Positions 1-64,000 of a stretch of DNA of 64,000 bases are shown piece by piece (the first letter of the stretch is position 1; every line of letters begins with the position of its first letter). The stretch is from an uncultured Elusimicrobia bacterium. Its GTDB lineage: Bacteria; Elusimicrobiota; Elusimicrobia; Elusimicrobiales; Elusimicrobiaceae. The DNA lies in assembly GCA_945913025.1 (NCBI GenBank), contig CAMECJ010000004.1:1-64000 (forward strand). The letters run 5' to 3'. The notes under the pieces were generated by a model that saw only the letters and a list, made by a program, of their open reading frames with translations, did not search any database and was not told the DNA's origin. The translations under genes were made by a program, and so were the position numbers.

Positions 1-24
1 TAAAGCAAAAACGAGGTGGCCCCA

Positions 25-959
25 CTATCGGCTTCCGGGTGTAGGGAAAGCGGTGTTTAGGTATTGCGTAAGCTGTTTGTGCAATGTTTGTGCCAGTTCC
101 TTGGGACTGATGACCTTGATGTGGGGTAGCCACCGTTTGAGTTGAGGAAGGACCTGTATGAAATTAGCTGTTTTGCACGAAATAAGCAAAGAACCGTCTT
201 TTAGTTCTTTCTCAATTTTTTGGTAGGGGAAAAATTCCACCTCTTTAAAATATCCGGCAATGGGCGGGGCAATTTTTAGTTTAATTTCTACATTTTGCTC
301 ACTATCAAACCAAATATTGGGCGACTGCGCCAATTTGTCATCAATAGAAATAGGGGCAAAGGTTTGAGTATGTGGGCGCACTTGTTCAATACGCCCAAGT
401 GAAAATTTCATGAAGGTATTCCAACTATTAAGGGTAATTAAGTACCAAAATCCGTCAAATAAGGCTATTTTTAAGGGGCGTACCTGGCGGATCCACGCCC
501 GTTTGGTTTGGGATTTATAATAAACATCTATATACTGATGTTTCAAAATAGATTGTTCCAATTTTTCCAACATAGCGGGCGAAATGCTGTGCCACATACG
601 CGGCATTTTAATAAAGTAGATATCTAGGGATTAGGGCGCACAAATTGCTCGGTCAGCCGTTTAAAACTGGCGTTCCAGTTGGGACCCAAAGATTCGGCCA
701 ATTGCCCCCGGTAAGGGCAAGGAGTGCTTTATCCCGCGCGGAAAGCGGCATTTTGCGCAACGAAAACCCTTCCGCAAAACCGTATCTACCAGCGGCGATT
801 TCTGCTAACGGGAAACCGGCACGTTCTATTTCGTGCAAATCGCGCTGCAAAGTGCGTGCAGAAAAGCCGAGCTCTTTAGCCTCTTGCGTAAGCACAATAC
901 AACTTGTTAAGTAGATACAAAATACGGGTAAATTTATGCAAAGTTGCGGGTTTAATCAT
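25..959 (-). pseudogene. WYL-domain transcriptional regulator, frameshifted
   Basis: The longest intact piece (25-606, 193 aa) is a WYL domain, with a core reading RQVRPLKIALFDGFWYLI followed by FSLGRIEQVRP, the usual ligand-sensing C-terminal part of DeoR/HTH-WYL regulators. Upstream on the same strand a second piece (about 650-895) encodes a helix-turn-helix (FSARTLQRDLHEIE) and a third begins at an ATG at 959 (MIKPATLHKFTRILYLL). The three pieces lie in different frames, and a TAG stop near 632 separates the linker from the WYL part, so a normal regulator of about 300 residues has been broken by at least two or three frameshifts. The gene diverges from the EcsC-family gene at 1101, which may once have been its target. 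The family assignment is good; loss of function is inferred. Confidence 0.75.
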
Positions 960-1033
960 AAGTCTATTATATTCCATTTCCTTTTCTGTGCCCATACGTT
1001 TCGGACAAATTTATTTGTGAGAAAAAAGTAAAC

Positions 1034-1050
1034 CGACACTAGAGTTGTCG
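1034..1050. promoter_or_regulatory. Possible operator (CGACA-N7-TGTCG)
   Basis: A short inverted repeat, CGACA and TGTCG separated by 7 nt, lies in the divergent intergenic region between the broken WYL regulator and the EcsC-family gene. The position suits a regulator site, but the arms are only 5 bp, so chance is a real alternative. Confidence 0.2.
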
Positions 1051-1100
1051 CCCTGGTTTTATACAATAAAAGTATAGACGAAATAAACCAGGAGGAATGT

Positions 1101-1889
1101 ATGCTTAATCAAAAGGATATGCACGAACTACGTAAAGCCTATAATACGTTGGAGAATCCCGGTTTTCGTATTAAAGCCATGAATGCTATCGGCAAACCGA
1201 TAGAAAAAGGGATTGAACTTTTGCCGGATTCGTTAGAGCATCAAATTGCTAAAGCCTGTAATATAGCCCTTAAAAAAGCGGCGGATGCGGCCTTATTTAC
1301 CTTGCCGGACAAGGTTAAAAAACCGTCCAACTGGTTTCACCGAGCTAGTGTCTGGGGGACGGGGGCTTTGGGCGGATTCGGGGGACTACCGGGAACTTTG
1401 TTAGAACTGCCGATTAGCACTACCATTATGCTTCGGTCAATTTTTGATATCGCCAGAAGTCAAGGGGAAGATCTCCATGATATGGATACCAAATTAGCCG
1501 CTTTACAAGTGTTTGCTTTTGGGAGTGAGAGTAAAAGTGATGACTTGGCGGATACGGCTTATTATTCGGTACGTACGGCAATGGCGTTGGAAGTACAAAC
1601 GGCTTACCGGTTTTTAACTAAGGGCTCCGGCAAATTGATAGATAAAAATGCCCCTGCACTTATCCAGCTGATTCAAAAAATCGCCACGCGTTTTAGTATT
1701 CCCGTTACCGAAAAAGCCGTGGCACAGGCCATGCCTTTTGTCAGTGCTGGGTTGGGCGTTTTGTTGAATGATATTTTTATTGCGCATTTTCAAGACATGG
1801 CACAGGCCCATTTTACTGTACGCGGGTTAGAACGTAAATATGGAAGTGATATCGTTCAACAAGTCTATCAATCTTTCAATGTACAGTAA
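1101..1889 (+). CDS. EcsC family protein
   Basis: This 262-residue protein has the EcsC family layout: an N-terminal helical part, a Gly-rich stretch (GTGALGGFGGLPGTLLELP, about residues 90-108) followed by a hydrophobic helix with an FDIARSQGED-like segment, a middle stretch around AALQVFAFG, and a C-terminal hydrophobic segment rich in Ala and Gly. EcsC proteins are poorly characterised and often membrane-associated; the name comes from the Bacillus ecs locus, and no reaction is established. The start is supported by an AGGAGG ribosome site 6-7 nt upstream of the ATG. It is transcribed away from the decayed WYL regulator and ends well before the convergent TPR gene, so it seems to be a single-gene unit. 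Family call is confident, function unknown. Confidence 0.8.
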   Translation: MLNQKDMHELRKAYNTLENPGFRIKAMNAIGKPIEKGIELLPDSLEHQIAKACNIALKKAADAALFTLPDKVKKPSNWFHRASVWGTGALGGFGGLPGTLLELPISTTIMLRSIFDIARSQGEDLHDMDTKLAALQVFAFGSESKSDDLADTAYYSVRTAMALEVQTAYRFLTKGSGKLIDKNAPALIQLIQKIATRFSIPVTEKAVAQAMPFVSAGLGVLLNDIFIAHFQDMAQAHFTVRGLERKYGSDIVQQVYQSFNVQ

Positions 1890-2109
1890 TAAAGGTCGTT
1901 ACCTGTTTGTACCTTTGCATGGGTAGTACCGCTATTTGTGTTTGGTTAATAGAACATGGCATAGACCTCAATATGCACCAAGTGAGAGAGCTTTTTGTAT
2001 TTCGATGGATCCATGGGCTGGATGATCCGGACTATAATCCCTGTAACGAAGTGGACAGATATCTGGTTTCTTGTGGAGCCAAGTTATAAGTTTTCGCACG
2101 GGATATATT

Positions 2110-3333
2110 TTATTTTTTCTTCTTTTCTTGCGCTAAAAACACTGGAATTTGATATAAAACCGCCAATTCTTCTAATTTGCCCACCAATACTTGATAGACT
2201 TTATCATATCCGTCCATAATAAGCAGTATTTGTTTCCGCCAGTCGCGCAGTTGTTCCAAAGTTGTATCCGGACCATTGGGCGTAATCAAATCTAAGCAAG
2301 CCTGTGCAAAATACCCATCTACACATAATTGTAAATATTCTTGAATATTTTTTAATTTTTCGGGTAAATCTGGTTTGTTTAATTTTGATAATGCCACGCG
2401 CAAATATTCCATACTTTTTTGAATGCTACTGCCCATTTTATTTTCAAAACGGCCACTTGTCCACGTGGCAACACACTCGTCTGAATCGTCGCTGGAGTCA
2501 ATCATATCATCCACTTCATCAAAAAATCGGTGGCGCAAGTTATCCATAAAATCTTTGTCAATTATTACGGGTTCTTTGGGGCGTACCTTTTGAAGTTGGC
2601 GCATATTTGATTTCATGGCTTTGCCTATTAATTCGTCCTTGCTTTGAAGTACAATTTGCGTATCTTGCTGTAAATGAGTCAAATGCCCGGAGTGATACCC
2701 CGCCATGGCCCGTAAATAATGCGCTACATCACTGCTAGAAGATGTGTGAAGTGCGTTTTGTGCATCTTGGTAGGCCGTCTCGTAGGCCTCTTTTTCCAAA
2801 CGTATTAACCCTCTCATTAAATAGCACAGACTCCGTTCGCTGGGCATTAATAGATAATCATAATGTAACGCTTGGGTAAAAGGCAAAGTTTGCGGCTTGT
2901 TTTGGAAGGAGGCAACTCCTTGCGTAAAATACAAATATGCCCGGTGGCGGTTGTCTAATTCTTGCTTATGCGCTTGAGCATCAGCTAGGCATTTATTTGC
3001 CTGCGTGAATTTCTCTTGAGCTAAATAATAAGTGGCTTTTTGTAAATTTAAAAAAGTATTTGTAGCCCCCAGTTTTTTCATTTCCTTTAATAGTGCCTTG
3101 GTTTGCTTAAATTGTTCCAGTACCAAAGAACTGTCAAAGGCCTGTTCTAACGCATCCAACGAAGGCTGTCGCTTATACGCGGCCAGTGCCAGGGAAAGGG
3201 CCTCTTGGTCTTGGTCGTTATTGCTAAACCAGCGAGCCTGCTGTAAGAGTGGGGAAAAGTTTTGCAACCAAGACGGTATAGGTTGCGGAATAGCAATTTG
3301 CGGTAATTTCACGGGATCGTTTGATTTTTTCAT
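2110..3333 (-). CDS. TPR-like helical repeat protein, function unknown
   Basis: This 407-residue soluble protein has no signal peptide. Residues about 25-235 are a run of short amphipathic helix pairs in tetratricopeptide style (for example ARWFSNNDQDQEALSLALAA and LMRGLIRLEKEAYETAYQDA), a scaffold used for protein contacts. The middle (about 265-295) is acidic (DEVDDMIDSSDDSDE), and the C-terminal 110 residues are helical and end in a lysine tail. An AGGAG site 6 nt before the ATG supports the start. It converges on the EcsC gene and is divergent from the recombinase module at 3455. No enzymatic motif is visible; the TPR-like call rests on helix periodicity only. Confidence 0.6.
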   Translation of the reverse strand: MKKSNDPVKLPQIAIPQPIPSWLQNFSPLLQQARWFSNNDQDQEALSLALAAYKRQPSLDALEQAFDSSLVLEQFKQTKALLKEMKKLGATNTFLNLQKATYYLAQEKFTQANKCLADAQAHKQELDNRHRAYLYFTQGVASFQNKPQTLPFTQALHYDYLLMPSERSLCYLMRGLIRLEKEAYETAYQDAQNALHTSSSSDVAHYLRAMAGYHSGHLTHLQQDTQIVLQSKDELIGKAMKSNMRQLQKVRPKEPVIIDKDFMDNLRHRFFDEVDDMIDSSDDSDECVATWTSGRFENKMGSSIQKSMEYLRVALSKLNKPDLPEKLKNIQEYLQLCVDGYFAQACLDLITPNGPDTTLEQLRDWRKQILLIMDGYDKVYQVLVGKLEELAVLYQIPVFLAQEKKKK

Positions 3334-3411
3334 AGGTTTCTCCTTTATGGTGACTATTTATAGCATAACACGTCGGAGCGACAGCTGTGGTGTCGGGGTA
3401 TTTTAACTTGA

Positions 3412-3427
3412 CTTCTAGGCCTAGAAG
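3412..3427. promoter_or_regulatory. 16-bp palindrome upstream of recombinase module (copy 1)
   Basis: CTTCTAGGCCTAGAAG is a perfect 16-bp palindrome, overlapping a TTGACT -35-like box and lying about 30 bp before the DUF2924/recombinase start. The same palindrome with the same flanks (CTTGA before, AAGCG after) is found at 30292-30307 in front of the second module. Conservation in both modules suggests an operator or recombinase-binding site rather than chance. Confidence 0.6.
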
Positions 3428-3454
3428 AAGCGGTAATGTGTATAGGAGAGAAAT

Positions 3455-5461
3455 ATGAGCGATTACATACAATTAACCGCACGGGAATTAGGCCTAAAAT
3501 GGCTGGAGTTAATAGGCCGTCCTATGCCGCCAATCGGGCGTAGTTTAATTATTAAAAACCTGTTATGGTATGGACAAGCCAAGCGTGAGAAACTTTCTCC
3601 GCTTGGCTTTTTTCATGAAGTAGCCCAAGCAGCTAAGGGAGCAGACAAGCGTCCCAAAGCCACTCTTGAGATAGGCTCAAAACTAATCCGTTCCTACCAA
3701 GGGCTTAAATACGAAGTAGAAATCGTTGCCAATGGGTATCTATATGAGAATACACTCTACAAAAGCCTATCCGGTGTAGCCAAAGCCATTATGGGGAAAA
3801 ACTGGAACGGAAATGTATTCTTTGGAGTGAAAAAAATGAGTGATAAAAAAATACGTTGTGCTATCTATACCCGCAAATCAACGGAAGAAGGATTAGAACA
3901 GGAGTTTAATAGTTTACAAGCTCAACGGGAAGCGTGTGAGGCCTATATTAAGAACCAAAAGCATGAGAATTGGCAGTTATTGCCTACGGAATATGATGAC
4001 GGTGGGTATTCAGGCGGCAACATGGAAAGGCCGGCTTTAAAAAGGCTACTCCAAGATGTGCACAACGGACTTGTTGATATTATCGTTGTTTACAAGATAG
4101 ACCGCTTAACCCGCAGTCTAATGGATTTTAGCAAGATTGTAGAAGTGTTAGATAAGCATAATGCCTCGTTTGTATCTATTACCCAGCATTTTAATACCAC
4201 TACCAGTATGGGGCGGCTAACGATCAATATGTTATTATCCTTTGCCTAATTTGAGCGCGAAGTAACAGGGGAGCGTATAAGGGATAAGATAAGTGCCAGT
4301 AAAAAGAAAGGTATGTGGATGGGTGGCAAACCGCCATTGGGATATTACCGTAAAGATAAAAAAATATATCCGGATGAGGAAAAAGTAAAACTCGTTACTA
4401 CTATATTCCAAAAGTATGTTGAACTGAAAAGTACCACACTCCTAAAAGAGTGGTTAAATAAACAGGGACATAATATATCCGTAGGGAACTTGAATTGTAT
4501 CCTACGTAATAAAGCATATATTGGTTTAGTAGGGCATAAAGGAACATGGTATCCGGGGGAACACCAAGGCATAATTTCCCAAGAGTTGTTTGAGCAAGTC
4601 CAAGCAGTAATGGCAGATAATCGTATCAACCTCCAACATTATGCCCCTAGCAAAAGCCTTTTGTCGGGCAAGTTATATGACGATAAAGATAACGCCATGA
4701 ACCCCAGTTGGAGTACGGGTAGCGGCGGTAAAAAATATCGCTATTATGTCAGCCAAGCCATTATCCGCAAAGAGCCAAGCAAACTAGGTACAATCGGCAA
4801 AGTATCTCTACCGCAACTGGAAAACTTTATAGATAGTTGGTTTAAGCACTTCTTACGCGAAAAGCCAAAAATACACCCATATATCCAACAGTTTGGCGTG
4901 AGCAAACAAAAAGAAATTATCAAACGGTTGACAGAATATCCGATGACACGAGATATAGAGAAAGCTTTAATCAAATGCATTAAATTAAATCCCAACAGGA
5001 TAGAAATTACACTACATACGGAACAAGTAACCGAACTGCTCAACGCTATTTATGAAAATAGAGAAATGGCTATTCTTCAATCTGAGAAACTAAAACTTGA
5101 AACCACTTATACGGAAACATATCGTATAGGAACGGTAGCCAATGGGGCCAAGGTTATTGTGGGGCAATTTGTCCAACCTACAAAACAACCCAACAAGGAA
5201 CTCATCACAATCTTACACCAATCCTATAGTTGGCATCAAGATATATTAGACGGTAAGACTACCCAAGAAATAGCCAATAGAGAGAAAGTATGCGTGCAGT
5301 ATGTGCGCCGGATCCTTAATTTGAGTTTTTTATTGCCCAAAATCGTACGCTCTATCCTAAACGGCACGCAACCTGTCGATTGTACGCTCAAGAAGTTGAT
5401 TTGGATTGACGCCCTTGATTGGCCAAAACAAAATAAGCTATTTTTTGATAAATTTTTTTAG
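3455..5461 (+). pseudogene. DUF2924-large serine recombinase, broken by a nonsense codon (copy 1)
   Basis: Residues 1-128 match the DUF2924 domain found beside resolvases in mobile elements. The rest is a large serine recombinase: catalytic serine in YTRKSTEEG, then DDGGYSGGNMERP and VVYKIDRLTR, followed by the long recombinase and C-terminal DNA-binding parts to 5461. An in-frame TAA at 4247-4249 stands where the second copy of this module (30714-32331) has CAA, in LLSFA-Q-FERE, so the protein is truncated inside the catalytic domain. DUF2924 and recombinase are fused here because a run before ATGAGTGAT has seven A; the second copy has six A and two overlapping ORFs. The start has an AGGAGAG site. 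Probably an inactive integrase unless suppressed. Confidence 0.85.
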
Positions 5462-5622
5462 TTTTCTTTCTACATTAGACTCATCGAGTTCTTCAAAATA
5501 GTTGAAATATATTAAAGTTATAGAGTTCTTCTTGCACAGTTTCTGTTTAGTTAAATCTCTTTGTTTTCCGGCAATAAAAGATTGTTCTCCACCGAATCTT
5601 TGTACAGGGTGGAAGTGTTGTT

Positions 5623-5874
5623 TGGTATTGGTACCCAAAGTGGGACAGTAAATAAGAGACTATGCCTGATGATTAGTTAACCATTTTGATACACATCTAT
5701 GCCATATTCGCTGCTGATTTCTCTCACCGATTTGCCTTGCTCTCTTAGCTCCAATATCTGCCGCTTAAACTCTTTTGTGTACTGCTTTCGTTTCATAACC
5801 ATTATTCCGCTTCTCCTATACAACCTATTATACTTTTACCCCTATTCACTGTCCCACTTTGTGTACCAATACCA
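5623..5874 (-). mobile_element. 252-bp non-autonomous IS3-family derivative (copy 1)
   Basis: The ends are imperfect inverted repeats beginning TGGTATTGGTAC and ending with its complement, followed inside by GGGACAGTAAATAAG at one end. The interior, read on the minus strand, holds only the first codons of an IS3 OrfA (ATGGTTATGAAACGAAAG) joined to the last codons of OrfB. A copy of exactly the same length and junction lies in opposite orientation at 12762-13013, and a longer relative at 16056-17081. The shared junction shows that one deleted form was copied, as in a MITE. No clear target duplication is visible here. Confidence 0.8.
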
Positions 5875-6082
5875 CAACGACAACATGTAGTCGCTTTCGT
5901 ATATATAAGTATCAGGGAGGGATAATATACCAAAGGAAATTAGTGAAATGGAGGCGGTTTGGACATTGTTTGCAAGATTGAGGTATTGACAAATATCGAC
6001 GGAATTGCTACATTATTATAGTAAGATGAGACGGCAGAAATAGGTCGTTTTATCAAAAAATTAGTGTTATTTTGAGGAAGAT

Positions 6083-6345
6083 TTATAGTGCAGACGACTG
6101 CACAGTTATAAGGTTCCCCAAATCCTAACAAAAGACAGAGATTGTATCTTGATAGATACCGACGTAAGAATAGGATAGGGGGACTTCCGAAAATAACGGA
6201 AATTCCATTAAGAGTGTACGAGGGACGAGCCCGTTGACTACACAGCAACCTACCAAAGGGCAAGGTGCTAAAGCTCGAACACAATGGGAGCTAGAACAAA
6301 TTTGAAGTATGTTAGAACCCATTGGAGACAATGGGTTCTTTTTTT
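6083..6345 (+). ncRNA. Candidate structured leader RNA
   Basis: The gene-free 5875-6385 stretch contains a dense series of perfect local helices: GTGCAG/CTGCAC (6088-6093 with 6098-6103, tetraloop ACGA), TCCCC plus ATCCTA pairing with TAGGAT plus GGGGA (6115-6127 with 6171-6183) enclosing GTATCT/AGATAC (6144-6159), TTCCG/CGGAA (6185-6201), GTGTA/TACAC (6214-6218 with 6239-6243) around GGG/CCC, AGCA-CCT with AGG-TGCT (6244-6251 with 6263-6269), and AGCTC/GAGCT (6272-6292). They end in a factor-independent terminator at 6314-6345. I do not recognise the class; it does not show the conserved parts of RNase P, tmRNA or 6S RNA. It could be a riboswitch-like leader, a stand-alone RNA or a mobile-element RNA. 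Inference from helices only. Confidence 0.5.
6314..6345 (+). terminator. Factor-independent terminator in leader
   Basis: AGAACCCATTG (6314-6324) and CAATGGGTTCT (6329-6339) form an 11-bp perfect stem with a GAGA tetraloop, followed by a run of seven T (6339-6345). It lies 41 nt before the first micro-ORF of the downstream operon. Confidence 0.8.
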
Positions 6346-6385
6346 ATCCACCTCTCCAATGGGAAATCCAAAGGAGAGGTTTTTT
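6318..6385 (+). promoter_or_regulatory. Switchable hairpins: antiterminator and Shine-Dalgarno sequester
   Basis: CCCATTGGAGA (6318-6328), half of the terminator, is perfectly complementary over 11 bp to TCTCCAATGGG (6353-6363), so an antiterminator can replace the terminator. That second strand overlaps ACCTCTCC (6350-6357), which pairs over 8 bp with GGAGAGGT (6373-6380), the ribosome site of the ORF at 6386. Forming the antiterminator therefore frees the ribosome site, while terminator formation allows sequestration. This coupling of transcription and translation control is seen in riboswitches and attenuators; the ligand or trigger is unknown. Confidence 0.6.
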
Positions 6386-6511
6386 ATGGCAAAAAAATGT
6401 AAGCAAAATCGCAATGTAACAGTATGGGTGGTTCCTTATACGCAGTTAGAGACAGAACCGATGAAGGAAGATTCTTTTGGATATAACGATTGGGACATTT
6501 ATCACGGATAG
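6386..6511 (+). CDS. 41-residue peptide, operon leader ORF
   Basis: The short ORF starts at an ATG 6-7 nt after an AAAGGAGAGG ribosome site and encodes a 41-residue peptide with a basic N-terminus (MAKKCKQNRN), a hydrophobic stretch (VTVWVVPY) and an acidic C-terminal half. I recognise no family. It may be a leader peptide, a small regulator, or the first product of the operon that continues to 12588. Its ribosome site lies inside a hairpin described separately. The strong site makes translation likely; function is unknown. Confidence 0.5.
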   Translation: MAKKCKQNRNVTVWVVPYTQLETEPMKEDSFGYNDWDIYHG

Positions 6512-6523
6512 GGACGAGATTTT

Positions 6524-6637
6524 ATGACGAAATTCTATATATGCGCAAAGAAACACAAGAAATATAGCGAATTCTATTTGCTACTGCGGGATATCTATCA
6601 GTGGCTTAGCAAGAATAGGACTTTTAGACATTTTTAG
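6524..6637 (+). CDS. Possible 37-residue basic peptide
   Basis: An ATG at 6524 follows a GGGACGAG stretch and opens a 37-residue frame beginning MTKFYICAKKHKKY that is basic and aromatic-rich and ends 12 nt before the ClpX-like gene. It fills the gap between the 41-residue ORF and the ATPase gene on the same strand. The ribosome site is poor and no family is recognised, so it may be spurious. Confidence 0.3.
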   Translation: MTKFYICAKKHKKYSEFYLLLRDIYQWLSKNRTFRHF

Positions 6638-6649
6638 AGTGAGGTAAAT

Positions 6650-8011
6650 ATGAACAATATAAAGAAACAAATAACAAAATACACTTCTCGTGCACAATTG
6701 GTAGAAGACATTATTAAATGGAACGATTTGGCAGGTCCTGCTACCAAAGAGGCCCAGTTCGTGCAAACGCTCAAGGAGATTCACGCACGACTTTTGCGCT
6801 CTAATGCAGATAAATTCCCATTAGTGGAGTTTATTCAAAAGCATAAATTATCACAGGCGGAAGTATTTTTACTGCTTCGCCTGTCGGTACTGGATTTGCA
6901 ACGGGTAATGGTTAGCAGTTTTTTTCAAGTGCCGTATTTGCTCGAAAAGGGCCAAATATTCGGTCAACGTGCGGAATTGGTGTCTATTTTGTTAGACCGC
7001 AAAAGTGTGTTATTTACGGAAGGGATTTTTACCTATTGCGGTGGCAAAATAGAACTTAAAAAGAATTTTTTAGCGGCTCCAGCAGTCAAAAAACGAAAAA
7101 CTAAGAAACGCACGCTAAATCCTCAGCGCGTGCTGAGCGAACTTAATAAGTATGTAATTGGGCAGGATGAAGCCAAGAAACAGGTTGTAGCAGGCGTTTT
7201 TGAGCATTTAATCAAGTGTGCTAATGCCAAAGACGGCCAAGTATTTAACAAGAGTAATATTTTTATCAGCGGACCAACGGGTTGCGGAAAGAGTTATATG
7301 TGCGAGTGTTTGGCTAAAATCTTGAAAATACCTTTCTTGCACGTAGATGCTACTAAATATACGCAAACGGGGTATCACGGCCAAAATGTAGGGGATATAT
7401 TAAAACCCTTATATGATTTTATTAAGGAGAAAAACAAACTGCCGGTTTCTATTGTGTTTATTGATGAAATAGATAAACTGCGGGAAGGATGCGAAAGATG
7501 GGGCGTATCTTCCACCAATGTGCAAGCAGAGTTACTGCGGCTCATAGAGGCATCTCACTATAACTTAGAAAAAAGAAGTTCTTTGGTGGATTGCGATATT
7601 TCCCAAGTCTTGTTTATCGTTGGCGGGGCGTTTGAAAACTTGCAAGTAAAACACGCTGATAAAACGGTCGGTTTTGCCTACACACCCGTTGTGCAAGAGC
7701 GTACCCTTACCGCAGATGATTATATCGGCTATGGGATGATGCCCGAACTAATTGGGCGATTTTCGTACTTTGTGCAGTTAAAGGGGCTTGAAAAAGACGA
7801 TTTACGCCAAATTCTACTCAACCCGCATAATGGACCTTTGCAACAATATAAAAACCTGTTGCATACCTCTACACGTGTGTCTTCTGAAGTGGTGGAAACG
7901 CTCGTCAATAGCGCGTATGAGCGGCACTTGGGGGCCCGCGGGCTTCATCAGCAAGTGGGGCAACTCTTTCAGGATGCATTTTTGGAAAACAAGGTCCAAA
8001 TTGAAATATAA
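6650..8011 (+). CDS. ClpX-like AAA+ ATPase with N-terminal helical/winged-helix domain
   Basis: The C-terminal 280 residues of this 453-residue protein match the ClpX/HslU branch of AAA+ unfoldases: entry segment LNKYVIGQDEAKK, Walker A GPTGCGKS (about 206), a HVDATKYTQTGYHG segment, Walker B IVFIDEIDK (about 268) and sensor 2 GARGL (about 427). The ClpX zinc-binding domain is absent. Instead residues 1-150 form a separate helical domain ending in a lysine-rich linker; part of it (VFLLLRL, then YLLEKGQIF) recurs in the next gene product. No IGF-type ClpP-docking loop is evident, so it may remodel proteins without a protease. The start has a GAGGT site. It opens a tightly spaced same-strand operon to 12588. 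Confidence 0.8.
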   Translation: MNNIKKQITKYTSRAQLVEDIIKWNDLAGPATKEAQFVQTLKEIHARLLRSNADKFPLVEFIQKHKLSQAEVFLLLRLSVLDLQRVMVSSFFQVPYLLEKGQIFGQRAELVSILLDRKSVLFTEGIFTYCGGKIELKKNFLAAPAVKKRKTKKRTLNPQRVLSELNKYVIGQDEAKKQVVAGVFEHLIKCANAKDGQVFNKSNIFISGPTGCGKSYMCECLAKILKIPFLHVDATKYTQTGYHGQNVGDILKPLYDFIKEKNKLPVSIVFIDEIDKLREGCERWGVSSTNVQAELLRLIEASHYNLEKRSSLVDCDISQVLFIVGGAFENLQVKHADKTVGFAYTPVVQERTLTADDYIGYGMMPELIGRFSYFVQLKGLEKDDLRQILLNPHNGPLQQYKNLLHTSTRVSSEVVETLVNSAYERHLGARGLHQQVGQLFQDAFLENKVQIEI

Positions 8012-8020
8012 GGAGTGTTT

Positions 8021-8539
8021 ATGAATATACACGTACAATTAGCACAGTTTTTAGAGGAGTTGGACCAGCAACGCAAGGCAATGTTAAGTCATTTGCCCGT
8101 GGAAGGATATAAGACCACGGAAGAGTTATTTAAGGCCTGTTCTTTGTGGGTGGGGTTAGAGCGTGGCCCGTGGGCTGAAAACGGCTACAAAGAGTACTTT
8201 TTGAACATTGTAGCCAATTTAAAACACGAAAACAGCAGCCATCTGGCCTTATCGGTGTTTCTCAAAAATAACTCTTGTAGTGATGTGCAACTGTTTCTAC
8301 TACTTCGGTTACTTACTAAAACGGCTACCGATGCCTGCGCGTGGGATAACCGTATGGAAACGTATTTGGATAGAGGGCAAGCCATTTTTACGCAGGAAGA
8401 ACTGGACACGCTATTTAAAGAGGCGCAAGAAACGTACCCAATCGGAAATATCTGCCAATACAATAAGCGCAGTATTTATCTCAATCGGCAGTTGGTACAC
8501 GTCAAACAATTTTTAGGGGTACTCCCTAAATCGAACTAA
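8021..8539 (+). CDS. Partner protein sharing the ATPase N-terminal domain
   Basis: This 172-residue soluble protein starts at an ATG placed 5 nt after AAGGAG; a GTG at 8015 overlaps that site and is unlikely. Residues about 85-165 resemble the N-terminal domain of the preceding ClpX-like ATPase: VQLFLLLRLL against VFLLLRLSVLD, YLDRGQAIFTQEELDTLF against YLLEKGQIFGQRAELVSIL, and a closing IYLNRQLV against IELKKNFL. It appears to be a stand-alone version of that domain, perhaps an adaptor or a subunit that binds the same partner. It follows the ATPase by 9 nt. No known family name can be given. Confidence 0.6.
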   Translation: MNIHVQLAQFLEELDQQRKAMLSHLPVEGYKTTEELFKACSLWVGLERGPWAENGYKEYFLNIVANLKHENSSHLALSVFLKNNSCSDVQLFLLLRLLTKTATDACAWDNRMETYLDRGQAIFTQEELDTLFKEAQETYPIGNICQYNKRSIYLNRQLVHVKQFLGVLPKSN

Positions 8540-8553
8540 AAAGGAGGTTGTAA

Positions 8554-8883
8554 ATGAAAAAAGCAGTATTGTTAGTTGTTCCGTTATTATTAACTGCGTG
8601 TGCGGCTAATATTAACCATAATGTAGCAACGGTACAGGGTAAAACCTACTTGGTAGAGACGAAAAATAATAATTTCTTCCGGCTCTTCCAATGGAGTAAA
8701 CCCAGTACATTTAAGCTCATAGATGGCGAAAAGCTAGACCAGGAAGCCCTCCAAGCGTACATTGATAGTGTCTCCAAGGAGTGTAAAAAAACAGCGCGGA
8801 TTCGTTCGTTTAATACGTCCGCTCCCGCTGAATATGATTCCGAGAAATTCTATGACTGTATGATGGATAAACTCAAAAAATAA
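8554..8883 (+). CDS. Small lipoprotein
   Basis: The 109-residue product has a classic lipoprotein signal: MKK, a hydrophobic run, and the lipobox LLTAC with the lipidated cysteine at residue 16. The mature part is hydrophilic, with two further cysteines (SKEC and FYDC) that could form a disulfide in the periplasm. An AGGAGG site precedes the ATG, and the gene lies 14 nt after the previous one. No family is recognised. In this operon it places at least one component at the inner or outer membrane. Confidence 0.7.
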   Translation: MKKAVLLVVPLLLTACAANINHNVATVQGKTYLVETKNNNFFRLFQWSKPSTFKLIDGEKLDQEALQAYIDSVSKECKKTARIRSFNTSAPAEYDSEKFYDCMMDKLKK

Positions 8884-8890
8884 GCAATAG

Positions 8891-8911
8891 GGGCCTAGTG
8901 CACCTAGGCCC
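8891..8911. other. Intercistronic 8-bp hairpin
   Basis: GGGCCTAG and CTAGGCCC pair perfectly around a 5-nt loop between the lipoprotein and LemA-like genes. There is no T-run, so it is more likely an mRNA-processing or stabilising hairpin than a terminator. Confidence 0.4.
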
Positions 8912-8939
8912 TGTACTTGCAAACGAAAGGAGAATGAAA

Positions 8940-9437
8940 ATGACAGTAACAATGGTAGTTGTTTTATTAGTCGCAGTAGTAGCACTTGGGTATTTCATTT
9001 CCGTGAACAATACGGAAATCCGCCTTCGCAATTTGGTCAAAGCGCAACAAGAAATATGTGAAGCCAACTTTGACAAGATGTGGAAGGTCATTAAGCAAAT
9101 CACGCACGTATCCGATACGTACTTAGAGGCGTTTAAGGAGATATACCCCAAACTTATTTCCGGACGTTACCAAAGCAAGGATATGCGGTTTATTGTAGAG
9201 CATAACCCGCCGTTAGACACGTCTGTTCTGCGTCAACTGGCCACGGCTATTGAAATCAACCGTGAACAGTTTTTCAGTCATCAACGGTTATTAGTGGCAC
9301 GACATAACGAACACAAAACCTTTATCCAAAGTTTCCCCGCGTGTATTTTGTTGCCTAACGCACAGGAAATCAAAATTACGGTCATTAAGTCGGACCATAC
9401 AGCCGACGTATATGCCACCGGCAAGGAGAACATTTAA
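8940..9437 (+). CDS. LemA-like membrane-anchored protein
   Basis: The 165-residue protein has one N-terminal membrane helix (VTMVVVLLVAVVALGYFISV) followed by a long alpha-helical domain of LemA type: the segment NNTEIRLRNLVKAQQE then FDKMWKVIKQI matches the first LemA helix, where the family has NxLVxxxxxxxxxxDxxxxRR-like spacing. LemA proteins expose a helical bundle outside or beside the cytoplasmic membrane and have no assigned enzymatic activity. I chose the second of two ATGs because it sits 6 nt after AGGAG. The stop codon overlaps the next start (TAATG), indicating translational coupling to the TPR membrane protein. Confidence 0.65.
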   Translation: MTVTMVVVLLVAVVALGYFISVNNTEIRLRNLVKAQQEICEANFDKMWKVIKQITHVSDTYLEAFKEIYPKLISGRYQSKDMRFIVEHNPPLDTSVLRQLATAIEINREQFFSHQRLLVARHNEHKTFIQSFPACILLPNAQEIKITVIKSDHTADVYATGKENI

Positions 9438-11020
9438 TGTCTATATCGTTCTTATATGCGCTTGGTTTTTTGCTAGTCGTGCCGCACGTAATAGGCTATG
9501 AACCCTTGGGTATATTCGGGATAATCATAGGTTGCCTAGGGGCGTGGATAGTTATTGGTTTTGCCAATGCGTGTGAATCGGGCAAAACGGAAGACGAAGA
9601 AATCTTGGGCACGTACGTGACCGAGGCCCGCTATTACGAACCGTGGACGGAAAAAATCAAACACGAAGACGAAGAAACGGGCGAAGTAACGTACGAAGAA
9701 GTAGAGCATGACGAACAATGGGAAATCACCGTAGCCGAAGGGGACACTTTTGACATTGATGAAGAAGAATATAAAGAACTTGTCTCCCTATTTGGCAACG
9801 AAGGAGAGGAAGAGGCCGACCACGAGTGGGAAGCGGAGGGAGAAATTATAGACCCCGGGTATAGCACGTATACCACGTGGCCCGGTACGTATGAAACCGC
9901 AAGTTACGAGTATGTATACCGTTCATACAAAAATCCCACCTTACGTTCTTCCAACATATATGCAAGCGAAAAATTGGACGAACAAACCATTAAAACGTAT
10001 CACTTGCAGTCCTATGGCCGCAAAGGATTATACGGTACGGTACAGGGAGAAGACGCGGAGCAATTAGAAGATGAAATTCGGGATTATAACTGTTGGAGTC
10101 GTGAAAAAAACATAAAACTAAATTTCATCTTACTGGAAAATGCCACCACTACGCAAGGAATCTATTGGCAGCAATATTGGCAAAACGGTAAGCGCAACAC
10201 GATAAATGCCGTTGTGGGCGTAACCCCTGAGCATAAAATTGAGTGGGCCCACGTATTTGGTTGGCAGAACGAAGCCGTGTGTATTAAACTGCGCGATTTT
10301 ATCGTGGGATTAGATACGCTCGCGGATATTACGTCTCATTTTAGCCAAGTGAAAGAAATCTTAAAAGAAAACTACCAACTGCCTAATTTGAGCGAATATG
10401 ATTTGGGGAAAGGGCCTTTTCCTCTCAAAGGGGCTCTAATTGCTCTAACGATATGCTTGGGGCTATTTTGCGGACTTTTTGGCAGGCCGCCCCAATACAA
10501 TATCCGTGCCCAGAAGAATGTAGCGCAAAGGCAATACTCACTAGCCAAAAGTAACTTTCAGGAATATCTTCACCGCGTGCCGGATGATGTATATGCGCTT
10601 AATAATTTAGGCGTGATTTACTGGAGAGAGAATAATTTGGAAGAGGCCGAAAAACTATTTTCGCAAGCATTGCGCAATTCGTATTCTCTAAGCAGAGGAG
10701 ATGTCAAAGACCTCTATGTAAATCGTGGCATTTGTTACAAGGATTTGAAACAAAACAAGAAGGCTATTGCCGATATGAAAAAAGCCATAGAATACGAGGA
10801 ATACGGCACTAAGTCTTATTGCGCTTTATACAACTTATACAACATGCTTGGTTATAAAAAATCAATGTGGGCTTTGCAGAAAGAGTATAACAACCGTAGG
10901 CCAGGTCGGCTTAAAGAGGATTGTAAAGATTATAGAGATTCTTTGACCTATATATACGATGGCGCAGATATGTTCACTGGGCGCGGTTTTGAGCGGATAT
11001 TGAGGAAGATTTTTGACTAG
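9437..11020 (+). CDS. Membrane protein with acidic loop and C-terminal TPR repeats
   Basis: The 527-residue protein begins with two hydrophobic helices (about residues 3-20 and 25-43). A very acidic region follows (about 50-150, rich in E and D, for example EDEETGEVTYEEVEHDE), then a mixed domain to about 330, another membrane helix (ALIALTICLGLFCGLFG, about 335-351) and a C-terminal TPR domain (about 365-480) with units such as DVYALNNLGVIYWRENNLEE and KDLYVNRGICYKDLKQN. It is coupled by TAATG overlap to the LemA-like gene, so the two are probably made together at the membrane. No catalytic motif is seen; a scaffold or sensor role is inferred. Confidence 0.65.
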   Translation: MSISFLYALGFLLVVPHVIGYEPLGIFGIIIGCLGAWIVIGFANACESGKTEDEEILGTYVTEARYYEPWTEKIKHEDEETGEVTYEEVEHDEQWEITVAEGDTFDIDEEEYKELVSLFGNEGEEEADHEWEAEGEIIDPGYSTYTTWPGTYETASYEYVYRSYKNPTLRSSNIYASEKLDEQTIKTYHLQSYGRKGLYGTVQGEDAEQLEDEIRDYNCWSREKNIKLNFILLENATTTQGIYWQQYWQNGKRNTINAVVGVTPEHKIEWAHVFGWQNEAVCIKLRDFIVGLDTLADITSHFSQVKEILKENYQLPNLSEYDLGKGPFPLKGALIALTICLGLFCGLFGRPPQYNIRAQKNVAQRQYSLAKSNFQEYLHRVPDDVYALNNLGVIYWRENNLEEAEKLFSQALRNSYSLSRGDVKDLYVNRGICYKDLKQNKKAIADMKKAIEYEEYGTKSYCALYNLYNMLGYKKSMWALQKEYNNRRPGRLKEDCKDYRDSLTYIYDGADMFTGRGFERILRKIFD

Positions 11021-11034
11021 AGGAGGAACGAACT

Positions 11035-11826
11035 ATGTATCAAGTAAAAGTATCTGTGGATGAACAAAGAAGTTATGTATCTTTTTATGAGGAAGATACT
11101 CTTCTCTACCGTACCGTAGTGCAGAGTCCCTATCATATTACGGAGCAGGACCCCGTTGTGCAGCGTAAAAAATTCAAGGAACACCGAACCTGTGTGCCGC
11201 CACAACATAAAGTGTGGGTTCCAGGTAAGATTAACGTGCATCCGTGGTTTAATAACTTATTTAAGCAAGTGGATAAACTAGTAAGTTATATGCCGTTTCG
11301 AGATAAAGAAATTGAGTATTCTATTCACACGCCTTTTAGTAACCACGTAACCGATAAACGCTACCAAGTCACGGAAGGATTTAAGACGGAAGATTTGAAG
11401 GACGGCCCCTATGCCTTGCCTACCCGTGCTATTAAAAGTATTTCTACGCAATTTGGCCCTTATCCGCTCGTTCCCACGCAAGAGGCTACGTGGAAAATTA
11501 ACGTGCGTACAGCCCAAACACGTAAAAATGTGATTTATTTGCGGGCCCACTATAGCCGTAAGCACGTATTATCTTTTGTGGCAGAATTATTAAAACGCAG
11601 GAATTGTGCCGTAAAATTACGCCCCAGTTTTACAATGGAAAAATACAAACTGGAAATTTGTTCTTCCGATTGGTTGTTTGGATTAGAAAGAGAAGAGTGG
11701 GCCTGTTTGGATATTTATTTACAAAACCCGCAAGCATTTCAAAAAACCTGGTATCAACGGTGGTTTGAGAAAAAAAGAAGCAAAGGCAGTTATGTGGATT
11801 CTATTTGGAGTTGTTTTAAAAAATGA
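11035..11826 (+). CDS. Protein of unknown function in the LemA/ClpX-like operon
   Basis: The 263-residue, basic, cytoplasmic-looking protein has no signal peptide or membrane segment. It contains several conserved-looking aromatic and basic segments (KVWVPGKINVHPWFNNLF, then RAHYSRKHVLSFVAELLKRR) but none that I can assign to a family. A strong GAGGAGG site precedes the ATG by 7 nt, the gene follows the TPR protein by 14 nt, and it precedes the amidohydrolase-like gene by 18 nt. Position alone ties it to the operon. Confidence 0.6.
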   Translation: MYQVKVSVDEQRSYVSFYEEDTLLYRTVVQSPYHITEQDPVVQRKKFKEHRTCVPPQHKVWVPGKINVHPWFNNLFKQVDKLVSYMPFRDKEIEYSIHTPFSNHVTDKRYQVTEGFKTEDLKDGPYALPTRAIKSISTQFGPYPLVPTQEATWKINVRTAQTRKNVIYLRAHYSRKHVLSFVAELLKRRNCAVKLRPSFTMEKYKLEICSSDWLFGLEREEWACLDIYLQNPQAFQKTWYQRWFEKKRSKGSYVDSIWSCFKK

Positions 11827-11844
11827 TTAGAAGAGCGAAAGAAA

Positions 11845-12588
11845 ATGAATCAATTTGAAAATATTGTGGCTTGGATGCCGCATACAGGGTTATATTTGCC
11901 TAATGTAGATAATAGGCCCGAATTTGATATTTTACGGCGAGATTCTTTGCTTTTGGCAGATGAACAGGTGGATAGATTGTATTCCTTTCTGCCAAACAAG
12001 ATTACAAGTGATTATTCCCGTTTTGTAGTGGATTTAGAGCGGTATTTAGACAATTCCAAAGCACCGATGGCACAAAAGGGAATGGGGTACTTGTATAACC
12101 GCTTAATAGATGGCAAGTCATTTGATAGAAGTATCTTCGGAGATGCTTCCTATTTTACCGAGTATTATAAACACAAACACGCCCAATTAAAGCAGGCAAT
12201 AGAACGCATTGGGAATGGGGCTATTTTGCTTGATTTACACAGTTTTAACCCCGTTCCCTTGCCGTGTGATATAGATAAAAGACCAAACCGTCCGGATATA
12301 TGCTTGGGCTTTAATGAGGATGAAACAAAACTAGAAGATTCTATCTTGCAAACCCTACAGGAACATTTTGAGGATAATGGCTTCAAAGTGGCCTTTAATA
12401 CGCCTTTTAGCGGAACAATGACCACTGACACACAAACCAAATACAAGTCCTTGATGATAGAGATTAACAAAAAATGTTACTTAGAAAATCACGTGCTTAA
12501 AAAAGATATGTATAAACTATCTTACGTACTAAAGGAAGCCGTTTTGTTACTACAGCCCCAACCTAAAAGAAAATTTAGCTGGTTATGA
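11845..12588 (+). CDS. N-formylglutamate amidohydrolase family protein
   Basis: The 247-residue protein matches the N-formylglutamate amidohydrolase (FGase) family: an early PHTG segment, DYSRFVVDLERY, GMGYLYNRLIDG, the metal-site segment LLDLHSFNPVPLP, RPDICLGFN, FNTPFSGTM and a closing LMIEINKKCYL with conserved Glu. The characterised enzymes hydrolyse N-formylglutamate in histidine degradation and use a zinc ion. No histidine-utilisation genes are nearby, so here the fold probably acts on another amide, perhaps of a peptide or cell-wall fragment; that is inference. It is the last gene of the operon and is followed by about 170 bp with no recognisable feature, then the second 252-bp IS derivative. 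Confidence 0.75.
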   Translation: MNQFENIVAWMPHTGLYLPNVDNRPEFDILRRDSLLLADEQVDRLYSFLPNKITSDYSRFVVDLERYLDNSKAPMAQKGMGYLYNRLIDGKSFDRSIFGDASYFTEYYKHKHAQLKQAIERIGNGAILLDLHSFNPVPLPCDIDKRPNRPDICLGFNEDETKLEDSILQTLQEHFEDNGFKVAFNTPFSGTMTTDTQTKYKSLMIEINKKCYLENHVLKKDMYKLSYVLKEAVLLLQPQPKRKFSWL

Positions 12589-12761
12589 CTTCTAAACACC
12601 TATAACATGAAAAATGACATTATACACCTTGCGATGATAAAGTCGTTGAGCACTTATATGTAGTTAAGTCCAGCAACTTAACCATCTAACACAGCAAGCC
12701 ACTCATAGAAACAGGAACGGTTTTTAGTGGGCACATTCTCTTTTACTACTGTGACAAAAAA

Positions 12762-13013
12762 TGGATTTGGTACAAAATCTGGGACAGTAAATAAGGGTAA
12801 AAGTATAATAGGTTGTATAGGAGAAGCGGAACAATGGTTATGAAACGAAAGCAGTATACAAAAGAGTTTAAACGACAGATATTGGAGCTAAGAGAGCAAG
12901 GCAAATCCGTGAGTGAACGCATCAGCGAATATGGCATCGATGTTTACCAAAATAGTTAACGCATCATCAGGCATAGTCTCTTATTTACTGTCCCACTTTG
13001 TGTACCAATACCA
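12762..13013 (+). mobile_element. 252-bp non-autonomous IS3-family derivative (copy 2)
   Basis: It begins TGGATTTGGTACAAAATC and ends GTGTACCAATACCA, with GGGACAGTAAATAAG and its complement just inside each end. The interior has the start of an IS3 OrfA at 12834 and the tail of OrfB, joined at the same point as in the inverted copy at 5623-5874 and of identical total length. Together the two copies bracket the 6.9-kb operon region. No convincing target-site duplication is seen. Confidence 0.8.
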
Positions 13014-13093
13014 GATTGGCAGGAACAAACTAAACTCTTGCTGAATAACCCATAGAGAGCGCATCTCTACAAAATTATGCTCAAACAAAGGGA

Positions 13094-13639
13094 TTATTTT
13101 TTGGAAGATAGATATTTGTTGAGATACTCTTCGATTTGCAGGTATCGCAATACGGAAGAGTTGCTCAAATCATGTGTCTGCTTTAGAGCTTGCTTTCGTA
13201 AATCCTGAATAGCATCATAATATCGCTCATTAATAACGAGTTCCAAGTCTATATCTGACTTTTTCAAATATTCTTTAGCACTTAAGACAGATTTCAAAGC
13301 ATCATACTTTGCCCCTTCTTTAGAAGATTTAACAATAGGGCTCCAAAGCATGTAATATTGAGTAAAATTGTCAAAATGATTTTGGACATGTTCTTTATCT
13401 TTAGTAAATTTGTGAATAAAACGGTTTTCTGTATCGGGACGGCGTTTTTGAGGATCCACATACTGCAATCCATGAATATGGGCGGCGACTTCACAAACAT
13501 AGATTTCTTTATTGATGATGTTCAATCCAATTACATCAATTTCAGTTTGATGAGGTCCTTTGACATTGTATTCTACAAATTCACATTTTTTGATGTGTCG
13601 TAGCCATTCGCCGGTTATTTCTTCCGCAATATTATGCAT
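13094..13639 (-). CDS. PD-(D/E)XK nuclease-like protein
   Basis: The 181-residue protein has an N-terminal block resembling the restriction-endonuclease fold: a predicted helix, then TEIDVIGLNIINKEIYVCEV, with the acidic residue in EIDVIG and the strand YVCEVA spaced as in D...(E/Q)xK nucleases, although the usual lysine is replaced by alanine (EVAAH). A following HIHGLQYVDP segment and a helical C-terminal half complete it. It could be a nuclease, a degenerate nuclease or a regulatory relative. An AAGAGAG site lies before the ATG. It is a lone minus-strand gene between the IS derivative and the 159-bp repeat. Confidence 0.45.
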   Translation of the reverse strand: MHNIAEEITGEWLRHIKKCEFVEYNVKGPHQTEIDVIGLNIINKEIYVCEVAAHIHGLQYVDPQKRRPDTENRFIHKFTKDKEHVQNHFDNFTQYYMLWSPIVKSSKEGAKYDALKSVLSAKEYLKKSDIDLELVINERYYDAIQDLRKQALKQTHDLSNSSVLRYLQIEEYLNKYLSSKK

Positions 13640-13700
13640 ACAATTTTCTCTCTTGAAATTTTTTATATTGTAGTAATTTTCTAAATCTATATGCAGTGAA

Positions 13701-13859
13701 CGACTTCCTACCTAGTCCGGTCAGCATAAAAACAAAAGATTTTGCATAATTCGCAAAAACCTGCCAAAAAGCGCATGCTCAAAGTTGTTTATAAAAAAAT
13801 CCCCGTCGGGCGCACGGCCTAACGGGGATATATGCTATAAATTCAAAACTAAAATACGG
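13701..13859. repeat. 159-bp direct repeat, left copy
   Basis: The sequence matches 32343-32501 over its entire 159 bp with about 28 mismatches by eye and no net length change. It includes a block of perfect identity (TCAGCATAAAAACAAAAGAT) and a terminator hairpin. The right copy ends at the 3' end of tRNA-Asp, while here the sequence after ACGG is unrelated and no tRNA follows. The pair therefore looks like the two junctions of an integrated element, or like a duplicated tRNA downstream region. Confidence 0.7.
13793..13830 (-). terminator. Terminator within left 159-bp repeat
   Basis: On the minus strand ATCCCCGTT and its partner ACGGGGAT form a stem followed by a run of seven T. No tRNA or gene is left directly upstream of it on that strand except the distant Fic gene, consistent with a displaced copy of the tRNA-Asp terminator. 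Confidence 0.65.
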
Positions 13860-13893
13860 TGCTTCTAGTTTGCCTAGCACTATGCTGATTTTC

Positions 13894-14219
13894 AAACAGG
13901 CAATAAACAGGCAAAAATTGGTAGTTTTTCTTTCCAAAGCGGCAGTAAAGCGGCTAAAAGTGCCACTTTTTTTGTTTTTCCAAAGCGGTTGAAAAGCGGT
14001 TTATATGGACATTTTCTTTTTGATCGAAGCGGTAATGAAGCGGTAAAAATATTTTCAAACAGGCGACAAACAGGCGAGAATTTGCTTTTTATTTCCTGCT
14101 AAACAGGGTAGATACAGGGAAAAGTAAGGAATTTATTTTAAATTTTAAAGGTTTTTCGTACTAACACCCCATATAAATTCACCTGATTCCCTACAACACG
14201 GAACAGGGAACAAGCAGGG
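13894..14219. repeat. Array of seven paired 8-mers with 11-bp period
   Basis: Seven doublets occur, each made of two 8-mers whose starts are exactly 11 bp apart: AAACAGGC twice (13894, 13905), AAAGCGGC twice (13936, 13947), AAAGCGGT twice (13982, 13993), GAAGCGGT twice (14026, 14037), AAACAGGC twice (14057, 14068), AAACAGGG/ATACAGGG (14101, 14112) and GAACAGGG/AAGCAGGG (14201, 14212). Most doublets start 42-46 bp apart. The two members of a doublet vary together. The whole occupies the otherwise gene-free 13860-14222 interval, downstream of the Fic gene and beside the left 159-bp repeat. It could be an iteron-like protein-binding array. Confidence 0.8.
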
Positions 14220-14222
14220 AAT

Positions 14223-15272
14223 TTATTTGTTTAACTTGTATTTCCGTGCTTTCTTGGAGGGATCGGCTATCACTACAAAACCCTGCCGTACCCACTTTTG
14301 GAGCAGTTGGCGTGCCGTTCTGCCCGCGAAGTGGAACAGTTCTTCCACGTCTTTGGCTGTTATAAATTCGTTCTTTTCAAAAAGTACCAATGCTTGTTTT
14401 TGGCGCGCATCTAGCGCGTTAATGGTTTTACTTTGCTTCTTTTCGGCTCCTTGTAATTGTAAATGTTTTTGCACACTTTGGAACGAATAGAGCATCCCGG
14501 ATACAAAGAATTCAATCCAACCCGTTATATCGGCTTCGGCTCGGCCCATGTAATAGTTATGAGAAGGACCCACCGCAAGCGCATTGTAATAATCTTGCAA
14601 ATGTTGATAATAATACTCTTCCAAATTGTAAATACCCTTTAAGCAATACCCGCCTTGGTGTAAAATAAGTGTGGTCAAAATACGGGCCGTTCTGCCATTA
14701 CCATCATAGTATGGGTGTATAGTTACAAATTGGTAGTGGGCAATAGCCGCCACAATAGGGATAGGCAGCGTATGGGTACTTTCATTGATCCACTCTATAA
14801 GCCCGGTTATCATAGGACCTACGTCTTTGGCTTCCGGCGGCATATATACAATCGTACCTGTTTGGGCATCCACTACCGAGTTTTGCTCTGTGCGGTACGC
14901 GGAAGGAGTGTTTTTGCCAATAATCAGGCCATGTAAAGTTTGGATATTCGTTTCTGTAACAATATGCTTTTTAGCCAGTACAGCCACTTCATCCAAAGCA
15001 TTAAAATACCCTTTAACTTCTTTTTCATCCCGTTCCCAGCCTTGAATAGCATGGCCTTTTAATACCTCGCGCACTTCCCGCTCGGTTAAGCGATTTCCCT
15101 CAATAACGGTGGAATAGTGCGTAGTGATAATGCGGGAGGTTTCCTTAAGCCCGGCTAGTACGTGTGGTGTTAATGGCATATCCTTTACTTGCTCTTTAAT
15201 TTGGTCTATTTTATACAGCTTTTCAAGGATAGATTGGGTAATTTGATAGTTCGGATGAAATGTTATTGGCAT
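14223..15272 (-). CDS. Fic family protein (AMP-transferase type) with C-terminal HTH
   Basis: Fic enzymes usually transfer AMP from ATP to a hydroxyl side chain of a target protein. This 349-residue form carries the active-site motif HPYYDGNGRTAR (about 186-197), matching HxFx(D/E)GNGRxxR except that Phe is Tyr. It also carries an N-terminal inhibitory helix motif STVIEGN (about 54-60), which places it in the self-inhibited class whose Glu blocks ATP binding. The C-terminal 80 residues look like a winged helix (ITAKDVEELFHFAGRTARQLLQ), common in large stand-alone Fic proteins. I start at 15272 because AGGAG lies 10 nt upstream; the longer frame from 15296 contains that site. It may be an autoregulated signalling or toxin-like protein of the island. 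Confidence 0.85.
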   Translation of the reverse strand: MPITFHPNYQITQSILEKLYKIDQIKEQVKDMPLTPHVLAGLKETSRIITTHYSTVIEGNRLTEREVREVLKGHAIQGWERDEKEVKGYFNALDEVAVLAKKHIVTETNIQTLHGLIIGKNTPSAYRTEQNSVVDAQTGTIVYMPPEAKDVGPMITGLIEWINESTHTLPIPIVAAIAHYQFVTIHPYYDGNGRTARILTTLILHQGGYCLKGIYNLEEYYYQHLQDYYNALAVGPSHNYYMGRAEADITGWIEFFVSGMLYSFQSVQKHLQLQGAEKKQSKTINALDARQKQALVLFEKNEFITAKDVEELFHFAGRTARQLLQKWVRQGFVVIADPSKKARKYKLNK

Positions 15273-16055
15273 ATTATTGGCACTCCTATATGCCATTATT
15301 ATGCTATTAAATGAGTAAAATTGTCAAGTAGGCCTTATTTATTCTGTATATAATAAAAATTAATTTGTTTCTATGAGAAATATGGAAAAAGGAAGGTTAT
15401 CCGCCATATTTATTTCTGTTCTATTTTCTTTTATATCCCATTTCTTTAATGTATTGAAAATACGTTCCAAAATAGATGATTGCTTATCATTGGATGTTTG
15501 TTGATTATGAATATGTTGTTGGGCACACTGCAGTATATTTAACAACCAGTGGCAAATTGTAGAATATCCTTGAATGGGTGCCCCCACCTTTCCCTTAAGT
15601 AAATGATATACGAAATGATCTATTGTAGGGCTAAATATGTGCTCAGGGCAATAGGTGAAGGGTATTTCTTGATAAGGCCACAATAAAAGGGGGATTGGAT
15701 AAAAATATAATTTGCTTTTTTTATCAAATGGATTTAAAAAGTCTGGGATTGTATATATCATGTCTATTTGGTGGGTAAGATCTTTAAAAAATATTCCGTA
15801 AGCGGTAATACTTCTGTATTGAGTAAAAGATAAAATATTTTGAGGAAAATGCATGTTTTTTGTTAACTGGAGAAGTGGATATCTATGGAAAAGTAGATCC
15901 CATTGTTTTATATCAGCAGAAAAACTCGGGAAAGGCAAGTTTCTTTTATGGTATTTAGCTTGTAAAAAACAAATTCTTATTTGCGGAATACTGGGATTAT
16001 GTACTATGAATAAGAGATCAGCAATTTCTTTTTTTATAGGGTTACAATGGGTAAA

Positions 16056-17081
16056 TGGATTTGGTACAAAATATGAGACAGTAAATAAGGGTAAAAGTAT
16101 AATAGATTGTATAGGAGAATCGGAACAATGGTTATGAAACGAAAGCAGTACCCAAAAGAGTTTAAGCGACAGATATTGGAGTTAAAAGAGTAGGGCAAAA
16201 CCGTGAAAGAAATCAGCAGCGAATATGGCATCAGGGAATCATTAATTTATCGGTGGAAAAAGGAATATGGCAAAATTGGGGTCACAGAGAAAGGAGAAGC
16301 GGTAACTGTGGCTGAATACCGCAGACTGCAGAAGAAGTTGGCTCAGGTAGAGATGGAGAACGAAATCCTAAAAAAAGCAACAGCCATATTCGCACGGAAT
16401 CAAGATTGAAGCTCATTGAAAAGCAGGTAAATAAATATCCCATACAGGTACTGAGTCGGACATTAGGTATAGCACGTAGCCGAATATACAGGCATTTAGA
16501 TGGGGAAGTCAGTAACCGGAAAAAAGAATCCGACCGATTGGAGCAAGCAATCCGGCAGGTGTATTTGAGAAGCAATAAAATATACGGAGCCCCCAAGATA
16601 TATGCGGCACTTATCCGTCAGGGCATTGAAACGAGTCTAAAACGGGTACAGCGGCATATGAAGGCTAATGGATACTGCATTGGTCTTGAAAGCCATTAAA
16701 AATGCCTGTAATGCGGTGCGAAATACACTTGGTATTGTGTTACATACCGACCAAGGCAGTCAGTATATGAGTACAGAGTTTGAACAGTATCTCAAAATAA
16801 GGGGGATTGTTCATTCAACTAGCAGAAAAGGATGTCCATACGACAATGTATGTATAGAATCTCTCCATGCGAGTTTGAAAAAAGAAGAAGTTTATACGAA
16901 GCGATACAGAAATTATGAGGAGGCGCAATTAAACTTATTTGAATACATTGAAGGTTGGTGCAATAGAAGAAGATTATATAGCAGTCTTGGTTATCAAATG
17001 CCGGATGAGGTTTACCAAAATGGTTCACTCATCATCAGGCATAGTCTCTTATTTACTGTCCCACTTTGTGTACCAATACCA
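16056..17081 (+). mobile_element. IS3-family insertion, internally deleted (1026 bp)
   Basis: Ends are TGGATTTGGTACAAAATATG and GTGTACCAATACCA, starting TG and ending CA, with the internal GACAGTAAATAAG motif inverted at the other end. AAA on both sides is a plausible 3-bp target duplication. It is the longer relative of the two 252-bp derivatives. Its position interrupts the minus-strand gene 15360-17255. Confidence 0.85.
16128..17081 (+). pseudogene. IS3-type transposase OrfA/OrfB, degraded
   Basis: OrfA (from ATG 16128 to 16409) has the HTH typical of IS3 elements (VKEISSEYGIRESLIYRWKK) and a coiled C-terminal leucine zipper, but a TAG at 16191-16193 interrupts it. OrfB starts at 16406 with the HTH_21-like region (NKIYGAPKIYAAL) and jumps near 16675 from KANGY into the C-terminal integrase part. 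That part retains HTDQGSQY (second Asp) and IESLHASLKKE (catalytic Glu). The segment with the first catalytic Asp, roughly 80 residues, is deleted. The element cannot make an active transposase. Confidence 0.85.
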
Positions 17082-17412
17082 AAAATAGTGTGAGTTAAAT
17101 GTTACATGCCCTTTGGTTCCGTGTGTCTCTTTCACTAAAGGGATATAAATACTAGGGGTGCTATTATAGGAATTATTTAAAATGTCGGCCATTTTTCTAA
17201 AGAGATCCACTTCTGTATCAAAAGGTTTTACAACAGTATTTAATTGTTGTTTCATATCTTATCCTTTTAGAAGATGTTCTAACAATGTTATTATATTCTA
17301 GTGCAAATATTAAATAACGTCAAGATATGGATAGCTGTCACACAAATATTTGACAAAATTTATAATAAAATATAAAATAAAAAGTTAACAAAATTATGAC
17401 GGAGTATTTGTA

Positions 17413-17610
17413 ATGAAAAATATAATTAAAATAGTATTGGGTGGTGGTACAGTAATTGTTACGGCTCTTGCTTCTTGGCCAGCGGCTGCCGTTTTATTAG
17501 GGGGTGCTTGTGTAGTTGGAGCGGCAGGATATTTGTTGCACGAAACTACTGAAGCCCGAAAATTGCGGAACCGGATTAATTCTACTCAGGTCATATCATA
17601 CCAAAAATAA
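17413..17610 (+). CDS. Small Ala/Gly-rich membrane protein
   Basis: The 65-residue product has a central hydrophobic region of about 35 residues (GGGTVIVTALASWPAAAVLL and onward) that could form a membrane hairpin, and a short basic, charged C-terminus. A GGAG site lies 9 nt before the ATG. It stands alone on the plus strand, 220 bp before the eight-gene operon. A small membrane effector or immunity-type protein is possible but not shown; I know no family. Confidence 0.45.
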   Translation: MKNIIKIVLGGGTVIVTALASWPAAAVLLGGACVVGAAGYLLHETTEARKLRNRINSTQVISYQK

Positions 17611-17833
17611 CAAGAATGAAATGATTTTTCAAATCTAAGGTTTCAGTTAATTGAACGATAGATATTTACCAAAATATTTTATTTAATTTGCATTGTACAT
17701 TATAAAGTCAAAGCTAAATTCAATTTTCTATTGACTAAATAGTTCCATATTTTTAGTTGTGTGTAAGAATGATTATAGTACAACAAAGGTAAATGAATTT
17801 GTGTCGGATGCTTTTTGTCTAAGGAGTGAATAG

Positions 17834-18379
17834 ATGAAGTCTCTTTATATTATTTTGGATACCAGTGCGAGCATGGATCCATTTGATAATGCTAAGCAGT
17901 CTATCAAAGAATTAGTGGCGGAGGATCGATTGCAGATGCTTGGCACTATTTGCATAGTAGAGATGTCTACCCATCCCAAGGTGCTTTTTAATCTGTCTCC
18001 TTCATCAGTATCTGGTGATATACGCCAGAAAATTTTGGAGAAAATTAATCCACTGCAACCCAACGAAAAAGCAAATGTGAAAGAAACTTTTGCTTTAACA
18101 GCTAACTTATTGAAGAATCGATCTAACAATACTGATCCCACATATGTGTTGCTTATAAGCGACGGATTTACGGATAACCCAATTACCATTTGCGATTTTA
18201 GATCATATTTGGAATGTTTTCAAGAGCTTGGTCCAGAGGTAATTTTTATTTCGTTTCCGTGTAATCGTGGTTTTCATTACAAAAATCTAAGCGCTTTTGC
18301 AAAAGATAAACCGAATCACTTATTTGCTCCGGAAGGAATTTCTGACGTATTAAAATTTATTTTCAATAAGGAGGATTGA
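17834..18379 (+). CDS. vWA domain protein, TerY-like (first)
   Basis: The 181-residue protein is a single von Willebrand factor A domain. It starts with YIILDTSASMDPF, the DxSxS part of the MIDAS metal site, and has later strands with VLLISDGFTDNP (the MIDAS Asp) and VIFISFPCNRG. TerY-type vWA proteins are intracellular metal-dependent protein-binding modules encoded next to PP2C phosphatases and kinases. A weak AAGGAG site precedes the ATG. It is the first gene of the operon and ends 1 nt before the next start. Upstream (17611-17833) is AT-rich with a TTGACT box near 17731 but no convincing -10. Confidence 0.8.
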   Translation: MKSLYIILDTSASMDPFDNAKQSIKELVAEDRLQMLGTICIVEMSTHPKVLFNLSPSSVSGDIRQKILEKINPLQPNEKANVKETFALTANLLKNRSNNTDPTYVLLISDGFTDNPITICDFRSYLECFQELGPEVIFISFPCNRGFHYKNLSAFAKDKPNHLFAPEGISDVLKFIFNKED

Positions 18380-18380
18380 T

Positions 18381-19070
18381 ATGTCTTTAGGCGATTTTAC
18401 ATTGGTTCAAGAACGCAGTTTGCCAATATTTTTAATGGTAGATACCAGCAAAAGTATGACTATAAATAATAGAATGGGGCGGGTCAACGCTGCGATCCAA
18501 ACCATGTTGGATGAATTGCGTAATGATATGTCCAACGTACAAGAAAATTTAGTGACCTATCAAATGGGCATTATTGCGTTTGGTGGCGGGAAGGCCACAC
18601 TTCAACCTTTGCAAGATGTGCGGACTATAGAGTTTGCGCCTTTACATGCCGCCGGAGATACTCCATTGGGAGATGCATTAGAGCTGTTACTGGACCAAGT
18701 TAAAAAATTAGACAAGCGCGCTTATGCTCCCTGCATCGTATTGCTTAGTGATGGCAATCCATGGATACAAGGAGACCCAAATTATTTTGAAAAAGTTTGT
18801 TCAAAATTAAAAGAGGTTCAAAAGGAAAAACGGATTGCCCGCAGTCAGCTTTTTTCGGTAAAAGTAGGGCCGGTAAGTCCAAAGCAGGACTGTTTTTTGC
18901 TTGATTTTGTGCAAAAGAATACCCATCATTTTATAGATGCAGCCGAAGTAAGTAAAATCAAGGAAGCTTTTGAACTGATTACGTTATCTGTTACACAGCA
19001 AGCGGCTACGATAGCATTTCCATCCCCCAAAGAGGAAGATGCAGATGAAGAATCCATACGTATTCGGTAG
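18381..19070 (+). CDS. vWA domain protein, TerY-like (second)
   Basis: The 229-residue protein has a complete MIDAS set: DTSKSM near residue 17-22, the Thr in AGDTPLGDALELL, and the Asp in IVLLSDGNPW. It resembles TerY more closely than the first vWA protein and has a short acidic tail (PKEEDADEESIRIR). In TerY-P triads the vWA protein is thought to be the substrate or adaptor controlled by the linked kinase and phosphatase. The gene is spaced 1 nt after the first vWA gene and 6 nt before the phosphatase gene. Confidence 0.85.
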   Translation: MSLGDFTLVQERSLPIFLMVDTSKSMTINNRMGRVNAAIQTMLDELRNDMSNVQENLVTYQMGIIAFGGGKATLQPLQDVRTIEFAPLHAAGDTPLGDALELLLDQVKKLDKRAYAPCIVLLSDGNPWIQGDPNYFEKVCSKLKEVQKEKRIARSQLFSVKVGPVSPKQDCFLLDFVQKNTHHFIDAAEVSKIKEAFELITLSVTQQAATIAFPSPKEEDADEESIRIR

Positions 19071-19076
19071 ATTTCT

Positions 19077-19793
19077 ATGGGGTTTAAGTATATAGATACA
19101 AACAGAGTGTTAGGAGGAAATACAGTCATTGGGGCTTCCCATGTTTCATTACAGAAGCCTAATCAGGACAGTTTGCATTTTGGTTCATATACTAGCGGAT
19201 TTTGCTTTGTGGCAGTGGCAGATGGAGTGGGGAGTTGTTGTTATTCACAAGTGGGCTCGCGTTGTGCTGTGCGCGTCATTGGGCAACTTTGCAGACGAGG
19301 GCCACAGTGGTTAAATGATGAGAGCCAAGGAGTACGCTTACGAAATTATATTATTTCTCATTGGCAGCGTGGTATCGGGACACAGGCGGATCTATATGCT
19401 ACTACCCTTAATTTTGTCATTTTAGGTAAAAATTGTATGTGGGTAGGGCAAATAGGAGATGGACTTGTTTTGGTTAAAACGAGGCGTAAATTTGTTGTGT
19501 TGGAAGAAACAACCGTGCAGCCTCCTTATACGTTCGCATTGGGAGGTGTAGGCGTGGCAGAGAATTTCCGATTATGTGTGTTAAAGCCTTGTAAACAAAT
19601 GAGTGTATTTTTATGTTCGGATGGTATCGGCAGGGTGTTAAATCCTGCGTTGTTTCAAAAGTTTTTAGCATATATACGAAAGCTATTGTTTCGCAATCGA
19701 AGCAAAGGACAAAAAGAACTAAAAGAGTGGTTATTCTCTTTGGGAAAATATAGTCAAGACGATAAAACATTTGGGGTATTGTTATGCCGTTAG
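19077..19793 (+). CDS. PP2C-family Ser/Thr protein phosphatase
   Basis: The 238-residue protein carries the PP2C metal-binding motifs in order: KPNQDSLHF (first Asp), VAVADGVGSC (DGxG), IGDGLVLV, FLCSDGIGRVL and a closing DDKTFGVLL. These enzymes remove phosphate from Ser/Thr with two metal ions. It is short, a bare catalytic domain with no sensor. The last 10 nt overlap the kinase gene, so phosphatase and kinase are translationally coupled and probably act on the same target, presumably one of the vWA proteins or the ATPases of the operon. Confidence 0.85.
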   Translation: MGFKYIDTNRVLGGNTVIGASHVSLQKPNQDSLHFGSYTSGFCFVAVADGVGSCCYSQVGSRCAVRVIGQLCRRGPQWLNDESQGVRLRNYIISHWQRGIGTQADLYATTLNFVILGKNCMWVGQIGDGLVLVKTRRKFVVLEETTVQPPYTFALGGVGVAENFRLCVLKPCKQMSVFLCSDGIGRVLNPALFQKFLAYIRKLLFRNRSKGQKELKEWLFSLGKYSQDDKTFGVLLCR

Positions 19794-21286
19794 AAGATGC
19801 AGTGACAGAAACAGGGGAAAGATATAAATTAGACCGCGAACTGGGGAGAGGCGGGCAGGGAAATGTGTTTATCTGCTCCACGGGTGATTTGGTGAAAATT
19901 TGTAAGCACGCAACTAAGTTGAGTTTGCGTAATTTAATTCGGGAATTTCAGTTGATGCCCGAGCAAGTAAAACGATTTTTTATCGTTCCGCAACAACTGG
20001 TTAAACAAGGGTCTCAATGGGGATATTTAATGCCGTATCAGGCGAACTGTGTATTGCTGAAAGAGGCACTTGCACCATTAGAACCTCAGGAGTGGGAAAA
20101 TTGGCATATTCAACCACGGGACTTAAAACATCGTTTTTTAATTAGTTATCGTATTGCACAAGCATTAGCTGCTTTGCATGGTTATCGATATATATACCGA
20201 GATCTTTCAGCGCGCAATATTCTGATTGCTGAAGATGCAACCAATACCTTTGTTCGTATTATAGATGTGGATAATATTGCGCCCGTTGGACAATCAAAGA
20301 TTCTATTGATTACAAAGTCGTATAGTGCCCCAGAACTGATGCGCGCTGGACAACATACGTCTACTCGCTCTGTTGCCTATCATAATTATAATACGGATAA
20401 TTATTCCTTGGCTGTTATTCTTTTTAAGTTTTTGTTGGGAAAATCTCATCCATTGATAGGAGATTTGGTATCGGCTGATGACGTGGAACGCGAAGCGAAC
20501 GCCTATTTGGGAAAAGCGAGGTATATCTTGGATGATCCTAACCAGGAAAGTATTAGTAAGGAAGGCGGGCGTAAAATGAAAACATTAGCAGATGCCCTTA
20601 TTCCTTATCATTTGCAACAGTTATTTCATAAAACTTTTGTGGAAGGATTAAATCTACCAGATGAACGACCGACTGCATTGGATTTTACTTCTGCTTGCTT
20701 TGATGCGGCTAACCAAGTATATTTCTGTCCACATTGTAACTGTGGATATGTATTGCAGATACCTCAAGATATCGCTCCGTTAGGAGGTCATACTTCTCAA
20801 CAGGTGAATGCTCCTATTTCCTTATTCCCTCACAGTTGCCCGCATTGTGGTAACTCTACCCCGCGTAAAGCGTTGGTGATAGGGGACATGGTGTATCCTA
20901 AGATTGCAAGAAAACGTCCCGAAGATAAAACTGTGTACGATAATAAACCACATAAATGGTTCGGTCGTCAGTTGCGTTATGTATTCCCTATACAGAATTC
21001 AGATATCGTGTTGGCAAAAAAATATATTAAACCGGTGTCTCCTACGGAACAATTTGAAGAAGGAGTTGGTTTGTTTGTACGGGATGGAAAGGTATATTTT
21101 AATCGTGCTCAATCTGTTTTCAATTTATATTATCCAGAAATTCAAATTATTAATGGAAAACAGCGTGAGGTTTGGCATACGGTTTCACATAATGAACTCT
21201 TACCGATAAATAAAAATATTTACTTTGAACAATATACGAATAATTATAAATATGCAGAACGTTTCATGAAGGTCATAGAGGAGTAA
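19784..21286 (+). CDS. Atypical protein kinase with zinc ribbon
   Basis: The first 300 residues of this 500-residue protein form a kinase domain: glycine loop LGRGGQGNVF (about 18-27), a Lys in LVKICK, catalytic loop YRDLSARNIL (Tyr in place of the usual His) and metal-site segment RIIDVDNIAP (DVD in place of DFG). The catalytic Asp and Asn are present. Two CPHC-type pairs (FCPHCNCGY and CPHCGN, about 315-365) form a zinc ribbon, and the C-terminal 130 residues are unassigned. It is coupled to the PP2C gene upstream and lies 4 nt before the helicase gene. TerY-P kinases often carry extra C-terminal modules. Confidence 0.85.
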   Translation: MPLEDAVTETGERYKLDRELGRGGQGNVFICSTGDLVKICKHATKLSLRNLIREFQLMPEQVKRFFIVPQQLVKQGSQWGYLMPYQANCVLLKEALAPLEPQEWENWHIQPRDLKHRFLISYRIAQALAALHGYRYIYRDLSARNILIAEDATNTFVRIIDVDNIAPVGQSKILLITKSYSAPELMRAGQHTSTRSVAYHNYNTDNYSLAVILFKFLLGKSHPLIGDLVSADDVEREANAYLGKARYILDDPNQESISKEGGRKMKTLADALIPYHLQQLFHKTFVEGLNLPDERPTALDFTSACFDAANQVYFCPHCNCGYVLQIPQDIAPLGGHTSQQVNAPISLFPHSCPHCGNSTPRKALVIGDMVYPKIARKRPEDKTVYDNKPHKWFGRQLRYVFPIQNSDIVLAKKYIKPVSPTEQFEEGVGLFVRDGKVYFNRAQSVFNLYYPEIQIINGKQREVWHTVSHNELLPINKNIYFEQYTNNYKYAERFMKVIEE

Positions 21287-21290
21287 CCAT

Positions 21291-24200
21291 ATGTTGCAGA
21301 TGCAAAAAAGAGATATACAGAATTTACTTCGCGATAAAAATTGGGAAAGTTCTTTAATTATTTGCTTACAGGAAGAAGTGGATAATTTGGAAGGGAAAAT
21401 AGTTTATATTGAAAAGCTGAATGAGCAGTTTTTTCTAGTACGCAACGGTCAGGAATATCTTATTTCAACGATTGAAGCCGGAGAGTCGATAGCTGAAAGA
21501 TTTGCTGGGGATTACGAGGCTTTATGGATAGTAGACTCCAAACTGGAAGGGGCTATGTGCCGTTATCGGGTTAATTTGTCTTTTTTTGATGGAGGAATGC
21601 GGATTTCCGCTCCTAAGCAAATATATATTACGGCAGAGCGTTTAAATTGGATATTTAAACAGATATCGGAAGTGCCCCCATCAAGTTCACTAGAAGATAA
21701 ATTAAAAATTTTGCATAATCTGTTTTTTTATGATAATGTTTGTTTCTTTTATTATAGCGGTCATAGAGGTACATTATATTTAATTGGCAAAGATTGCAAA
21801 ATGCTAAAATTGGAAAGATATCGGAATGCCAATGTATGGAAAATTATGGAGATGTGTTCTTCTGGGAGTGTAGAAGGAGCGACTCCAAATGGTGAAAATG
21901 TTGTTGTTTGTCATGAAAATATTCCTTTTTTATTGGCGCAACATAACATAGAGTTGCCTATTGCTACAAATGATGAAAATAGTTTTTTGAATTTCTTAGA
22001 TGAATACGAAAGCATAGAAAGGGCTCTTTTGGAAGAACGCAAAATACAGGCTGGTTGTTTGGAATTTAACGGTGTAGAAGATATTGATTCACAAAAGCAA
22101 ATTAAATTTTTAATCAGTAATATGAGAAAAGCCGCGTTAGATGAATTTAGTGAAAATAGATCCATAGAAGTATTAAAATCAGAAACACCTTCCAATAAAC
22201 CCGCCAAAAATATATTTTTGGGGCGTATTAGCCGTTTTGAATGGAAAGATAAAGAATTATATGTAGATTATGACGATAATGAAGATAGGGCACGAGAATT
22301 TTTACAAGCGAATATTATGTCCGGGAAACTGGGAATTTGCTGGACGGGAGACGATTATATTCACAAACGCCGCGAGCGCGCATTAACCCGCTTTAGCCAA
22401 GAGAAAGACACTTCATTAAGAGAAGTGCTTTGTTTAAAGAAAAGAGGTTTGGATGTACATGCGTTAGATCATCCTATTACGGAACGCGTACAAAGTAAAT
22501 TCCCCGATATTTCCTTTAATGACCTCCAACGTAAGGCGGTAGCAGCGGCGGTGGGTACGGATGATATCGCTGTTATTTGGGGTCCTCCCGGTACCGGGAA
22601 AACAACAGTTATTAAAGCCATTATAGAACGCTTTTTTGAATATAATAATACCCGTTTGGAGCACAAAGAAAAACCAGTATTGATTACCAGTTATCAAAAT
22701 GATGCGGTAGACAATGTGATTGTTTCGCGCGGAATAGAAATCCCTGCTTATCGTATTGGAAAAACGGGTACCAATTTATTTAGCGCATGGCAAGATGCCA
22801 TAAAAGAGCAAATGGAGAAACAATTAGGTGTGAAACCAGACTATAAACCTTGGATAGATAAGTTTGATTCTGCGTGCCGCAGACCGCAACATGAAAAAAT
22901 CAATTTATTAAAGCAATTTATGGAAAGTCCTCTTTTTGGCGAGTTATTGCAGGAATTACAGCATAAGATTCGGCAGCTTGCAAATAATGAACCTAATATC
23001 GCTAGCAGTGTATTGGAATCTCAACGTTTAACACCTCTTGCTTTCGCTGATGACGGACGAGCTCGTTTAAATGATTTGCTACGCTTGTTAATGGGGGGCG
23101 GAATCCTATTAACCAACGATTTTCTAGCGGATGTAACGGATGAAATTGGTACTGAAACTCCAATAACAAAAGATAAATTTTTGCTGTGGCTAAATTCACT
23201 TGCCGAAAAACTGGAAGATAAGGACGAGATTGCGTATGAAACGTACCGCAAGATAGTGTTAAATTTGTTGGTTAATTTAGAACAGGAAGATAAAGAGAAA
23301 CAAGTAGATGATTGCTTAAAAGAAATTCGACGCATTTTGTGGCAACAAGGTATTGACTATCCTAAGAGAGCGGCATTAGCTTTGGTACAATACGATTTTG
23401 TTTCTCAAATAGAAAATATTGAATCTGCAAAAGTACTTATTAACACTTATACAAATACCATGGCAGGAACTTGCCAAAAGGTGGGGATGCAGAGCCGCAA
23501 TTCCGAAGAAGTTTTACCTACTAGTTATCAAATGGTTATTGTAGACGAAACTTCTCGTGCTAATGTATTGGATTTACTGATTCCGCTGTCAATGGGTAAA
23601 AAAGTAATCTTAGTGGGCGATTTCTTACAGTTACCGCCTTTGGTAGATGATGAAGTAAAGAGTATGCTTAGACAAAGATTCCCAGAACGAAAAGAATTGA
23701 TAGATAAAACATTTTTCCAGCGGTTGTATGAATTCCTAAAACAGCATGCGCCTGAAAAATGTGTTGCTCTTACTGCACAGCGGCGCATGCATCCGGATAT
23801 AGGAAATTTTGCCAGTGAGCAATTCTATAAACCGGAAGGCCTTGAGTTATCTTCCGATGAAGTAGACTTGGGAAAAAAGCGTCATGGCTTAACGATGTCC
23901 AACGGCGAAGCTATGTTCAAAGGCCAAGCTGTGGCGTGGGTAAATATTCCCTTTGCAAGCGGAGCCGAAACTAATCAAGTTGACCAAAATGCTCAGTCCG
24001 AGAATCAAAAGTCAAACCGTTCATTATATCGTCAGATTGAGATAGAGCAAATCCGATCATGGGTAGATTCTATACGTATCCAAAACCCTAATAAAGAAAT
24101 CGGAATTATTACTTTTTACAAAAAACAAGCCGAACTGTTAAAAGAGCGGTTTAAAGATTTGGAAGGACTGGAACAACTCAAAATAGGTACGGTTGATGCT

Positions 24201-24443
24201 TTCCAAGGCAAGGAATTTGATGTTGTATTCCTGTCATGTGTGCGTAGTAATGAACAGCAGAATGTGGGATTTTTAAAAGATAGAGCGCGTTTATGCGTGG
24301 CATTTACACGTGCCAAACAATTGATGGTTGTGGTGGGGGATAAAGATACACTATGTAACGAGCATGCTCAGCCCCAAACGGCTCCTTATATTTTCCACCA
24401 ATTCTTAACATTGTGTCAAAGCAAGGGGAGTTACCATGAGTGA
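21291..24443 (+). CDS. Superfamily 1 (Upf1/DNA2-like) helicase
   Basis: The 1050-residue protein has a 420-residue N-terminal region without an assigned domain. A full SF1 motor follows: Walker A GPPGTGKTT (about 430), motif Ia TSYQNDAVDNV, Walker B VIVDETSRANVLD (about 748), motif III VGDFLQLPP (about 775), AQRRMHP (about 828), IGIITFYKKQ, GTVDAFQGKEFD (about 967) and CVAFTRAK (about 1003). About 300 residues separate motifs I and II, holding a large 1B/1C-type insertion as in Upf1-like enzymes. Such helicases unwind RNA or DNA 5' to 3'. No nuclease motif is visible. The stop overlaps the next start by 8 nt. Confidence 0.85.
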   Translation: MLQMQKRDIQNLLRDKNWESSLIICLQEEVDNLEGKIVYIEKLNEQFFLVRNGQEYLISTIEAGESIAERFAGDYEALWIVDSKLEGAMCRYRVNLSFFDGGMRISAPKQIYITAERLNWIFKQISEVPPSSSLEDKLKILHNLFFYDNVCFFYYSGHRGTLYLIGKDCKMLKLERYRNANVWKIMEMCSSGSVEGATPNGENVVVCHENIPFLLAQHNIELPIATNDENSFLNFLDEYESIERALLEERKIQAGCLEFNGVEDIDSQKQIKFLISNMRKAALDEFSENRSIEVLKSETPSNKPAKNIFLGRISRFEWKDKELYVDYDDNEDRAREFLQANIMSGKLGICWTGDDYIHKRRERALTRFSQEKDTSLREVLCLKKRGLDVHALDHPITERVQSKFPDISFNDLQRKAVAAAVGTDDIAVIWGPPGTGKTTVIKAIIERFFEYNNTRLEHKEKPVLITSYQNDAVDNVIVSRGIEIPAYRIGKTGTNLFSAWQDAIKEQMEKQLGVKPDYKPWIDKFDSACRRPQHEKINLLKQFMESPLFGELLQELQHKIRQLANNEPNIASSVLESQRLTPLAFADDGRARLNDLLRLLMGGGILLTNDFLADVTDEIGTETPITKDKFLLWLNSLAEKLEDKDEIAYETYRKIVLNLLVNLEQEDKEKQVDDCLKEIRRILWQQGIDYPKRAALALVQYDFVSQIENIESAKVLINTYTNTMAGTCQKVGMQSRNSEEVLPTSYQMVIVDETSRANVLDLLIPLSMGKKVILVGDFLQLPPLVDDEVKSMLRQRFPERKELIDKTFFQRLYEFLKQHAPEKCVALTAQRRMHPDIGNFASEQFYKPEGLELSSDEVDLGKKRHGLTMSNGEAMFKGQAVAWVNIPFASGAETNQVDQNAQSENQKSNRSLYRQIEIEQIRSWVDSIRIQNPNKEIGIITFYKKQAELLKERFKDLEGLEQLKIGTVDAFQGKEFDVVFLSCVRSNEQQNVGFLKDRARLCVAFTRAKQLMVVVGDKDTLCNEHAQPQTAPYIFHQFLTLCQSKGSYHE

Positions 24444-26052
24444 GTATAAGTTTTATTGGCCGGTAGAATTACTGAGTGTTATGGTGCAGGAATATAATGA
24501 AATTTCTGATCCATTACAAATAGCAGTATGTCGTTTGTTGAAGTTGAATACTGCCAATGAATTGCCGGAAACACTGCCAGATACAATGTCAGATGACACT
24601 AAACGGAAACGCTATGAGAAGCTGGGTAAATATATTTGTGTATCCGGCGAAGTAATTGAAAATGTAATATCTAAGCTACAACAGGAAAAATGGATTGATC
24701 AAAAAGAACAAATTACAGGAAAGGGTGAACAAATGCTCAGCCAACAGCAAGATAAATTGTACCAGCCGGAAGGGCATATATATAATATGTTCTTAAATTT
24801 ATTGGATAATACCATTTTCCCCTGGAGTGCCGTTCCTAAAAGATATCCCTATTTTAAGACAACAAAAAAGGGAAATAAAAATTCAGATTCAGGAAACAGA
24901 AATAAGGAACTGCTAAAGATGTTGCCGGGCGTTTTCAAAAAATCTTTGAAAAATAATTGGATGGATATGCCTCTCCAACAAAATACATATCGCGACCCGG
25001 GGCTTCCTACCGAGCAAAAAGAGCCGAACAATCCTAATCTCCCTATAAAATGTGAGATTATTTCCGGACGTAAGGGATATTTGGAGTGTTCGCTTAAACA
25101 AAGCCAAGATGTAGAAATAGTATTGGATTTCCCTTTGACAGGGGTTAATTTGCGTCAATGTGTGCAAAGTTTGTCTAGCGCTTTTCGGGCGACCGGCGAT
25201 AGACCTTATATATTGCTGGGTTGTGATGAAAAACCGTTAAATGGCGAACTAAAGAGTGCATTTGAAAAATTGACCACCCCTACGTCTAACTTAATCCGTC
25301 AGAAATATCGGCAGGGCACCGCTACAGAATTTGAAAAATGGATTTTTCAAAATGGTTTTACTCCTGTTTGGGATTTGCAGGAAAAAATCCTTGGATTTGA
25401 TCCGGCAGACCCTTTTAATTTGCGAAGTATATTTGATAAGACACGCGACAAGTTGCGTTCGGATATATGGATATCGTTGGAATCCAGCTTGGGTATGTTG
25501 CTAAATGCTTACATTAGTAAAGCTGATGTAAGGAAAACTCAACAAGAATTTGAAACCAGAACTGAATTTTCAGGTAATAATAAACAGGAACTCATTAAAT
25601 TATTTAAGTCAATGGGGAATAAATTTAATTTGTGGGATGGTAATAATTTATTTGCAAATGAAATCAGGCAATTACAAAATAAATTTTATGATGCTGTTAA
25701 AAACAATTTGTATGATTGCTTGGTGCCGGGTAAGAAGGGAGAATTCCGCTGGGGAGCTTCTAACAAGCCCCGAATCCTGTTTTTGACAGTAAATGCTTAT
25801 TTTCAGTATGCTAAAACGCCTTTTGGGCAATTATTGGATACATCGGCCGCAATTAAAAGCATGCGAAATGTTGAATTTATGGCATGTATTGACGATATTG
25901 GGAATAAACGTAGTAATGCTAACGCGGCTCATACGAAGGGTGCAAGATTGGACAATGTAAAGCCCGAAGAATTTAAGAAAGTTTTTGAACAATACAAAAA
26001 AACCGTACAATTATTATTAAAATTTATGTCTAAAGAATGGAGGAAGAATTAA
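24436..26052 (+). CDS. Unknown protein linked to helicase and AAA+ genes
   Basis: The 538-residue protein belongs to no family I recognise. It is soluble, with a helical N-terminus (about 1-110, including a possible winged-helix segment, VIENVISKLQQEKWI), a middle with strands (EIISGRKGYLECSLKQSQDV, about 205-225) and a helical, lysine-rich C-terminus. No CxxC pairs, Walker motifs or clear nuclease signature are visible. It overlaps the helicase gene by 8 nt and precedes the AAA+ gene by 1 nt, so its product is presumably made in fixed ratio with both. It is the best candidate for an unrecognised effector or adaptor of the operon. Confidence 0.7.
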   Translation: MSEYKFYWPVELLSVMVQEYNEISDPLQIAVCRLLKLNTANELPETLPDTMSDDTKRKRYEKLGKYICVSGEVIENVISKLQQEKWIDQKEQITGKGEQMLSQQQDKLYQPEGHIYNMFLNLLDNTIFPWSAVPKRYPYFKTTKKGNKNSDSGNRNKELLKMLPGVFKKSLKNNWMDMPLQQNTYRDPGLPTEQKEPNNPNLPIKCEIISGRKGYLECSLKQSQDVEIVLDFPLTGVNLRQCVQSLSSAFRATGDRPYILLGCDEKPLNGELKSAFEKLTTPTSNLIRQKYRQGTATEFEKWIFQNGFTPVWDLQEKILGFDPADPFNLRSIFDKTRDKLRSDIWISLESSLGMLLNAYISKADVRKTQQEFETRTEFSGNNKQELIKLFKSMGNKFNLWDGNNLFANEIRQLQNKFYDAVKNNLYDCLVPGKKGEFRWGASNKPRILFLTVNAYFQYAKTPFGQLLDTSAAIKSMRNVEFMACIDDIGNKRSNANAAHTKGARLDNVKPEEFKKVFEQYKKTVQLLLKFMSKEWRKN

Positions 26053-26053
26053 T

Positions 26054-28321
26054 ATGGGAAAGAAACATAAGCAGAAAAATAAGAATAACCAATCCCCAGT
26101 CAAGGCAACTCCAGAAAAACAACAACAGCAAAATTTAATCAATAGCTTGCGTGACAAAATTAAGGGAGAAATTGTAGAAGGAGCGACGGAGACTGTTGAT
26201 GAGAATTTAGAAAAACTGTTGGGAGTTGTATTAAAATACTCCATTAAAAATTTAATTCCTGTGTTGGAAAAGAATAATCCGGAGACTATTGCTGGGGAAT
26301 TGTCTAATCGTTTGCAGAATGAAAATGCGACTCCCGAAGATTTGTTAAGGTGTGGCCAGTTGAAAGCGTATATCGTGGATCAAACGCAACAAGAGGTGAA
26401 CACAAAACAACAACAAAGGGATGCAATACAAGGAGAAATTGAAACTCTTGAGGGACAAAAAACACGACTAAATACAGAGGTTGGCACACTTACCGCAGAA
26501 AAGAAAGAGTTAGAAAAAACAAAGGGTGAATTACAAAAGAAAAAAGAAGAATTAGAAAATGAAATTCAAGGATTAGAACCCAAAAAACAAGAATTGGCAC
26601 AGCGTGAGCAAAGTGTTAAAGAAAAAGAAGCAGATGTTAACCGACGCTTGGATGCTAATACAACGGCAGCAAAGTCTATTCAAGTTTTCCGTAAGTTGAT
26701 TACCAAAGATATGAACCAAGCGGCTCGTGCTGAAAGGAATGCACGTTTGGCAGAACGTTATCGTAGTAAATGCCAAGATTTAACTAAACAGGTGGAGGTC
26801 CTTAATCAGGAAAGAGAATTGTATACAAATGCCGACAAAGTGATTGAAGCGTATCAAGTGCAAGAAAAAGGAAGACTGCTGGATAGTACGCTCGACAAAA
26901 TTAAACATTTAGAAAGCGAAATAGAGACCCAAAGAAAAACTTTAACTACACAAAAAGATCAGGAAGTGGCTACTCTGAAGCAGGGCATCGAAGAATTAGA
27001 GCGTTTAAATGATGCTTTACAAGTACAACTGCAACATCTACGTGCTACGCAGCAAATAAACCAAGAGCAAGAGGAAAAAATTTCCTTGTTAGAACAAAAA
27101 GCCAATTATTTCAAACAAATAAATGATCAAATGAAAGCTTGGATAGAAAAAGGTAATAAGGCCGAATGCCCGGCCTTGTCTGCCCTAGATAGCACGATGC
27201 CTGCTAAAGTAGACATTTATAACGCTACGATTGGCCGTTCACTACAACACATAAATAGTTTGAGAGCTCTAGCGGATTATTTGTATGCTTTTTGTGTTAA
27301 TCCGCCGAAGAAAGATTTTGATAATAATGAACTTAATCTTGAGCCCTTGTATTATAAAAGAGATGATATCTGCGCTTTTATTGCCGGTTTGGGTATTGGT
27401 AAACTAACTATTTTACAAGGTACCAGTGGGGTAGGTAAGAGTAGCTTGCCCAAAAGAATTGGGCGCGCGTTATATTTGCCGGAATACACCAAAGATGCCT
27501 ATCCTAATGTGATTGCGGTAGGTTCTTCATGGCGTGAACGTGACGAAATGTTCGGTTACTACAACGATTTTAGTAAAAAATTCAAAGCTAAAGAATTTAC
27601 TTGTGCGGTGTACAAAGCTAATTTCTATCCGGATAGACCTTATTTTATCGTATTGGATGAAATGAACTTATCCAGAGTGGAGTATTACTTCGCCGATATT
27701 TTGTCCGGTATAGATACAGAAAAAGGCATTCCTGTTCGCTTGTTAGATAGTGAGGAAATGCAAGAAAATTGGCCTAAGTATTTAAAAAATGGGGAATTGA
27801 CCATTCCGGAAAATGTTTATTTTATCGGTACGGCTAATATTGATTCGTCCACCATGGATATTACCGATAAGGTATATGACCGCGCCAATGTGCTGTCTTT
27901 CCATGAGATTGCCCCGGAACCTGCCAATAAACCGGAACCACCGAAAATTCAGACGATATCCTTTTCCGGTTTACAAAACATGTTTAATAACATTGGCAGT
28001 TTGGCTGAACTGCCTGAAATATATGTCCAAACAAAAGAAACTTTGGAAGAATTGGACATTTTTGTAGGGTATCGCATGGAAAAACAATTAAAGAAGTTTA
28101 TCCCTATTTTTGCGGCATGCGGGGGAGAAGCGAAAAACGCCGAAGATATTTTTATTGTTAACAAAATCTTACGCAAATTGGAAGGTAAAGAAGGAAAAGA
28201 AAAAGTGAAGGAGTGGTTCCGAGAACTGGAAAGGCTTTACAGAGAAGGGAAATATTGGCGCTGCGAAAAGTTTCTAAAGGAATGGAATGATGAGCAGTTC
28301 CCAAAAGAAGACAATAACTAA
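26054..28321 (+). CDS. McrB-like AAA+ ATPase with long coiled coil
   Basis: The 755-residue protein has a basic N-terminus, a helical part, and then a very long coiled coil (about residues 110-365, heptads rich in E, K, Q and L). The C-terminal half is an AAA+ domain of the McrB/MoxR branch: Walker A QGTSGVGKSS (about 455), IAVGSSWRERDEMFG, Walker B IVLDEMNLSRVEYYF (about 532), sensor GTANIDSST (about 591) and arginine-finger region DKVYDRANVL. McrB-type motors form rings that translocate on DNA with a partner nuclease; no McrC partner is present here. The coiled coil could give a long reach between complexes. A GAGGAAG site precedes the ATG. Confidence 0.85.
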   Translation: MGKKHKQKNKNNQSPVKATPEKQQQQNLINSLRDKIKGEIVEGATETVDENLEKLLGVVLKYSIKNLIPVLEKNNPETIAGELSNRLQNENATPEDLLRCGQLKAYIVDQTQQEVNTKQQQRDAIQGEIETLEGQKTRLNTEVGTLTAEKKELEKTKGELQKKKEELENEIQGLEPKKQELAQREQSVKEKEADVNRRLDANTTAAKSIQVFRKLITKDMNQAARAERNARLAERYRSKCQDLTKQVEVLNQERELYTNADKVIEAYQVQEKGRLLDSTLDKIKHLESEIETQRKTLTTQKDQEVATLKQGIEELERLNDALQVQLQHLRATQQINQEQEEKISLLEQKANYFKQINDQMKAWIEKGNKAECPALSALDSTMPAKVDIYNATIGRSLQHINSLRALADYLYAFCVNPPKKDFDNNELNLEPLYYKRDDICAFIAGLGIGKLTILQGTSGVGKSSLPKRIGRALYLPEYTKDAYPNVIAVGSSWRERDEMFGYYNDFSKKFKAKEFTCAVYKANFYPDRPYFIVLDEMNLSRVEYYFADILSGIDTEKGIPVRLLDSEEMQENWPKYLKNGELTIPENVYFIGTANIDSSTMDITDKVYDRANVLSFHEIAPEPANKPEPPKIQTISFSGLQNMFNNIGSLAELPEIYVQTKETLEELDIFVGYRMEKQLKKFIPIFAACGGEAKNAEDIFIVNKILRKLEGKEGKEKVKEWFRELERLYREGKYWRCEKFLKEWNDEQFPKEDNN

Positions 28322-28339
28322 ACGGAGTGATATCATTAT

Positions 28340-30253
28340 ATGAATTGTTGGGATGATTATCATGAACTATATAATAGATACCGTCGGTTAGAGTCAGCAA
28401 ATTTGTCCTTTGCGCATCTGGCGGAAATTTGGCGTTGGAATCCAGAGACACAAACGCCGAAAGTGTTTCTGTACCGCATGGAGAGAAACGAGGACGATAG
28501 AAAAAACCAAACCAACGCAGTTAATAAAATGTTATGTTATATTAAAGATGTGCCACCTGTATTTAAGAATCCGCAAACCCATTTAAGGCAAGAGGAAGTT
28601 GTGCGCGTAATGGAAAAAGTCACGCGTATTAACAAGCGTACTATCCGGTATCTGGCGGCGCATAGCGAACATTGGAAAACATCTTTCCCGGATGTTTATC
28701 CTATGCGTTTACTGACACCGGTTTGGGAAGATGATTTAGCACTGTACGAAAATGTGGCAGCAGTTACATTAATTAAATATTTAGACCCTGCCATTCGCCA
28801 ACAAGATATTGATATAGCAGGCGATTTATTGGCTACTTGGAACGAAAGTGACCAGACCCCAGGGGCTTTGCCAGGGCGTATTTGGGCCAGTTATGTTGAA
28901 ATTTATGATAGATCTCTCAAAAGCAATCACTTACAGGATATAAAAGATAAATTAGAGAAATTACGGGCACATATCAATACATGCAAGCATAGTAAATTAT
29001 TCCGTTCCTTATACAACGCGCCTGCCATAGTCGGTGCATTAAAACCCACTAACATTTTCCTAAAAAATCGTTACTATCATAAAGTATATTTGCTATGGAA
29101 AATTAAAGAAAGATTACGTAAAAACGCAAAGGCAGATAGTTATCAACCGATTCAGAACCCCAAATATGAAGAAGGTTTTAGAATTCATGCCAAATTGCTA
29201 CTGCTGTTTGCTTTAAAAACATTTGGTTTTACATCGCGGGATGAAAACAGCCCTGTTCTTGTGAAAGACAGTTTGCAAAAAATGGTATATAAGCATGGCA
29301 ATTGGCTGATTGAATTAAGTGAGCCGGATGGGAATCCGTCGGTTATCAAATGTCGGTTTATGTTATATCAAACACATACGATTGTATTACCACAGGGATG
29401 GGTGTTGGCTTTTGATGAGGATGAACAAGCTCAATTTCAGAAGCAATTTCATATCGCCCAAATAATTGATAATCGTGAATTAGTGTTTGAAGCGGCTTTA
29501 AATCCTGAAGAATTACAAAAATTCAGACAGTTTTTGTTAGACATATGGCAGATAGATAATCGGGACAATGCAGGCAAAAAGCAAGTCAATCAGATTAAGG
29601 ATGAAGTAGCTAAGTTCCCCAATGCTCGTATTTTGACAATTTATTTTGATGTTTCCTTTGACCCTATGCCTCAAGACAAAAATGGAATCCCAGCGTGGTT
29701 TGCCAAATATCAAGACAAGATACAAGGGGAAGACATATGGGTAAAACTATTGCCTAATAAATTATGGGATTTCCCGCAAGATTATGGAGATAAAATGTTT
29801 TTATTTTCTTCTTTTCCTGCCCCCCATACGAAGCAACGTTTTCATGTGATACCGGTCAGCTTAGATGATATACACTCGTATAGACGTATCATGAAAGTCT
29901 TATTGCCTTTTTTATTGGAGTTAGACGATAAACATTGCCCTTATTGCGCTCAAGCTTTAGAGGCCAATGGACATTGTTATAACTGTCATATTGTAATCAG
30001 TAAAACGCAGTGCGGGCAGTGTCATAACGAGCGGTATTCTTCTTCGGCTACTGATCCCAAGTACCCGCCTCTTAACTTGGACAGTAGCATTCGGGAAAAC
30101 AAAAAATACCAATTACAGTTATTGGAAGAAGAATTGAAAACAGGATTTTTAAATGTAATGCCCGTCAAAGGAGGTGAGGTTGTATGTCCTCATTGTTTGA
30201 GTGAGGAAATCAAGACATTACAAGAACAATATTTAGAAAAATCGCAAACATGA
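28340..30253 (+). CDS. Zinc-ribbon protein, last gene of the operon
   Basis: The 637-residue protein has no known family assignment over residues 1-520. Its C-terminal part has several Cys pairs: CPYC (about 533), CYNC, CGQC and CPHC near the end, forming probably two or three zinc ribbons. The kinase of the same operon also carries a CPHC-type ribbon, which may indicate a common partner or nucleic acid. A GGAG lies about 12 nt before the ATG. The product ends the operon, and the second recombinase module follows after 80 bp. Probably a DNA- or RNA-associated subunit; role inferred from position. Confidence 0.65.
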   Translation: MNCWDDYHELYNRYRRLESANLSFAHLAEIWRWNPETQTPKVFLYRMERNEDDRKNQTNAVNKMLCYIKDVPPVFKNPQTHLRQEEVVRVMEKVTRINKRTIRYLAAHSEHWKTSFPDVYPMRLLTPVWEDDLALYENVAAVTLIKYLDPAIRQQDIDIAGDLLATWNESDQTPGALPGRIWASYVEIYDRSLKSNHLQDIKDKLEKLRAHINTCKHSKLFRSLYNAPAIVGALKPTNIFLKNRYYHKVYLLWKIKERLRKNAKADSYQPIQNPKYEEGFRIHAKLLLLFALKTFGFTSRDENSPVLVKDSLQKMVYKHGNWLIELSEPDGNPSVIKCRFMLYQTHTIVLPQGWVLAFDEDEQAQFQKQFHIAQIIDNRELVFEAALNPEELQKFRQFLLDIWQIDNRDNAGKKQVNQIKDEVAKFPNARILTIYFDVSFDPMPQDKNGIPAWFAKYQDKIQGEDIWVKLLPNKLWDFPQDYGDKMFLFSSFPAPHTKQRFHVIPVSLDDIHSYRRIMKVLLPFLLELDDKHCPYCAQALEANGHCYNCHIVISKTQCGQCHNERYSSSATDPKYPPLNLDSSIRENKKYQLQLLEEELKTGFLNVMPVKGGEVVCPHCLSEEIKTLQEQYLEKSQT

Positions 30254-30291
30254 TTCGCGAATACTTCAAATCAGTTTTCTAAATATCTTGA

Positions 30292-30307
30292 CTTCTAGGC
30301 CTAGAAG
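30292..30307. promoter_or_regulatory. 16-bp palindrome upstream of recombinase module (copy 2)
   Basis: Identical to the palindrome at 3412-3427 (CTTCTAGGCCTAGAAG), again with CTTGA before it and AAGCG after it, and about 27 bp before the DUF2924 start. It overlaps the same TTGACT -35-like box. Confidence 0.6.
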
Positions 30308-30333
30308 AAGCGTGAATGTTTATAGGAGAGAAT

Positions 30334-30717
30334 ATGCAAAACTATACACATTTAACCACGCGGAAATTAGAGTTAAAATGGCTAGAATTAATCGGCCGGC
30401 CTATACCGCCAATCGGGCGAAGTTTAGTTATTAAATACCTGTTATGGTATGAACAAGCCAAGCGTGAGAAGATTTCTCCACTTGGCTTTTTTCATAAAGT
30501 GGCCCAAGCCGCTAAAACCGCTGATAAACGCCCCAAAGCTACATTGGAAGTTGGCTCTAAAATGGTCCGGTCCTATCAAGGTACAAAATATGAAGTGGAA
30601 ATTATCCCACAGGGCTATTTGTATAGGAACAAAACCTATAAAAGTCTATCCGGTGTAGCTAAAGCTATTACAGGTAAGAGTTGGAACGGTAATGTATTCT
30701 TTGGAGTGAAAAAATGA
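30334..30717 (+). CDS. DUF2924 domain protein
   Basis: This 127-residue protein is the stand-alone form of the N-terminal domain fused in the copy at 3455. It carries the DUF2924 features WLELIGRPIPPIGRS, a helix with LLWYEQAKRE, and a C-terminal segment YKSLSGVAKAITGKSWNG that resembles the small modules found next to resolvases. It probably binds DNA or the recombinase. I start at 30334, 5-6 nt after AGGAGAG; the frame from 30316 contains that site. Its TGA overlaps the recombinase ATG (ATGA), so the two are translationally coupled. Confidence 0.75.
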   Translation: MQNYTHLTTRKLELKWLELIGRPIPPIGRSLVIKYLLWYEQAKREKISPLGFFHKVAQAAKTADKRPKATLEVGSKMVRSYQGTKYEVEIIPQGYLYRNKTYKSLSGVAKAITGKSWNGNVFFGVKK

Positions 30718-32331
30718 GTGATAAGAAAATACCTTGTGCTATCTATACACGCAAATCAACCGAAGAAGGATTAGAACAAGAGTTTAACAGTTTACAAGCC
30801 CAACGGGAAGCCTGTGAAGCATACATTAAGAGCCAAAAGCACGAGAATTGGCAGTTATTACCTACCGAATATGATGATGGCGGATATTCGGGTGGCAATA
30901 TGGAACGCCCAGCCCTAAAACGGCTTTTATCTGATATTAAATCCGGCCTTGTTGATATTATTGTTGTCTATAAAATAGATCGCTTAACCCGTTGTTTAAT
31001 GGACTTTAGCAAAATTGTGGAGATATTAGACAAGAATAATGCCTCGTTTGTATCTATCACCCAGCATTTTAATACCACCACCAGTATGGGGCGGCTCACA
31101 TTAAATATGCTACTCTCATTTGCTCAATTTGAGCGAGAGGTAACAGGGGAACGCATAAGGGATAAGATTAGCGCGAGTAAGAAAAAAGGAATGTGGATGG
31201 GTGGCAAACCGCCACTAGGGTATTACCGTAAGGATAAGAAGATATACCCGGATGAAGAAAAACTACCGTTACTACTCGCCATTTTTGAAAAGTATATTGA
31301 ACTCAAAAGCACCACGCTTCTAAAAGAGTGGCTCCAACAGCAAGGACATAATATATCCGTAGGGAACTTAAACTGTATTTTGCGCAATAAAGCCTATATT
31401 GGCTTAGTAGGCCATAAAGGTACTTGGTATCAGGGAAGAACACCAAGGCATAATTCCAACCGAACTATTTGAGCAGGTACAAAATGTCATGGCGGACAAC
31501 CGTATTAATCGTCAGCATTATGACCCAAAGAAAAGCCTTTTATCCGGCAAACTATATGATGATCAAGGAAATGCTATGAGTTCCAGTTGGAGCACGGGTT
31601 GCAGTGGAAAAACATACCGCTATTATGTAAGCCAAGCCATTATCCGCAAAGAGCCAAGTAAACTAGGCAAAATCGGAAAAGTATCCCTACCGCAACTGGA
31701 AAACTTTATAGATAGTTGGTTTGAAAGATTTCTACATAACAAGACAAAACTTTATCAATATATTCAGCGCTTTGAAGTATCTAAGCAAAAGAAATTACTA
31801 AAACTCCTGTCGTCTTACATAATAACCCGAGACATAGAAAAAACATTAATTAAGCGTGTTCAATTAAACCCCAACGAAGTAGAAATAACCTTGCATGCGG
31901 AACAAGTAGTAGAACTATTCAACGCTATTTATGAAAACCGGGAAATGTGCTTACTCAAATCCGAAGAATTGAAACAAGAACGCACCTACACGGAGCCGTA
32001 TCATATCGGTACAATAGCCAACGGAGAAAAGATAATTGTAGGGCAGTTTATAGAGCCGAAGAAACATCCTAATACTGAACTTATCAAAATCTTAAATCAG
32101 GCCTACACTTGGCACCAAAACGTAATCAACGGTGCAAGTACGCAAGATATAGCCAAACGGGATAAGGTATGCGTGCAATATGTCCGCCGGATCCTCAATT
32201 TGAGTTTTTTATCCCCTAAGATCATAAGGGCTATCCTAAACGCTACCCAACCGGCTGATTGCACACTCAAAAAATTGCTCTCTATCAAATCTTCAAATTG
32301 GCAAGAACAAGAGCACATCTTCTATAAATAA
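30714..32331 (+). pseudogene. Large serine recombinase with a single-base frameshift (copy 2)
   Basis: The N-terminal catalytic domain is intact: YTRKSTEEG with the nucleophilic Ser, GGNMERPALKRLL, VVYKIDRLTR and LLSFAQFERE. Near 31436 an extra A in CAGGGAAGAACACC shifts the frame; copy 1 reads GTWYPGEHQGII where this copy reads GTWYQGRTPRH and stops at 31472. Deleting one A restores YQGEHQGIIPTELFEQVQ and joins the C-terminal ORF that runs to 32331. Large serine recombinases catalyse site-specific integration and excision through the N-terminal Ser. This copy lies at the right end of the island next to the 159-bp repeat and tRNA-Asp, as expected for an integrase, but it is likely inactive. 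Confidence 0.85.
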
Positions 32332-32342
32332 TCGCAAGTGCG

Positions 32343-32501
32343 CGACTTCCTACCTACTCTCGTCAGCATAAAAACAAAAGATTTTTCATAATTCCCCAAA
32401 ACACGCAAAAAAACGCGTGCTGAAAGTCGCGCATAAAAAAATCCCCGTCGGGCTTTTGCCTCAACGGGGATTTATGCTAATTATTCAAAACTAAAAAACG
32501 G
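32343..32501. repeat. 159-bp direct repeat, right copy, at tRNA-Asp 3' end
   Basis: Matches 13701-13859 over 159 bp. The last bases overlap the 3' end of the minus-strand tRNA-Asp. An inverted repeat (TGCGCGACTT at 32339-32348, AAGTCGCGCA at 32424-32433) spans most of it. In the left copy the matching arms changed to GAACGACTT and AAGTTGTTT, which still pair, allowing G-U pairs. Confidence 0.7.
32434..32471 (-). terminator. tRNA-Asp terminator
   Basis: On the minus strand AATCCCCGTT...GACGGGGATT forms a stem of eight or more base pairs followed by seven T. It lies about 28 nt after the tRNA 3' end. Confidence 0.8.
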
Positions 32502-32573
32502 AGCCGACGAGATTCGAACTCGCGGTCTCTGCCTTGACAGGGCAGCGTGTTAACCAGGCTACACCACGGCTCC
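32499..32573 (-). tRNA. tRNA-Asp (anticodon GTC)
   Basis: The minus strand folds as a tRNA: acceptor GGAGCCG/CGGCTCC, D arm with AGCCTGGTTAAC, anticodon stem CTGCC/GGCAG around loop CTGTCAA with anticodon GTC, and a T arm with GTTCGAATC. CCA is not encoded. A promoter-like pair lies upstream and a terminator downstream, and the island ends at its 3' end. Confidence 0.95.
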
Positions 32574-32602
32574 ATTCACTTCTCAAATTCTTTCGTACTT
32601 AT

Positions 32603-32632
32603 ATTTTAACTTAAATTAATAGGGTACGTCAA
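32603..32632 (-). promoter_or_regulatory. Promoter of tRNA-Asp
   Basis: On the minus strand TTGACG and TAAAAT are separated by 18 bp, and the -10 box lies about 30 nt before the tRNA 5' end. Confidence 0.6.
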
Positions 32633-32664
32633 CAAATTTTAAAAATCTTTTTCCCGCAGGGCAA

Positions 32665-33564
32665 TTACTCAAATTCGCCCCATAAAATTTGTTCCAGTTC
32701 CAACTCCACGCCGTGTTTTTCTTTTACTTTTTGGCGCACCTCGTCCATTAGCGTTTTGACGTCCTCCGGCGTGGCTCGGTTGAAATTGACGATAAACCCC
32801 GCGTGTTTTTCGGACACTTTCGCTCCGCCGACGGACAGCCCGCGCAGGCCCGTGTCGTCAATCAGGCGCGAGGCGTAATCCCCTTCCGGCCGTTTAAATA
32901 CGCTTCCGGCAGACGGATACTCAAGCGGTTGTTTTTCGATACGTTTGTGCAAAATGGAGTTGCGCGCGGCGATAAGCTGCGTAAAATCGCCTTTCGTCAG
33001 TTTGAACGAGGCCGACAGCACAATATAATTTTCAATTCCTTCCACCTTGCGGTAGGCGTATTTTAAATCTTCTTTTAAAAGCGTGGCGGGACGGCCTTCA
33101 AAATCAATCACGTCAAAATATTCCAAGCAGTCAAACGTTTCCTGCCCGAACGCGCCCGCATTCATATATACGGCTCCGCCGACGCTGCCCGGTATGCCGG
33201 AAAGTTTTTCCATTCCCGCAAGGCCCGCTTCGCAGGCCAGTTCGCATACTTTGTCCAAGGCTGTGCCGGCTTGAGCTTTGATGTGTTCCCCTTCTACGGT
33301 TACGCCGTCCATCCGTTTGGTGGAACAAACGATTCCTCCCACGCCTTTGCCGCCTACTAAAATATTGGAACCAAAACCAATAATGCGCAGCGGTATGTTT
33401 TCCGCCTGCGCGAGCTTTAAAACAAAACTCCATTCCTCCGGTGTTTTAGGATAAACATACGCTTCCGCCGGACCGCCGGTGCGGTAGGTGGTGTGCCGTC
33501 CCATCGGTTCGTCAAACAGGCAGTTGTCCGAAAAGAAATTTTTGAGTTCCGTTTTATAGCTCAT
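32665..33564 (-). CDS. murB: UDP-N-acetylenolpyruvoylglucosamine reductase
   Basis: MurB is the FAD enzyme that reduces enolpyruvyl-UDP-GlcNAc to UDP-MurNAc with NADPH in the second step of peptidoglycan synthesis. This 299-residue form has the FAD-binding motifs GFGSNILVGGKGVGG and SGIPGSVGGAVYMNAGAFGQ, the catalytic Ser segment PSAGSVFKRP and a C-terminal GVELELEQILWG. The absence of the extra Tyr loop and the length fit the type II MurB of many non-enteric bacteria. It lies 13 nt after the barrel-protein gene on the same strand, yet has its own -10-like box close to the ATG and no Shine-Dalgarno sequence. Confidence 0.95.
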   Translation of the reverse strand: MSYKTELKNFFSDNCLFDEPMGRHTTYRTGGPAEAYVYPKTPEEWSFVLKLAQAENIPLRIIGFGSNILVGGKGVGGIVCSTKRMDGVTVEGEHIKAQAGTALDKVCELACEAGLAGMEKLSGIPGSVGGAVYMNAGAFGQETFDCLEYFDVIDFEGRPATLLKEDLKYAYRKVEGIENYIVLSASFKLTKGDFTQLIAARNSILHKRIEKQPLEYPSAGSVFKRPEGDYASRLIDDTGLRGLSVGGAKVSEKHAGFIVNFNRATPEDVKTLMDEVRQKVKEKHGVELELEQILWGEFE

Positions 33565-33577
33565 AATTATTATATTA

Positions 33578-34279
33578 TTAGAAATTTAAGCCTACCCCGC
33601 CCTGAAAACCGTCGTTTCCGGCGGTTTTGGTGTAGGAGGCAAATACATATACAAATGGGAACGGTTTGAAATTGACGCCTGCGGTATAGCGGACGGCACC
33701 GTCGGAAGAAGAACGGTTGCGGGCAAATCCGCGCGTTTCAATTTCGCCGTAATCGTAACCGACGCCCACATAAGGCGTTAAGAACAATACATTCATCGAC
33801 GCCGAAGCGGAGGCTGAATAGTGGTCCTGCGTGTACCAGTCGGTCTTGGCGCGGTCGTAAAACGCGCCAAGCGCAAAGTGTACGGTGTCCAGTACGGAAA
33901 AATTATATTTAAGCCCGCCACCCAACGATTCCAAACCGTTCATATCCGTTCCGCGCACGACGACACCAAGCCCCACTACGGGGATTGTGGTTTCGGCGGA
34001 TAAAAAGCCGGTGTAGATGTAATCTTCGGAGGAAATGTTATTGCCGGAGGAAGGCTTGACGGCGGTCATTGTGGCGCCGATGTCAAACCCGGGGAAAGCA
34101 GTCCCGCGGCCGGTATGGAAATCGGCAATACCGATTAGCGCGTTAAGGTCTTTGTTATAAGCGGACAAATCGGAATTATTGTTGAAATGGTTACGAAAAT
34201 CATCTGCGATGTTATTGGAGGCCTTTGCAAACGGAACAAAAGCGAAAAAGGCAAAAATCAAGACTAATACTTTTTTCAT
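33578..34279 (-). CDS. Outer-membrane beta-barrel protein
   Basis: The 233-residue protein starts with a cleavable signal peptide (MKKVLVLIFAFFAFVPFAKA, 20 residues). The mature part consists of alternating polar and hydrophobic strands, several with Gly and aromatic residues (AVRYTAGVNFKPFPFVYVFA), and it ends in FQGGVGLNF with a terminal Phe, the usual barrel-assembly signal. About eight strands seem to fit the length, like small OmpW or OmpA-type barrels. It implies that the host has an outer membrane. A GGGAG site precedes the ATG. The ligand or function is unknown. Confidence 0.75.
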   Translation of the reverse strand: MKKVLVLIFAFFAFVPFAKASNNIADDFRNHFNNNSDLSAYNKDLNALIGIADFHTGRGTAFPGFDIGATMTAVKPSSGNNISSEDYIYTGFLSAETTIPVVGLGVVVRGTDMNGLESLGGGLKYNFSVLDTVHFALGAFYDRAKTDWYTQDHYSASASASMNVLFLTPYVGVGYDYGEIETRGFARNRSSSDGAVRYTAGVNFKPFPFVYVFASYTKTAGNDGFQGGVGLNF

Positions 34280-34379
34280 AGGTTCTCCCGTTGTGAAATT
34301 TTAAGATATATAATATGATAGAAAAAGACGGGCGCCTGTGCAACCCGGGCGCAACATAATGGCAAAGGAGATTTTAGAT

Positions 34380-35927
34380 ATGGTAAGCGAACTTGCCGGC
34401 ACTTTAACGAAAACAAACATTGATACGGAAGGATTAAAAAAAGAATTTTTTAATCCTTCTTCCGCACCCGCGGCGGTAAAATTCGGCACGTCCGGCCACC
34501 GCGGCCAACTGGGCGCGGGGTTTTGCGCGCTGCATGCCCGCGCGATTGCACAGGCCGTGGCGCGGCTGCATAAAGAGCGCAATATCAACGGTCCGGTTTT
34601 AGTCGGAGGGGATACGCGCCTGATGTCGCGCGATACGGCCCGTTTGTGCGCCGAGGTGCTTGCCGGAAACGGGTTTACCGTCATTCTGCCGGATATGCCG
34701 CTGCCTACGCCCGTATTTTCGTTTGAAATCATCAGCGGCCGCGCCAGTGCGTGTTTGAACGGCACCGCCAGCCATAATCCGCCGCAGGATATGGGGCTTA
34801 AATATAATCCGCAAAACGGCGGTCCGGCGGACGCGTCGCTTACGTCATTGATTGAAAAATACGCCAACGAATATATGGTCCGTCCGGAAGAAATCAAATC
34901 GCTTCCGCTGGACGAAGCGCGTAAACAAGGCCTTGTGCGCGATGCCGACGTGGTAACCCCGTATGTGGACGCGCTGGCGCGGTTTGTGGATTTTAAAACA
35001 ATCGCCGCGTCGCCGCTTAAATTCGCCGTTCACCCGCTCGGCGGAAGCAGTTTATCGTTTTACAAAGCGATTAAAGAAAAATACCATTTGGATAATATGG
35101 ATATCGTCAGCGAAGTTCAGGACCCCACCTTCCGTTTTATTCCGATAGACCACGACGGGAAAATCCGTATGGATCCGTCGTCCAAATACCCGATGTCTCC
35201 GCTGATTGAGTTTGTAGAAAATGGTACGTACGATTTTGCCGGCGCGAGCGATCCGGACGCCGACCGCTTCGGCTGCGCCACCAAAAAAGGCGGGCTGATT
35301 CCGCCCAACCACGCGCTGTGCGTAATGGCAGATTATTTGTACCGCCATCATAAAGTACGCGACGCTTATTCCATTGGCCGCACGCTGGGCACGACGGCCT
35401 TGTTAGACCGTATTGCGGCCGGACTTGGATTAAAACTGGACGAAGTAAATGTGGGTTTTAAATACTTTGTGGAAGGCATTATCAAACGCAAATACGTGCT
35501 TGCGGGCGAAGAAAGCGCGGGAATGTCCGTCAGCGGCTGGACGCCGGAAAAAGACGGTATTTTGGCTGTGTGTCTGCTGATGGAAATTATGGCGGCGGAA
35601 GGCGACATCGCCGATTTGTACGACCGTCTTACGGCGGCGTACGGAAAGCCGTATTATACGCGTGTGGACGTACCGACCAATGACGAAACCAAAAAACGCA
35701 TTAAAAGTTTGAAAGCGGCGGATTTTGAAAATCTGCACCAAGTGTCTGGCGAACGCGTAACCCGCGTACGCGATACAGACGGAATTAAAGTATATTTACA
35801 AAGTTCGTGGTTTTTGGTGCGTCCGTCGGGCACGGAAAACATCGTAAAAATCTACGCGGAGACGTTCGTCGGCGAAAAACACTTAAATGCGCTGATTGAA
35901 GCCGCCAAAGCATTGCTGTTAAAATAA
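34380..35927 (+). CDS. pgm: Phosphoglucomutase
   Basis: The enzyme interconverts glucose 1-phosphate and glucose 6-phosphate. Over 515 residues it has the phosphohexomutase motifs: FGTSGHRG (about 35-42), the phosphoserine loop GTASHNPPQDMG (Ser near 131), metal loop DPDADRFG, sugar loop GEESAGMS and the phosphate-binding RPSGTENIVKIYAE near the C-terminus. It resembles the Pgm type of E. coli more than phosphomannomutase. I prefer the ATG at 34380, 9 nt after AAAGGAG; an upstream ATG at 34359 has no ribosome site. It precedes a glycerophosphodiesterase gene on the same strand. Confidence 0.88.
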   Translation: MVSELAGTLTKTNIDTEGLKKEFFNPSSAPAAVKFGTSGHRGQLGAGFCALHARAIAQAVARLHKERNINGPVLVGGDTRLMSRDTARLCAEVLAGNGFTVILPDMPLPTPVFSFEIISGRASACLNGTASHNPPQDMGLKYNPQNGGPADASLTSLIEKYANEYMVRPEEIKSLPLDEARKQGLVRDADVVTPYVDALARFVDFKTIAASPLKFAVHPLGGSSLSFYKAIKEKYHLDNMDIVSEVQDPTFRFIPIDHDGKIRMDPSSKYPMSPLIEFVENGTYDFAGASDPDADRFGCATKKGGLIPPNHALCVMADYLYRHHKVRDAYSIGRTLGTTALLDRIAAGLGLKLDEVNVGFKYFVEGIIKRKYVLAGEESAGMSVSGWTPEKDGILAVCLLMEIMAAEGDIADLYDRLTAAYGKPYYTRVDVPTNDETKKRIKSLKAADFENLHQVSGERVTRVRDTDGIKVYLQSSWFLVRPSGTENIVKIYAETFVGEKHLNALIEAAKALLLK

Positions 35928-35943
35928 CCTTGTATTTTGAAAC

Positions 35944-35985
35944 GCCAACCAACGGACGGGGGATATCCTGCCCGTTGGTTTTGGC
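35944..35985 (+). terminator. Possible terminator after phosphoglucomutase gene
   Basis: AACCAACGG (35947-35955) and CCGTTGGTT (35972-35980) form a 9-bp stem extended by GCC/GGC. The T-run is short (four T), so efficiency is doubtful. Confidence 0.4.
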
Positions 35986-36020
35986 TTGCGGTTGTACGTT
36001 TATTTTTTTATACTGCAAGT

Positions 36021-36716
36021 ATGATTTATTTTGCCCATCGCGGCGCGTCCGCCGAAGCCGTCCAGAATACCGTTCCCGCCTTCCGGCGCGCACAGGCGTT
36101 GGGCGCGTCTTACTACGAGTTGGATGTACACCTTACGCAAGACGGCGTTTTGGTTGTTCATCACGACTATTCCCTTTTATCCACCGCCGGCGCGGACGTG
36201 CAAATTAAAAACCTGACTTTCGGCGAACTCCAAATGTATCCGCTTCAAAACGCGTTTAATGACGAGCGGGTTTTCGTTCCGCGTTTAAAAGACGTTCTTC
36301 CCGTTATCGCGTCCGGCTTGGAAACGGTCAATATAGAATTGAAAAACGACGGGAACGTGTACGGCGGACTGGAAGAAAAACTGCTGGCGCTTTTGCAAAA
36401 CGATTTTCCCAAAATACTGCCCCAAACGCTTTGTTCCAGTTTTGATTACGGTACGCTGGTCCGCTTGCGCGCGCTTTATAAAAACGCACGTATCGGGCTG
36501 CTGACGCGCGCGTTTGACGTTTCCGCCGCGCAAACCTTGGGGGCGGAAAGCGTGCACTTAAATCACACACGTTTTACGCCGCAGATTGCCCGCGCATGCC
36601 GCGAACACGGATTGAAAATTTATCTGTATACGGTCAACGATATGGAGCAAGCCGCGCGTTTGGCGGAGGAAGGGGCTGACGGTATTTTTACGGATAAAAT
36701 CGGAATGTTTTTGTAA
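36021..36716 (+). CDS. Glycerophosphodiester phosphodiesterase
   Basis: The 231-residue protein is a GDPD-type TIM barrel that hydrolyses glycerophosphodiesters from phospholipid head groups to glycerol 3-phosphate and an alcohol. Visible motifs are FAHRGASAEAVQNT (catalytic His and Glu region), YYELDVHLTQDGVLVVHHD (metal residues and second catalytic His), and a C-terminal VNDMEQAARLAEEGADGIFTD. No signal peptide is present, so it is cytoplasmic. I start at 36021; the frame extends upstream to 35937 but that part contains a hairpin and no start signal. A TATACT box lies 6 nt before the ATG without a ribosome site. Confidence 0.85.
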   Translation: MIYFAHRGASAEAVQNTVPAFRRAQALGASYYELDVHLTQDGVLVVHHDYSLLSTAGADVQIKNLTFGELQMYPLQNAFNDERVFVPRLKDVLPVIASGLETVNIELKNDGNVYGGLEEKLLALLQNDFPKILPQTLCSSFDYGTLVRLRALYKNARIGLLTRAFDVSAAQTLGAESVHLNHTRFTPQIARACREHGLKIYLYTVNDMEQAARLAEEGADGIFTDKIGMFL

Positions 36717-36771
36717 CTTGTGGCGCGCCAAAATATCTTTTGCCGTGCTCCGGCCGTTTTTACCATATACC

Positions 36772-36799
36772 AAAAACCCGCTCTGTTGAGCGGGTTTTT
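36772..36799. terminator. Bidirectional terminator
   Basis: AAAAACCCGCTC and GAGCGGGTTTTT form a perfect 12-bp stem with A and T runs on both sides, between the convergent glycerophosphodiesterase and lipoprotein genes. Confidence 0.9.
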
Positions 36800-36807
36800 G
36801 TGTATGG

Positions 36808-37221
36808 TTAATAGTCGTAATTGTAAGAACTGTTGTCCTGCGAATCGTTTTCTCCCGTTTCGCCTCCTCCCTGCATACCGTAGTATTCTTCTGGCGTATA
36901 GCGTTTGGGTTTCTGCCAAAGGCGTTTTTCTTTCTTATAGTCGGCTTCGCTGGGCTGGCCGGGGATTTTGGGCTGTTGGCGGTCGTCAAAGAAATAAATG
37001 GTTTTATCTTCTTCCGGTCCGACATTAAAAATATATTCCGATTCCACAAGCGGCGCGGTTTCCCGCCGTTCCAGTGCAGCCGTCGGAGAGAGATCGTCCA
37101 GATAGTCCTGTTCGGTCAGATAAATTTTACGGTTATACTTTTCTCTTTTTTTGGCATTGGTACAGGCGGTTAAAAGACCCGCGCACAGCAGTAAGACCAG
37201 CAGTTTAGAAATTGTTTTCAT
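36808..37221 (-). CDS. Lipoprotein of unknown function
   Basis: The 137-residue precursor has a lipoprotein signal (MKTISKLLVLLLCAGLLTAC), with the lipidated Cys at residue 20. The mature part is hydrophilic and charged, with a YLDDLSP segment and a Ser/Asn/Tyr-rich tail ending SSYNYDY. The start is set at 37221 by AAGGAG 6 nt upstream; the longer frame reaches into the folD end. It follows folD by 10 nt, so both are probably on one transcript. No family is recognised. Confidence 0.7.
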   Translation of the reverse strand: MKTISKLLVLLLCAGLLTACTNAKKREKYNRKIYLTEQDYLDDLSPTAALERRETAPLVESEYIFNVGPEEDKTIYFFDDRQQPKIPGQPSEADYKKEKRLWQKPKRYTPEEYYGMQGGGETGENDSQDNSSYNYDY

Positions 37222-37231
37222 ACCGTTCTCC

Positions 37232-38098
37232 TTATAATTTCCTTTCCCCAGATAATATAATGTTTTCCAGCAGTACCGCAAGCGTTACCGGCCCTACGCC
37301 CCCGGGAACAGGCGAATACGATACGCCGCGCGCTTCCAGTTCTTCCGGCGAAGCGTCTCCGCACAGGCGGTTGTTTTTTTCGTCCCAGTTGGTGGAAATA
37401 TCGGCCACATACGCGCCGGTTTTTAACCATTCCGCACGCAGGAGACCGGTTTTGCCCGCGGCGGAGCAGACAAGGTCGGCGTCTTTTAACGCGCGCGGTA
37501 AATCGGTATGCGTGTGGCAGATTTTTACCGTGGCGTTTTGGCACGTTAACAGATGCGCCAACGGACGCCCCACCGTAATAGAGCGGCCAATAACGGCGGC
37601 TTCCATTCCTTCCAGTTTCACGCCGTGAAACAAAAGCAGCCGGATAACCGCCATAGCCGTGCTGGACACAAAGCAAGGCAGCGCCGAAATTTCCGCCCAC
37701 GTTTTGCATAAAAAGAGGTTGCCCATATTGACGTTGGACATTCCGTCAATATCTTTTTGCGGAGCGAGTTTGTCGGCAAAGTTGGTGGCGGCCAAGTGTT
37801 CCGGCAGCGGGCGCGGAATTAAAACGGCGTCCACGGAATCGTCGGCAGATAATTTTTCCACCAAGGCCAAAAAATCGGCCGCGGGCGTTTGGCGGTTTAC
37901 TTCAAAAATGGTCGTTTCCACGCCTGTTTTTTGGGCGGCTTCGGTTTCTTTTTTTAGGTACAGGTGCGCACCGTAGTCGTCGGTAGAACCGATGGCGCAC
38001 AGTTTAATGGCGCGGCCTAATTTTTGGCGAACGGCCTCCGCCCTTTGGGGGAGGGTTTGTCGGATTTGGGCGGCTAGGGTGCGTCCTTCTAAAATCAT
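37232..38098 (-). CDS. folD: Methylenetetrahydrofolate dehydrogenase/cyclohydrolase
   Basis: FolD oxidises 5,10-methylene-THF to methenyl-THF and hydrolyses that to 10-formyl-THF for purine and formyl-Met synthesis. The 288-residue protein has the expected order: YLKKETEAAQKTG with the catalytic Lys, a VLIPRPLPEHL segment, KDIDGMSNVNMG, the NADP-binding GRSITVGRPLAHLL, and PVPGGVGPVTLAVLLENI. It is close to the normal length. On its upstream side TGCTAAAAT lies 7 nt before the ATG and no ribosome site is visible, which suggests a leaderless transcript. Confidence 0.95.
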   Translation of the reverse strand: MILEGRTLAAQIRQTLPQRAEAVRQKLGRAIKLCAIGSTDDYGAHLYLKKETEAAQKTGVETTIFEVNRQTPAADFLALVEKLSADDSVDAVLIPRPLPEHLAATNFADKLAPQKDIDGMSNVNMGNLFLCKTWAEISALPCFVSSTAMAVIRLLLFHGVKLEGMEAAVIGRSITVGRPLAHLLTCQNATVKICHTHTDLPRALKDADLVCSAAGKTGLLRAEWLKTGAYVADISTNWDEKNNRLCGDASPEELEARGVSYSPVPGGVGPVTLAVLLENIILSGERKL

Positions 38099-38375
38099 AT
38101 GTATTATTTTAGCAAATTAGCGGCGGGGCTTGTGTGCGGGAGGCGTACTCCCGTGCGCTCCGTTTGGCCCGCCCCGGTAAGTGTTGTTACGTGGCTAAGC
38201 GTCATTCCTAAAACAATGTGGCTCCCTTAGTCAAAAGAGCGCGGACAATCTCCGCGGCCCGTGTCTTGCAGACAGGCTTTTGGGGCTCGGTTGGCCGTAA
38301 TTGGCATCATGTCCTAAACAGTGTGGCTCAACTAATCAGAAGTCGCTCTCCGGAATTGGGAGGGGCGGCTCGCCC

Positions 38376-40205
38376 CTATTCTTCGTCGATTTTCAGCATG
38401 GCCACAAAGGCTTCCTGCGGAATGTTCAGACTGCCGATGGACTTCATACGCTTTTTCCCTTCTTTCTGTTTTTCGAGGAGTTTGCGTTTACGCGTAATAT
38501 CGCCGCCGTAACACTTGGCGATAACGTCCTTGCGGAAAGCGGGAATGGTTTCGCGCGCAATCACTTTGCCGTTGATGGCGGCCTGTACGGCCACCTCAAA
38601 CTGCTGGCGTCCGATAAGTTCTTTCAGTTTAGCGCACAGTGCGCGGCCCATGGTTTGTGCTTTATCTTTGTGCACGACGACGGATAACGCGTCTACGGGC
38701 GTTCCGTGTAGCAGAATTTCCATTAATACCACGTCTGAGCTTTTAAATCCGGCCACCTCGTAATCAAACGAAGCGTATCCTTTGGAAACGGATTTTAATT
38801 TGTTGTAAAAATCGATAACCATTTCGCCCATCGGCATTTCGTACTTGATAATCACGCGCTGGTTGGACAGGTGGTCCAAATTCATAAATACGCCGCGTTT
38901 ATCTTTTAAAAGGGTCATCACGCCGTCCATAAACTCCACGGGCGTTACAATCGTAATGTGAATGACGGGCTCTTTAATGTCAATAATATCGCCGTGCGGG
39001 GGAAAGTTGGCCGGATTGTCTATAATTTTATACCCCGGGTCGTCCGGCGCATCCGGCAGAGCGGCCAGCTCCTGCGGGTGGGATTTGCGCGGCGTAAATT
39101 TAACGTGATACACCACATTGGGACTGGTGGCGATGAGCGACAGATTAAACTCGCGCTCCAGCCGTTCTTTTACGATTTCAATGTGCAAAATTCCCATAAA
39201 TCCCAAGCGGAACCCAAAGCCCAACGCTTTGGATGTTTCGCTCTGGTAGTGGAAAGACGAATCGGACAAATTCAATTTTTCGAGTGCCTTGCGCAGCAGC
39301 GGAAAATCGGTCGTTTCCACCGGAAAGATACTGGCGAATACAACGGGTTTTGCATCTGCATACCCTGCTAAAGCCGTTTCGGCGGGCCGTTCGGCCAGCG
39401 TAACGGTATCGCCCACTTTTACTTGGTGAATGTCTTTAATTCCCGCTACCAAATATCCCACTTCTCCGGCGGAAAGCGTGTCGCACTTGTGGAGCTGTTT
39501 GGGCGTCATAAAACCGATTTCTTCGGTTTTGTACGACGCACCGGACGACATAAACCGAATGGTTTGGCCCGCTTTGACGGATCCGTCCACAATGCGGATA
39601 TACATAATCACGCCGCGGAAGGGATCGTAGTAAGAATCAAAAATCAACGCGCGCAGCGGCGCTTTCGGGTCGCCTTGTGGGGCGGGGACGTCCGCAATAA
39701 TCCGGTCCAACAGGTGTTCAATGCCCATGCCCGTTTTCGCGCTGACTCGTTCGGCTTCAATCGGATCGTGCAGAATATCCCATAATTGCTCTTCTGAGGA
39801 GTCCGCGTCGGACTGGGATAAATCCACCTTGTTCATGACGGGAATGATTTTAAGCCCCAAGCTTTGCGCCAAATGCGCGTGCGCCACCGTCTGCGCTTCC
39901 ACGCCTTGCGACGCGTCCACCAAAAGCAGCACCCCTTCGCACGCGCGCAGCGATCGGGCCACTTCGTAGGAAAAATCTACGTGCCCGGGAGTGTCTATTA
40001 AGTTTAAAATGTAGTCTTTATATTGAATGCGTACGGCTTTGGCTTTAATGGTAATGCCGCGCTCACGTTCCAGGTCCATACCGTCTAAGAGCTGGGCCTG
40101 CATTTTGCGTTTCGGTACGGTTCCGGTATCTTCCAGGATACGGTCCGAAAGGGTGGTTTTGCCGTGGTCAATATGCGCCACGATGGAAAAATTACGAATC
40201 TTCAT
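38376..40205 (-). CDS. lepA: Elongation factor 4 (LepA)
   Basis: LepA is a ribosome-bound GTPase that acts in initiation or back-translocation. This 609-residue copy has G1 AHIDHGKT (10-17), G2/G3 region RGITIKAKAVR and DTPGHVDFSYEV, G4 NKVDLS and the LepA-specific C-terminal domain (FKSSDVVLMEILLHGTPVDAL, then RKRLLEKQKEGKKRMK). Length matches the family. Its start overlaps the end of ptsI by 14 nt, making it the last gene of the PTS operon. The 277 bp between lepA and folD hold no gene. Confidence 0.96.
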   Translation of the reverse strand: MKIRNFSIVAHIDHGKTTLSDRILEDTGTVPKRKMQAQLLDGMDLERERGITIKAKAVRIQYKDYILNLIDTPGHVDFSYEVARSLRACEGVLLLVDASQGVEAQTVAHAHLAQSLGLKIIPVMNKVDLSQSDADSSEEQLWDILHDPIEAERVSAKTGMGIEHLLDRIIADVPAPQGDPKAPLRALIFDSYYDPFRGVIMYIRIVDGSVKAGQTIRFMSSGASYKTEEIGFMTPKQLHKCDTLSAGEVGYLVAGIKDIHQVKVGDTVTLAERPAETALAGYADAKPVVFASIFPVETTDFPLLRKALEKLNLSDSSFHYQSETSKALGFGFRLGFMGILHIEIVKERLEREFNLSLIATSPNVVYHVKFTPRKSHPQELAALPDAPDDPGYKIIDNPANFPPHGDIIDIKEPVIHITIVTPVEFMDGVMTLLKDKRGVFMNLDHLSNQRVIIKYEMPMGEMVIDFYNKLKSVSKGYASFDYEVAGFKSSDVVLMEILLHGTPVDALSVVVHKDKAQTMGRALCAKLKELIGRQQFEVAVQAAINGKVIARETIPAFRKDVIAKCYGGDITRKRKLLEKQKEGKKRMKSIGSLNIPQEAFVAMLKIDEE

Positions 40206-41934
40206 TTTTATCGTTCTGCTCTATTAAATTGCGGATATCCGCCGAACTGCCCATCAGCAGCGCCGCTTGGGCGAGATCTGAGCAGTGTTCAAAATTGGAA
40301 TTACGGATATTGTTTTTTACGCGCAAATACATGCGCGGCGTAACGGACAGCGCGTCTACATTAAGCCCCAGCAAAATGGGCAGCATTTTAGCGTCCGAGG
40401 CCAGTTCTCCGCAGATACTGGCTTGTTTGCCGCGTTTGTGCGCCGTCTGTAAAATCAGGTTCAGCGTACGCACGACCGCCGGATGACAAGGGTCGTACAT
40501 GTGGGCGACTTCTTGGTTTACGCGGTCTACGGCTATTAAATATTGTATCAAGTCGTTGGTTCCGATGGAAATAAAATCAAGGTCCCCAATCATTCCGTCC
40601 AATGCAATCGCGGCGGCGGGCACTTCAATCATTCCGCCCAAAGCAATTTTATTGACAGGTTTTTTGCCTTCAGCCTCAAACTCCGCGAGCGCTTGATTGA
40701 ATGCTTCGCGCACGTGGAGGACTTCTTCCACCGACGAAAGCATAGGAATCATAATTTTTACTTGTGCGGGTACTTCACACGCGGTGCGGATAATGGCGCG
40801 CAGCTGGGTGTGCAGCAGTTCCGGATTTTTTAAAAATAACCGTATGCCGCGGCAGCCCATAAAGGGGTTGGCGTCTTTATCAAATTCGTCAAGCGGAAAG
40901 TCGGGCATTTTGTCCGCCCCCAAATCCGCCAAGCGAATGGTAACGGGGCGCATATCAAAACGTTTGGCTACAGCCAAATAGGTTTGGTACTGTTCTTCTT
41001 CCGTGGGCGGAACGGGCGTGTTCATAAATAAAAATTCGGTACGTAAGAGCCCTAGTCCGTCGGTAATAAGGCGTTTGTTTTCCTTGTTGTCGGTGCGCGG
41101 ATCGTAATTGACGAAAAGTTTTAACGGCCGTCCGTCCTGCGTAACGACGGGAAGGTGATTGATCGTTTTAAGCAGGGCTTCCGTTTTTTTGATTTCGCGT
41201 TGGATTTTGCGGTAGTTGGCAAGGGTGTATTTGTCCGGATTGATGACGAGCAGCCCGTTTTCGCCGTCGATAATCAGCGTGTCTCCCGCGCGGACGTCCT
41301 TGGACGCGGTGCCCAAGGCGACCACCGCCGGCAGATTCAGGCTCTGCGCCAAGAGGGCGGTATGGCTGGTTTTGCCTCCCGCATCGGTGCAAAAGCCCAT
41401 TACCTGATTGGCTTGCAGGTTGATGGTGTCGGACGGATATAAATTGTGCGCCACTAACAGCGACGGTTTTTTGACAGACGCTAAAAATCCGTCTTTTTCT
41501 CCTTCCAAATTCTTCATTAACCGTTTGGCGACGTCAAAAATATCGTTGCGGCGTTCTTTAAAAAACGGGTCCTCTATTTTTTCAAACGACGCGGCCAGCT
41601 CCTGCAAAGTAAGCAAAATGGCGGCGTGTGCGGAGAGATGTTCTTCTTGGATTTTACGGGTAATGCCGCCGGTTAACGAGGGATCTTGCAAAATGAGTTT
41701 GTGCGTAGACATCAGGTTGGCGTATTCGCTTCCCAGTTCTGCCATCACTTTTTGTTCGCAGGCGTCCAGTTCCGCCAGCGTTTTGTGCATAGCGGTGTTT
41801 AACTTGCGGATTTCGTGTTTGGTTTCGGCGGGTTCCACATACTGGCGGGAAACGGCAAAACTCTCGTTCGGCAATAACATTGCCGGACCAATCGCCACCC
41901 CCGGGCTTGCGGCCACGCCTTTTAAAACCAGCAT
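40192..41934 (-). CDS. ptsI: PTS enzyme I
   Basis: EI autophosphorylates from phosphoenolpyruvate and passes the phosphate to HPr. The 580-residue protein has the phosphorylatable His in GGKTSHTALLAQ (His191), a PEP-binding domain with GLGLLRTEFLFM, MGCRGIRLF, GGMIEVPAAA, IGTNDLIQY and the active-site Cys motif SICGELASD. Length and order match EI. It overlaps ptsH by 1 nt (TAATG-type) and lepA by 14 nt. With the HPr and EIIA-D genes upstream it completes the phosphate chain. Confidence 0.96.
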   Translation of the reverse strand: MLVLKGVAASPGVAIGPAMLLPNESFAVSRQYVEPAETKHEIRKLNTAMHKTLAELDACEQKVMAELGSEYANLMSTHKLILQDPSLTGGITRKIQEEHLSAHAAILLTLQELAASFEKIEDPFFKERRNDIFDVAKRLMKNLEGEKDGFLASVKKPSLLVAHNLYPSDTINLQANQVMGFCTDAGGKTSHTALLAQSLNLPAVVALGTASKDVRAGDTLIIDGENGLLVINPDKYTLANYRKIQREIKKTEALLKTINHLPVVTQDGRPLKLFVNYDPRTDNKENKRLITDGLGLLRTEFLFMNTPVPPTEEEQYQTYLAVAKRFDMRPVTIRLADLGADKMPDFPLDEFDKDANPFMGCRGIRLFLKNPELLHTQLRAIIRTACEVPAQVKIMIPMLSSVEEVLHVREAFNQALAEFEAEGKKPVNKIALGGMIEVPAAAIALDGMIGDLDFISIGTNDLIQYLIAVDRVNQEVAHMYDPCHPAVVRTLNLILQTAHKRGKQASICGELASDAKMLPILLGLNVDALSVTPRMYLRVKNNIRNSNFEHCSDLAQAALLMGSSADIRNLIEQNDKNEDS

Positions 41935-42203
41935 TAAAACTCCTCGTTAAATTTATTGTTAAATAATTTTTGGATAGCTTCAAATGCCGCCTGCTCGTCG
42001 TCGCCTTCCGTGGACAAATGCAGTTCGGAGCCGTACTCTGCAGCCAACATCATTACCCCCATAATGCTTTTGGCGTTTACGCTCACGCCGTCTTTGCTGA
42101 GGCGGACGTCGCTTTTAAACCCTGCGGCTGTTTGCACAATCAGCGCAGCGGGCCTGGCGTGCAGACCCAAACGGTTGTTGATTTTAAGAGTTTGTTCGAT
42201 CAC
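41934..42203 (-). CDS. ptsH: HPr phosphocarrier protein
   Basis: The 89-residue protein has both HPr phosphorylation sites: His15 in GLHARPA, phosphorylated by EI, and Ser46 in NAKSIMGVMML, the target of HPr kinase. The hprK gene lies in the same operon, so the Ser46 branch is probably functional. It is followed directly by ptsI. HPr is cytoplasmic and transfers phosphate to EIIA of the mannose-type permease encoded just upstream. Confidence 0.96.
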   Translation of the reverse strand: MIEQTLKINNRLGLHARPAALIVQTAAGFKSDVRLSKDGVSVNAKSIMGVMMLAAEYGSELHLSTEGDDEQAAFEAIQKLFNNKFNEEF

Positions 42204-42216
42204 GTATATCCCCCGA

Positions 42217-43038
42217 TTAAAACAGGCAGACGATGTTGAGCGTCAGCACCGCTGCCAGATACAAATACATATTGGCGATTTTAAATTTGCGCGTCAGCAG
42301 GCTTAGGCATACAAATACCAATACAATCGCTGCGCGCGCATAAAAATGCGCATCCAATTCTTTAAAATCTTTCAAGTAATGATAAATGCCGTACGCCAAC
42401 ATTCCGGCGGTCATAAACAGTCCCAGCCTCTTGGCGTAATAGATGGTTTTATTCCAGTCAAAGCAGGTCAGCCCGAAACAGGCGCTTTCATCCTTGAGAA
42501 AACTGATTTTAATGCCTTCCCATTTGACAAACAATGCAACAGCATTGAATACAAAAAACGCCGCCGCGCCGGCGGAAAATGTATTCCATAACGAAACGGA
42601 CGGGGCGCAGGGAACCTCAAAAAAATTCACGCCGGACAACAGCCAAATAAATAACGCCATAAGAAGCGTCAGCGGTTTCAGCGCGCCCCAGAAAAGGCGG
42701 TCCCCGATAGAAGCGGCCGTAATGGACAGGCTTTTGCGGATGGTGCTCCATTCGGTTACTTTTTCTTTAAACGCGGTAAGCGTTTTGGCTTGGGCGACTT
42801 CTTCTTCTTTCTGCGCGAGCGCGCCGAAACAGAACGACGCCATTACGGGTTGCGTGTTAAAAGTTTCCAAGTAACGGGCCAACACAGAAGGAAGTGCATC
42901 TTTGTCCTGCGCATAGAGTTTCTTTAAAAACGGCAGCATTACAAACGTCAGCCCGATATTCTGGTATTTCATCGAATTCCAGCCCGTTTGCAGAAAAAAC
43001 GAACGCAGAAAAATTTGCAGGTGCAATGGAAAATCCAT
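42217..43038 (-). CDS. PTS mannose-family EIID component
   Basis: The 273-residue protein resembles EIID (ManZ type). It has a cytoplasmic N-terminal half with SFCFGALAQKEEEVAQ and SITAASIGDRLFWGALKPLTLL, which matches the conserved EIID segment near a GD(R)xFW..L.P motif, followed by hydrophobic helices (LLMALFIWLLSGV and several at the C-terminus). EIID and EIIC together form the sugar channel. It follows EIIC by 3 nt. Substrate cannot be read from sequence; mannose, glucose, amino sugars or related sugars are possible. Confidence 0.85.
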   Translation of the reverse strand: MDFPLHLQIFLRSFFLQTGWNSMKYQNIGLTFVMLPFLKKLYAQDKDALPSVLARYLETFNTQPVMASFCFGALAQKEEEVAQAKTLTAFKEKVTEWSTIRKSLSITAASIGDRLFWGALKPLTLLMALFIWLLSGVNFFEVPCAPSVSLWNTFSAGAAAFFVFNAVALFVKWEGIKISFLKDESACFGLTCFDWNKTIYYAKRLGLFMTAGMLAYGIYHYLKDFKELDAHFYARAAIVLVFVCLSLLTRKFKIANMYLYLAAVLTLNIVCLF

Positions 43039-43041
43039 TCG

Positions 43042-43650
43042 TTACCTCGTTTTTAAACGGAAGGAAGGCAATAGTGTTGCCAACCCAATCCACGGTACAG
43101 CCATATAAGCAAAAGTGCAAGCTAAATGCGCTTTTGCGGGCAGATGCGGCAGCAGCACTAACATCAACCGGCCGAACACGCACACAAATATGAAAATATA
43201 AATAAAATTCATCAAAAAAGACGACGCCAGCGCAAACCCCACCGTACGGTTGACGGCGGAAGGCGTTTGGGTAATTTTCTGTTCCCAAAACACAAGCCAT
43301 TTAAAGCGGTTTTTACGCATAAATTTTTCAAGCACCGAAAACAAAGCGGCTCCGGTCAGTCCAAAGAAAAAACCGAAATACAAATCAATCCCCGCCGCGT
43401 ACAGCGCCAGCGTTACCGCACAGCAAACGGCCGCGCTGGGGGGTAAAATGCCGCCGAGCGGATTAATGTCGGCAAAAATCAGTTCGGTGAATACGCCTAC
43501 CTGCACGCCGGCCATTAAATCCCCCGTAATAAGGCCCAAAAGCGGCCCCGAGATAATGCCGCGCGAAAGCGTCAGCTGGAAAGCGTACGTCGTATCCAGT
43601 TCCAAGAGCGCGGCAAGCACGCAAAGCGAGAAGATTTCGGGCGTCATCAT
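43042..43650 (-). CDS. PTS mannose-family EIIC component
   Basis: The 202-residue membrane protein has several hydrophobic helices and the conserved EIIC segments SRGIISGPLLGLITGD and GVFTELIFADINPLGGILPP, the latter matching the ManY sugar-site region. It is shorter than most ManY proteins (about 250-265), mainly in the C-terminal half. It overlaps the EIIB gene by 4 nt (ATGA) and precedes EIID, as in typical man operons. Confidence 0.85.
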   Translation of the reverse strand: MMTPEIFSLCVLAALLELDTTYAFQLTLSRGIISGPLLGLITGDLMAGVQVGVFTELIFADINPLGGILPPSAAVCCAVTLALYAAGIDLYFGFFFGLTGAALFSVLEKFMRKNRFKWLVFWEQKITQTPSAVNRTVGFALASSFLMNFIYIFIFVCVFGRLMLVLLPHLPAKAHLACTFAYMAVPWIGLATLLPSFRLKTR

Positions 43651-44114
43651 TTAAGGGCTCCGTCCACGGACAGCGACGGGGAATTGGGTACCGCGCGCGT
43701 TTCAATGCGGATTCCCAAGTCCCGAATCAGTTTTAAAAAGCGTTTGTCGTCGTTGTCCAAAAACACGTTTTCGGCCAGTTTTTGCGCCCCATCTTTAAAG
43801 TGCATTCCGCCGATGTTAAGGGAGGTTATTTGCAGGCCGTCTTTAATCAGGTCGGCGGCTTCTTTAAGCGAACCCATTAACAGAAAAATCCGGCGGTTTG
43901 ATTCGTTGGCGCGGCGCGCGGCGGCGGGGGAATCTAAAATCGTCAGTTCGTATTCGTACGGCAGGCTCAGGCGCAAAAGCCCGCGGTTGAGGCGCGCTTC
44001 GTTCCCTTTGGAAAAGGGAATCAGCACCTCGTCCACGTTTAACTCCGGCAGCCAGGCCTGTACGATTTGGCCGTGAATCAGGCGGTCGTCCACCCGCGCA
44101 AAAATAATAGGCAT
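43647..44114 (-). CDS. PTS mannose-family EIIB component
   Basis: The 155-residue cytoplasmic protein has the EIIB active-site motif VDDRLIHGQIVQAW with the phosphorylated His14, and later LLMGSLKEAADLI and SLNIGGMHFKDG typical of ManX-type IIB. It passes phosphate from EIIA to the incoming sugar. It overlaps the EIIA gene by 1 nt and the EIIC gene by 4 nt. Confidence 0.92.
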   Translation of the reverse strand: MPIIFARVDDRLIHGQIVQAWLPELNVDEVLIPFSKGNEARLNRGLLRLSLPYEYELTILDSPAAARRANESNRRIFLLMGSLKEAADLIKDGLQITSLNIGGMHFKDGAQKLAENVFLDNDDKRFLKLIRDLGIRIETRAVPNSPSLSVDGALK

Positions 44115-44521
44115 TAAAATCCTTTAATCAACAGTTCGGTCGCGTTAATAACGGCGCGTTTACCGTCGGCTTCGATTTTTTCCGCCAGTTCTTTGGCCGT
44201 CATTTTTTTGCGGCTGTTGGCGGCGGTCAGAAGCATACTTAAATTAAGCCCCGTAATCACGTAGCAGTTGGGCAAATCTTTACTGGCGGTAAGCGAAATG
44301 TTAGTGGCGCTGCCGCCGAAGATATCGGTCAGTATAACGGCGCCGTCTTGGCAGGCGCAAAGGGTTTCTTTCAGCTTGGCCGCTTCCTGTTCTACGGATG
44401 AAGCCGTTGTTACGGAAAACGCGGCAAAACCGTCATCCGTCGGTTTACCGATGATTTGCGCTGCCGTATCCAGCATCTGTTGGGCCAAACGGCCGTGGGT
44501 TACCAAAATAATTTTTACCAT
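44114..44521 (-). CDS. PTS mannose-family EIIA component
   Basis: The 135-residue protein starts VKIILVTHGRLAQQML with the phosphorylated His9, and has ILTDIFGGSATNIS, the conserved D-FGGS-N motif of fructose/mannose-type EIIA. It accepts phosphate from HPr. EIIA and EIIB are separate genes here, not fused as in E. coli ManX. It follows rapZ by 2 nt. Confidence 0.92.
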   Translation of the reverse strand: MVKIILVTHGRLAQQMLDTAAQIIGKPTDDGFAAFSVTTASSVEQEAAKLKETLCACQDGAVILTDIFGGSATNISLTASKDLPNCYVITGLNLSMLLTAANSRKKMTAKELAEKIEADGKRAVINATELLIKGF

Positions 44522-44523
44522 AA

Positions 44524-45381
44524 TTATAATCCTATATCCCTGTGAAATTCCGAGGCGCTCAGCCCCAGTTGGTTTAAATACTCCGCCAGTTTGTGCGCCA
44601 TAAACACGCTGCGGTGTTTACCGCCCGTGCAGCCCATTGCTATAGTTAAGTAGCTTTTGCCCTCTTTAATGTATTTGGGGATTAAGTACTTAATCAAATC
44701 GGCAAATTTTTCAGCGAATTCCTGCGATTCTTTAAACGACATAATATATTTTTGTACGTCCTCATCAAGACCGGTTTTTTCTTTCAGGCCCGCTACATAG
44801 TATGGATTGGGCAGAAAACGTACATCCATTACGATGTCGCAGTCTTTGGGCAGCCCGTGTTTGAATCCAAACGACATTACCGAAATCTGCATATCCTGTT
44901 CGCGCGTGAGACTCAAGAGCGCGGAAAGTTTTTCTTTCAGTTCGCCCAGTTTTAAGTCGGACGTATCGATTACTTTATCGGCCGCTGTTTTGATAGGATT
45001 CATCACTTCGCGTTCGTGTGCGATGGCCGCCGCCAGTTTTTTATGAATGGGATGTTTGTGTTTTGTTTCCGAAAAACGCCGTACGAGGCAGTCCTCTGCG
45101 GCGTCCAAAAAAATTACTTTAACGGTGAAATCCTCTTTGGGCAGAGCGGAAATCAGCTTGGGCATTTGTTTTAAGCGGTCGCCTTCGCGCACGTCAATAC
45201 CCAGCGCAATGTTTTGGATTTCGCCGTTGGCGCGGACGTATTTGATAAAATCGCCGAATAATGCCAGCGGTAAATTATCCACGCAATAAAACCCAAGATC
45301 GCCGAAGATTTTAAGCGCTTGGGACTTTCCGGCTCCGCTCATTCCGGTAATAATAAAAATGCGTCGTTTATCGGGTTGCAT
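44524..45381 (-). CDS. rapZ: RNase adapter protein RapZ-like NTPase
   Basis: The 285-residue P-loop protein has Walker [10 protein letters not shown], then [14 protein letters not shown], the [11 protein letters not shown] region and the C-terminal signature [11 protein letters not shown]. In E. coli RapZ guides RNase E to GlmZ RNA in amino-sugar control, and in Gram-positives the homologue (YvcJ) binds nucleotides. Placement between hprK and PTS genes is a known genomic association. Its start overlaps the end of hprK by 14 nt. Confidence 0.93.
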
Positions 45382-46327
45382 CGGGTTTTCCTGCTCCTTT
45401 TTTCATTTTGTCTAAAATACGTTGGCTAAATTCTTTGGCGGAAAAAATTCCTTGGCTCTTTAAGCGTTGGTTGAGCGAGGCTACCTCGATCAATACCGCC
45501 AAGTTTCGCCCGGGCGTAACGGGCAGCCCTAAGGACGGAATTTCCACTCCCAAAATGTTGGTCGTTTTCTGCTCCACTCCCAGCCGGTCGAGCGGTTTGT
45601 CGGACGGAAAAGTCAGTACCACTTCCATATCTATTTTTGTTTCATCTAGCGTGGAGCCCACACCGAACAGAAGCGGTACGTCCAAAATTCCCAGTCCGCG
45701 TACCTCCATATAATGTTTTAACATTGTAGGGCAGGAACCGAGCAGGTAACGGCCACGGCTTTTTTGGATTTCTACGACGTCGTCAGCTACCAAAATGTGT
45801 CCGCGTTTGATAAGTTCCAGTGCACATTCGCTTTTACCGATGCCGGATTCCCCGCGGATGAGTACGCCCATGCCGTTTACGTCTACCAGTACGCCGTGCA
45901 CGTGTGTGACGGGGGCAAGTTTTTCGTCCAAAAAGCGGGAAAATTCCGTTACAAACGCGGTAGATTCCATTGTTGTTTTTAAAACGGGTACATCTGCGCT
46001 GAGGCACGCTTTTCGCAAGGCGGGAAGCGGGTCCAAATCTGCGGACATAATGACGCACGGAACTTGTCCTTCTTCCAGCATTTTGGTTACGTTGGCGCGC
46101 AGGCGCGATTTGTTTTCTTTTTGGCAAAACGCCTGTTCGCCGCGCCCGAATACCTGTACGGAGTGGGTGCGGAAATTATCTAAATGACCGCCGAGCGCCA
46201 GGCCGGGGCGGTTGACGCTGCCCAGCGTAATCTCGCGGTGAATGTAACGTTTGCCGCAGACCAGCTCCAGGTTAAGACGTTTAACCTGGAGCAGTTCCGC
46301 GACCGTAATGGATTTGGTAAATTCCAC
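45368..46327 (-). CDS. hprK: HPr kinase/phosphorylase
   Basis: HprK phosphorylates and dephosphorylates Ser46 of HPr according to metabolic state. The 319-residue protein has an N-terminal domain, the [11 protein letters not shown] segment, P-loop [19 protein letters not shown] (about 158-176), VADDVVEI and the signature [11 protein letters not shown], followed by a C-terminal [12 protein letters not shown]. It lies in one operon with its substrate HPr. The hpf gene upstream is 18 nt away. Confidence 0.96.
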
Positions 46328-46345
46328 GTCCCGCCCCTAGCGAAG

Positions 46346-46897
46346 TTATTTTTTCTTGACGGGTTTAATCAGTCCGTACGTGCCGTCAAGGCGTTTGAAG
46401 ATCAGGTTGATTTGTTTGGAATCTTCGTCCAGGAACATCCAGAAGGAATATCCCAGCCGTTCCATTTCGTAAGCGGCGTCTTCCGGATTCATCGGCGAAA
46501 CTTCCACCTGTTTGATGACGGAGAACTTTACGTCGTTCTGCGGCAAGAGCACATGGTCCGCGAAGGCGCCGAGGTCTTCGTCTTTGACGGATTTCTTGGT
46601 TACTTTGCGGGCTTTGGCTTTGCTTTTGATTTTTTTGGCCTGCGCTTCGGCTTTGATGGCCGCAGCGTCAATGGCTTTGTACAAGTTGGTTTCCACCGCG
46701 CTCGCGCTGATGGTGGTTTTGGCGCCCGTATGCAGGATGATTTCCGCTTTTTGGTTGATTTTCTTTTCTACCGAGATAAGCACTTGGGCGGAAACGATAT
46801 TGTCAAAAAAGTTTTCCACTTTGCCCACGCGGGTGTTGATAAATTCTTTGATGGCCGGCGTAAGTTTAATGCCTTTGGCCGTAATTTTAATATCCAT
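46346..46897 (-). CDS. hpf: Ribosome hibernation promoting factor, long form
   Basis: The N-terminal 95 residues match HPF/RaiA (MDIKITAKGIKLTPAIKEFI, then VLISVEKKINQKAEIILHTG), which binds between the 30S head and body. The C-terminal 55 residues (VKFSVIKQVEVSPMNPEDAA and LGYSFWMFLDEDSKQINLI) are the dimerising tail of the long form that makes 100S ribosomes without RMF. Length 183 fits. CGGAGG precedes the ATG. It is the first gene of the PTS operon, which links ribosome hibernation and carbon sensing on one transcript. Confidence 0.92.
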   Translation of the reverse strand: MDIKITAKGIKLTPAIKEFINTRVGKVENFFDNIVSAQVLISVEKKINQKAEIILHTGAKTTISASAVETNLYKAIDAAAIKAEAQAKKIKSKAKARKVTKKSVKDEDLGAFADHVLLPQNDVKFSVIKQVEVSPMNPEDAAYEMERLGYSFWMFLDEDSKQINLIFKRLDGTYGLIKPVKKK

Positions 46898-47159
46898 AAT
46901 TCCTCCGTATATATCGGTTACGAGAGAGTCCCCCGTAGAATAATTAAACCATTAAAAGCGTTGGCTGTCAATTCGCGCGCGTTCGCGCGTAGGGGGAGAA
47001 AGCGTCTTTTGTGCGTAATTTCGCGCAGAAAACAGAAGGAAAAGAAGAATTATTTGATGAGCCTCCCTGTACGTCGGATATTTATAGTGTAGGCGTATTA
47101 GACGGAAAATCAAGGCCCGTGATAAAATTTTGCGGAAAATTTGTTATGACAATAATTAA

Positions 47160-47415
47160 GTCCGCGTAGGCGGACCTGAAAGTGTTGTCCGCTTCCACAA
47201 TTTTATTCTGTTTTTTGAAGCCTGTGCGGAACAGGTTGAGCTGCGTTTTTGCGCGGCACACATCACTCCAAAAACAGCCGTTTTTAAGCGCAAAATAATC
47301 GGCCTAATTACCCGATTGTTTTGCGCTGAATGCTCCCTGCCGTATTTTTATACGGCAGGGGCTACGGCTGTTTGTTCTGGGTTACTGACTTGGCTCGGAG
47401 CGGACAGCCGTTTTT
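47160..47415 (+). ncRNA. Candidate structured leader of the glycosylation operon
   Basis: The 46898-47532 stretch has no gene. Its first part (46898-47159) shows nothing recognisable. From 47160 hairpins crowd: GTCCGC/GCGGAC (47160-47175), CCTGT/ACAGG (47221-47235), a three-way junction closed by AAACAGCCGT (47272-47281) with ACGGCTGTTT (47364-47373) and containing two stems, GCGCAAAATAATCGG with CCGATTGTTTTGCGC (47288-47326, one mismatch) and CCCTGCCGTAT with ATACGGCAGGG (47335-47360, TTTT loop). ACGGCTGT can instead pair with ACAGCCGT (47404-47411), which is followed by five T. Such alternative folding suggests an attenuated 5' leader. The class is unknown. Confidence 0.45.
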
Positions 47416-47532
47416 GTTGCTCCCTTTTCGTTTCTGCGGGCTTTACAAGAAGCCTGCTTTTTTCTTCCCATTTCATCCTCCGTGCTTCTTCTCCCGTTTG
47501 TGTGCGGGAGCGTTTGGCTTATCGGAGGAACT

Positions 47533-48504
47533 ATGTCCCCTAAAGTGTCCGTTTTAATTCCCGTTTATAATGCGGAAAAATATCTGGAGCAATGTTTATC
47601 GTCTGTATCTGCGCAAACATTTACCGATTTTGAAATTATCTGTTTGGACGACGGTTCCCGCGATTCCTCCGCCAAGGTCCTGCGGGCCGTCGGGCAGAGC
47701 GAACACCGGCTGCGGTTTATAGAACAAGCCAACGCCGGTGTCGCCGCCGCGCGCAACCGGCTGCTAGCCGAAGCCCGCGGAAAATATGTTGCGTTTGTGG
47801 ACGCGGATGACTGGGCGGAGCCGGAGTATCTGCAAGCATTATATGAAACGGCGGAACGAGAAAACGCCGATATTACCAAATGTTTTTTTAAAGAGTTTGA
47901 TGATAAAACCCGTTCTTTTCAGGCGGCCTGCTGTGCGTCGCATTTTTATAAAAATCCGGGAGATTCTCCGGCGGAAAAGTTTTTGTGCGGATATTATGAT
48001 TCCGTTGTCTGGGGCAAACTGTGGCGGCTGGATTTTTTGCGCGCAAACGAACTTACTTTTTTGAACGGGCAGGTGGCGGAAGATTTGGCGTTTGTTACGC
48101 AGGCGTTTTGTCTGGCGCGTAAAATTACGCTTGTCCGCCGAGAACTGTACATTTACCGCAAAGGAGTTGCGGGCGCGATTACTTCCAGCCCGGAAAATAT
48201 GGCCGTGGGCATTTTACGCAATCTGTTGTATTTGCGGGAGTCGCTATTGGCTCGCGGGATATGGAATGCGGCCCTCGCCGGAGAATGGATTTTGATGGTG
48301 GTGTGGGGGATTTGCCGTTTTCGCAAGTTTTTGCCGGCCGTGTGGAACAAGCACGGAGCGTTACTTCAAAACGCGTGGAACGCGGCGCGCGAAAATCTGC
48401 CGCTGTGCAGAGGCGTGATCTATTGGCGGTGGAAATTGTTGTTTTTTGCGGTACAATTATGCGGCCGCCGGAGTATATTCTTTTGGACGAAGGTGTTTAG
48501 ATGA
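47533..48504 (+). CDS. Family 2 glycosyltransferase
   Basis: The 323-residue protein starts as a GT-A fold transferase: VSVLIPVYNAEKYLEQCLSS, then DFEIICLDDGSRDSS and FVDADDWAEPEY with the DxD metal motif near residue 90. A later WGKLWRLDFL segment and a C-terminal hydrophobic, amphipathic tail suggest membrane association. Such enzymes add a sugar from a nucleotide donor to glycans of the cell surface. The ATG at 47533 follows GGAGG by 5-6 nt; an upstream start at 47482 is unsupported. It overlaps the Stealth gene by 4 nt. Confidence 0.88.
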   Translation: MSPKVSVLIPVYNAEKYLEQCLSSVSAQTFTDFEIICLDDGSRDSSAKVLRAVGQSEHRLRFIEQANAGVAAARNRLLAEARGKYVAFVDADDWAEPEYLQALYETAERENADITKCFFKEFDDKTRSFQAACCASHFYKNPGDSPAEKFLCGYYDSVVWGKLWRLDFLRANELTFLNGQVAEDLAFVTQAFCLARKITLVRRELYIYRKGVAGAITSSPENMAVGILRNLLYLRESLLARGIWNAALAGEWILMVVWGICRFRKFLPAVWNKHGALLQNAWNAARENLPLCRGVIYWRWKLLFFAVQLCGRRSIFFWTKVFR

Positions 48505-49421
48505 AAAATTGTTTTGAGGTGGATTTTGTTGTGTTGTGGGTAGACGGAAGCGACCCTGAATTTGTTTCTGTACGAAATGCGTGGGCGGCACGGTTGGGGC
48601 GTGGCGTTCCCGCTGGGGCCCGTTTTGTGCAATCGGACGAACTGCGTTATGTGCTGCGCGGGGTCGATCGTTTTTTGCCTTGGGTTACGCGGGTGGTATT
48701 GGTAACAAACGGGCAGAGGCCCGCGTGGCTAAACAGTTGTCATCCCCGTTTAAAAATTTTAACGCACCGCGAGTTTTTGCCCACGGACGCTCTGCCGACG
48801 TTTAATTCTTGTGCGATAGCAGCCGGTTTAATGCGTTGGCAAGGTTTGGCGGAACATTTTTTACTGGCTAATGACGATACTTTTATTTTCCGTCCGCTTC
48901 CCCGATCTTATTTTTTTCCGCGGGAAACTTGTGCGGTAAATTATTTTTCTTGTTATCCGGACAAAGACTATGCGTGCAGCGAATACGGCCGGCAATTACT
49001 TCTGCTGCGCCGGCGATTGCAGAATAAATTTCCTAATACCGATTTTCCGTTGGAACCGCATCACAATATATCCGGTTATGTTCGTTCGGCTTGTTTAACG
49101 GCGAGGTCATTGTTTGAAGCTGAATTTTCGGCAACGGAGTGTTCGCACTTTCGTCAAACAGATAATTGTAATTGTTATCTTTTTGCGGGCGTGTCCGCAG
49201 TGTTGGGCAAAGCCGTGTGGCGGCCTACCCGCAAATCACGTTGGTTCGGAAGCGACGGTATGGTGTGGGAACTGTGGCAGGACTATGCACGGGAAATACA
49301 AAAGTACAGGCCGCGTTTAGTTTGTTTAAATGATTCGGATAGAAGTTCTATGCAAGACAGGGAAAGATTAAACAATTATTTGCAAAGGACCTTTCCGTGG
49401 AAGAGTTCTTTTGAAATATAA
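48501..49421 (+). CDS. Stealth family hexose-phosphate transferase
   Basis: Stealth proteins transfer sugar phosphates, making phosphodiester-linked capsule or glycan chains. The 306-residue protein has CR1 DFVVLWVDGSDPEF near the N-terminus, then DELRYVLRGVDRFLPWVTRVVLVTNGQ and CR2 with FLLANDDTFIFRPL, followed by EPHHNISGYV-type CR3 and a C-terminal CR4-like region. It is coupled by ATGA overlap to the family 2 glycosyltransferase gene, so the pair likely builds one surface glycan. A hairpin and the next minus-strand gene follow. Confidence 0.85.
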   Translation: MKNCFEVDFVVLWVDGSDPEFVSVRNAWAARLGRGVPAGARFVQSDELRYVLRGVDRFLPWVTRVVLVTNGQRPAWLNSCHPRLKILTHREFLPTDALPTFNSCAIAAGLMRWQGLAEHFLLANDDTFIFRPLPRSYFFPRETCAVNYFSCYPDKDYACSEYGRQLLLLRRRLQNKFPNTDFPLEPHHNISGYVRSACLTARSLFEAEFSATECSHFRQTDNCNCYLFAGVSAVLGKAVWRPTRKSRWFGSDGMVWELWQDYAREIQKYRPRLVCLNDSDRSSMQDRERLNNYLQRTFPWKSSFEI

Positions 49422-49553
49422 AACGACAAGAGGCGCAAAACGCTGAGGCACTGCGTGATGTCGTACAATGCGAGATGCGCCCCTTTTGCGTCAGGTTTTT
49501 GTTCCCGCGCAAAATTGAGTGAGAGAGTGCAGTCTGCGCGGAATGTGTTTGCG

Positions 49554-49585
49554 AAAAACACCCCGCCTGTTAGCACGCGGGGTGT
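49554..49585 (-). terminator. Terminator of the small repeat-protein gene
   Basis: On the minus strand ACACCCCGC and GCGGGGTGT form a 9-bp stem followed by five T, directly after the stop of the gene at 49599-49823. Confidence 0.85.
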
Positions 49586-49598
49586 TAAATCTTAATTG

Positions 49599-49823
49599 TT
49601 ATTTGGCGTTAACCATTTTGGCTCTGGAGATATCGCCTTTCTTGTCCAAGAAATACAGATATCCTTTTTCTTTTTTGATGCCGCATTTTTCAACTTTTTT
49701 CGGTTTGCCGCCTTTTTTGCCGCCTCTGGCCATTTGCACGCGGGCGATATCGCCGTCTTTGTCAATGTAGTAGAGGAAGCCGTCTTCGCGGTCCATACCA
49801 ACTTTCAATACTTTTTCTGCCAT
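49599..49823 (-). CDS. Small basic protein with two GYLYxxDKxGDI repeats
   Basis: The 74-residue protein contains two copies of a short unit: DGFLYYIDKDGDIARVQMA and KGYLYFLDKKGDISRAKMV, joined by a Gly/Lys-rich linker (RGGKKGGKPKK). Each unit would form a small beta hairpin. I know no name for it. AAGGAG lies before the ATG and a strong terminator follows, so it is a single-gene transcript, probably well expressed. The basic linker suggests contact with nucleic acid, but this is speculation. Confidence 0.65.
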   Translation of the reverse strand: MAEKVLKVGMDREDGFLYYIDKDGDIARVQMARGGKKGGKPKKVEKCGIKKEKGYLYFLDKKGDISRAKMVNAK

Positions 49824-50025
49824 CTGGATAATCCTCCTTTTAAGGAAAAACAGTCTTACGAAAAAAGTCTAATAAAAAAATCTGCACTTTGCAAGCGGTT
49901 TTTTACGTCTAAGCCTCTTCGGTGTTGTATTTTTTTGTACGCGTAGGTAAACAAAAACGGTTTTTTGTATATATTGTTGTATAGGGAAATGGTATAATTG
50001 AAATATATCTGCCAAAGGGGACGTT

Positions 50026-53000
50026 ATGTACTTAAAAGCTATTGAAATCATCGGTTTTAAATCATTTGCGGACAAATCCCGCCTGGACTTTGAACCCGGC
50101 ATCACCTGCGTGGTAGGCCCGAACGGATGCGGTAAATCCAACGTGATTGATTCGGTCCGCTGGGCTATCGGCGAGATGAGCTGGAAGTCCCTCCGCTCCG
50201 CTTCTATGGTAGATATTATTTTTAACGGCACCGTCAAACGCGCTCCCCTGAATATGGCGCAGGTAAATATGGTGTTCGACAACGCCTCCCGCCAGCTCCC
50301 TTTGGATTTTAACGAAATTACCGTCAGCCGTAAAATTTTCCGCTCCGGCGAAAGTGAATACTATTTAAACAAAGTCCAGTGCCGCCTGCGCGACATCCGC
50401 GATCTGTTTTTGGATACCGGCATCGGCGGTGAAGGCTACGCCATTATCGACCAGGGCGGCGTGGAAAGCGTGCTTTCGGCTTCGCCCGAACAGCGCCGCG
50501 AAATGTTTGAAGAAGTGGCCGGCGTATCCAAATATAAAGCCAAACGCGAAGAGTGTATTAAACGATTAGAACGCGTGGACCTTGATTTGGCCCGCCTGGC
50601 CGACACGGTGGCTTTAATCGAGGAACAAATTAAAAAGCTGGACAGCGAAGCCAAAAAAGCCCGTCTGTACCAAAAGTACCGCGAAGAACTGAAAGAAAGC
50701 GAAATTGCCATTTCGGTTTGCTCTATTAAAGAAGCCGACGGGTTAATCGCCAAACATTCTTCGGAGTTGGAACCCGTCGTGCGCAAACAGGAAGATTTGG
50801 ACAACCGCATATCGGCGCAGGAAGGCGCGTGTGCGGCTTTGGATTTAAATTTAACGCACAAACAAAAAGAAGCGGCCGAATTTAGCGAAAAAATTTCCGC
50901 CAGCAAATACCAAGTCGGCCTGTTGGAAGGCGCAATCAAAAACTGCGACAACCTGACTGCCGAACTGACGGCGCAGGTATCGTCCTCGGGGGCGGAAGCG
51001 CAGCGCGGCCAAAGCCGTTTGGCGGAACTGGCTCCGGCAATCAGCCGCCTGAAAGAACAGCTTGCCGCGGTGACGGCGGAGCTGAACCCCCTGCAGGAAA
51101 ATTACAACGCGCAAACCGCAGCCGCACAAAAACTGGAAAATGATTTGAGAAACGCCGAAAGCGAACTCCAGCGCGCGTCGTCGGAACTGATGAATTTGGT
51201 GCAAAAACAGATGGAAATTTCCAACCGTATCGCACTGGAAGAATCGTCTGTACAGCGTGAAAACGAAGATTTAATCACCGCCGAGAAAACGAGCCAGTCT
51301 CAGGCCGCGGGTCTTGCGGGACTGGAAGACAGTCTGCGGGAAATTTTGACGCGCGCGGAACAGAAACGCGCCGAGGCGGACGAAGCGCGCCGGGCCATCG
51401 TATCCGGCGAAGAAAATTTGAAGAAATTACAAACCGAGCGCACTGCACTCAATGAAAAATTATCCGCCGTAAAATCGGCCCGTGCGGGACTTGCCGCCAA
51501 ACTGGAGATGATTCAAACACAGGGCAAGAACGACCCGTACTGGGTGGGTGCCAAACTGGTGGGCGAAAGCGGCCTCGCCGGCGTGAAAGGCACGCTGAGG
51601 AAGGCGTTAAAATACCCCGCGTCTTTGGGCGTGGCGGTGGAAGAATCGTTCGGCAAGTATTTGGATGCGGTGCTGTGCGCGGACCAAAACACCGTGGCGC
51701 AGGCGCTTACTCTTTTAAAACAACACGGCAAAGCGCGCGCGAAATTTATCGTACTTTCCGAAGTGCCGCAAACGCAAAACGCGGGCGGAACGCTGAAAGA
51801 ACGGCTTTCGTATCAGCCGGAACTTGAAAATTTAATTAACTTTATCATCGGCGGTTACGCGTATGAAGACGGCGCGGTGCGCGGCAGATTTTTCGTCGGA
51901 GGCGGTGCGGAAAACGTGCGCGCGCCCGAAGCCTACTGGGGAGAGGAAGAAACCGTCCGCGGCGAAATTAACGGTAAAACGGCAGAAGAAGAAACGCTTA
52001 ATTCGCAAATCATCGCCAATTACGAGGATCTTTCCAAGGCGGAAGAAACGCTTAAGAACCTGCGCGCCAAATCGCAGGAAGCCGTCGTTGCGCTTAACTC
52101 CGTGCAGAACGAACGCGCCAATAAAGAGCGCGAAATCGCTTCCACCAAACAAGCGCTTGAACGCGCCGCGGCGCGCAAGCGGGAAATTACGCTTCGCGTA
52201 GAAAGCCGCCGTAAAAATGCGCAAACGCTCAAACAGAATTTGGAAGAATTAAAAACGCGCCACGCGGCGCAAACCGCGCGCGGGGAAGAGTTGAAAAAAT
52301 TGCAGGCGGAGTTGCGCGCTCAAGCAGAAAGGCTCAAAGGCGAGCTCAATGCGTTAAGCGCGAAGCTCTACGAAGTAAAAATCAAGAAAAACAACGTGGA
52401 ACTGGATTTAAAATCCACCGAGTTTGAATTTACCAGCTTAACCGAAAGTGAAGGCAAGCGTAGTGAAAAAATGGCTTCTGCCAACCTGCGTTTAAAAAAT
52501 CTGGCAGACGAAAAATTATCTACGCAAGCCAAACTGTCTTCCGAGCGCGATACGCTGGCGCAGCTGGAACTTGCCGAGCATAAAATGCGCGAAGAACTGG
52601 AGGTACTTAAAAAAGATTTTAGCGACAAGACCGCCGCTTTGAACGCGTGCAAGAAAGAAATGTCGGATTTGACGATTAAACGCAACGATTTGGAAAACGC
52701 TTTATCCAACGCCCGCCGCCAACGCACCACGGTGGCGAACAACCTGTTTGAAAGCTGGAACATCACGCCCGAAGAAGCGCAGATGAACTACGGCACCAAA
52801 ACGGTGGATTATGAACGCGTCAAAATGATGCGCAAACGCATTGAAAATATGGGTGCCGTCAATATGACCGCGCCGGAAGAATACGACGCATTGACCGAAC
52901 GCAACACATTCCTGCGCGGCCAAATTGCGGACTTGGACAGTGCCAAAAAAGATTTAAAATCCGCCATTAATAAAATCAACCAAACTACGCGCGAAAACTT

Positions 53001-53502
53001 TAAATATACATTTGAACAAGTGCGTATGCACTTTAAAAATATTTACCAAACGCTTTTCCGAGGAGGCGAGTGCGATCTGGTGCTTACCCAGCCCGAAAAC
53101 CTGTTGGAAACGGGTATTGAAATTTACGCCCAGCCCCCGGGCAAGAAACTCTTAAACATCACCTCGATGTCCGGCGGCGAAAAAACCCTGACGGCTATGT
53201 CGCTCCTGTTTGCGTTTTTTACGCACAATCCGTCCCCGTTCTGCATTATGGACGAAGCCGACGCCGCTTTGGACGAAGCCAATGTGGAACGGTACGTCAA
53301 TTTGATTAAAGAGTTCTCCAAAACCACGCAGTTTATCGTGGTAACGCACAACAAACGTACGATGGAATCAGCCCGTATGCTGTACGGCATTACGATGGAA
53401 GAAAGCGGCGTGTCCAAGGTAATGTCCGTCAACCTGGCGGACCGCGCCACACCGGAGGACGTCAAAAAGAAAGAAGCCATTGAGGCACTGGCGGAGGCGT
53501 AA
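50026..53502 (+). CDS. smc: Chromosome segregation protein SMC
   Basis: The 1158-residue protein has the complete SMC plan: N-terminal Walker A VGPNGCGKSNV (about 28-38), coiled coil, hinge (about 500-650) with a GVKGTLRKALKYPASLGVAVE segment, second coiled coil, and C-terminal ABC signature SMSGGEKTLTAMSLLFAFF and Walker B PFCIMDEADAALDEAN. SMC compacts and segregates the chromosome with ScpAB. A TATAAT box lies near 49992, and AAAGGGG precedes the ATG. It overlaps the next gene by 1 nt. Length is normal for bacteria. Confidence 0.96.
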   Translation: MYLKAIEIIGFKSFADKSRLDFEPGITCVVGPNGCGKSNVIDSVRWAIGEMSWKSLRSASMVDIIFNGTVKRAPLNMAQVNMVFDNASRQLPLDFNEITVSRKIFRSGESEYYLNKVQCRLRDIRDLFLDTGIGGEGYAIIDQGGVESVLSASPEQRREMFEEVAGVSKYKAKREECIKRLERVDLDLARLADTVALIEEQIKKLDSEAKKARLYQKYREELKESEIAISVCSIKEADGLIAKHSSELEPVVRKQEDLDNRISAQEGACAALDLNLTHKQKEAAEFSEKISASKYQVGLLEGAIKNCDNLTAELTAQVSSSGAEAQRGQSRLAELAPAISRLKEQLAAVTAELNPLQENYNAQTAAAQKLENDLRNAESELQRASSELMNLVQKQMEISNRIALEESSVQRENEDLITAEKTSQSQAAGLAGLEDSLREILTRAEQKRAEADEARRAIVSGEENLKKLQTERTALNEKLSAVKSARAGLAAKLEMIQTQGKNDPYWVGAKLVGESGLAGVKGTLRKALKYPASLGVAVEESFGKYLDAVLCADQNTVAQALTLLKQHGKARAKFIVLSEVPQTQNAGGTLKERLSYQPELENLINFIIGGYAYEDGAVRGRFFVGGGAENVRAPEAYWGEEETVRGEINGKTAEEETLNSQIIANYEDLSKAEETLKNLRAKSQEAVVALNSVQNERANKEREIASTKQALERAAARKREITLRVESRRKNAQTLKQNLEELKTRHAAQTARGEELKKLQAELRAQAERLKGELNALSAKLYEVKIKKNNVELDLKSTEFEFTSLTESEGKRSEKMASANLRLKNLADEKLSTQAKLSSERDTLAQLELAEHKMREELEVLKKDFSDKTAALNACKKEMSDLTIKRNDLENALSNARRQRTTVANNLFESWNITPEEAQMNYGTKTVDYERVKMMRKRIENMGAVNMTAPEEYDALTERNTFLRGQIADLDSAKKDLKSAINKINQTTRENFKYTFEQVRMHFKNIYQTLFRGGECDLVLTQPENLLETGIEIYAQPPGKKLLNITSMSGGEKTLTAMSLLFAFFTHNPSPFCIMDEADAALDEANVERYVNLIKEFSKTTQFIVVTHNKRTMESARMLYGITMEESGVSKVMSVNLADRATPEDVKKKEAIEALAEA

Positions 53503-54239
53503 TGAAGATAGGCGTATTTTCGGATGTCCATTCTAACTGGGAAGCGCTCTGTGCTTGTTTAAAACGCCTTAAAAAAGAAGGCGCACAGGCGTATATTTGC
53601 TGCGGGGATTTTATCGGCTACGGGCCGGATCCGGAAAAATGCGTCCGGAAAATCAAAGAACTTCCGCTGCTTGCCTGTGTAATGGGTAACCACGATGCGG
53701 TGTTTGTTGATCCGGAACTGGAAAACTGTTTTAATGACGGTGCTAAAATTGCGTTGGACCATAATAAAAAACAACTTAGCGAATCTTCCGTACGCTATTT
53801 GGCTTCACTGCCTGCCGAAGTGCAAAAGAATAATTTTACCGTCGTACACGGAACGCCTGCCGACCCGATTAAAGAGTATTTCTCCAGCTGTGCACAATTT
53901 CGTTCCAATTACAAATTATGGAAGGGAGATATATGCTTTGTGGGGCATACTCATCTGCCGTTTTATATGAAAGGGAGCGATAAAAAATGTGCTATATATA
54001 TAAATAAGCACGATGATGTTACCGTCCATTTGCCGGCAGGAACGCGTTATGTAATTAATGCGGGGGCTGTGGGAAAACCTCGGGACAATAATCCTGCTTC
54101 TTCCTTCGGTCTATGGGATACCGATGCACGAACTTTTCGTTTTTTACGCGAACCGTACGATGTTTCCGTCACATTGGAAAAAATGTCCGCGCTTAACTTT
54201 CCTACCTTTTTAATCGACAGTTTGGCCGTCGGCCTTTAG
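53502..54239 (+). CDS. Calcineurin-like metallophosphoesterase
   Basis: The 245-residue protein has the metallophosphoesterase motifs: GVFSDVHSNWEAL, CCGDFIGYGPDPEKC, MGNHDAVF, VVHGTP and GHTHLPFY, together forming a two-metal site. It belongs to the YfcE/MJ0936-like group; substrate unknown, perhaps a nucleotide or phosphodiester. The ATG overlaps the smc stop (TAATG), so it is translationally coupled to smc. Confidence 0.88.
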   Translation: MKIGVFSDVHSNWEALCACLKRLKKEGAQAYICCGDFIGYGPDPEKCVRKIKELPLLACVMGNHDAVFVDPELENCFNDGAKIALDHNKKQLSESSVRYLASLPAEVQKNNFTVVHGTPADPIKEYFSSCAQFRSNYKLWKGDICFVGHTHLPFYMKGSDKKCAIYINKHDDVTVHLPAGTRYVINAGAVGKPRDNNPASSFGLWDTDARTFRFLREPYDVSVTLEKMSALNFPTFLIDSLAVGL

Positions 54240-54359
54240 CGGATTTCGCATCGGCGGAAACGGCTTCCCGCAAGGCCCTTGCATAAGAAGAGGTATATTA
54301 GATTATTTCCCGATCAGGTTTGCTCTTTTCGGAGCGAACCGCGCTGCACAGTGTATCAC

Positions 54360-54392
54360 AAAAAAACCCCCGCATAAGCAGGGGTATCTTTT
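54360..54392 (-). terminator. tRNA-Ala terminator
   Basis: On the minus strand ACCCCTGCTTATGCGGGGG forms a GC stem followed by seven T, right after the tRNA-Ala CCA end. Confidence 0.85.
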
Positions 54393-54397
54393 TCAAA

Positions 54398-54473
54398 TGG
54401 TGGACCTGACAAGGATCGAACTTGCGACCTCCTGCATGCCATGCAGGCGCTCTCCCAGCTGAGCTACAGGCCC
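54398..54473 (-). tRNA. tRNA-Ala (anticodon GGC)
   Basis: The minus strand folds as a 76-nt tRNA with encoded CCA: acceptor GGGCCTG/CAGGTCC (one G-U), D arm AGCTCAGCTGGGAGAGC, anticodon stem CCTGC/GCAGG around ATGGCAT (anticodon GGC), and T arm with GTTCGATCC. Confidence 0.95.
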
Positions 54474-54491
54474 ATTTATTACTACCTAATT

Positions 54492-54520
54492 ATTATAACA
54501 GTTTTTTGCAGTGTATGCAA
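54492..54520 (-). promoter_or_regulatory. Promoter of tRNA-Ala
   Basis: On the minus strand TTGCAT and TATAAT are separated by 17 bp and lie just before the tRNA. A second TTTGCTATAAT lies near 54555-54565 on the same strand. Confidence 0.65.
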
Positions 54521-54610
54521 CTTTTTTAAACAACCGGATTCCACTGTATCCTTATTATAGCAAATATTTCCCATGGACTGCCTGATACCGTTTGAGACGG
54601 GGGAAAAAGA

Positions 54611-55441
54611 CTAATCCCGATACAGCCCGCGCAGCAATTTGATTTCTTGGGCGTATCCCATCAAATCGTTAGGGGTTTCCAAGCAAAACGGCAGGTGTTT
54701 TAAGGACGGGTGGTTGATCACGCGCGCGAGGGCGTCCGTGCCGATTTGCCCTCCTCCGATGACGGCGTGGCGGTCTTTATGCGCGCCGCGCGGATTTAAA
54801 CTTTCGTTTAAGTGAACGGCTTTGAGGCGCGAAAGACCGATTTGCCGGTCAAATTCTTCCAGTGTTCCGTCCAAGACGGCCAAGGAGTAGCCCGCGTCGT
54901 GTATGTGGCAGGTGTCTAAACACACGCCCATTTTTTCGTTTAATTTAACTCCGTCCAAAATCCGTTTGAGTTCGTCAAAACTTCTTCCGATTTCACTTCC
55001 TTTCCCCGCCATTGTTTCCAACAACACGGTGGTGGTTTGTCCGGCGGTCAGAATTTCGTTAAGCATTTCGATAATGAGTTCAATACCTTTATCCGCTCCT
55101 TGACCGACGTGGCTGCCCGGGTGGAAATTGTACAAGTTATGGGGAATGTATTCCATCCGCCGCAAATCGTCCTGCATCGTTTGCCAAGCAAACTCACGCG
55201 TTTTTGCGTCGGCGGAAGCGGGATTAAGCGTATACGGCGCGTGCGCGATAACGGGGGCGAAACGGTGCTCTTTCATTAAGTCGCGCAAGGCGGCGGCGTC
55301 TTGCGGGTCGATGTCTTTGGCTTGGCTGCCGCGCGGATTGCGGGTAAAAAACTGGAACGTGTCCGCCCCGATTGCGAGCGCGGTCTCGCCCATTGCCTTA
55401 AACCCTTTGGAAGAAGATAAATGACATCCGATGTGTAACAT
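54611..55441 (-). CDS. nfo: Endonuclease IV
   Basis: Endonuclease IV cleaves DNA at abasic sites in base-excision repair with three zinc ions. The 276-residue protein has the family blocks [62 protein letters not shown] and [19 protein letters not shown], with the zinc-binding His, Glu and Asp residues. I use the ATG at 55441 with an AAGGA site 4-5 nt upstream; a longer frame has no signal. It follows the threonine-aldolase-like gene by 7 nt. Confidence 0.95.
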
Positions 55442-55448
55442 AACTTCC

Positions 55449-56492
55449 TTATTTTGCGCTGAGGCGTTCAATGTCCTCAATTAACTGCTGTACGTCCGCT
55501 TCACGCGTAGCCCAGCTGGTGCAAATGCGAATGGCGGAGTGATTATGGTCTAACCGTTTAAAATGCGCGAACGTATATTCCTGTTCAAGTTCTTTGAGTG
55601 TACTATCCGGCACGACGGGAAATTGCTGGTTCGTGGGGGACTGATACCACATTTTCCACCCCGCTTTCAAACAGGCGCCGCGGATAAGTGCCGCCATTTT
55701 GTTGGCGTGCGCGGCCAGTTTTAGGTAGAGACCGTTTTCAAAAAGTCCTAAAAATTGAATACCGAGCAGCCGTCCTTTGGCTAAAATTCCGCCTCTTTGT
55801 TTCATAAAATAACGGAAATCTTTTTGGATCTTCGGGTTGACGATGACAACTGCTTCTCCCAAGAGAGCCCCCTGCTTGGTGCCGCCAATATAAAAGGCAT
55901 CGCAGCAGGCCGCCAGATCCGGCAGGGTAACGTCATTGCCTTCGGCGGCAAGACCATAACCCAAGCGTGCGCCGTCTATAAACAGGTAGAGGTTGTTTTC
56001 GTCACAGGCGCGGCGGATGTCTGATAGTTCCTTTTTAGTATACAGCGTGCCGTATTCAGTTGGAAATGAAAGATAAACCAGCTTAGGCTGCGGCGCAAAT
56101 TCAGGATTATCATCCTGCCAATGGGCTTGGCAAACGTGCGTGATTTGTTCAGCGGTCAGTTTGCCGTTTTGTTCGGGTACGGTTAGTACGCGGTGGCCGG
56201 TGGCTTCAATGGCACCCGCTTCGTGTACGTTGATGTGGCCGGAATCGGGCGCGATAACGCATTGGTAGGGGCGGAGCATCGCAGCGATAACGGTTAAGTT
56301 GGTCTGCGTTCCGCCGCATAAAAAGTGTACCTCTGCCTGCGGCGTTTTGCAGAGCGATTTAATTAACTCCGCCGCTTGACGGCAATAAGGATCTTGCCCG
56401 TATCCGGCTGTTTGTTCCAAATTGGTTTGCGCGAGTTTTTCCAAAATGACAGGATGCGCGCCTTCGCTGTAATCGCAATTAAATCGAATCAT
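55449..56492 (-). CDS. Threonine aldolase-like PLP enzyme
   Basis: The 347-residue protein is a beta-eliminating-lyase/threonine-aldolase type fold-I PLP enzyme. It begins [11 protein letters not shown], has [53 protein letters not shown] with the PLP-binding Asp, and the Lys in [15 protein letters not shown] (about 206). Threonine aldolases cleave threonine to glycine and acetaldehyde. AAGGA precedes the ATG. It probably shares a transcript with nfo. Confidence 0.85.
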
Positions 56493-56599
56493 AAGAAATC
56501 CTTAAAAGCAGCTTCTTACTATTAGTTTTAGCAGATTTTTAGCCACAGTACAACTTTATCCGATGCCCGTTCAGGCGGTTCGTCCGCGCGCCTTACGCG

Positions 56600-57139
56600 T
56601 TATTTGTTATGCAGTTGGTACCATTGGAGCATTAAAATGGTTTTGGCGTCCGTAATTTCGCCTTTTTCCACCATTTTATACGCTTTTTCCAACGGGAATT
56701 TTTGTACGTTCAAAAATTCGTCCTCATCGGGGCAGTCCTTGCCGCGTTTTAAGCCGGTGGCTACATACAAGTGCTGTTCTTCGTCCGAAAACGCGTTGCA
56801 CGGGTGGAAAACAAGCGCTTCTTTAAGCGATTTGGCCGTCAGCCCCGTTTCCTGCTTCAGTTCCGCGCGCGCACAGGCCAAAAACGATTGGCCTTTTTCG
56901 CGCTTGCCGGCCGGAATTTCCCACGTGCTTTGGCGGATCGGGTAGCGGTATTGCTGTACCAGATAGACGTGCCCGTCCTCTACGGGCAAAATGCCGCTTG
57001 CGCCGCGGTGTTCAAAATAGATGCGTGTGGACGTGTTTCCATTTAACAATTTTACCTCGTCCAAACGAACATTAAGTACTCCTTTAAAGAGAAGTTTGGA
57101 AGAAATTTTTGTTTCTTTTAATTTACTATAATGTTTCAT
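56600..57139 (-). CDS. NUDIX hydrolase (ADP-ribose pyrophosphatase type)
   Basis: The 179-residue protein has a Nudix box beginning GKREKGQSF and continuing ARAELKQETGLTA; two positions differ from the consensus (Gln for the first Glu, Ala for the first Arg of REUXEE), but the AELKQE metal residues remain. Flanking segments VYLVQQYRYPIRQSTWEIPAG and YVATGLKRG match ADP-ribose pyrophosphatases. The changed residues leave activity uncertain. A TAAAAT box lies 6 nt before the ATG and no ribosome site is visible. It diverges from dnaE. Confidence 0.85.
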   Translation of the reverse strand: MKHYSKLKETKISSKLLFKGVLNVRLDEVKLLNGNTSTRIYFEHRGASGILPVEDGHVYLVQQYRYPIRQSTWEIPAGKREKGQSFLACARAELKQETGLTAKSLKEALVFHPCNAFSDEEQHLYVATGLKRGKDCPDEDEFLNVQKFPLEKAYKMVEKGEITDAKTILMLQWYQLHNK

Positions 57140-57217
57140 ATAAATATTTTACACCATTTAGATTGTTTCCCGATAGCTGTCGGGCCTGTGCATTATCTAA
57201 TTATAAGGATTTTTACT

Positions 57218-60200
57218 ATGGCCGAATTTGTACAACTCCACAACCATACCGAATACTCGCTTTTAGACGGAATGCTGCGCGTATCCGAAAATCACAAACC
57301 TTCCAAATTTTTGCAGGGTTTGGCGGCGCAAGGTATCCCCGCTATGGCGATTACGGACCACGGCAACATGTACGGCGCGCTGGACTTTTACGAAACGGCC
57401 AAAGCGGCGGGGATTAAGCCGATTGTCGGGTGCGAATTTTACATTACCGAAGGCAAATATACCGAAAAAGACAAATCCCGCACCGGCCACCTGACCCTTT
57501 TGGCGCGCAATCACGAGGGGTACCTCAATTTGATGAAGTTAAACTCGCTGGCGTGGGTGGACGGATTTTACTATCATCCCCGTATTGATAAAGAAATTCT
57601 GGCCAAACACAGCGGCGGGCTGTTGTGCCTTTCCGGCTGTTTGAAAGGCTTTTTATCCCAATACGTGCGCATGGACGGCGGGTTTGAAAAAGCCTGCGCA
57701 CTCGCCAAAGAGTATGAAGACATCTTCGGCAAGGGCAACTATTACATTGAACTGATGGACCACGGCATCCGCGAGGAACTGGAATCTCTGCCGCTGTTAA
57801 AAGACGTATCCAAGATGACGGGAATCCCCGTCGTAGCTACGAACGACTGCCACTACGAGAAAAAAGAAGACTGGGAAGCGCACGATATTCACGTTTGTAT
57901 CGCTACGGGCAAAACGCTTAACGATCCGCACCGGATGCAAATGTCGCACGAACTGTATTTTAAATCGCCTGACGAAATGTGTGCGCTTTTCTCCCACACG
58001 CCCGAAGCGTGTTCCAACACGCTGGAAATCGCCGAAAAGTGTAATTTGGAATTCCCCAAGCACGGGTTTATTCTGCCTAATTTCGACATTCCCAAAGAAT
58101 TTCCCAACTCCGCCGAATACTTTAAAGATTTGTGCCGCAAAGGCCTCACCCAAAAAATGAACGGCAACGTGCCGGATAATTACTGGAAACAGCTGGAATT
58201 TGAATTTAACGTCATTATTACGATGGGCTTTGACTGTTATTTTCTCATCGTGCAGGATTTTATCAACTGGGCGCGCGCAAACGGGATTCCGATAGGGCCG
58301 GGCCGCGGATCGGGAGCGGGATCGCTGGTGGCGTACAGTATGGACATTACGCGCGTGGACCCCATTCAAAATAAACTGCTGTTTGAACGCTTTTTAAATC
58401 CGGACAGGGTCAGTATGCCCGATTTGGATATCGATATGTCTGACGAGGGGCGTGAACGCGTGATTGATTATGTGCGCGGCAAATACGGACACGATAAAGT
58501 TTCCCAAATCATTACGTTTGGAACGATGAAAGCTAAACTGGCGCTTAAAGACGTGGCGCGCGTGATGGAAATCCCCGTGGCCGAGGCCAACCGTATCGCC
58601 AAGATGATTCCCAACGATCCGAAAATGACGCTGGAAAAGGCGTTGGACATCAATGAACTTCGAAACGAAGTAACCAATAATCCGCAAAGCAAGCGTTTGT
58701 TTGAAATGGCGCGCAAAATCGAAGGCTTAAAACGCCATACGGGTATCCACGCCGCCGGTGTACTGATTACCAAAGAGGCCGTATCCGAATATGTACCGTT
58801 GGCGCGCGGCGCGCGCGATGCGATTACCACCCAGTTCGAAGGGGAGCCGTGTTCAAACCTCGGGCTGCTCAAAATGGACTTTTTGGGCTTGCGTACGCTG
58901 ACGGTTATTGATAACGCCGAAAAAATGATTCGCGCGCGGCACAACCCCAATTTCGACATCAACAAAATCCCGCTGGACGACAAAAAAACATACGACATGC
59001 TTTCCGCCTGCAAAACGCTGGGTATCTTTCAGTTAGAAAGCGGCGGCATGCGCGACCTGATTAAAAAATTACAGCCCTCGCAATTCAGCGACTTGTCCGC
59101 CTTGGTGGCGCTCTACCGCCCCGGGCCGATGGAATCGGGCATGATGGATATGTTCGTGCGCCGCAAAAGCGGACAGGAAAAAATCGAATACGAAACGCCG
59201 CTTTTGGAAGAACCGCTGAAAGACACATACGGCTGTATGCTGTACCAAGAACAAATTATGGAAATTTCCAAACGTCTGGGCGGGTTTACCCCAGGCGAGG
59301 CCGATACCTTGCGTAAAGCTATGGGTAAAAAGAAAATCGACGTAATGGAAAAATTCGGGAAAAAATTCGTTGAAGGCTGTAAAGAACATAAAATTTCCGA
59401 AAAAACAGCAACCCATATTTATGAACAGATGAAAGCGTTTGCCGGTTACGGTTTCAACAAATCGCACTCGTACGCTTACGCTTTGGTGTCGTACCAAACA
59501 GCCTATTTAAAAGCCAATTACCCAATTGAATTTATGTGCGCCGCGCTGACCAACGAAATCGGCCACAACGCTATTGGCGCAGACGATAAAGAAAACAAAA
59601 TCGTTACATATTTGGAAGAAGCCCGCAACATGGGTTTTGAAATCCTGCCGCCGGATATTAACGCGTCCCAGCCCGAGTTTTCCGTAGACGAAAAGGACGG
59701 AAAAGAAGGTATCCGCTACGCGTTGGAAGCCATTAAAAACGCGGGCGAAGAAGGCTGTATTTCCATTGTAAAAGAACGCGAAAAAGACGGGCCGTATAAA
59801 TCATTGGAAGATTTATGCAGCCGCATTGATCTCTTTCAAGCCAACAAAAAAACTATCGAAAGTTTGACCAAGGCCGGCGCGCTGGACAGCATTGCTCCAG
59901 ACCAGGACCCCAAAATTACCCGCGCCAACATCTTGGCGGGGATTGACAATGCCGTTGATGTGGCGCATATGGTCGCCAAAGAAAAGGAAAAAAACGCGGG
60001 TAACCTGTTCGGGGACGATTTTTCGTCTGTGTTAAGCGTCAAACAAACCGCCCCCGTGGAAACCGCACCGCTGACGCAAAATGAACTGTTGAGTTTCGAA
60101 AAAGAAGTGTTGGGGTTGTATTTCAGCGGACATCCGATGGCCAAGTATCAAAATAATTTACCACAACTGCATTGTACGCCGATTCGCGATATTTTGGAGG

Positions 60201-60712
60201 GGAAAGCATCCGGCCGTTTGAATGTGTTGGGCATTGTAACACTGTTCAAAAAACGTCAAAATAAGAAAACGAAAAAAGACTGGGCGCAGCTTGTCATTGA
60301 GGATTGTACGGGTTCGCTGCCCGTCAATGTTTTCCCGCGTACGTATGAAAATATGGGCGGAAAACTGGCCCCGAACGCTATTTTCAATTTTTTAGGGGAT
60401 ATCCGTATAGATGAGGACAGCGCACGCATTGAGCTGAACTTACAAGACGTCAGCAGCGTAACAGATTTGATTTCCAACATCGCCAAAGAGTTTACGATCC
60501 GTATCCCTGCGGATTATTCCAAACAGAATTTACAAAAACTCAAAAGTTATTTGGATATGACGCGCGGCACCACTACGGTATTTTTAGAGGTTCCCTCTAA
60601 AGCCGAGCCGGAAAAAATCCACCGTATCCGTACGAATAAACGCGTACTTCTGCACAAAGGTCTTTTGGAATTTATCGAAAATTCCATCGGCAACGCATGG
60701 AGCTTTAAGTAA
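57218..60712 (+). CDS. dnaE: DNA polymerase III subunit alpha
   Basis: DnaE is the replicative polymerase. The 1164-residue protein starts with a PHP domain (QLHNHTEYSLLDGM, then ITDHGNMYG), has the polymerase active-site motifs GPGRGSGAGSLVAY and PDLDIDMSDEGRERVIDYV (catalytic Asp near 401-403), RHTGIHAAGVLI, and later helix-hairpin-helix and OB-fold regions near the C-terminus (LNVLGIVTLFKKRQNK). I start at 57218 after AAGGA; the frame extends upstream to 57131 without support. Length matches the DnaE1 type. Confidence 0.96.
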   Translation: MAEFVQLHNHTEYSLLDGMLRVSENHKPSKFLQGLAAQGIPAMAITDHGNMYGALDFYETAKAAGIKPIVGCEFYITEGKYTEKDKSRTGHLTLLARNHEGYLNLMKLNSLAWVDGFYYHPRIDKEILAKHSGGLLCLSGCLKGFLSQYVRMDGGFEKACALAKEYEDIFGKGNYYIELMDHGIREELESLPLLKDVSKMTGIPVVATNDCHYEKKEDWEAHDIHVCIATGKTLNDPHRMQMSHELYFKSPDEMCALFSHTPEACSNTLEIAEKCNLEFPKHGFILPNFDIPKEFPNSAEYFKDLCRKGLTQKMNGNVPDNYWKQLEFEFNVIITMGFDCYFLIVQDFINWARANGIPIGPGRGSGAGSLVAYSMDITRVDPIQNKLLFERFLNPDRVSMPDLDIDMSDEGRERVIDYVRGKYGHDKVSQIITFGTMKAKLALKDVARVMEIPVAEANRIAKMIPNDPKMTLEKALDINELRNEVTNNPQSKRLFEMARKIEGLKRHTGIHAAGVLITKEAVSEYVPLARGARDAITTQFEGEPCSNLGLLKMDFLGLRTLTVIDNAEKMIRARHNPNFDINKIPLDDKKTYDMLSACKTLGIFQLESGGMRDLIKKLQPSQFSDLSALVALYRPGPMESGMMDMFVRRKSGQEKIEYETPLLEEPLKDTYGCMLYQEQIMEISKRLGGFTPGEADTLRKAMGKKKIDVMEKFGKKFVEGCKEHKISEKTATHIYEQMKAFAGYGFNKSHSYAYALVSYQTAYLKANYPIEFMCAALTNEIGHNAIGADDKENKIVTYLEEARNMGFEILPPDINASQPEFSVDEKDGKEGIRYALEAIKNAGEEGCISIVKEREKDGPYKSLEDLCSRIDLFQANKKTIESLTKAGALDSIAPDQDPKITRANILAGIDNAVDVAHMVAKEKEKNAGNLFGDDFSSVLSVKQTAPVETAPLTQNELLSFEKEVLGLYFSGHPMAKYQNNLPQLHCTPIRDILEGKASGRLNVLGIVTLFKKRQNKKTKKDWAQLVIEDCTGSLPVNVFPRTYENMGGKLAPNAIFNFLGDIRIDEDSARIELNLQDVSSVTDLISNIAKEFTIRIPADYSKQNLQKLKSYLDMTRGTTTVFLEVPSKAEPEKIHRIRTNKRVLLHKGLLEFIENSIGNAWSFK

Positions 60713-60800
60713 TTTTCAAGCGGGATATCTGGTGGGGCGGAACGGACGTCTTTCAAAGATTAGTAAGCGGACCTTTACCGCCCGCATTAGAGGCATTGTC

Positions 60801-61103
60801 GTGAGTATTTTTGAGGCGTTAATGATGTTGGGCTTCGGCCTTGCTTGGCCGTGCAATATTTATAAATCCATCAAAACCAAAACCGCCGCCGGCAAAAGTT
60901 TTGCGTTTATGATTACCATTGAATTGGCGTATTTGTGCGGCGTGATTCATAAAGTGTTTTACAATTTTGACGCGATAATCTGGCTGTACATTGCCAATTT
61001 TGTGATGGTGCTTGTCGACTTAATGTTGATGATCCGCAACCGTAAATTGGACTCGGCGCGTGCCGCCGCCAAAACGGTGAGTCCGTGCGGTGCGGGAGCA
61101 TAA
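60801..61103 (+). CDS. PQ-loop repeat (SemiSWEET-like) membrane protein
   Basis: The 100-residue protein has three membrane helices with a PQ-loop-like motif, GFGLAWPCNIYKSIKTKTAAGKSFAF split across the first loop. The group is common in bacteria as a half-transporter that dimerises, but its substrate is unknown. The GTG at 60801 follows AGAGG; an upstream ATG at 60732 gives an unlikely basic N-terminus. The C-terminal 20 residues are low-complexity. Confidence 0.75.
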   Translation: MSIFEALMMLGFGLAWPCNIYKSIKTKTAAGKSFAFMITIELAYLCGVIHKVFYNFDAIIWLYIANFVMVLVDLMLMIRNRKLDSARAAAKTVSPCGAGA

Positions 61104-61105
61104 TC

Positions 61106-61134
61106 TTTTCATCCGCGGGATTATTTGCTATAAT
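61106..61134 (+). promoter_or_regulatory. Promoter of tRNA-Val region
   Basis: TTTTCA (61106-61111) and TATAAT (61129-61134) have a 17-bp spacer; the -10 box is preceded by TTTGC, giving an extended TGC element. The tRNA remnant and tRNA-Val follow. Confidence 0.65.
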
Positions 61135-61169
61135 AAATAAGTAGTTTTGAGTTGTAAAAAATGATTTAA

Positions 61170-61233
61170 GCCCAGCTGGCGCAGCGCTAGTAAAACAAAG
61201 CTCGTTCCCGCTCCAAGGGAATGCGCCCGCTGG
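61170..61233 (+). pseudogene. Degenerate tRNA-Val remnant
   Basis: GCCCAGCTGGCGCAGCG repeats the first 17 nt of the tRNA-Val at 61262 with one change, then diverges; a GTTCCCGCTCCAAGGGAA stem resembles its anticodon arm. No complete cloverleaf can be formed, so it is a remnant. Confidence 0.5.
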
Positions 61234-61261
61234 AAACAAGCAGTAACAGTAAACAATTTTA

Positions 61262-61333
61262 GCCCAGTTGGCGCAGCGGTAGCGCGTTCCCTTGACATGG
61301 GAAAGGTCATAGGTTCAATCCCTATACTGGGCA
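61262..61333 (+). tRNA. tRNA-Val (anticodon GAC)
   Basis: The sequence folds as a 72-nt tRNA: acceptor GCCCAGT/ACTGGGC, D arm GGCGCAGCGGTAGCGC, anticodon stem TTCCC/GGGAA around TTGACAT (anticodon GAC), T arm GGTTCAATCC, discriminator A. CCA is not encoded. A terminator with stem CCACCC/GGGTGG follows at 61346-61367. Confidence 0.94.
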
Positions 61334-61806
61334 TATTTAAAAAATCCACCCGAAAGGGTGGTTTTTTAATATATCCAGTAAGCGGCATAAACTGCTTTAT
61401 GCCGCGTTAGGGATTGAAAGCCGGAGCCTTATACGAGTTTGAGTGCGAGCCGTACGGCGCACACGAAAGGCGAGTATGGCGAGGCGGGGCTGCGAGCGCC
61501 GAGGGTCAACGAGGCGACTCGTGGCCAATCTATCTATACTGGGCATATTTAAAAAATCCACCCGAAAGGGTGGTTTTTTTAATATATCCAGTAAGCGGCA
61601 TAAACTGCTTTATGCCGCGTTAGGGATTGAAAGCCGGAGCCTTATACGAGTTTGAGTGCGAGCCGTACGGCGCACACGAAAGGCGAGTATGGCGAGGCGG
61701 GGCTGCGAGCGCCGAGGGTCAACGAGGCGACTCGTGGCCAATCTATCTATACTGGGCATATTTAAAAAATCCACCCGAAAGGGTGGTTTGTTAATGTGCC
61801 GGTAAG
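61322..61806. repeat. Tandem repeats of tRNA-Val 3' end and terminator
   Basis: A unit of 212-213 bp starting with the tRNA 3' end (CTATACTGGGCA) is present at 61322-61533 and 61534-61746, with a partial third copy at 61747 to about 61806. Each unit contains the terminator CCACCCGAAAGGGTGG followed by T, and a GC-rich stretch of about 110 bp. The first two units are nearly identical. The rest of the gene-free 61104-61961 stretch (61807-61944) shows nothing recognisable. Confidence 0.9.
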
Positions 61807-61944
61807 CAACGCAAACTGACCCCGCGGGCCGCCTTTGCCGCAAGGCGGGAGATGTTTGCGTCAAACTGATGAACGGAACGCACGTTACCCCGTTTGACTC
61901 CTGCCGTTTTTACGCTGCGCATTCATCCCGCATACATACAATAA

Positions 61945-61961
61945 TTTGCTAAAATATATTT
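61945..61961 (+). promoter_or_regulatory. Extended -10 element directly before purB
   Basis: TTTGCTAAAAT ends at 61955 and the purB ATG is at 61962, leaving 6 nt. No Shine-Dalgarno sequence lies between. Transcription would begin at or next to the start codon. Confidence 0.5.
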
Positions 61962-63356
61962 ATGGAAAAATCGGCGTTGTGCCCGTTGGACGGCCGCTAC
62001 GGCGGCAGACTGGGCGCGCTCAGAAGTTGTATGGGCGAAGCCGCCTTTTCTGCATCCCGTTTACGCGCCGAGTGTGCGTGGCTGGAGACGCTTTCTTCCT
62101 TAAAACTGCCGCGTTTTAACCCGTTAACCGCAACCGAAAAAAAAATATTGGCGGACGTTTGTAACTTGTCAGAAGATGATTTGTCCGTTTTGCGCGCGAT
62201 TGAATTTGAAGGCTATAAACATATTCCCGCCACCAAACACGACGTAAAAGCTGTGGAATACTTTTTAAAACTCCGCTTAGCGAAAACTTCGTTGGCAGAC
62301 CGTTTGGAATGGTTCCATTTTGCGCTGACGAGTGAAGATATTAACAGCGCCGCGTATGCGGTGCTCTTGTCGGACGGGCTTGAAAAAGCGCTGCTGCCCG
62401 CGTTGGAAAGCATTTATAAATCACTTGTCAAACTGGCGCGCAAAGAAGCGCGTTCAGTACTTTTGGCGCGCACGCACGGTCAGCCTGCGGTACCGACGAC
62501 TTTCGGTAAAGAAATCCGCGTGTTTGCCGAGCGGTTACACCGCCAAATCAAACAGTTAAAAACGCGCGAAGTTTCCTGTAAATTCGGCGGCGCAGTGGGC
62601 AATTACAACGCACATACGGTATCTTTCCCCGATATCAACTGGCCGCGCGCGGCACAAAAGTTTGTGGCCAGACTCAACCAAGGCCGCAAAATCAAAATTT
62701 TCTTAAGCCCGCTTTCCACCCAAGTGGACAACCGCGATTCCTACGCCGAAATTTTTGACAATCTCCGCCGAGCCAACGTGATTTTGCTGGATTTCTGCCA
62801 AGATATGTGGCGGTATATTTCCGGCGGCCTCGTGCGGCAGAAAACGTCGGCGGGCGAGGTGGGTTCTTCCACCATGCCGCAAAAAGTAAATCCCATCGAT
62901 TTTGAAAATGCCGAAGGAAATTTGCAGTTGGCGGACGCGCTGTTTGAGCTGTTTTCGCGCAAACTGCCCGTGTCACGCCTGCAGCGGGATTTGTCGGACT
63001 CTACGGTCCTTCGCAATATGGGCGTAGCATTTGGGTATGCGCTAACGGCGTATTTATCCGTTTTGAAAGGACTTGAAAAAATTTCGTTTGACCGCGCCGT
63101 TGCGCGCGAAGAATTAAACCTCCACCCCGAAGTGCTGGCCGAGGCGGTGCAAACCGTTTTGCGCGCGGCGGGGGCGGAAAAACCGTACGAAAAACTGCGC
63201 GATTTTACCCGCGGGCGCGTGCTGACGCTGCCCGCTTTACGGGAATTTATCGCAGAATTGGATGCAGACGGTTTAACAAAACAAAAACTGCTTGCGTTGG
63301 AACCGGAGACTTATCTCGGTTTGGCGGCGGAGCTAGCGGAGGGAAAGTATGATTGA
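61962..63356 (+). CDS. purB: Adenylosuccinate lyase
   Basis: PurB splits adenylosuccinate to AMP and SAICAR to AICAR, releasing fumarate. The 464-residue protein starts KSALCPLDGRYGGRLGAL, has a TSEDINSAAYAVLL segment and the fumarase/aspartase signature SSTMPQKVNPIDFENAEGN with the catalytic Ser. Length fits the type of E. coli PurB (about 456). It overlaps purA by 8 nt, so both steps from IMP to AMP are coupled. Confidence 0.95.
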   Translation: MEKSALCPLDGRYGGRLGALRSCMGEAAFSASRLRAECAWLETLSSLKLPRFNPLTATEKKILADVCNLSEDDLSVLRAIEFEGYKHIPATKHDVKAVEYFLKLRLAKTSLADRLEWFHFALTSEDINSAAYAVLLSDGLEKALLPALESIYKSLVKLARKEARSVLLARTHGQPAVPTTFGKEIRVFAERLHRQIKQLKTREVSCKFGGAVGNYNAHTVSFPDINWPRAAQKFVARLNQGRKIKIFLSPLSTQVDNRDSYAEIFDNLRRANVILLDFCQDMWRYISGGLVRQKTSAGEVGSSTMPQKVNPIDFENAEGNLQLADALFELFSRKLPVSRLQRDLSDSTVLRNMGVAFGYALTAYLSVLKGLEKISFDRAVAREELNLHPEVLAEAVQTVLRAAGAEKPYEKLRDFTRGRVLTLPALREFIAELDADGLTKQKLLALEPETYLGLAAELAEGKYD

Positions 63357-64000
63357 TATTGTTTGCGGCGGACAAGCCGGCGACGAAGGCAAAGGCAAGA
63401 TTTCTGCGTACCTGTCTTACAAAGGTTCGTATGACTATTGTGTGCGCGTGGGCGGCCCCAACGCAGGGCATACCGTGGTAAAAGACGGTAAATCCTACAC
63501 GCTTAAAAATATCCCGTCGGGATTTTTAAATCCCAAAACCAAATTGGTGCTCGGTGCGGGCGCGTACACCAAAACCGAATGGCTGTTGGACGAAGTGAAT
63601 TTTACCGGCACGCGCGACCGCTTGATTATCGATCCGTACGCCGTGCTGATTTCCGACGAGCAAACCGCCGCCGAAAAGAATGCCGCGCACTTTATGCAGC
63701 ACATCGGCAGCGTGGGTACCGGCTTGGGGCAGGCGGTGCGCGAACGCATCGAACGGCGCGACATTAAGTTTGCCAAAGACGAACCGCTTTTGAAAGATTT
63801 TATCCAAGACGTACCCGAGCTTTTAAACAAAAGTTTGGATAACGGCGGCCAGATTTTGTTGGAAGGCACGCAAGGTATTAAACTTTCTTTAATGCACGGT
63901 GAATACCCGTTTGTTACTTCGCGTGATACCACAGCCAGTACGTTTTTGGGCGAAGCCGGACTCGGCCCCAAGAGCGTGCGCGACGTATATGTGGTGTTTA
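63349..64000 (+). CDS. purA: Adenylosuccinate synthetase, partial, divergent
   Basis: The first 217 residues are visible; the gene runs off the window. PurA uses GTP to join aspartate to IMP. The N-terminal loop GGQAGDEGKGKISAYL keeps the catalytic Asp (GDEGKGK), and RVGGPNAGHTVV has the catalytic His. IGSVGTGLGQAVRERI and LEGTQGIKLSL are also typical. Spacing between motifs is shorter than in E. coli PurA and QAGD replaces the usual QWGD, which suggests a short, archaeal-like class. GGAGGG precedes the ATG, which overlaps the end of purB. Confidence 0.88.
   Translation, partial: MIDIVCGGQAGDEGKGKISAYLSYKGSYDYCVRVGGPNAGHTVVKDGKSYTLKNIPSGFLNPKTKLVLGAGAYTKTEWLLDEVNFTGTRDRLIIDPYAVLISDEQTAAEKNAAHFMQHIGSVGTGLGQAVRERIERRDIKFAKDEPLLKDFIQDVPELLNKSLDNGGQILLEGTQGIKLSLMHGEYPFVTSRDTTASTFLGEAGLGPKSVRDVYVVF

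Follow-up and report, generated by a model that had tools for sequence, protein, structure and literature searches.

The leader of a ClpX-like operon is, judged by its sequence, a SAM-I riboswitch that appears to be locked twice, by a transcription terminator and by a hidden ribosome-binding site, where a single lock is usual. We consider it highly probable that this SAM-I riboswitch controls the ClpX-like operon with OFF logic and that one aptamer works both locks. The analysis covered the window, i.e., the whole stretch of 64,000 nucleotides, and the features discussed below are listed in Table 1.

Table 1. Features of the SAM-I leader and the downstream genes, in window positions.
Feature	Position	Strand	Basis or remark
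Putative sigma-70 promoter, TTGACA-17-TACATT, TG ahead of -10	5986..6014	+	10/12 consensus positions; consensus match only
5' structured domain	6064..6201	+	Covariance model R1
5' domain stems	Outer 6065-6072/6191-6198; inner 6076-6080/6184-6188; stem 6116-6125/6173-6181	+	
5' domain hairpin	~6082-6111	+	
SAM-I (S-box) aptamer	6202..6290	+	RF00162 match; in 37 loci, core motifs kept and pseudoknot covarying
Aptamer P1	6203-6209/6283-6289	+	
Aptamer pseudoknot, P2 loop to J3/4	6226-6229 (CGAG) with 6274-6277 (CTCG)	+	
Antiterminator, 6282-6288 (CAATGGG, P1 3' strand) with 6318-6324 (CCCATTG, terminator 5' arm)	6282..6324	+	Pairing conservation and folding
Intrinsic terminator AGAACCCATTG-GAGA-CAATGGGTTCT, 11-bp stem, GAGA loop, seven T to 6345	6314-6339; with T run 6314..6345	+	
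X2, terminator 5' arm and loop 6318-6328 (CCCATTGGAGA) with anti-SD arm 6353-6363 (TCTCCAATGGG), 11 bp	6318..6363	+	Exact complement
SD-sequester hairpin, ACCTCTCC 6350-6357 with GGAGAGGT 6373-6380	6350..6380	+	8 bp; in nearly all of 37 loci
First ORF, 41 codons (MAKKCKQNRNVTVWVV...FGYNDWDIYHG)	6386..6511	+	
ClpX-like AAA+ ATPase, lineage-specific N-terminal domain replacing the ClpX zinc domain	6650..8011	+	
174-aa protein	8015..8539	+	Same BLAST cluster as ClpX-like proteins
Putative operon remainder: lipoprotein-like, membrane protein, TPR protein, 263-aa protein, N-formylglutamate amidohydrolase	8554..12588	+	

The aptamer was the sole regulatory match in an Rfam scan of the whole window. 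It scored 59.8 bits against RF00162 (E = 4.3e-13; gathering cut-off, 44.4 bits) over model positions 1-108 of 108, the window copy being short in comparison with the SAM-I of that family. The first-pass annotation had recognised no known class and had placed the sensor in the 5' structured part of the leader; the Rfam check that it proposed overturned the former, and the 5' part turned out to be a domain separate from the aptamer. The binding core of SAM-I comprises the motifs AGAG, GCAAC, and GGUGC, and the atoms that touch SAM are known from the crystal structure. Among the 37 related loci described below, the core motif AAGGUGCUAA was kept in all, GCAACC was found in 34 and GCAGCC in the remaining three, and AGAG was present in J1/2 of the window and most loci. 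The loci with GCAGCC belonged to G052 and G267 (two loci). The pseudoknot covaried among the 37 loci (CAAG/CUUG, CGAG/CUCG, and CAGG/CCUG), every form being fully complementary. We infer SAM as the ligand of 6202-6290. The source genome contained one more SAM-I element above the cut-off and a normal metK.

Besides the source genome, 5 of the 61 genomes searched encoded a close ClpX-like homologue (55-76% identity), and each of these six genomes of the genus, the source included, had a SAM-I aptamer a few hundred nucleotides upstream of the ClpX-like gene. A phylum-wide draw of 295 genomes yielded 49 SAM-I matches, 37 of which formed one lineage-specific group with a shared aptamer, antiterminator, and terminator; these loci come from draft genomes, and their ORFs were called mechanically. 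In nearly all of the 37, the sequester hairpin stood directly before the start codon. One locus (G127) had no anti-SD stretch, possibly through an assembly fault. The earlier description of a leader of riboswitch type, in which the arms of terminator, antiterminator, and SD sequester overlap, was thereby upheld, as it was kept ahead of similar operons. Distant relatives in the phylum use SAM-I canonically, ahead of sulfur and amino-acid genes: outside the lineage group, it preceded genes for a threonine synthase-like PALP enzyme, a homocysteine biosynthesis enzyme (HcyBio), and a cysteine synthase-like PALP.

Two types of expression platform were distinguished among 36 of the 37 loci; G173 was left out because it nearly duplicates G233. 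The anti-SD arm of the 18 type I loci, among them the window, can pair with the terminator 5' arm and loop. The 18 type II loci have the aptamer at, or close to, the presumed start of transcription, and their target genes are mostly orphan genes.

For the first lock, 6314-6345 was the only terminator-like site detected within 5880-6700 (shuffled sequences averaged 0.4), with 11 pairs and the seven T described in the first pass. The P1 3' strand can pair with the terminator 5' arm, as in the classical S-box layout of a standard SAM OFF-switch, and the predicted folds with and without P1 were opposite. Across the 18 type I loci, 97% of antiterminator cells were paired. In prefix folding, which used nearest-neighbour energies and left out tertiary contacts, pausing, and proteins, the antiterminator formed in the nascent RNA (0.83-1.0) unless P1 was held; without P1 it dominated until the terminator 3' arm emerged, except in G052, and with P1 held the terminator formed. 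In type I and type II alike, the folding of the growing RNA supports the prediction that SAM switches transcription off, and the terminator lock in the window is well supported at this level of modelling. The antiterminator first proposed was an 11-bp pairing of the terminator 5' arm with 6353-6363, which is real but gives an incomplete picture, the main antiterminator at 6282-6288/6318-6324 having been overlooked.

The second hairpin (6350-6380), an 8-bp SD sequester previously noticed and recovered here with an energy of -17.1 kcal/mol, covers the ribosome-binding site in front of the 41-codon ORF. Its anti-SD arm can pair with another partner, either the aptamer 5' strand (X1) or the terminator 5' arm and loop (X2). 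The X2 complement of the window, exact as first reported, had an energy matched by none of 500 shuffled anti-SD regions. Over the 18 type I loci, X2 averaged -18.6 kcal/mol compared with -7.5 for shuffled sequences (16 loci at p <= 0.01), and 96% of its cells were paired (p = 0.0045, in a shuffle that ignores sequence relatedness). Its two most variable positions were U-A in 10 loci, U-G in 3, and C-G in 5, and G-C in 10, G-U in 7, and A-U in 1, with no mismatch. Since the shuffle test ignores the relatedness of the sequences, this covariation in type I is taken as support and not as proof. The comparison with relatives suggested in the first pass found the complementary arms kept, with covariation in the 18 type I loci, and in the window the second lock is supported as a conserved pairing. 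X1 was rejected as the second partner in type I, where its energies were slightly below shuffled, only 1 of 18 loci reached p <= 0.01, and mismatches occurred at the variable position. In type II, of which G052 and G018 are examples, X1 averaged -17.6 kcal/mol versus -8.3 shuffled (14/18 loci at p <= 0.01), the anti-SD complement was not confined to the SD region but took in the P1 strand, and both sides had changed at aptamer positions 9 and 14.

The folding predictions for the second lock differed between loci. Ten type II loci were tested with the aptamer (P1) held, and in eight of them the predicted SD opening fell more than 1,000-fold; G015b and G028 did not show such a drop. The ribosome site of G073 and G147 was mostly closed even without aptamer P1, and the free RNA of G018, G052, G178a, G262, and G103 preferred the X1 helix. 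At most type I loci, including the window, the equilibrium favoured terminator plus sequester, with the ribosome site closed in either state, so that opening of the second lock would need a kinetic, co-transcriptional route. In growing-RNA folding, the X2 helix of type I was populated only transiently and was also predicted with P1 held.

This type I folding, a good terminator/antiterminator switch without SAM-dependent SD opening, would suit a plain SAM-I transcription attenuator whose second hairpin merely shields the SD or serves as a second terminator. T residues lie between the sequester hairpin and the start codon, a T run that favours the latter, and 6350-6380 may indeed also be a second terminator. 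On that reading, the extra anti-SD complementarity would stem from repeated AAUGG(G) and AGAG motifs and involve no second switch; AGAG is common to SD and aptamer, and the anti-SD arm therefore pairs partly with both. However, all 18 type I loci pair at the two most variable positions of X2, even those in which the terminator 3' arm has kept G while the anti-SD arm carries A, and the type II complement extends beyond the SD region with its two-sided changes. A plain attenuator is possible, but we find it doubtful.

In the two-lock arrangement that we favour, bound SAM would let P1 (6203-6209/6283-6289) form, leaving the terminator 5' arm free, so that the terminator would fold and transcription would stop near 6345; should some RNA be read through, 6350-6380 would still shut its ribosome site. 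At low SAM, the terminator 5' arm would be taken by the P1 3' strand and the polymerase would read through, while the second partner could pull the anti-SD arm off the SD. This partner would be the aptamer 5' strand in type II, the terminator 5' arm being the better candidate in type I, including the window. Termination, translational control, and the opening route of the second lock in type I are parts of this scheme that we infer.

All helices named in the first pass were present at the stated places, those upstream included, and a conserved domain (6064-6201) lies upstream of the aptamer. A covariance model (R1), built from the window and 11 other loci, scored 96.5 bits at the window domain and, when 90 genomes of the family were scanned, matched 13 loci, each immediately 5' of a SAM-I aptamer. 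Weak matches elsewhere (G023 and G033, E 0.06-0.08) lacked the conserved motif and were taken as chance. In the domain, 91.5% of cells were paired compared with 33-59% in slid controls, and four pairs had changed on both sides. A stem of most members contained the segment CCUAGGAAAA, which reads CCUAACAAAA in the window. The domain may serve as an insulator, as a protein-binding site, or as a second aptamer. A tandem sensor, in which 6064-6201 acts as a second aptamer or as a protein- or tRNA-binding element read jointly with SAM, would account for a structured domain that carries this segment in most members and occurs only directly 5' of type I aptamers, and it has a precedent in a Xanthomonas SAM-I leader that reads uncharged initiator tRNA as a second signal (PMC7270179). 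We nevertheless regard it as unlikely, given that the region had no Rfam match at the gathering cut-off or at E up to 5, that covariation in the domain was modest, and that the domain was absent in G097 and G099 and replaced by another hairpin in G025, G035, G255, and G290. Type I loci without the domain, which had other hairpins or little structure at the same place, indicate that the platform does not need it.

The genes under the switch were unusual for this class. SAM-I is among the best-studied riboswitches, and its normal targets are methionine, cysteine, and SAM genes; the operon content (ClpX-like AAA+, TPR, N-formylglutamate amidohydrolase, and others) lies outside these, and no methionine gene was found downstream of the window switch. 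The recurring type I order, with gaps, was small ORF, ClpX-like protein, 170-aa protein, lipoprotein, membrane protein, and TPR protein. The small ORF was conserved in several relatives (FGYNDWD motif) and truncated or frameshifted in G016 and G020. For the ClpX-like protein, the match to NCBIfam ClpX (1e-61) was below the equivalog cut-off, and PDB ClpX matches spanned positions 159-442; the AAA+ module was kept, with no match to the ClpX N-terminal zinc domain. The first-pass label of a ClpX-like/LemA operon thus stood in its first half, while LemA had no match even at E = 10 and no Pfam support; the membrane protein of the operon is perhaps the one so labelled. As to a possible anti-phage system, PADLOC gave only weak AAA matches for the ClpX-like protein and nothing convincing for the rest of the operon. 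The 174-aa protein had a stand-alone copy under type II locus G018, and its AlphaFold model (pLDDT 44) was too low for use. A second, diverged ClpX-like protein (32% identity) was encoded in the same genome (L042, G000:C8:6454-7815), where no SAM-I element was found. N-formylglutamate amidohydrolase recurred in the window, G073, G083, and G267. Type II targets, e.g., L043 (G000:C1:335860-335976), were mostly proteins without a Pfam match; several small ones were alike by eye (L..G.I..E.F...KFP.E...K) and perhaps form one domain family.

The putative promoter of the window was found at the same place in G015. A WYL-type regulator was encoded directly upstream in 13/18 type I loci and 0/18 type II loci; the one member tested matched HTH_11 (Pfam) and the PADLOC WYL model. 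Palindromes like GACATTTAAATGTC occurred beside the promoter at many of the WYL-regulator loci, and neither the upstream regulator nor such palindromes were found in the window and G015. At several type II loci (G000b, G015c, G035b, and G147), palindromes such as GACAACCTGTTGTC, possibly operators, lay over the presumed promoter about 36 nt before the aptamer, and the window had an imperfect palindrome, GACAACATGTAGTC, at 5879-5892. As for the other DNA surroundings, an IS-like remnant with inverted ends (GTGGGACAGT / ACTGTCCCAC) was noted at ~5636-5870; its short ORF is transposase-like, and an ORF at 12746-12937 (-) resembles it. A serine recombinase was encoded in two ORFs at 3455-5461 (DUF2924 and Resolvase in the first, Recombinase in the second) with an apparent break between 4249 and 4313, and neighbouring ORFs at 25-606 and 653-895 (-), with a WYL-domain fragment (PADLOC WYL) and an HTH-like fragment, are perhaps one broken WYL regulator.

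The IS-like remnant just upstream, and the missing WYL-type gene directly upstream of the window and G015, unlike 13 of the 18 type I loci, could suggest a switch in the window that rearrangement has left stranded or in decay. Yet the aptamer core and all arms are intact, the operon ORFs are open, and G015 retains a near-identical leader and operon, which makes decay highly improbable. A broader proposal, which we rate as improbable in its full form, holds that SAM-I would be the sensor of a non-metabolic regulon, for example in a stress or anti-phage response, in which release of the ClpX-like operon via the two-lock platform takes both a WYL-type regulator and SAM depletion, with the 5' domain adding a second signal. 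Some phages destroy SAM. WYL regulators occur in defence systems (PMC9122588, PMC9122589), and this link may serve as a lead, not as a test.

The two-lock leader shares its aptamer, P1-coupled antiterminator, intrinsic terminator, and OFF logic with classical terminator SAM-I (RF00162). In contrast to the latter, it has an added SD-sequester hairpin with a second anti-SD partner and targets other than methionine or sulfur genes, and type I carries an added 5' domain. Riboswitches of "dual transcription and translation attenuation" were listed by Barrick and Breaker (2007; PMC2258182), and they likewise have one aptamer predicted to act on transcription and translation, whereas here two separate hairpins are present and type II would use both P1 strands, with the 3' strand serving the terminator and the 5' strand the SD lock. 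The c-di-GMP-I riboswitch Bc1 of Bacillus thuringiensis has a long platform with two consecutive hairpins and a transcription-translation dual regulation that was reported as incoherent (PMC11218506); the present leader shares the long platform and the two consecutive hairpins, and would share dual regulation, but differs in aptamer and ligand. In the Xanthomonas met operon, uncharged tRNA-fMet sequesters the anti-SD and frees the SD (PMC7270179). That leader also has a SAM-I aptamer controlling an anti-SD stem, but, unlike the window, it has no intrinsic terminator and controls methionine genes. Among open-licence papers, none was found joining "Elusimicrobi" and "SAM riboswitch", nor any description of one aptamer serving two separate hairpins via both P1 strands or of SAM-I tied to a ClpX-like operon, the last two absences being weak evidence.

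The finding ties SAM-I to a ClpX-like unfoldase operon and to orphan genes across many genomes of the lineage, and the ClpX-like operon and the orphan targets make non-metabolic responses to low SAM testable. Further, the two groups of loci show how one aptamer can gain a second lock, and the partner of this lock can shift from the aptamer 5' strand to the terminator arm, which constitutes a natural experiment in the evolution of expression platforms.

Follow-up and report, generated by a model that had tools for sequence, protein, structure and literature searches.

A SAM-I riboswitch leader ahead of a mobile operon for a ClpX-like unfoldase and exchangeable membrane proteins in Elusimicrobiaceae

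What could join a ClpX-like ATPase, membrane proteins, a lipoprotein and an amidohydrolase in a single operon of an uncultured Elusimicrobia bacterium, and what controls them? The locus lies in a stretch of 64,000 nucleotides (the window), contig C4 of a source genome of 1.76 Mb, and the named records with highly similar loci are rumen and gut Elusimicrobium/Elusimicrobiaceae. The ORF map of the window contig places seven genes, A to G, in tight series, all on the + strand, with intergenic gaps of 9 nt (A-B), 14 nt (B-C), 56 nt (C-D), 14 nt (E-F) and 18 nt (F-G) and a 1-nt overlap, TAATG, at D-E; the compact one-strand operon of the original prediction thus holds, with gaps of -1 to 56 nt. The overall interpretation of that prediction, a membrane-coupled remodelling or stress/defence system carried as island cargo, is partly supported here. 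Its parts list was right for A, C, E and G and passed over the SAM riboswitch, a microprotein, gene F and the homology of B to the N-domain of A, and the overlooked riboswitch is the best clue to the function of the operon.

The leader contains a SAM-I (S box) riboswitch aptamer (6202-6290, +), whose covariance-model match to RF00162 (59.8 bits, E 2.9e-12) exceeds the gathering score of 44.4 bits, and an intrinsic terminator (6314-6346, +), found in leader folds and paired in 99.5% of cells across 18 leaders. As an alternative to the terminator, the 3' strand of the P1 helix (AATGGG) pairs with the terminator 5' arm (CCCATT); this antiterminator was paired in 99.2% of cells of the 18 aligned leaders and showed covariation, with a coordinated exchange of A-U to G-C in five sequences, and P1 itself was 86% paired in the same leaders. 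Both the folds and the pairing across the 18 leaders make P1 mutually exclusive with the antiterminator/terminator arrangement. Displacing the partners by 1 to 3 columns lowered the paired share to 9-58% for the antiterminator and to 38-53% for the other three helices; the shuffle control was modest because most leader pairs are invariant. Furthermore, the eight bases that contact SAM in the SAM-I structure (U7, G11, A45, A46, U57, G58, C59 and U88) were invariant in 18/18 aligned leaders. Judged from these sequences, the leader is very probably a working SAM-I switch. Directly downstream, a hairpin (6350-6380, +; 91.9% of cells paired, 18 leaders) lies over the Shine-Dalgarno sequence GGAGAGG of a microprotein, u (41 aa; 6386-6511, +), and would sequester its ribosome site. 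The conserved end of u, FGYNDWDIYHG, has similar counterparts 5' of A in eight loci. The classic role of SAM riboswitches is the regulation of sulfur metabolism. The present leader shares with the S box its aptamer, ligand-contact bases and terminator/antiterminator platform, but it stands ahead of a mobile unfoldase/membrane operon and not of sulfur metabolism genes, and our search of the open-access literature found no article joining a SAM riboswitch with defence or with Elusimicrobia.

The first large gene behind this switch, A (6650-8011, +), encodes, according to family profiles and alignment, a ClpX-like AAA+ ATPase (NF003745, E 1e-61). It scored 178 bits against the clpX equivalog TIGR00382, not reaching the cut-off of 370.75, and the zinc-binding N-domain found no match in A, which carries a different helical N-domain instead, just as the predicted zinc-domain-free ClpX-like ATPase would have it. 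A has in common with ClpX/ClpXP the AAA+ core, Walker A/B, the GYxG pore loop and an [IV]GF loop of the kind that docks ClpP (V340-G341-F342, its G and F being the same in all 11 sequences compared), and it also keeps the sensor-2 GAR; in contrast to ClpX, it is accessory and riboswitch-controlled and has neither the zinc N-domain nor an RKH-type substrate loop. The loop assignments (VGF as ClpP-docking-like, and the RKH region) are made by analogy with ClpX. ClpP is encoded in the window genome, and a search of 21 Elusimicrobia genomes (the window genome and relatives) found no clpX that passes the curated cut-off; A is therefore no surplus duplicate of a housekeeping ClpX, and standard ClpX may have been lost from the order. 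The window genome also holds a second divergent ClpX-like ATPase (L175 6376-7881, G000:C8), which has an IGF loop and whose N-domain is weakly related; no SAM riboswitch was found there. Gene B (172 aa; 8021-8539, +) is, by homology to the N-terminus of A, a stand-alone paralogue of the A N-domain; its AlphaFold model has a pLDDT of 84.7, and a PDB structure search with the B/N-domain fold returned no match. Relatives of A were absent from the viral contigs searched.

The membrane part of the operon centers on D and E. D (8940-9437, +) is an N-terminal TM protein of PHROG 1383, a family annotated 'virion structural protein', and the LemA identity first proposed for it has to be reduced to a possible remote relationship: D has no Pfam LemA (PF04011) match, the hhalign comparison with the LemA profile gave a probability of 94.5% (E 7.6e-8), and reverse matches to LemA proteins were weak. 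With LemA it shares an N-terminal TM segment followed by a helical domain, but remote profile similarity is the most that links them; two true LemA-family matches occur elsewhere in the same genome. E (9437-11020, +), as seen from profiles and a predicted model, is a membrane protein with a PHROG 2087-type soluble domain and a TPR tail, whose three TM-like segments and TPRs agree with the predicted TPR membrane protein. The E model (pLDDT 86) has phage proteins as structural neighbours (E ~1e-12), and its top PDB matches are TPR-type only; a TPM domain, named on the strength of one structural neighbour, was rejected, since it does not figure among the family matches listed for 32 homologues. 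A plasmid search found no E homologues.

Around this pair stand genes that come and go. C (8554-8883, +) is an optional lipoprotein with the lipobox LLLTAC, in keeping with the initial reading, is without family match in profile searches and occurs also in L022 and L026. F (11035-11826, +), 263 aa of no family, is likewise optional (5/247 phylum genomes). G (11845-12588, +) is the anticipated metal amidohydrolase, an N-formylglutamate-amidohydrolase-like protein (PF05013 FGase, E 1.2e-30) with 44.9 bits against the HutG equivalog TIGR02017, whose cut-off of 278.75 it does not reach; beyond the window it was seen in L022 and as a fragment in L019 only, as an optional passenger. In L007, X297 stands in place of C-D-E; this protein has two TM segments and probably a coiled-coil tail, and is also present in L131 (86% identical). 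In L134 another two-TM protein, M221, follows B. A constant core of regulator, riboswitch, A and B with changing membrane proteins would be, we infer, a pattern like that of conflict systems.

How is the module distributed? A or B was found in 18/340 phylum genomes, belonging to two genera of one family, with A in 17 of the 18 and B alone in one. The order A-(B)-(C)-D-E is kept across the two genera, at identities of 70-96% for D and 53-79% for A. Flanking genes mostly differ between A loci (L025 and L132, at the same site, are exceptions, and some other individual genes are found more than once), and the generally shared neighbour is an HTH regulator just upstream (HTH_11, E 2e-8; WYL, E 0.026, below the Pfam cut-off). 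Varied flanks around a constant unit fit a mobile unit, and the idea of island cargo for membrane-coupled remodelling fits an ATPase unit present in 17 genomes with mostly different flanks. As to the co-occurrence on which a joint system would depend, A, D and E do occur together in two genera, though in one family only; D-E is also found apart from A, in jumbo phages and Bacteroidales, and neither the FGase nor the lipoprotein is a conserved part. A prophage origin was rejected for those A-bearing loci that were read, which adjoin no phage morphogenesis genes. In the window, the inverted IS-derived brackets noted earlier are confirmed as two MITE-like arms (5623-5874 and 12762-13013) of 252 nt and 91% complementarity, both with their own terminal inverted repeats, and the GC content of the operon (41.5%, against 49.8% for the chromosomal part of the window) is consistent with island DNA. 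Two similar recombinase gene sets (3455-5461 and 30316-32331) bracket a larger island containing the operon and the CoCoNuT-like genes described below, and a gene at 25-895 (-), apparently disrupted at ~606-653, encodes a WYL-like HTH regulator.

The riboswitch is similarly patchy. In the genus it occurs in 23/66 genomes (27 matches) and is absent from 43, which does not fit a core regulator; the 23 include every one of the 16 genomes of the genus with A or B. Across the two genera it accompanies A in 17/17 A-bearing genomes, directly 5' at every A-bearing locus checked. Among the 27 riboswitches of the genus, 15 stand ahead of A, one ahead of B alone, one ahead of a shortened X297 module and nine ahead of another uncharacterised gene set, and one, below the cut-off, has no clear target; apparently none has a SAM or methionine gene 3' of it (non-A loci read by eye). 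In a second class of SAM-riboswitch loci (L105 5861-7293; L136, L139-L145), the switch precedes small proteins of ~150 aa of no recognised family and/or a ~300-aa protein starting like 'HPADPLYNSF', with no recognisable metabolic genes.

The neighbourhood of the module includes defence genes in several loci. L020 holds a type III restriction-modification (RM) pair and an AAA/S8-peptidase pair (IetAS-like), L026 SIR2 besides a type III RM pair like that of L020, L027 GmrSD, and L028 and L023 reverse transcriptases (RTs), L023 also an Eco57I-type enzyme. Random windows of the same genomes, counted by eye as were the loci, seemingly hold fewer defence-like genes, yet some (BrxL, RT), so the enrichment is suggestive and not clean. 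At 17834-30253 the window itself carries two vWA genes, a PP2C, a kinase, an SF1 helicase, a weakly wHTH-like protein and a coiled-coil ATPase-like protein matching PADLOC PDC-M26A; this set, 3' of the operon, resembles a CoCoNuT-type system (TerY-P; PMC11090510). Within the operon, a PADLOC scan of A, E and G gave a weak match for A via its ATPase and none for E and G, and hence no system-specific anti-phage protein among the three. Compared with the WYL-regulated defence loci of BrxR/CapW (PMC9122601, PMC9122588), the module likewise has an HTH regulator directly upstream and defence neighbours in several loci, but its WYL match is below the cut-off, its SAM control is at the RNA level, and no recognised defence protein was found among the scanned products of the operon.

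Starting from the switch anatomy, its conservation, the protein families and the patchy distribution in different sites, we propose, at roughly even confidence, a mobile accessory module, (HTH regulator)-SAM-I leader-microprotein-A-B-exchangeable membrane proteins, that mounts a protective response, to stress or phage, induced by low SAM. With ample SAM, as the leader anatomy suggests, the aptamer would close P1, the terminator would form and the operon would be off; when SAM falls, the 3' strand of P1 would pair with the terminator 5' arm and the operon would be transcribed. A would then unfold proteins that its unusual N-domain selects and might pass them to ClpP via the VGF loop, B may serve as its competitor or adaptor, and D-E may form a membrane platform with TM anchors and TPRs. 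Regulation by the SAM riboswitch is well supported by the sequences, and a protective role appears likely; the likeliest purpose would be conditional protection, against stress or phage, under SAM depletion. Scarce methionine could cause the drop in SAM, and so could phages, some of which break SAM down and so escape restriction (PMC7877911). Weighing against this explanation are the confinement of the module to one family, the optional nature of C, F and G, and the modules without D-E.

The strongest competitor, which we regard as possible, is a pure SAM/methionine-starvation module without defence role, in which the unfoldase and membrane complex would remodel membrane proteins or recycle protein under scarce methionine. 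S-box control in 17/17 A-bearing genomes would suit a metabolic signal, and LemA-type proteins are generally envelope-linked; the conserved core, however, has no metabolic enzyme, the module is patchy and mostly at different sites, restriction and RT genes are among its neighbours, and its membrane cargo is exchanged between loci. The protective module that we prefer also admits a bolder, minority form, RNA-gated immunity, which we consider unlikely: a SAM riboswitch guard would sense SAM loss, e.g., by phage SAM-cleaving anti-restriction enzymes, and release an unfoldase and exchangeable membrane effectors, backing SAM-dependent restriction.

The history of D-E raises another thought, namely that phage genes were captured for superinfection exclusion, D-E mimicking a jumbo-phage pair to block related phages and A only maintaining D-E. 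Homologues of the two genes are adjacent in many large phages, including six metagenomic phage contigs; in Bacillus phage G the pair is gp142/gp144, gp142 also being named 'virion structural protein', and in 121Q/PBECO4 the order is E-D, with D annotated 'LEMA protein' and a TelA gene nearby. The phage pairs of PHROG 1383 and 2087 (121Q gp69/gp68, PTm1, Bacillus phage G) match D and E in homology, adjacency and membrane topology, whereas the present E carries a TPR tail and lies with D 3' of a ClpX-like gene. The Prevotella phages Lak-B2 and Lak-A2 (L066, L067) have, ~1 kb 5' of the D homologue and in the same orientation, a ClpX gene with the zinc domain; in Lak-A2 an intein-like insertion interrupts this ClpX gene. 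The ClpX gene of the Lak phages and the 'virion structural protein' annotation of D homologues count in favour of exclusion; 'structural', however, is an annotation without traceable data source. A scan for D in 84,980 species genomes gave 47 loci (for L040, another frame of the ORF list hid that of D), 11 in Elusimicrobiota and the remainder in Bacteroidales or Bacteroidetes plus one Patescibacteria MAG, with E adjoining D 3' in essentially all. In three Bacteroidales loci, read by eye, D-E sits among housekeeping-type genes, and it is therefore not exclusively a phage gene pair; moreover, some modules keep A, B and the riboswitch without D-E. On balance, exclusion by captured phage genes seems improbable. 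Least probable by our estimate, and hardly credible, is that island genes of one lineage were assembled without joint function behind a merely carried leader, for although riboswitch leaders also precede unrelated small genes (9/27 loci) and C, F and G are inconstant, the order held across two genera and the intact ligand-contact bases and switch pairing speak against it.

We know of no system combining a SAM riboswitch, a ClpX-like unfoldase and phage-related membrane proteins. In these bacteria, the SAM riboswitch is accessory and is linked to a mobile unfoldase with exchangeable membrane proteins, and the module supplies a ClpX-type motor to a lineage without detected standard clpX. The operon also offers a bacterial handle on D-E, a pair widespread in jumbo phages.

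Follow-up and report, generated by a model that had tools for sequence, protein, structure and literature searches.

Paired 11-bp repeats inside the distal end of a tRNA-Asp island in an uncultured Elusimicrobia bacterium

What is a row of paired 8-bp words, matched within each pair and different from one pair to the next, doing behind a fic gene in a 64,000-nucleotide stretch of Elusimicrobia DNA (the window)? A sequence-only reading of positions 13894–14219 had described seven such doublets with an exact 11-bp period, and had proposed binding sites of the iteron or integrase-arm kind. We asked whether the array is real, what it belongs to, and what it might bind.

The doublet array

The array is real: of its seven 8-mer pairs, all at an 11-bp offset, five are exact and two nearly so. 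The exact pairs start at positions 13894, 13936, 13982, 14026, and 14057:

13894–13912, minus strand: terminal doublet GCCTGTTT-ATT-GCCTGTTT, defined from the sequence and related tails
13936–13954, minus strand: doublet GCCGCTTT-ACT-GCCGCTTT
13982–14000, minus strand: doublet ACCGCTTT-TCA-ACCGCTTT
14026–14044, minus strand: doublet ACCGCTTC-ATT-ACCGCTTC
14057–14075, minus strand: doublet GCCTGTTT-GTC-GCCTGTTT

The other two doublets of the seven described earlier, AAACAGGG/ATACAGGG at 14101 and ACAGGGAA/GCAGGGAA at 14203, contain one mismatch each. In 2000 dinucleotide shuffles, exact non-overlapping pairs at an 11-bp offset numbered 0.016 on average (maximum 1), against five in the array; across the offsets from 4 to 60, none exceeded two pairs. 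An exact-pair scan of the whole window revealed no comparable 330-bp stretch elsewhere.

The halves of a doublet match each other while differing across doublets, as had been claimed: the seven pairs contain 2 mismatches, compared to 18.9 when partners are permuted (P ~0.0003). Within the CCGC class alone (20 related types) the covariation was weaker, at 18 versus 26.8 mismatches (P ~0.006), which indicates that common ancestry accounts for part of the agreement between halves; the match within doublets may partly reflect recent 11-bp duplication. Start-to-start spacings of the doublets are 42, 46, 44, 31, 44, and 102 bp. The earlier estimate of four helical turns thus fits most of them (42–46 bp), but one spacing corresponds to three turns, the final one is aperiodic, and phasing from doublet to doublet is not strict. 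The array is non-coding, with an 11-bp period and units of 31–46 bp that vary between genomes. A decayed coding repeat is ruled out by these variable unit lengths and by a period that is not a multiple of three, and a CRISPR array, which the earlier reading had also set aside, by words that differ between doublets and by spacings of 31–46 and 102 bp.

The island and its ends

The array proved to belong to an 18.6-kb island that has integrated at the 3' end of a tRNA-Asp gene, and it makes up the inner portion of the island's distal end. The features that delimit the island are as follows:

13701–13854, minus strand: "head" of the next, tandem element directly past the crossover, with a terminator-like hairpin at 13799–13829
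13857–13887, minus strand: island distal end ("tail" core) CAGCATAGTGCTAGGCAAACTAGAAGCACCG, defined by the tail model and the empty site
14223–15296, minus strand: fic, island cargo adjoining the array (Pfam Fic, 6e-18)
30316–30717, plus strand: DUF2924 gene, present in every island compared
30714–32331, plus strand: large serine recombinase, in two open frames (30714–31472 and 31489–32331)
32343–32496, minus strand: head, the recombinase-side island end, abutting the tRNA gene
32498–32574, minus strand: tRNA-Asp(GTC), the integration target, 3' end ...GGCTCCG

In the direction of the minus strand, the array lies downstream of fic, past its stop codon. Arrays of differing length likewise come after near-identical fic genes or fic remnants in related genomes and at a second copy in this genome; these arrays end in one conserved block, CAGCATAGTGCTAGNNAAACTA...CNCCG, beyond which the sequences diverge. 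In the genus, the tail often has no fic ahead of it. The conserved end block, the divergent flank, and the frequent lack of fic together imply that the array region is the end of something mobile. A model of the tail matches in 43 of 66 genus genomes, the tails running either into the native tRNA flank or into the head of another island. The head carries a terminator-like hairpin, and in the window lies directly against the tRNA-Asp 3' end, at 32498. Island-free genomes show the empty site, tRNA-Asp...CTCCG/CCATTTA...ACCCGCC, whose flank is identical to the flank beyond the tail in other genomes. From this match the crossover is located to CNCCG, within CACCG (13857–13861) in the window. Tandem tail–head junctions were also seen in related genomes and, as read from these sequences, show repeated accretion at the integration site; they would also fit an active recombinase and a circular form of the island.

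The filled site in the window (32490–32500) has TTT after the tRNA gene, versus CCA at empty sites, so that the encoded CCA end is seemingly lost on insertion. At one related locus (L064, 4528–9362), three consecutive tail–head junctions on the same strand delimit small units that carry pilin-like or other genes and no recombinase, and that resemble gene cassettes.

Thirteen islands with this end have just two genes in common, the large serine recombinase and DUF2924. The recombinase copy in the window is broken into two frames; a relative's (L065) matches PF00239 (6e-39) and PF07508 (2e-10). Since fic is present in 7 of the 13 islands, and arrays occur without fic in related genomes, a Fic-specific element is ruled out: the suggestion that the pattern marks island ends or Fic genes was borne out for the ends. 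The predicted recurrence at homologous positions was likewise found, at many further loci, between the island genes and the conserved crossover core. A scan of the genome with the pattern proposed earlier returned seven matches, one of which (C15) marks a genuine second array, located next to a disrupted copy of fic. Two others (C1 and C14), located in paired genes of one protein family, were read as coding chance matches.

The island's cargo includes, in a row at 17834–30253, von Willebrand-type, phosphatase-like, kinase-like, helicase-like, and ATPase-like genes (translations read by eye), perhaps a defence system. The window contains another serine recombinase, from the same clade as the island's, at 3836–5446, with one in-frame TAA and preceded by a DUF2924 stretch (3467–3832); no head, tail, or B motif (see below) was found near it (3467–5446).

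A composite site and its local expansion

The two doublets nearest fic, the sixth and the seventh, are parts of larger motifs, B and A, respectively:

14090–14123, minus strand: motif B, with the sixth doublet as its direct part (model R3; found in other phyla)
14186–14221, minus strand: motif A, TTCCCTG-N4-TTCCCTG-N11-AGGGAA, with the seventh doublet as its direct part (sequence; same layout elsewhere)

Motif B combines an 11-bp direct repeat of TTCCCTG-type words with a palindromic CAGG(G)AA. The order is A, then ~65–70 bp, then B (TTCCCTGTATNTTCCCTG-N5-CAGGGAA) and, shortly afterwards, the crossover CNCCG; the TTCCCTG/CAGGGAA words of A and B recur at 11–12 and 21–22 bp. Islands with distant recombinases (60–75% identity) show no doublet expansion, yet keep A and B near the crossover, motif A taking the form TTCCCTG-N10/11-AGGGAA in their tails. 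The composite A + B site is older than the array, which is a local expansion of it.

A generic search for 11-bp pairs in the best 80 recombinase loci was noisy, returning mostly the genus's own arrays plus one further locus (L302), and it was the latter match that led to motif B. The B model, built from this genus only, matches at 59 places in the genus. Thirty-two of these lie within 20 kb of the recombinase or DUF2924, against ~4% expected (binomial P ~3e-29, uncorrected for the model's training sequences and for contig breaks). Beyond the genus, in 37 genomes from other lineages with recombinase relatives, the model matched 17 and had no match in the remaining 20. Among 18 regions fetched from other lineages, seven contain a recombinase or DUF2924 sequence within 16 kb, and the layout of A, ~70 bp, B, and core recurs in such regions. 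In an island of Cyanobacteria bacterium UBA9971 (Melainabacteria-type), tRNA-Ser lies at the recombinase end, A + B at the other, and TCCGTA at both. At four loci (L302, L317, L363, and L370), the site is found ~230–370 bp past the recombinase stop codon, and at another (L369) past a recombinase fragment, as would be expected in a tandem junction or a circle. Judged by these matches, A + B accompanies this island recombinase across several bacterial phyla. None of the five motif strings tried occurred in the literature searched, and the site is apparently undescribed.

A copy of A + B is also present in a 5-kb IMG/VR contig (L332, 139–330), ~1.5–3 kb ahead of a ParB/methylase-like gene and terminase-like genes (genes read by eye). 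A BLAST search with this copy gave no phage match and one weak plasmid match.

Between B and the crossover, the tails listed carry from none or one up to seven extra 11-bp doublets; doublet units were found in 23 of 66 genus genomes. As judged from the tails, these doublets are a lineage-specific expansion, in the course of which the words would have drifted from CCCTGTTT to GCCTGTTT and RCCGCTTT. Some cassettes with a similar core carry no doublets at all which, together with the variable doublet number, indicates that the extra doublets are not essential. It could be supposed that only A and B are functional, and that the extra doublets are passive, selfish duplications without a function. 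The differing number of doublets between islands, halves that resemble each other as recent duplicates would, and the fact that other recombinase clades manage with A and B alone all favor this explanation. We nevertheless consider it unlikely, because the doublet adjoining the core varies least, being kept in ~25 tails, mostly 26–27 or 33–34 bp away, and because central word positions are conserved while the 3-bp and longer spacers vary.

Possible function of the array

We infer that the array probably consists of iterated protein-binding sites in an attachment-site arm, which would act in integration or excision. The island would be inserted at the tRNA-Asp 3' end by the DUF2924-linked large serine recombinase, the array being an expanded arm of the attachment site. 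An element-encoded protein would bind each doublet as a pair on one face of the DNA, and the loading of several molecules beside the crossover would help the recombinase to assemble at the correct end or with the correct directionality. The most likely binder is DUF2924, which is the first candidate because it is constant, is encoded next to the recombinase, and shows a partial match to the RAMA DNA-binding domain (PMC11342252); the recombinase itself would be the second. A structure model of DUF2924 was weak (pLDDT 62) and had no significant PDB match, and mentions of DUF2924 in the literature searched were confined to three Wolbachia papers. In the circular form of the island, the array would lie beside the joined site, flanked by the 3' ends of the fic and recombinase genes, a position unsuited to a promoter role.

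Like the large serine recombinase elements phiC31, Bxb1, and SCC-type, the island has a recombinase with Resolvase and Recombinase domains, encoded at one end, and a single insertion site, with both junctions and the empty site precisely defined; tandem accretion, too, is known from SCC-type elements. It differs from them in the iterated arm inside one end, the tRNA 3'-end target, and the constant DUF2924 partner. Short direct repeats ~10–11 bp apart near the crossover are typical of the arm sites of lambda-type attP, but the recombinase here belongs to the serine class and is not a tyrosine integrase. To our knowledge, arm sites are not known for the serine class, nor is a bivalent core/arm integrase, which makes "integrase arm site" an analogy when applied to the array. 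In PMC3642061, serine integrases are described as typically using short att sites without host factors, so that an arm array would not be expected, which argues against the arm reading. The site described here departs from a short att site without accessory repeats in that A and B are conserved beside the crossover. The island resembles the tRNA islands of the Islander database in carrying a second copy of the tRNA 3' end at its far end; such islands are, according to PMC4383910, usually made by tyrosine integrases, unlike the present one. Integron gene cassettes are likewise added head to tail at a single site, and some of them lack a recombinase gene of their own, whereas here a serine recombinase is involved, and whole 5–30 kb islands as well as small units accrete.

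A broader proposal, which we put forward only tentatively, is that widespread tRNA-inserting serine recombinases use an elaborate attP, whose arm-type A + B site may be recognized by DUF2924 as a RAMA-domain accessory or directionality protein. Arm control is usually tied to lambda-type tyrosine integrases. If the proposal is true, such control would extend to the attP of serine recombinases, and A + B would have been expanded into arrays in gut and rumen Elusimicrobia. DUF2924 is found beside serine recombinases and, as far as we know, its role has never been tested; A + B would offer it a precise, testable candidate DNA site. Dependence of some serine integrases on accessory arm sites would bear on their directionality and on their use as tools, and A + B may serve to locate the ends of such islands in unannotated genomes.

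Binding sites at an island end remain the part of the earlier iteron or integrase-arm suggestion that fits best. Plasmid iterons find no support, since the 13 islands share only the recombinase and DUF2924, and no initiator. A related possibility is that the excised island, as a circle, would start its replication or transfer at this site, the TTCCCTG words being iterons or nicking/relaxase sites. Their spacing of 21–22 bp in motif A of several lineages resembles that of iterons, and the IMG/VR copy with terminase-like genes shows a wider use by mobile elements; however, the 13 islands have no replication or relaxase gene in common and the site stays close to the crossover, which makes an origin improbable. 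Very improbable, finally, is a regulatory or termination region in the fic transcript, with the doublets acting in 3' untranslated RNA: the array does have the fic stop codon on one side and a terminator-like hairpin on the other, but there are arrays without fic, the RNA fold of the array is unremarkable (z = -0.8), the hairpin is part of the next element's head, and A and B are kept beside the core in phyla with other cargo.

Elsewhere in the window (61322–61789), a 213-bp unit is repeated in tandem 2.2 times, beginning within the 3' end of a tRNA-Val gene. Related units come after tRNA-Asp in several genus genomes and terminate in a copy of the tRNA 3' end; by its sequence, the unit is evidently a second, very small tRNA-end element.
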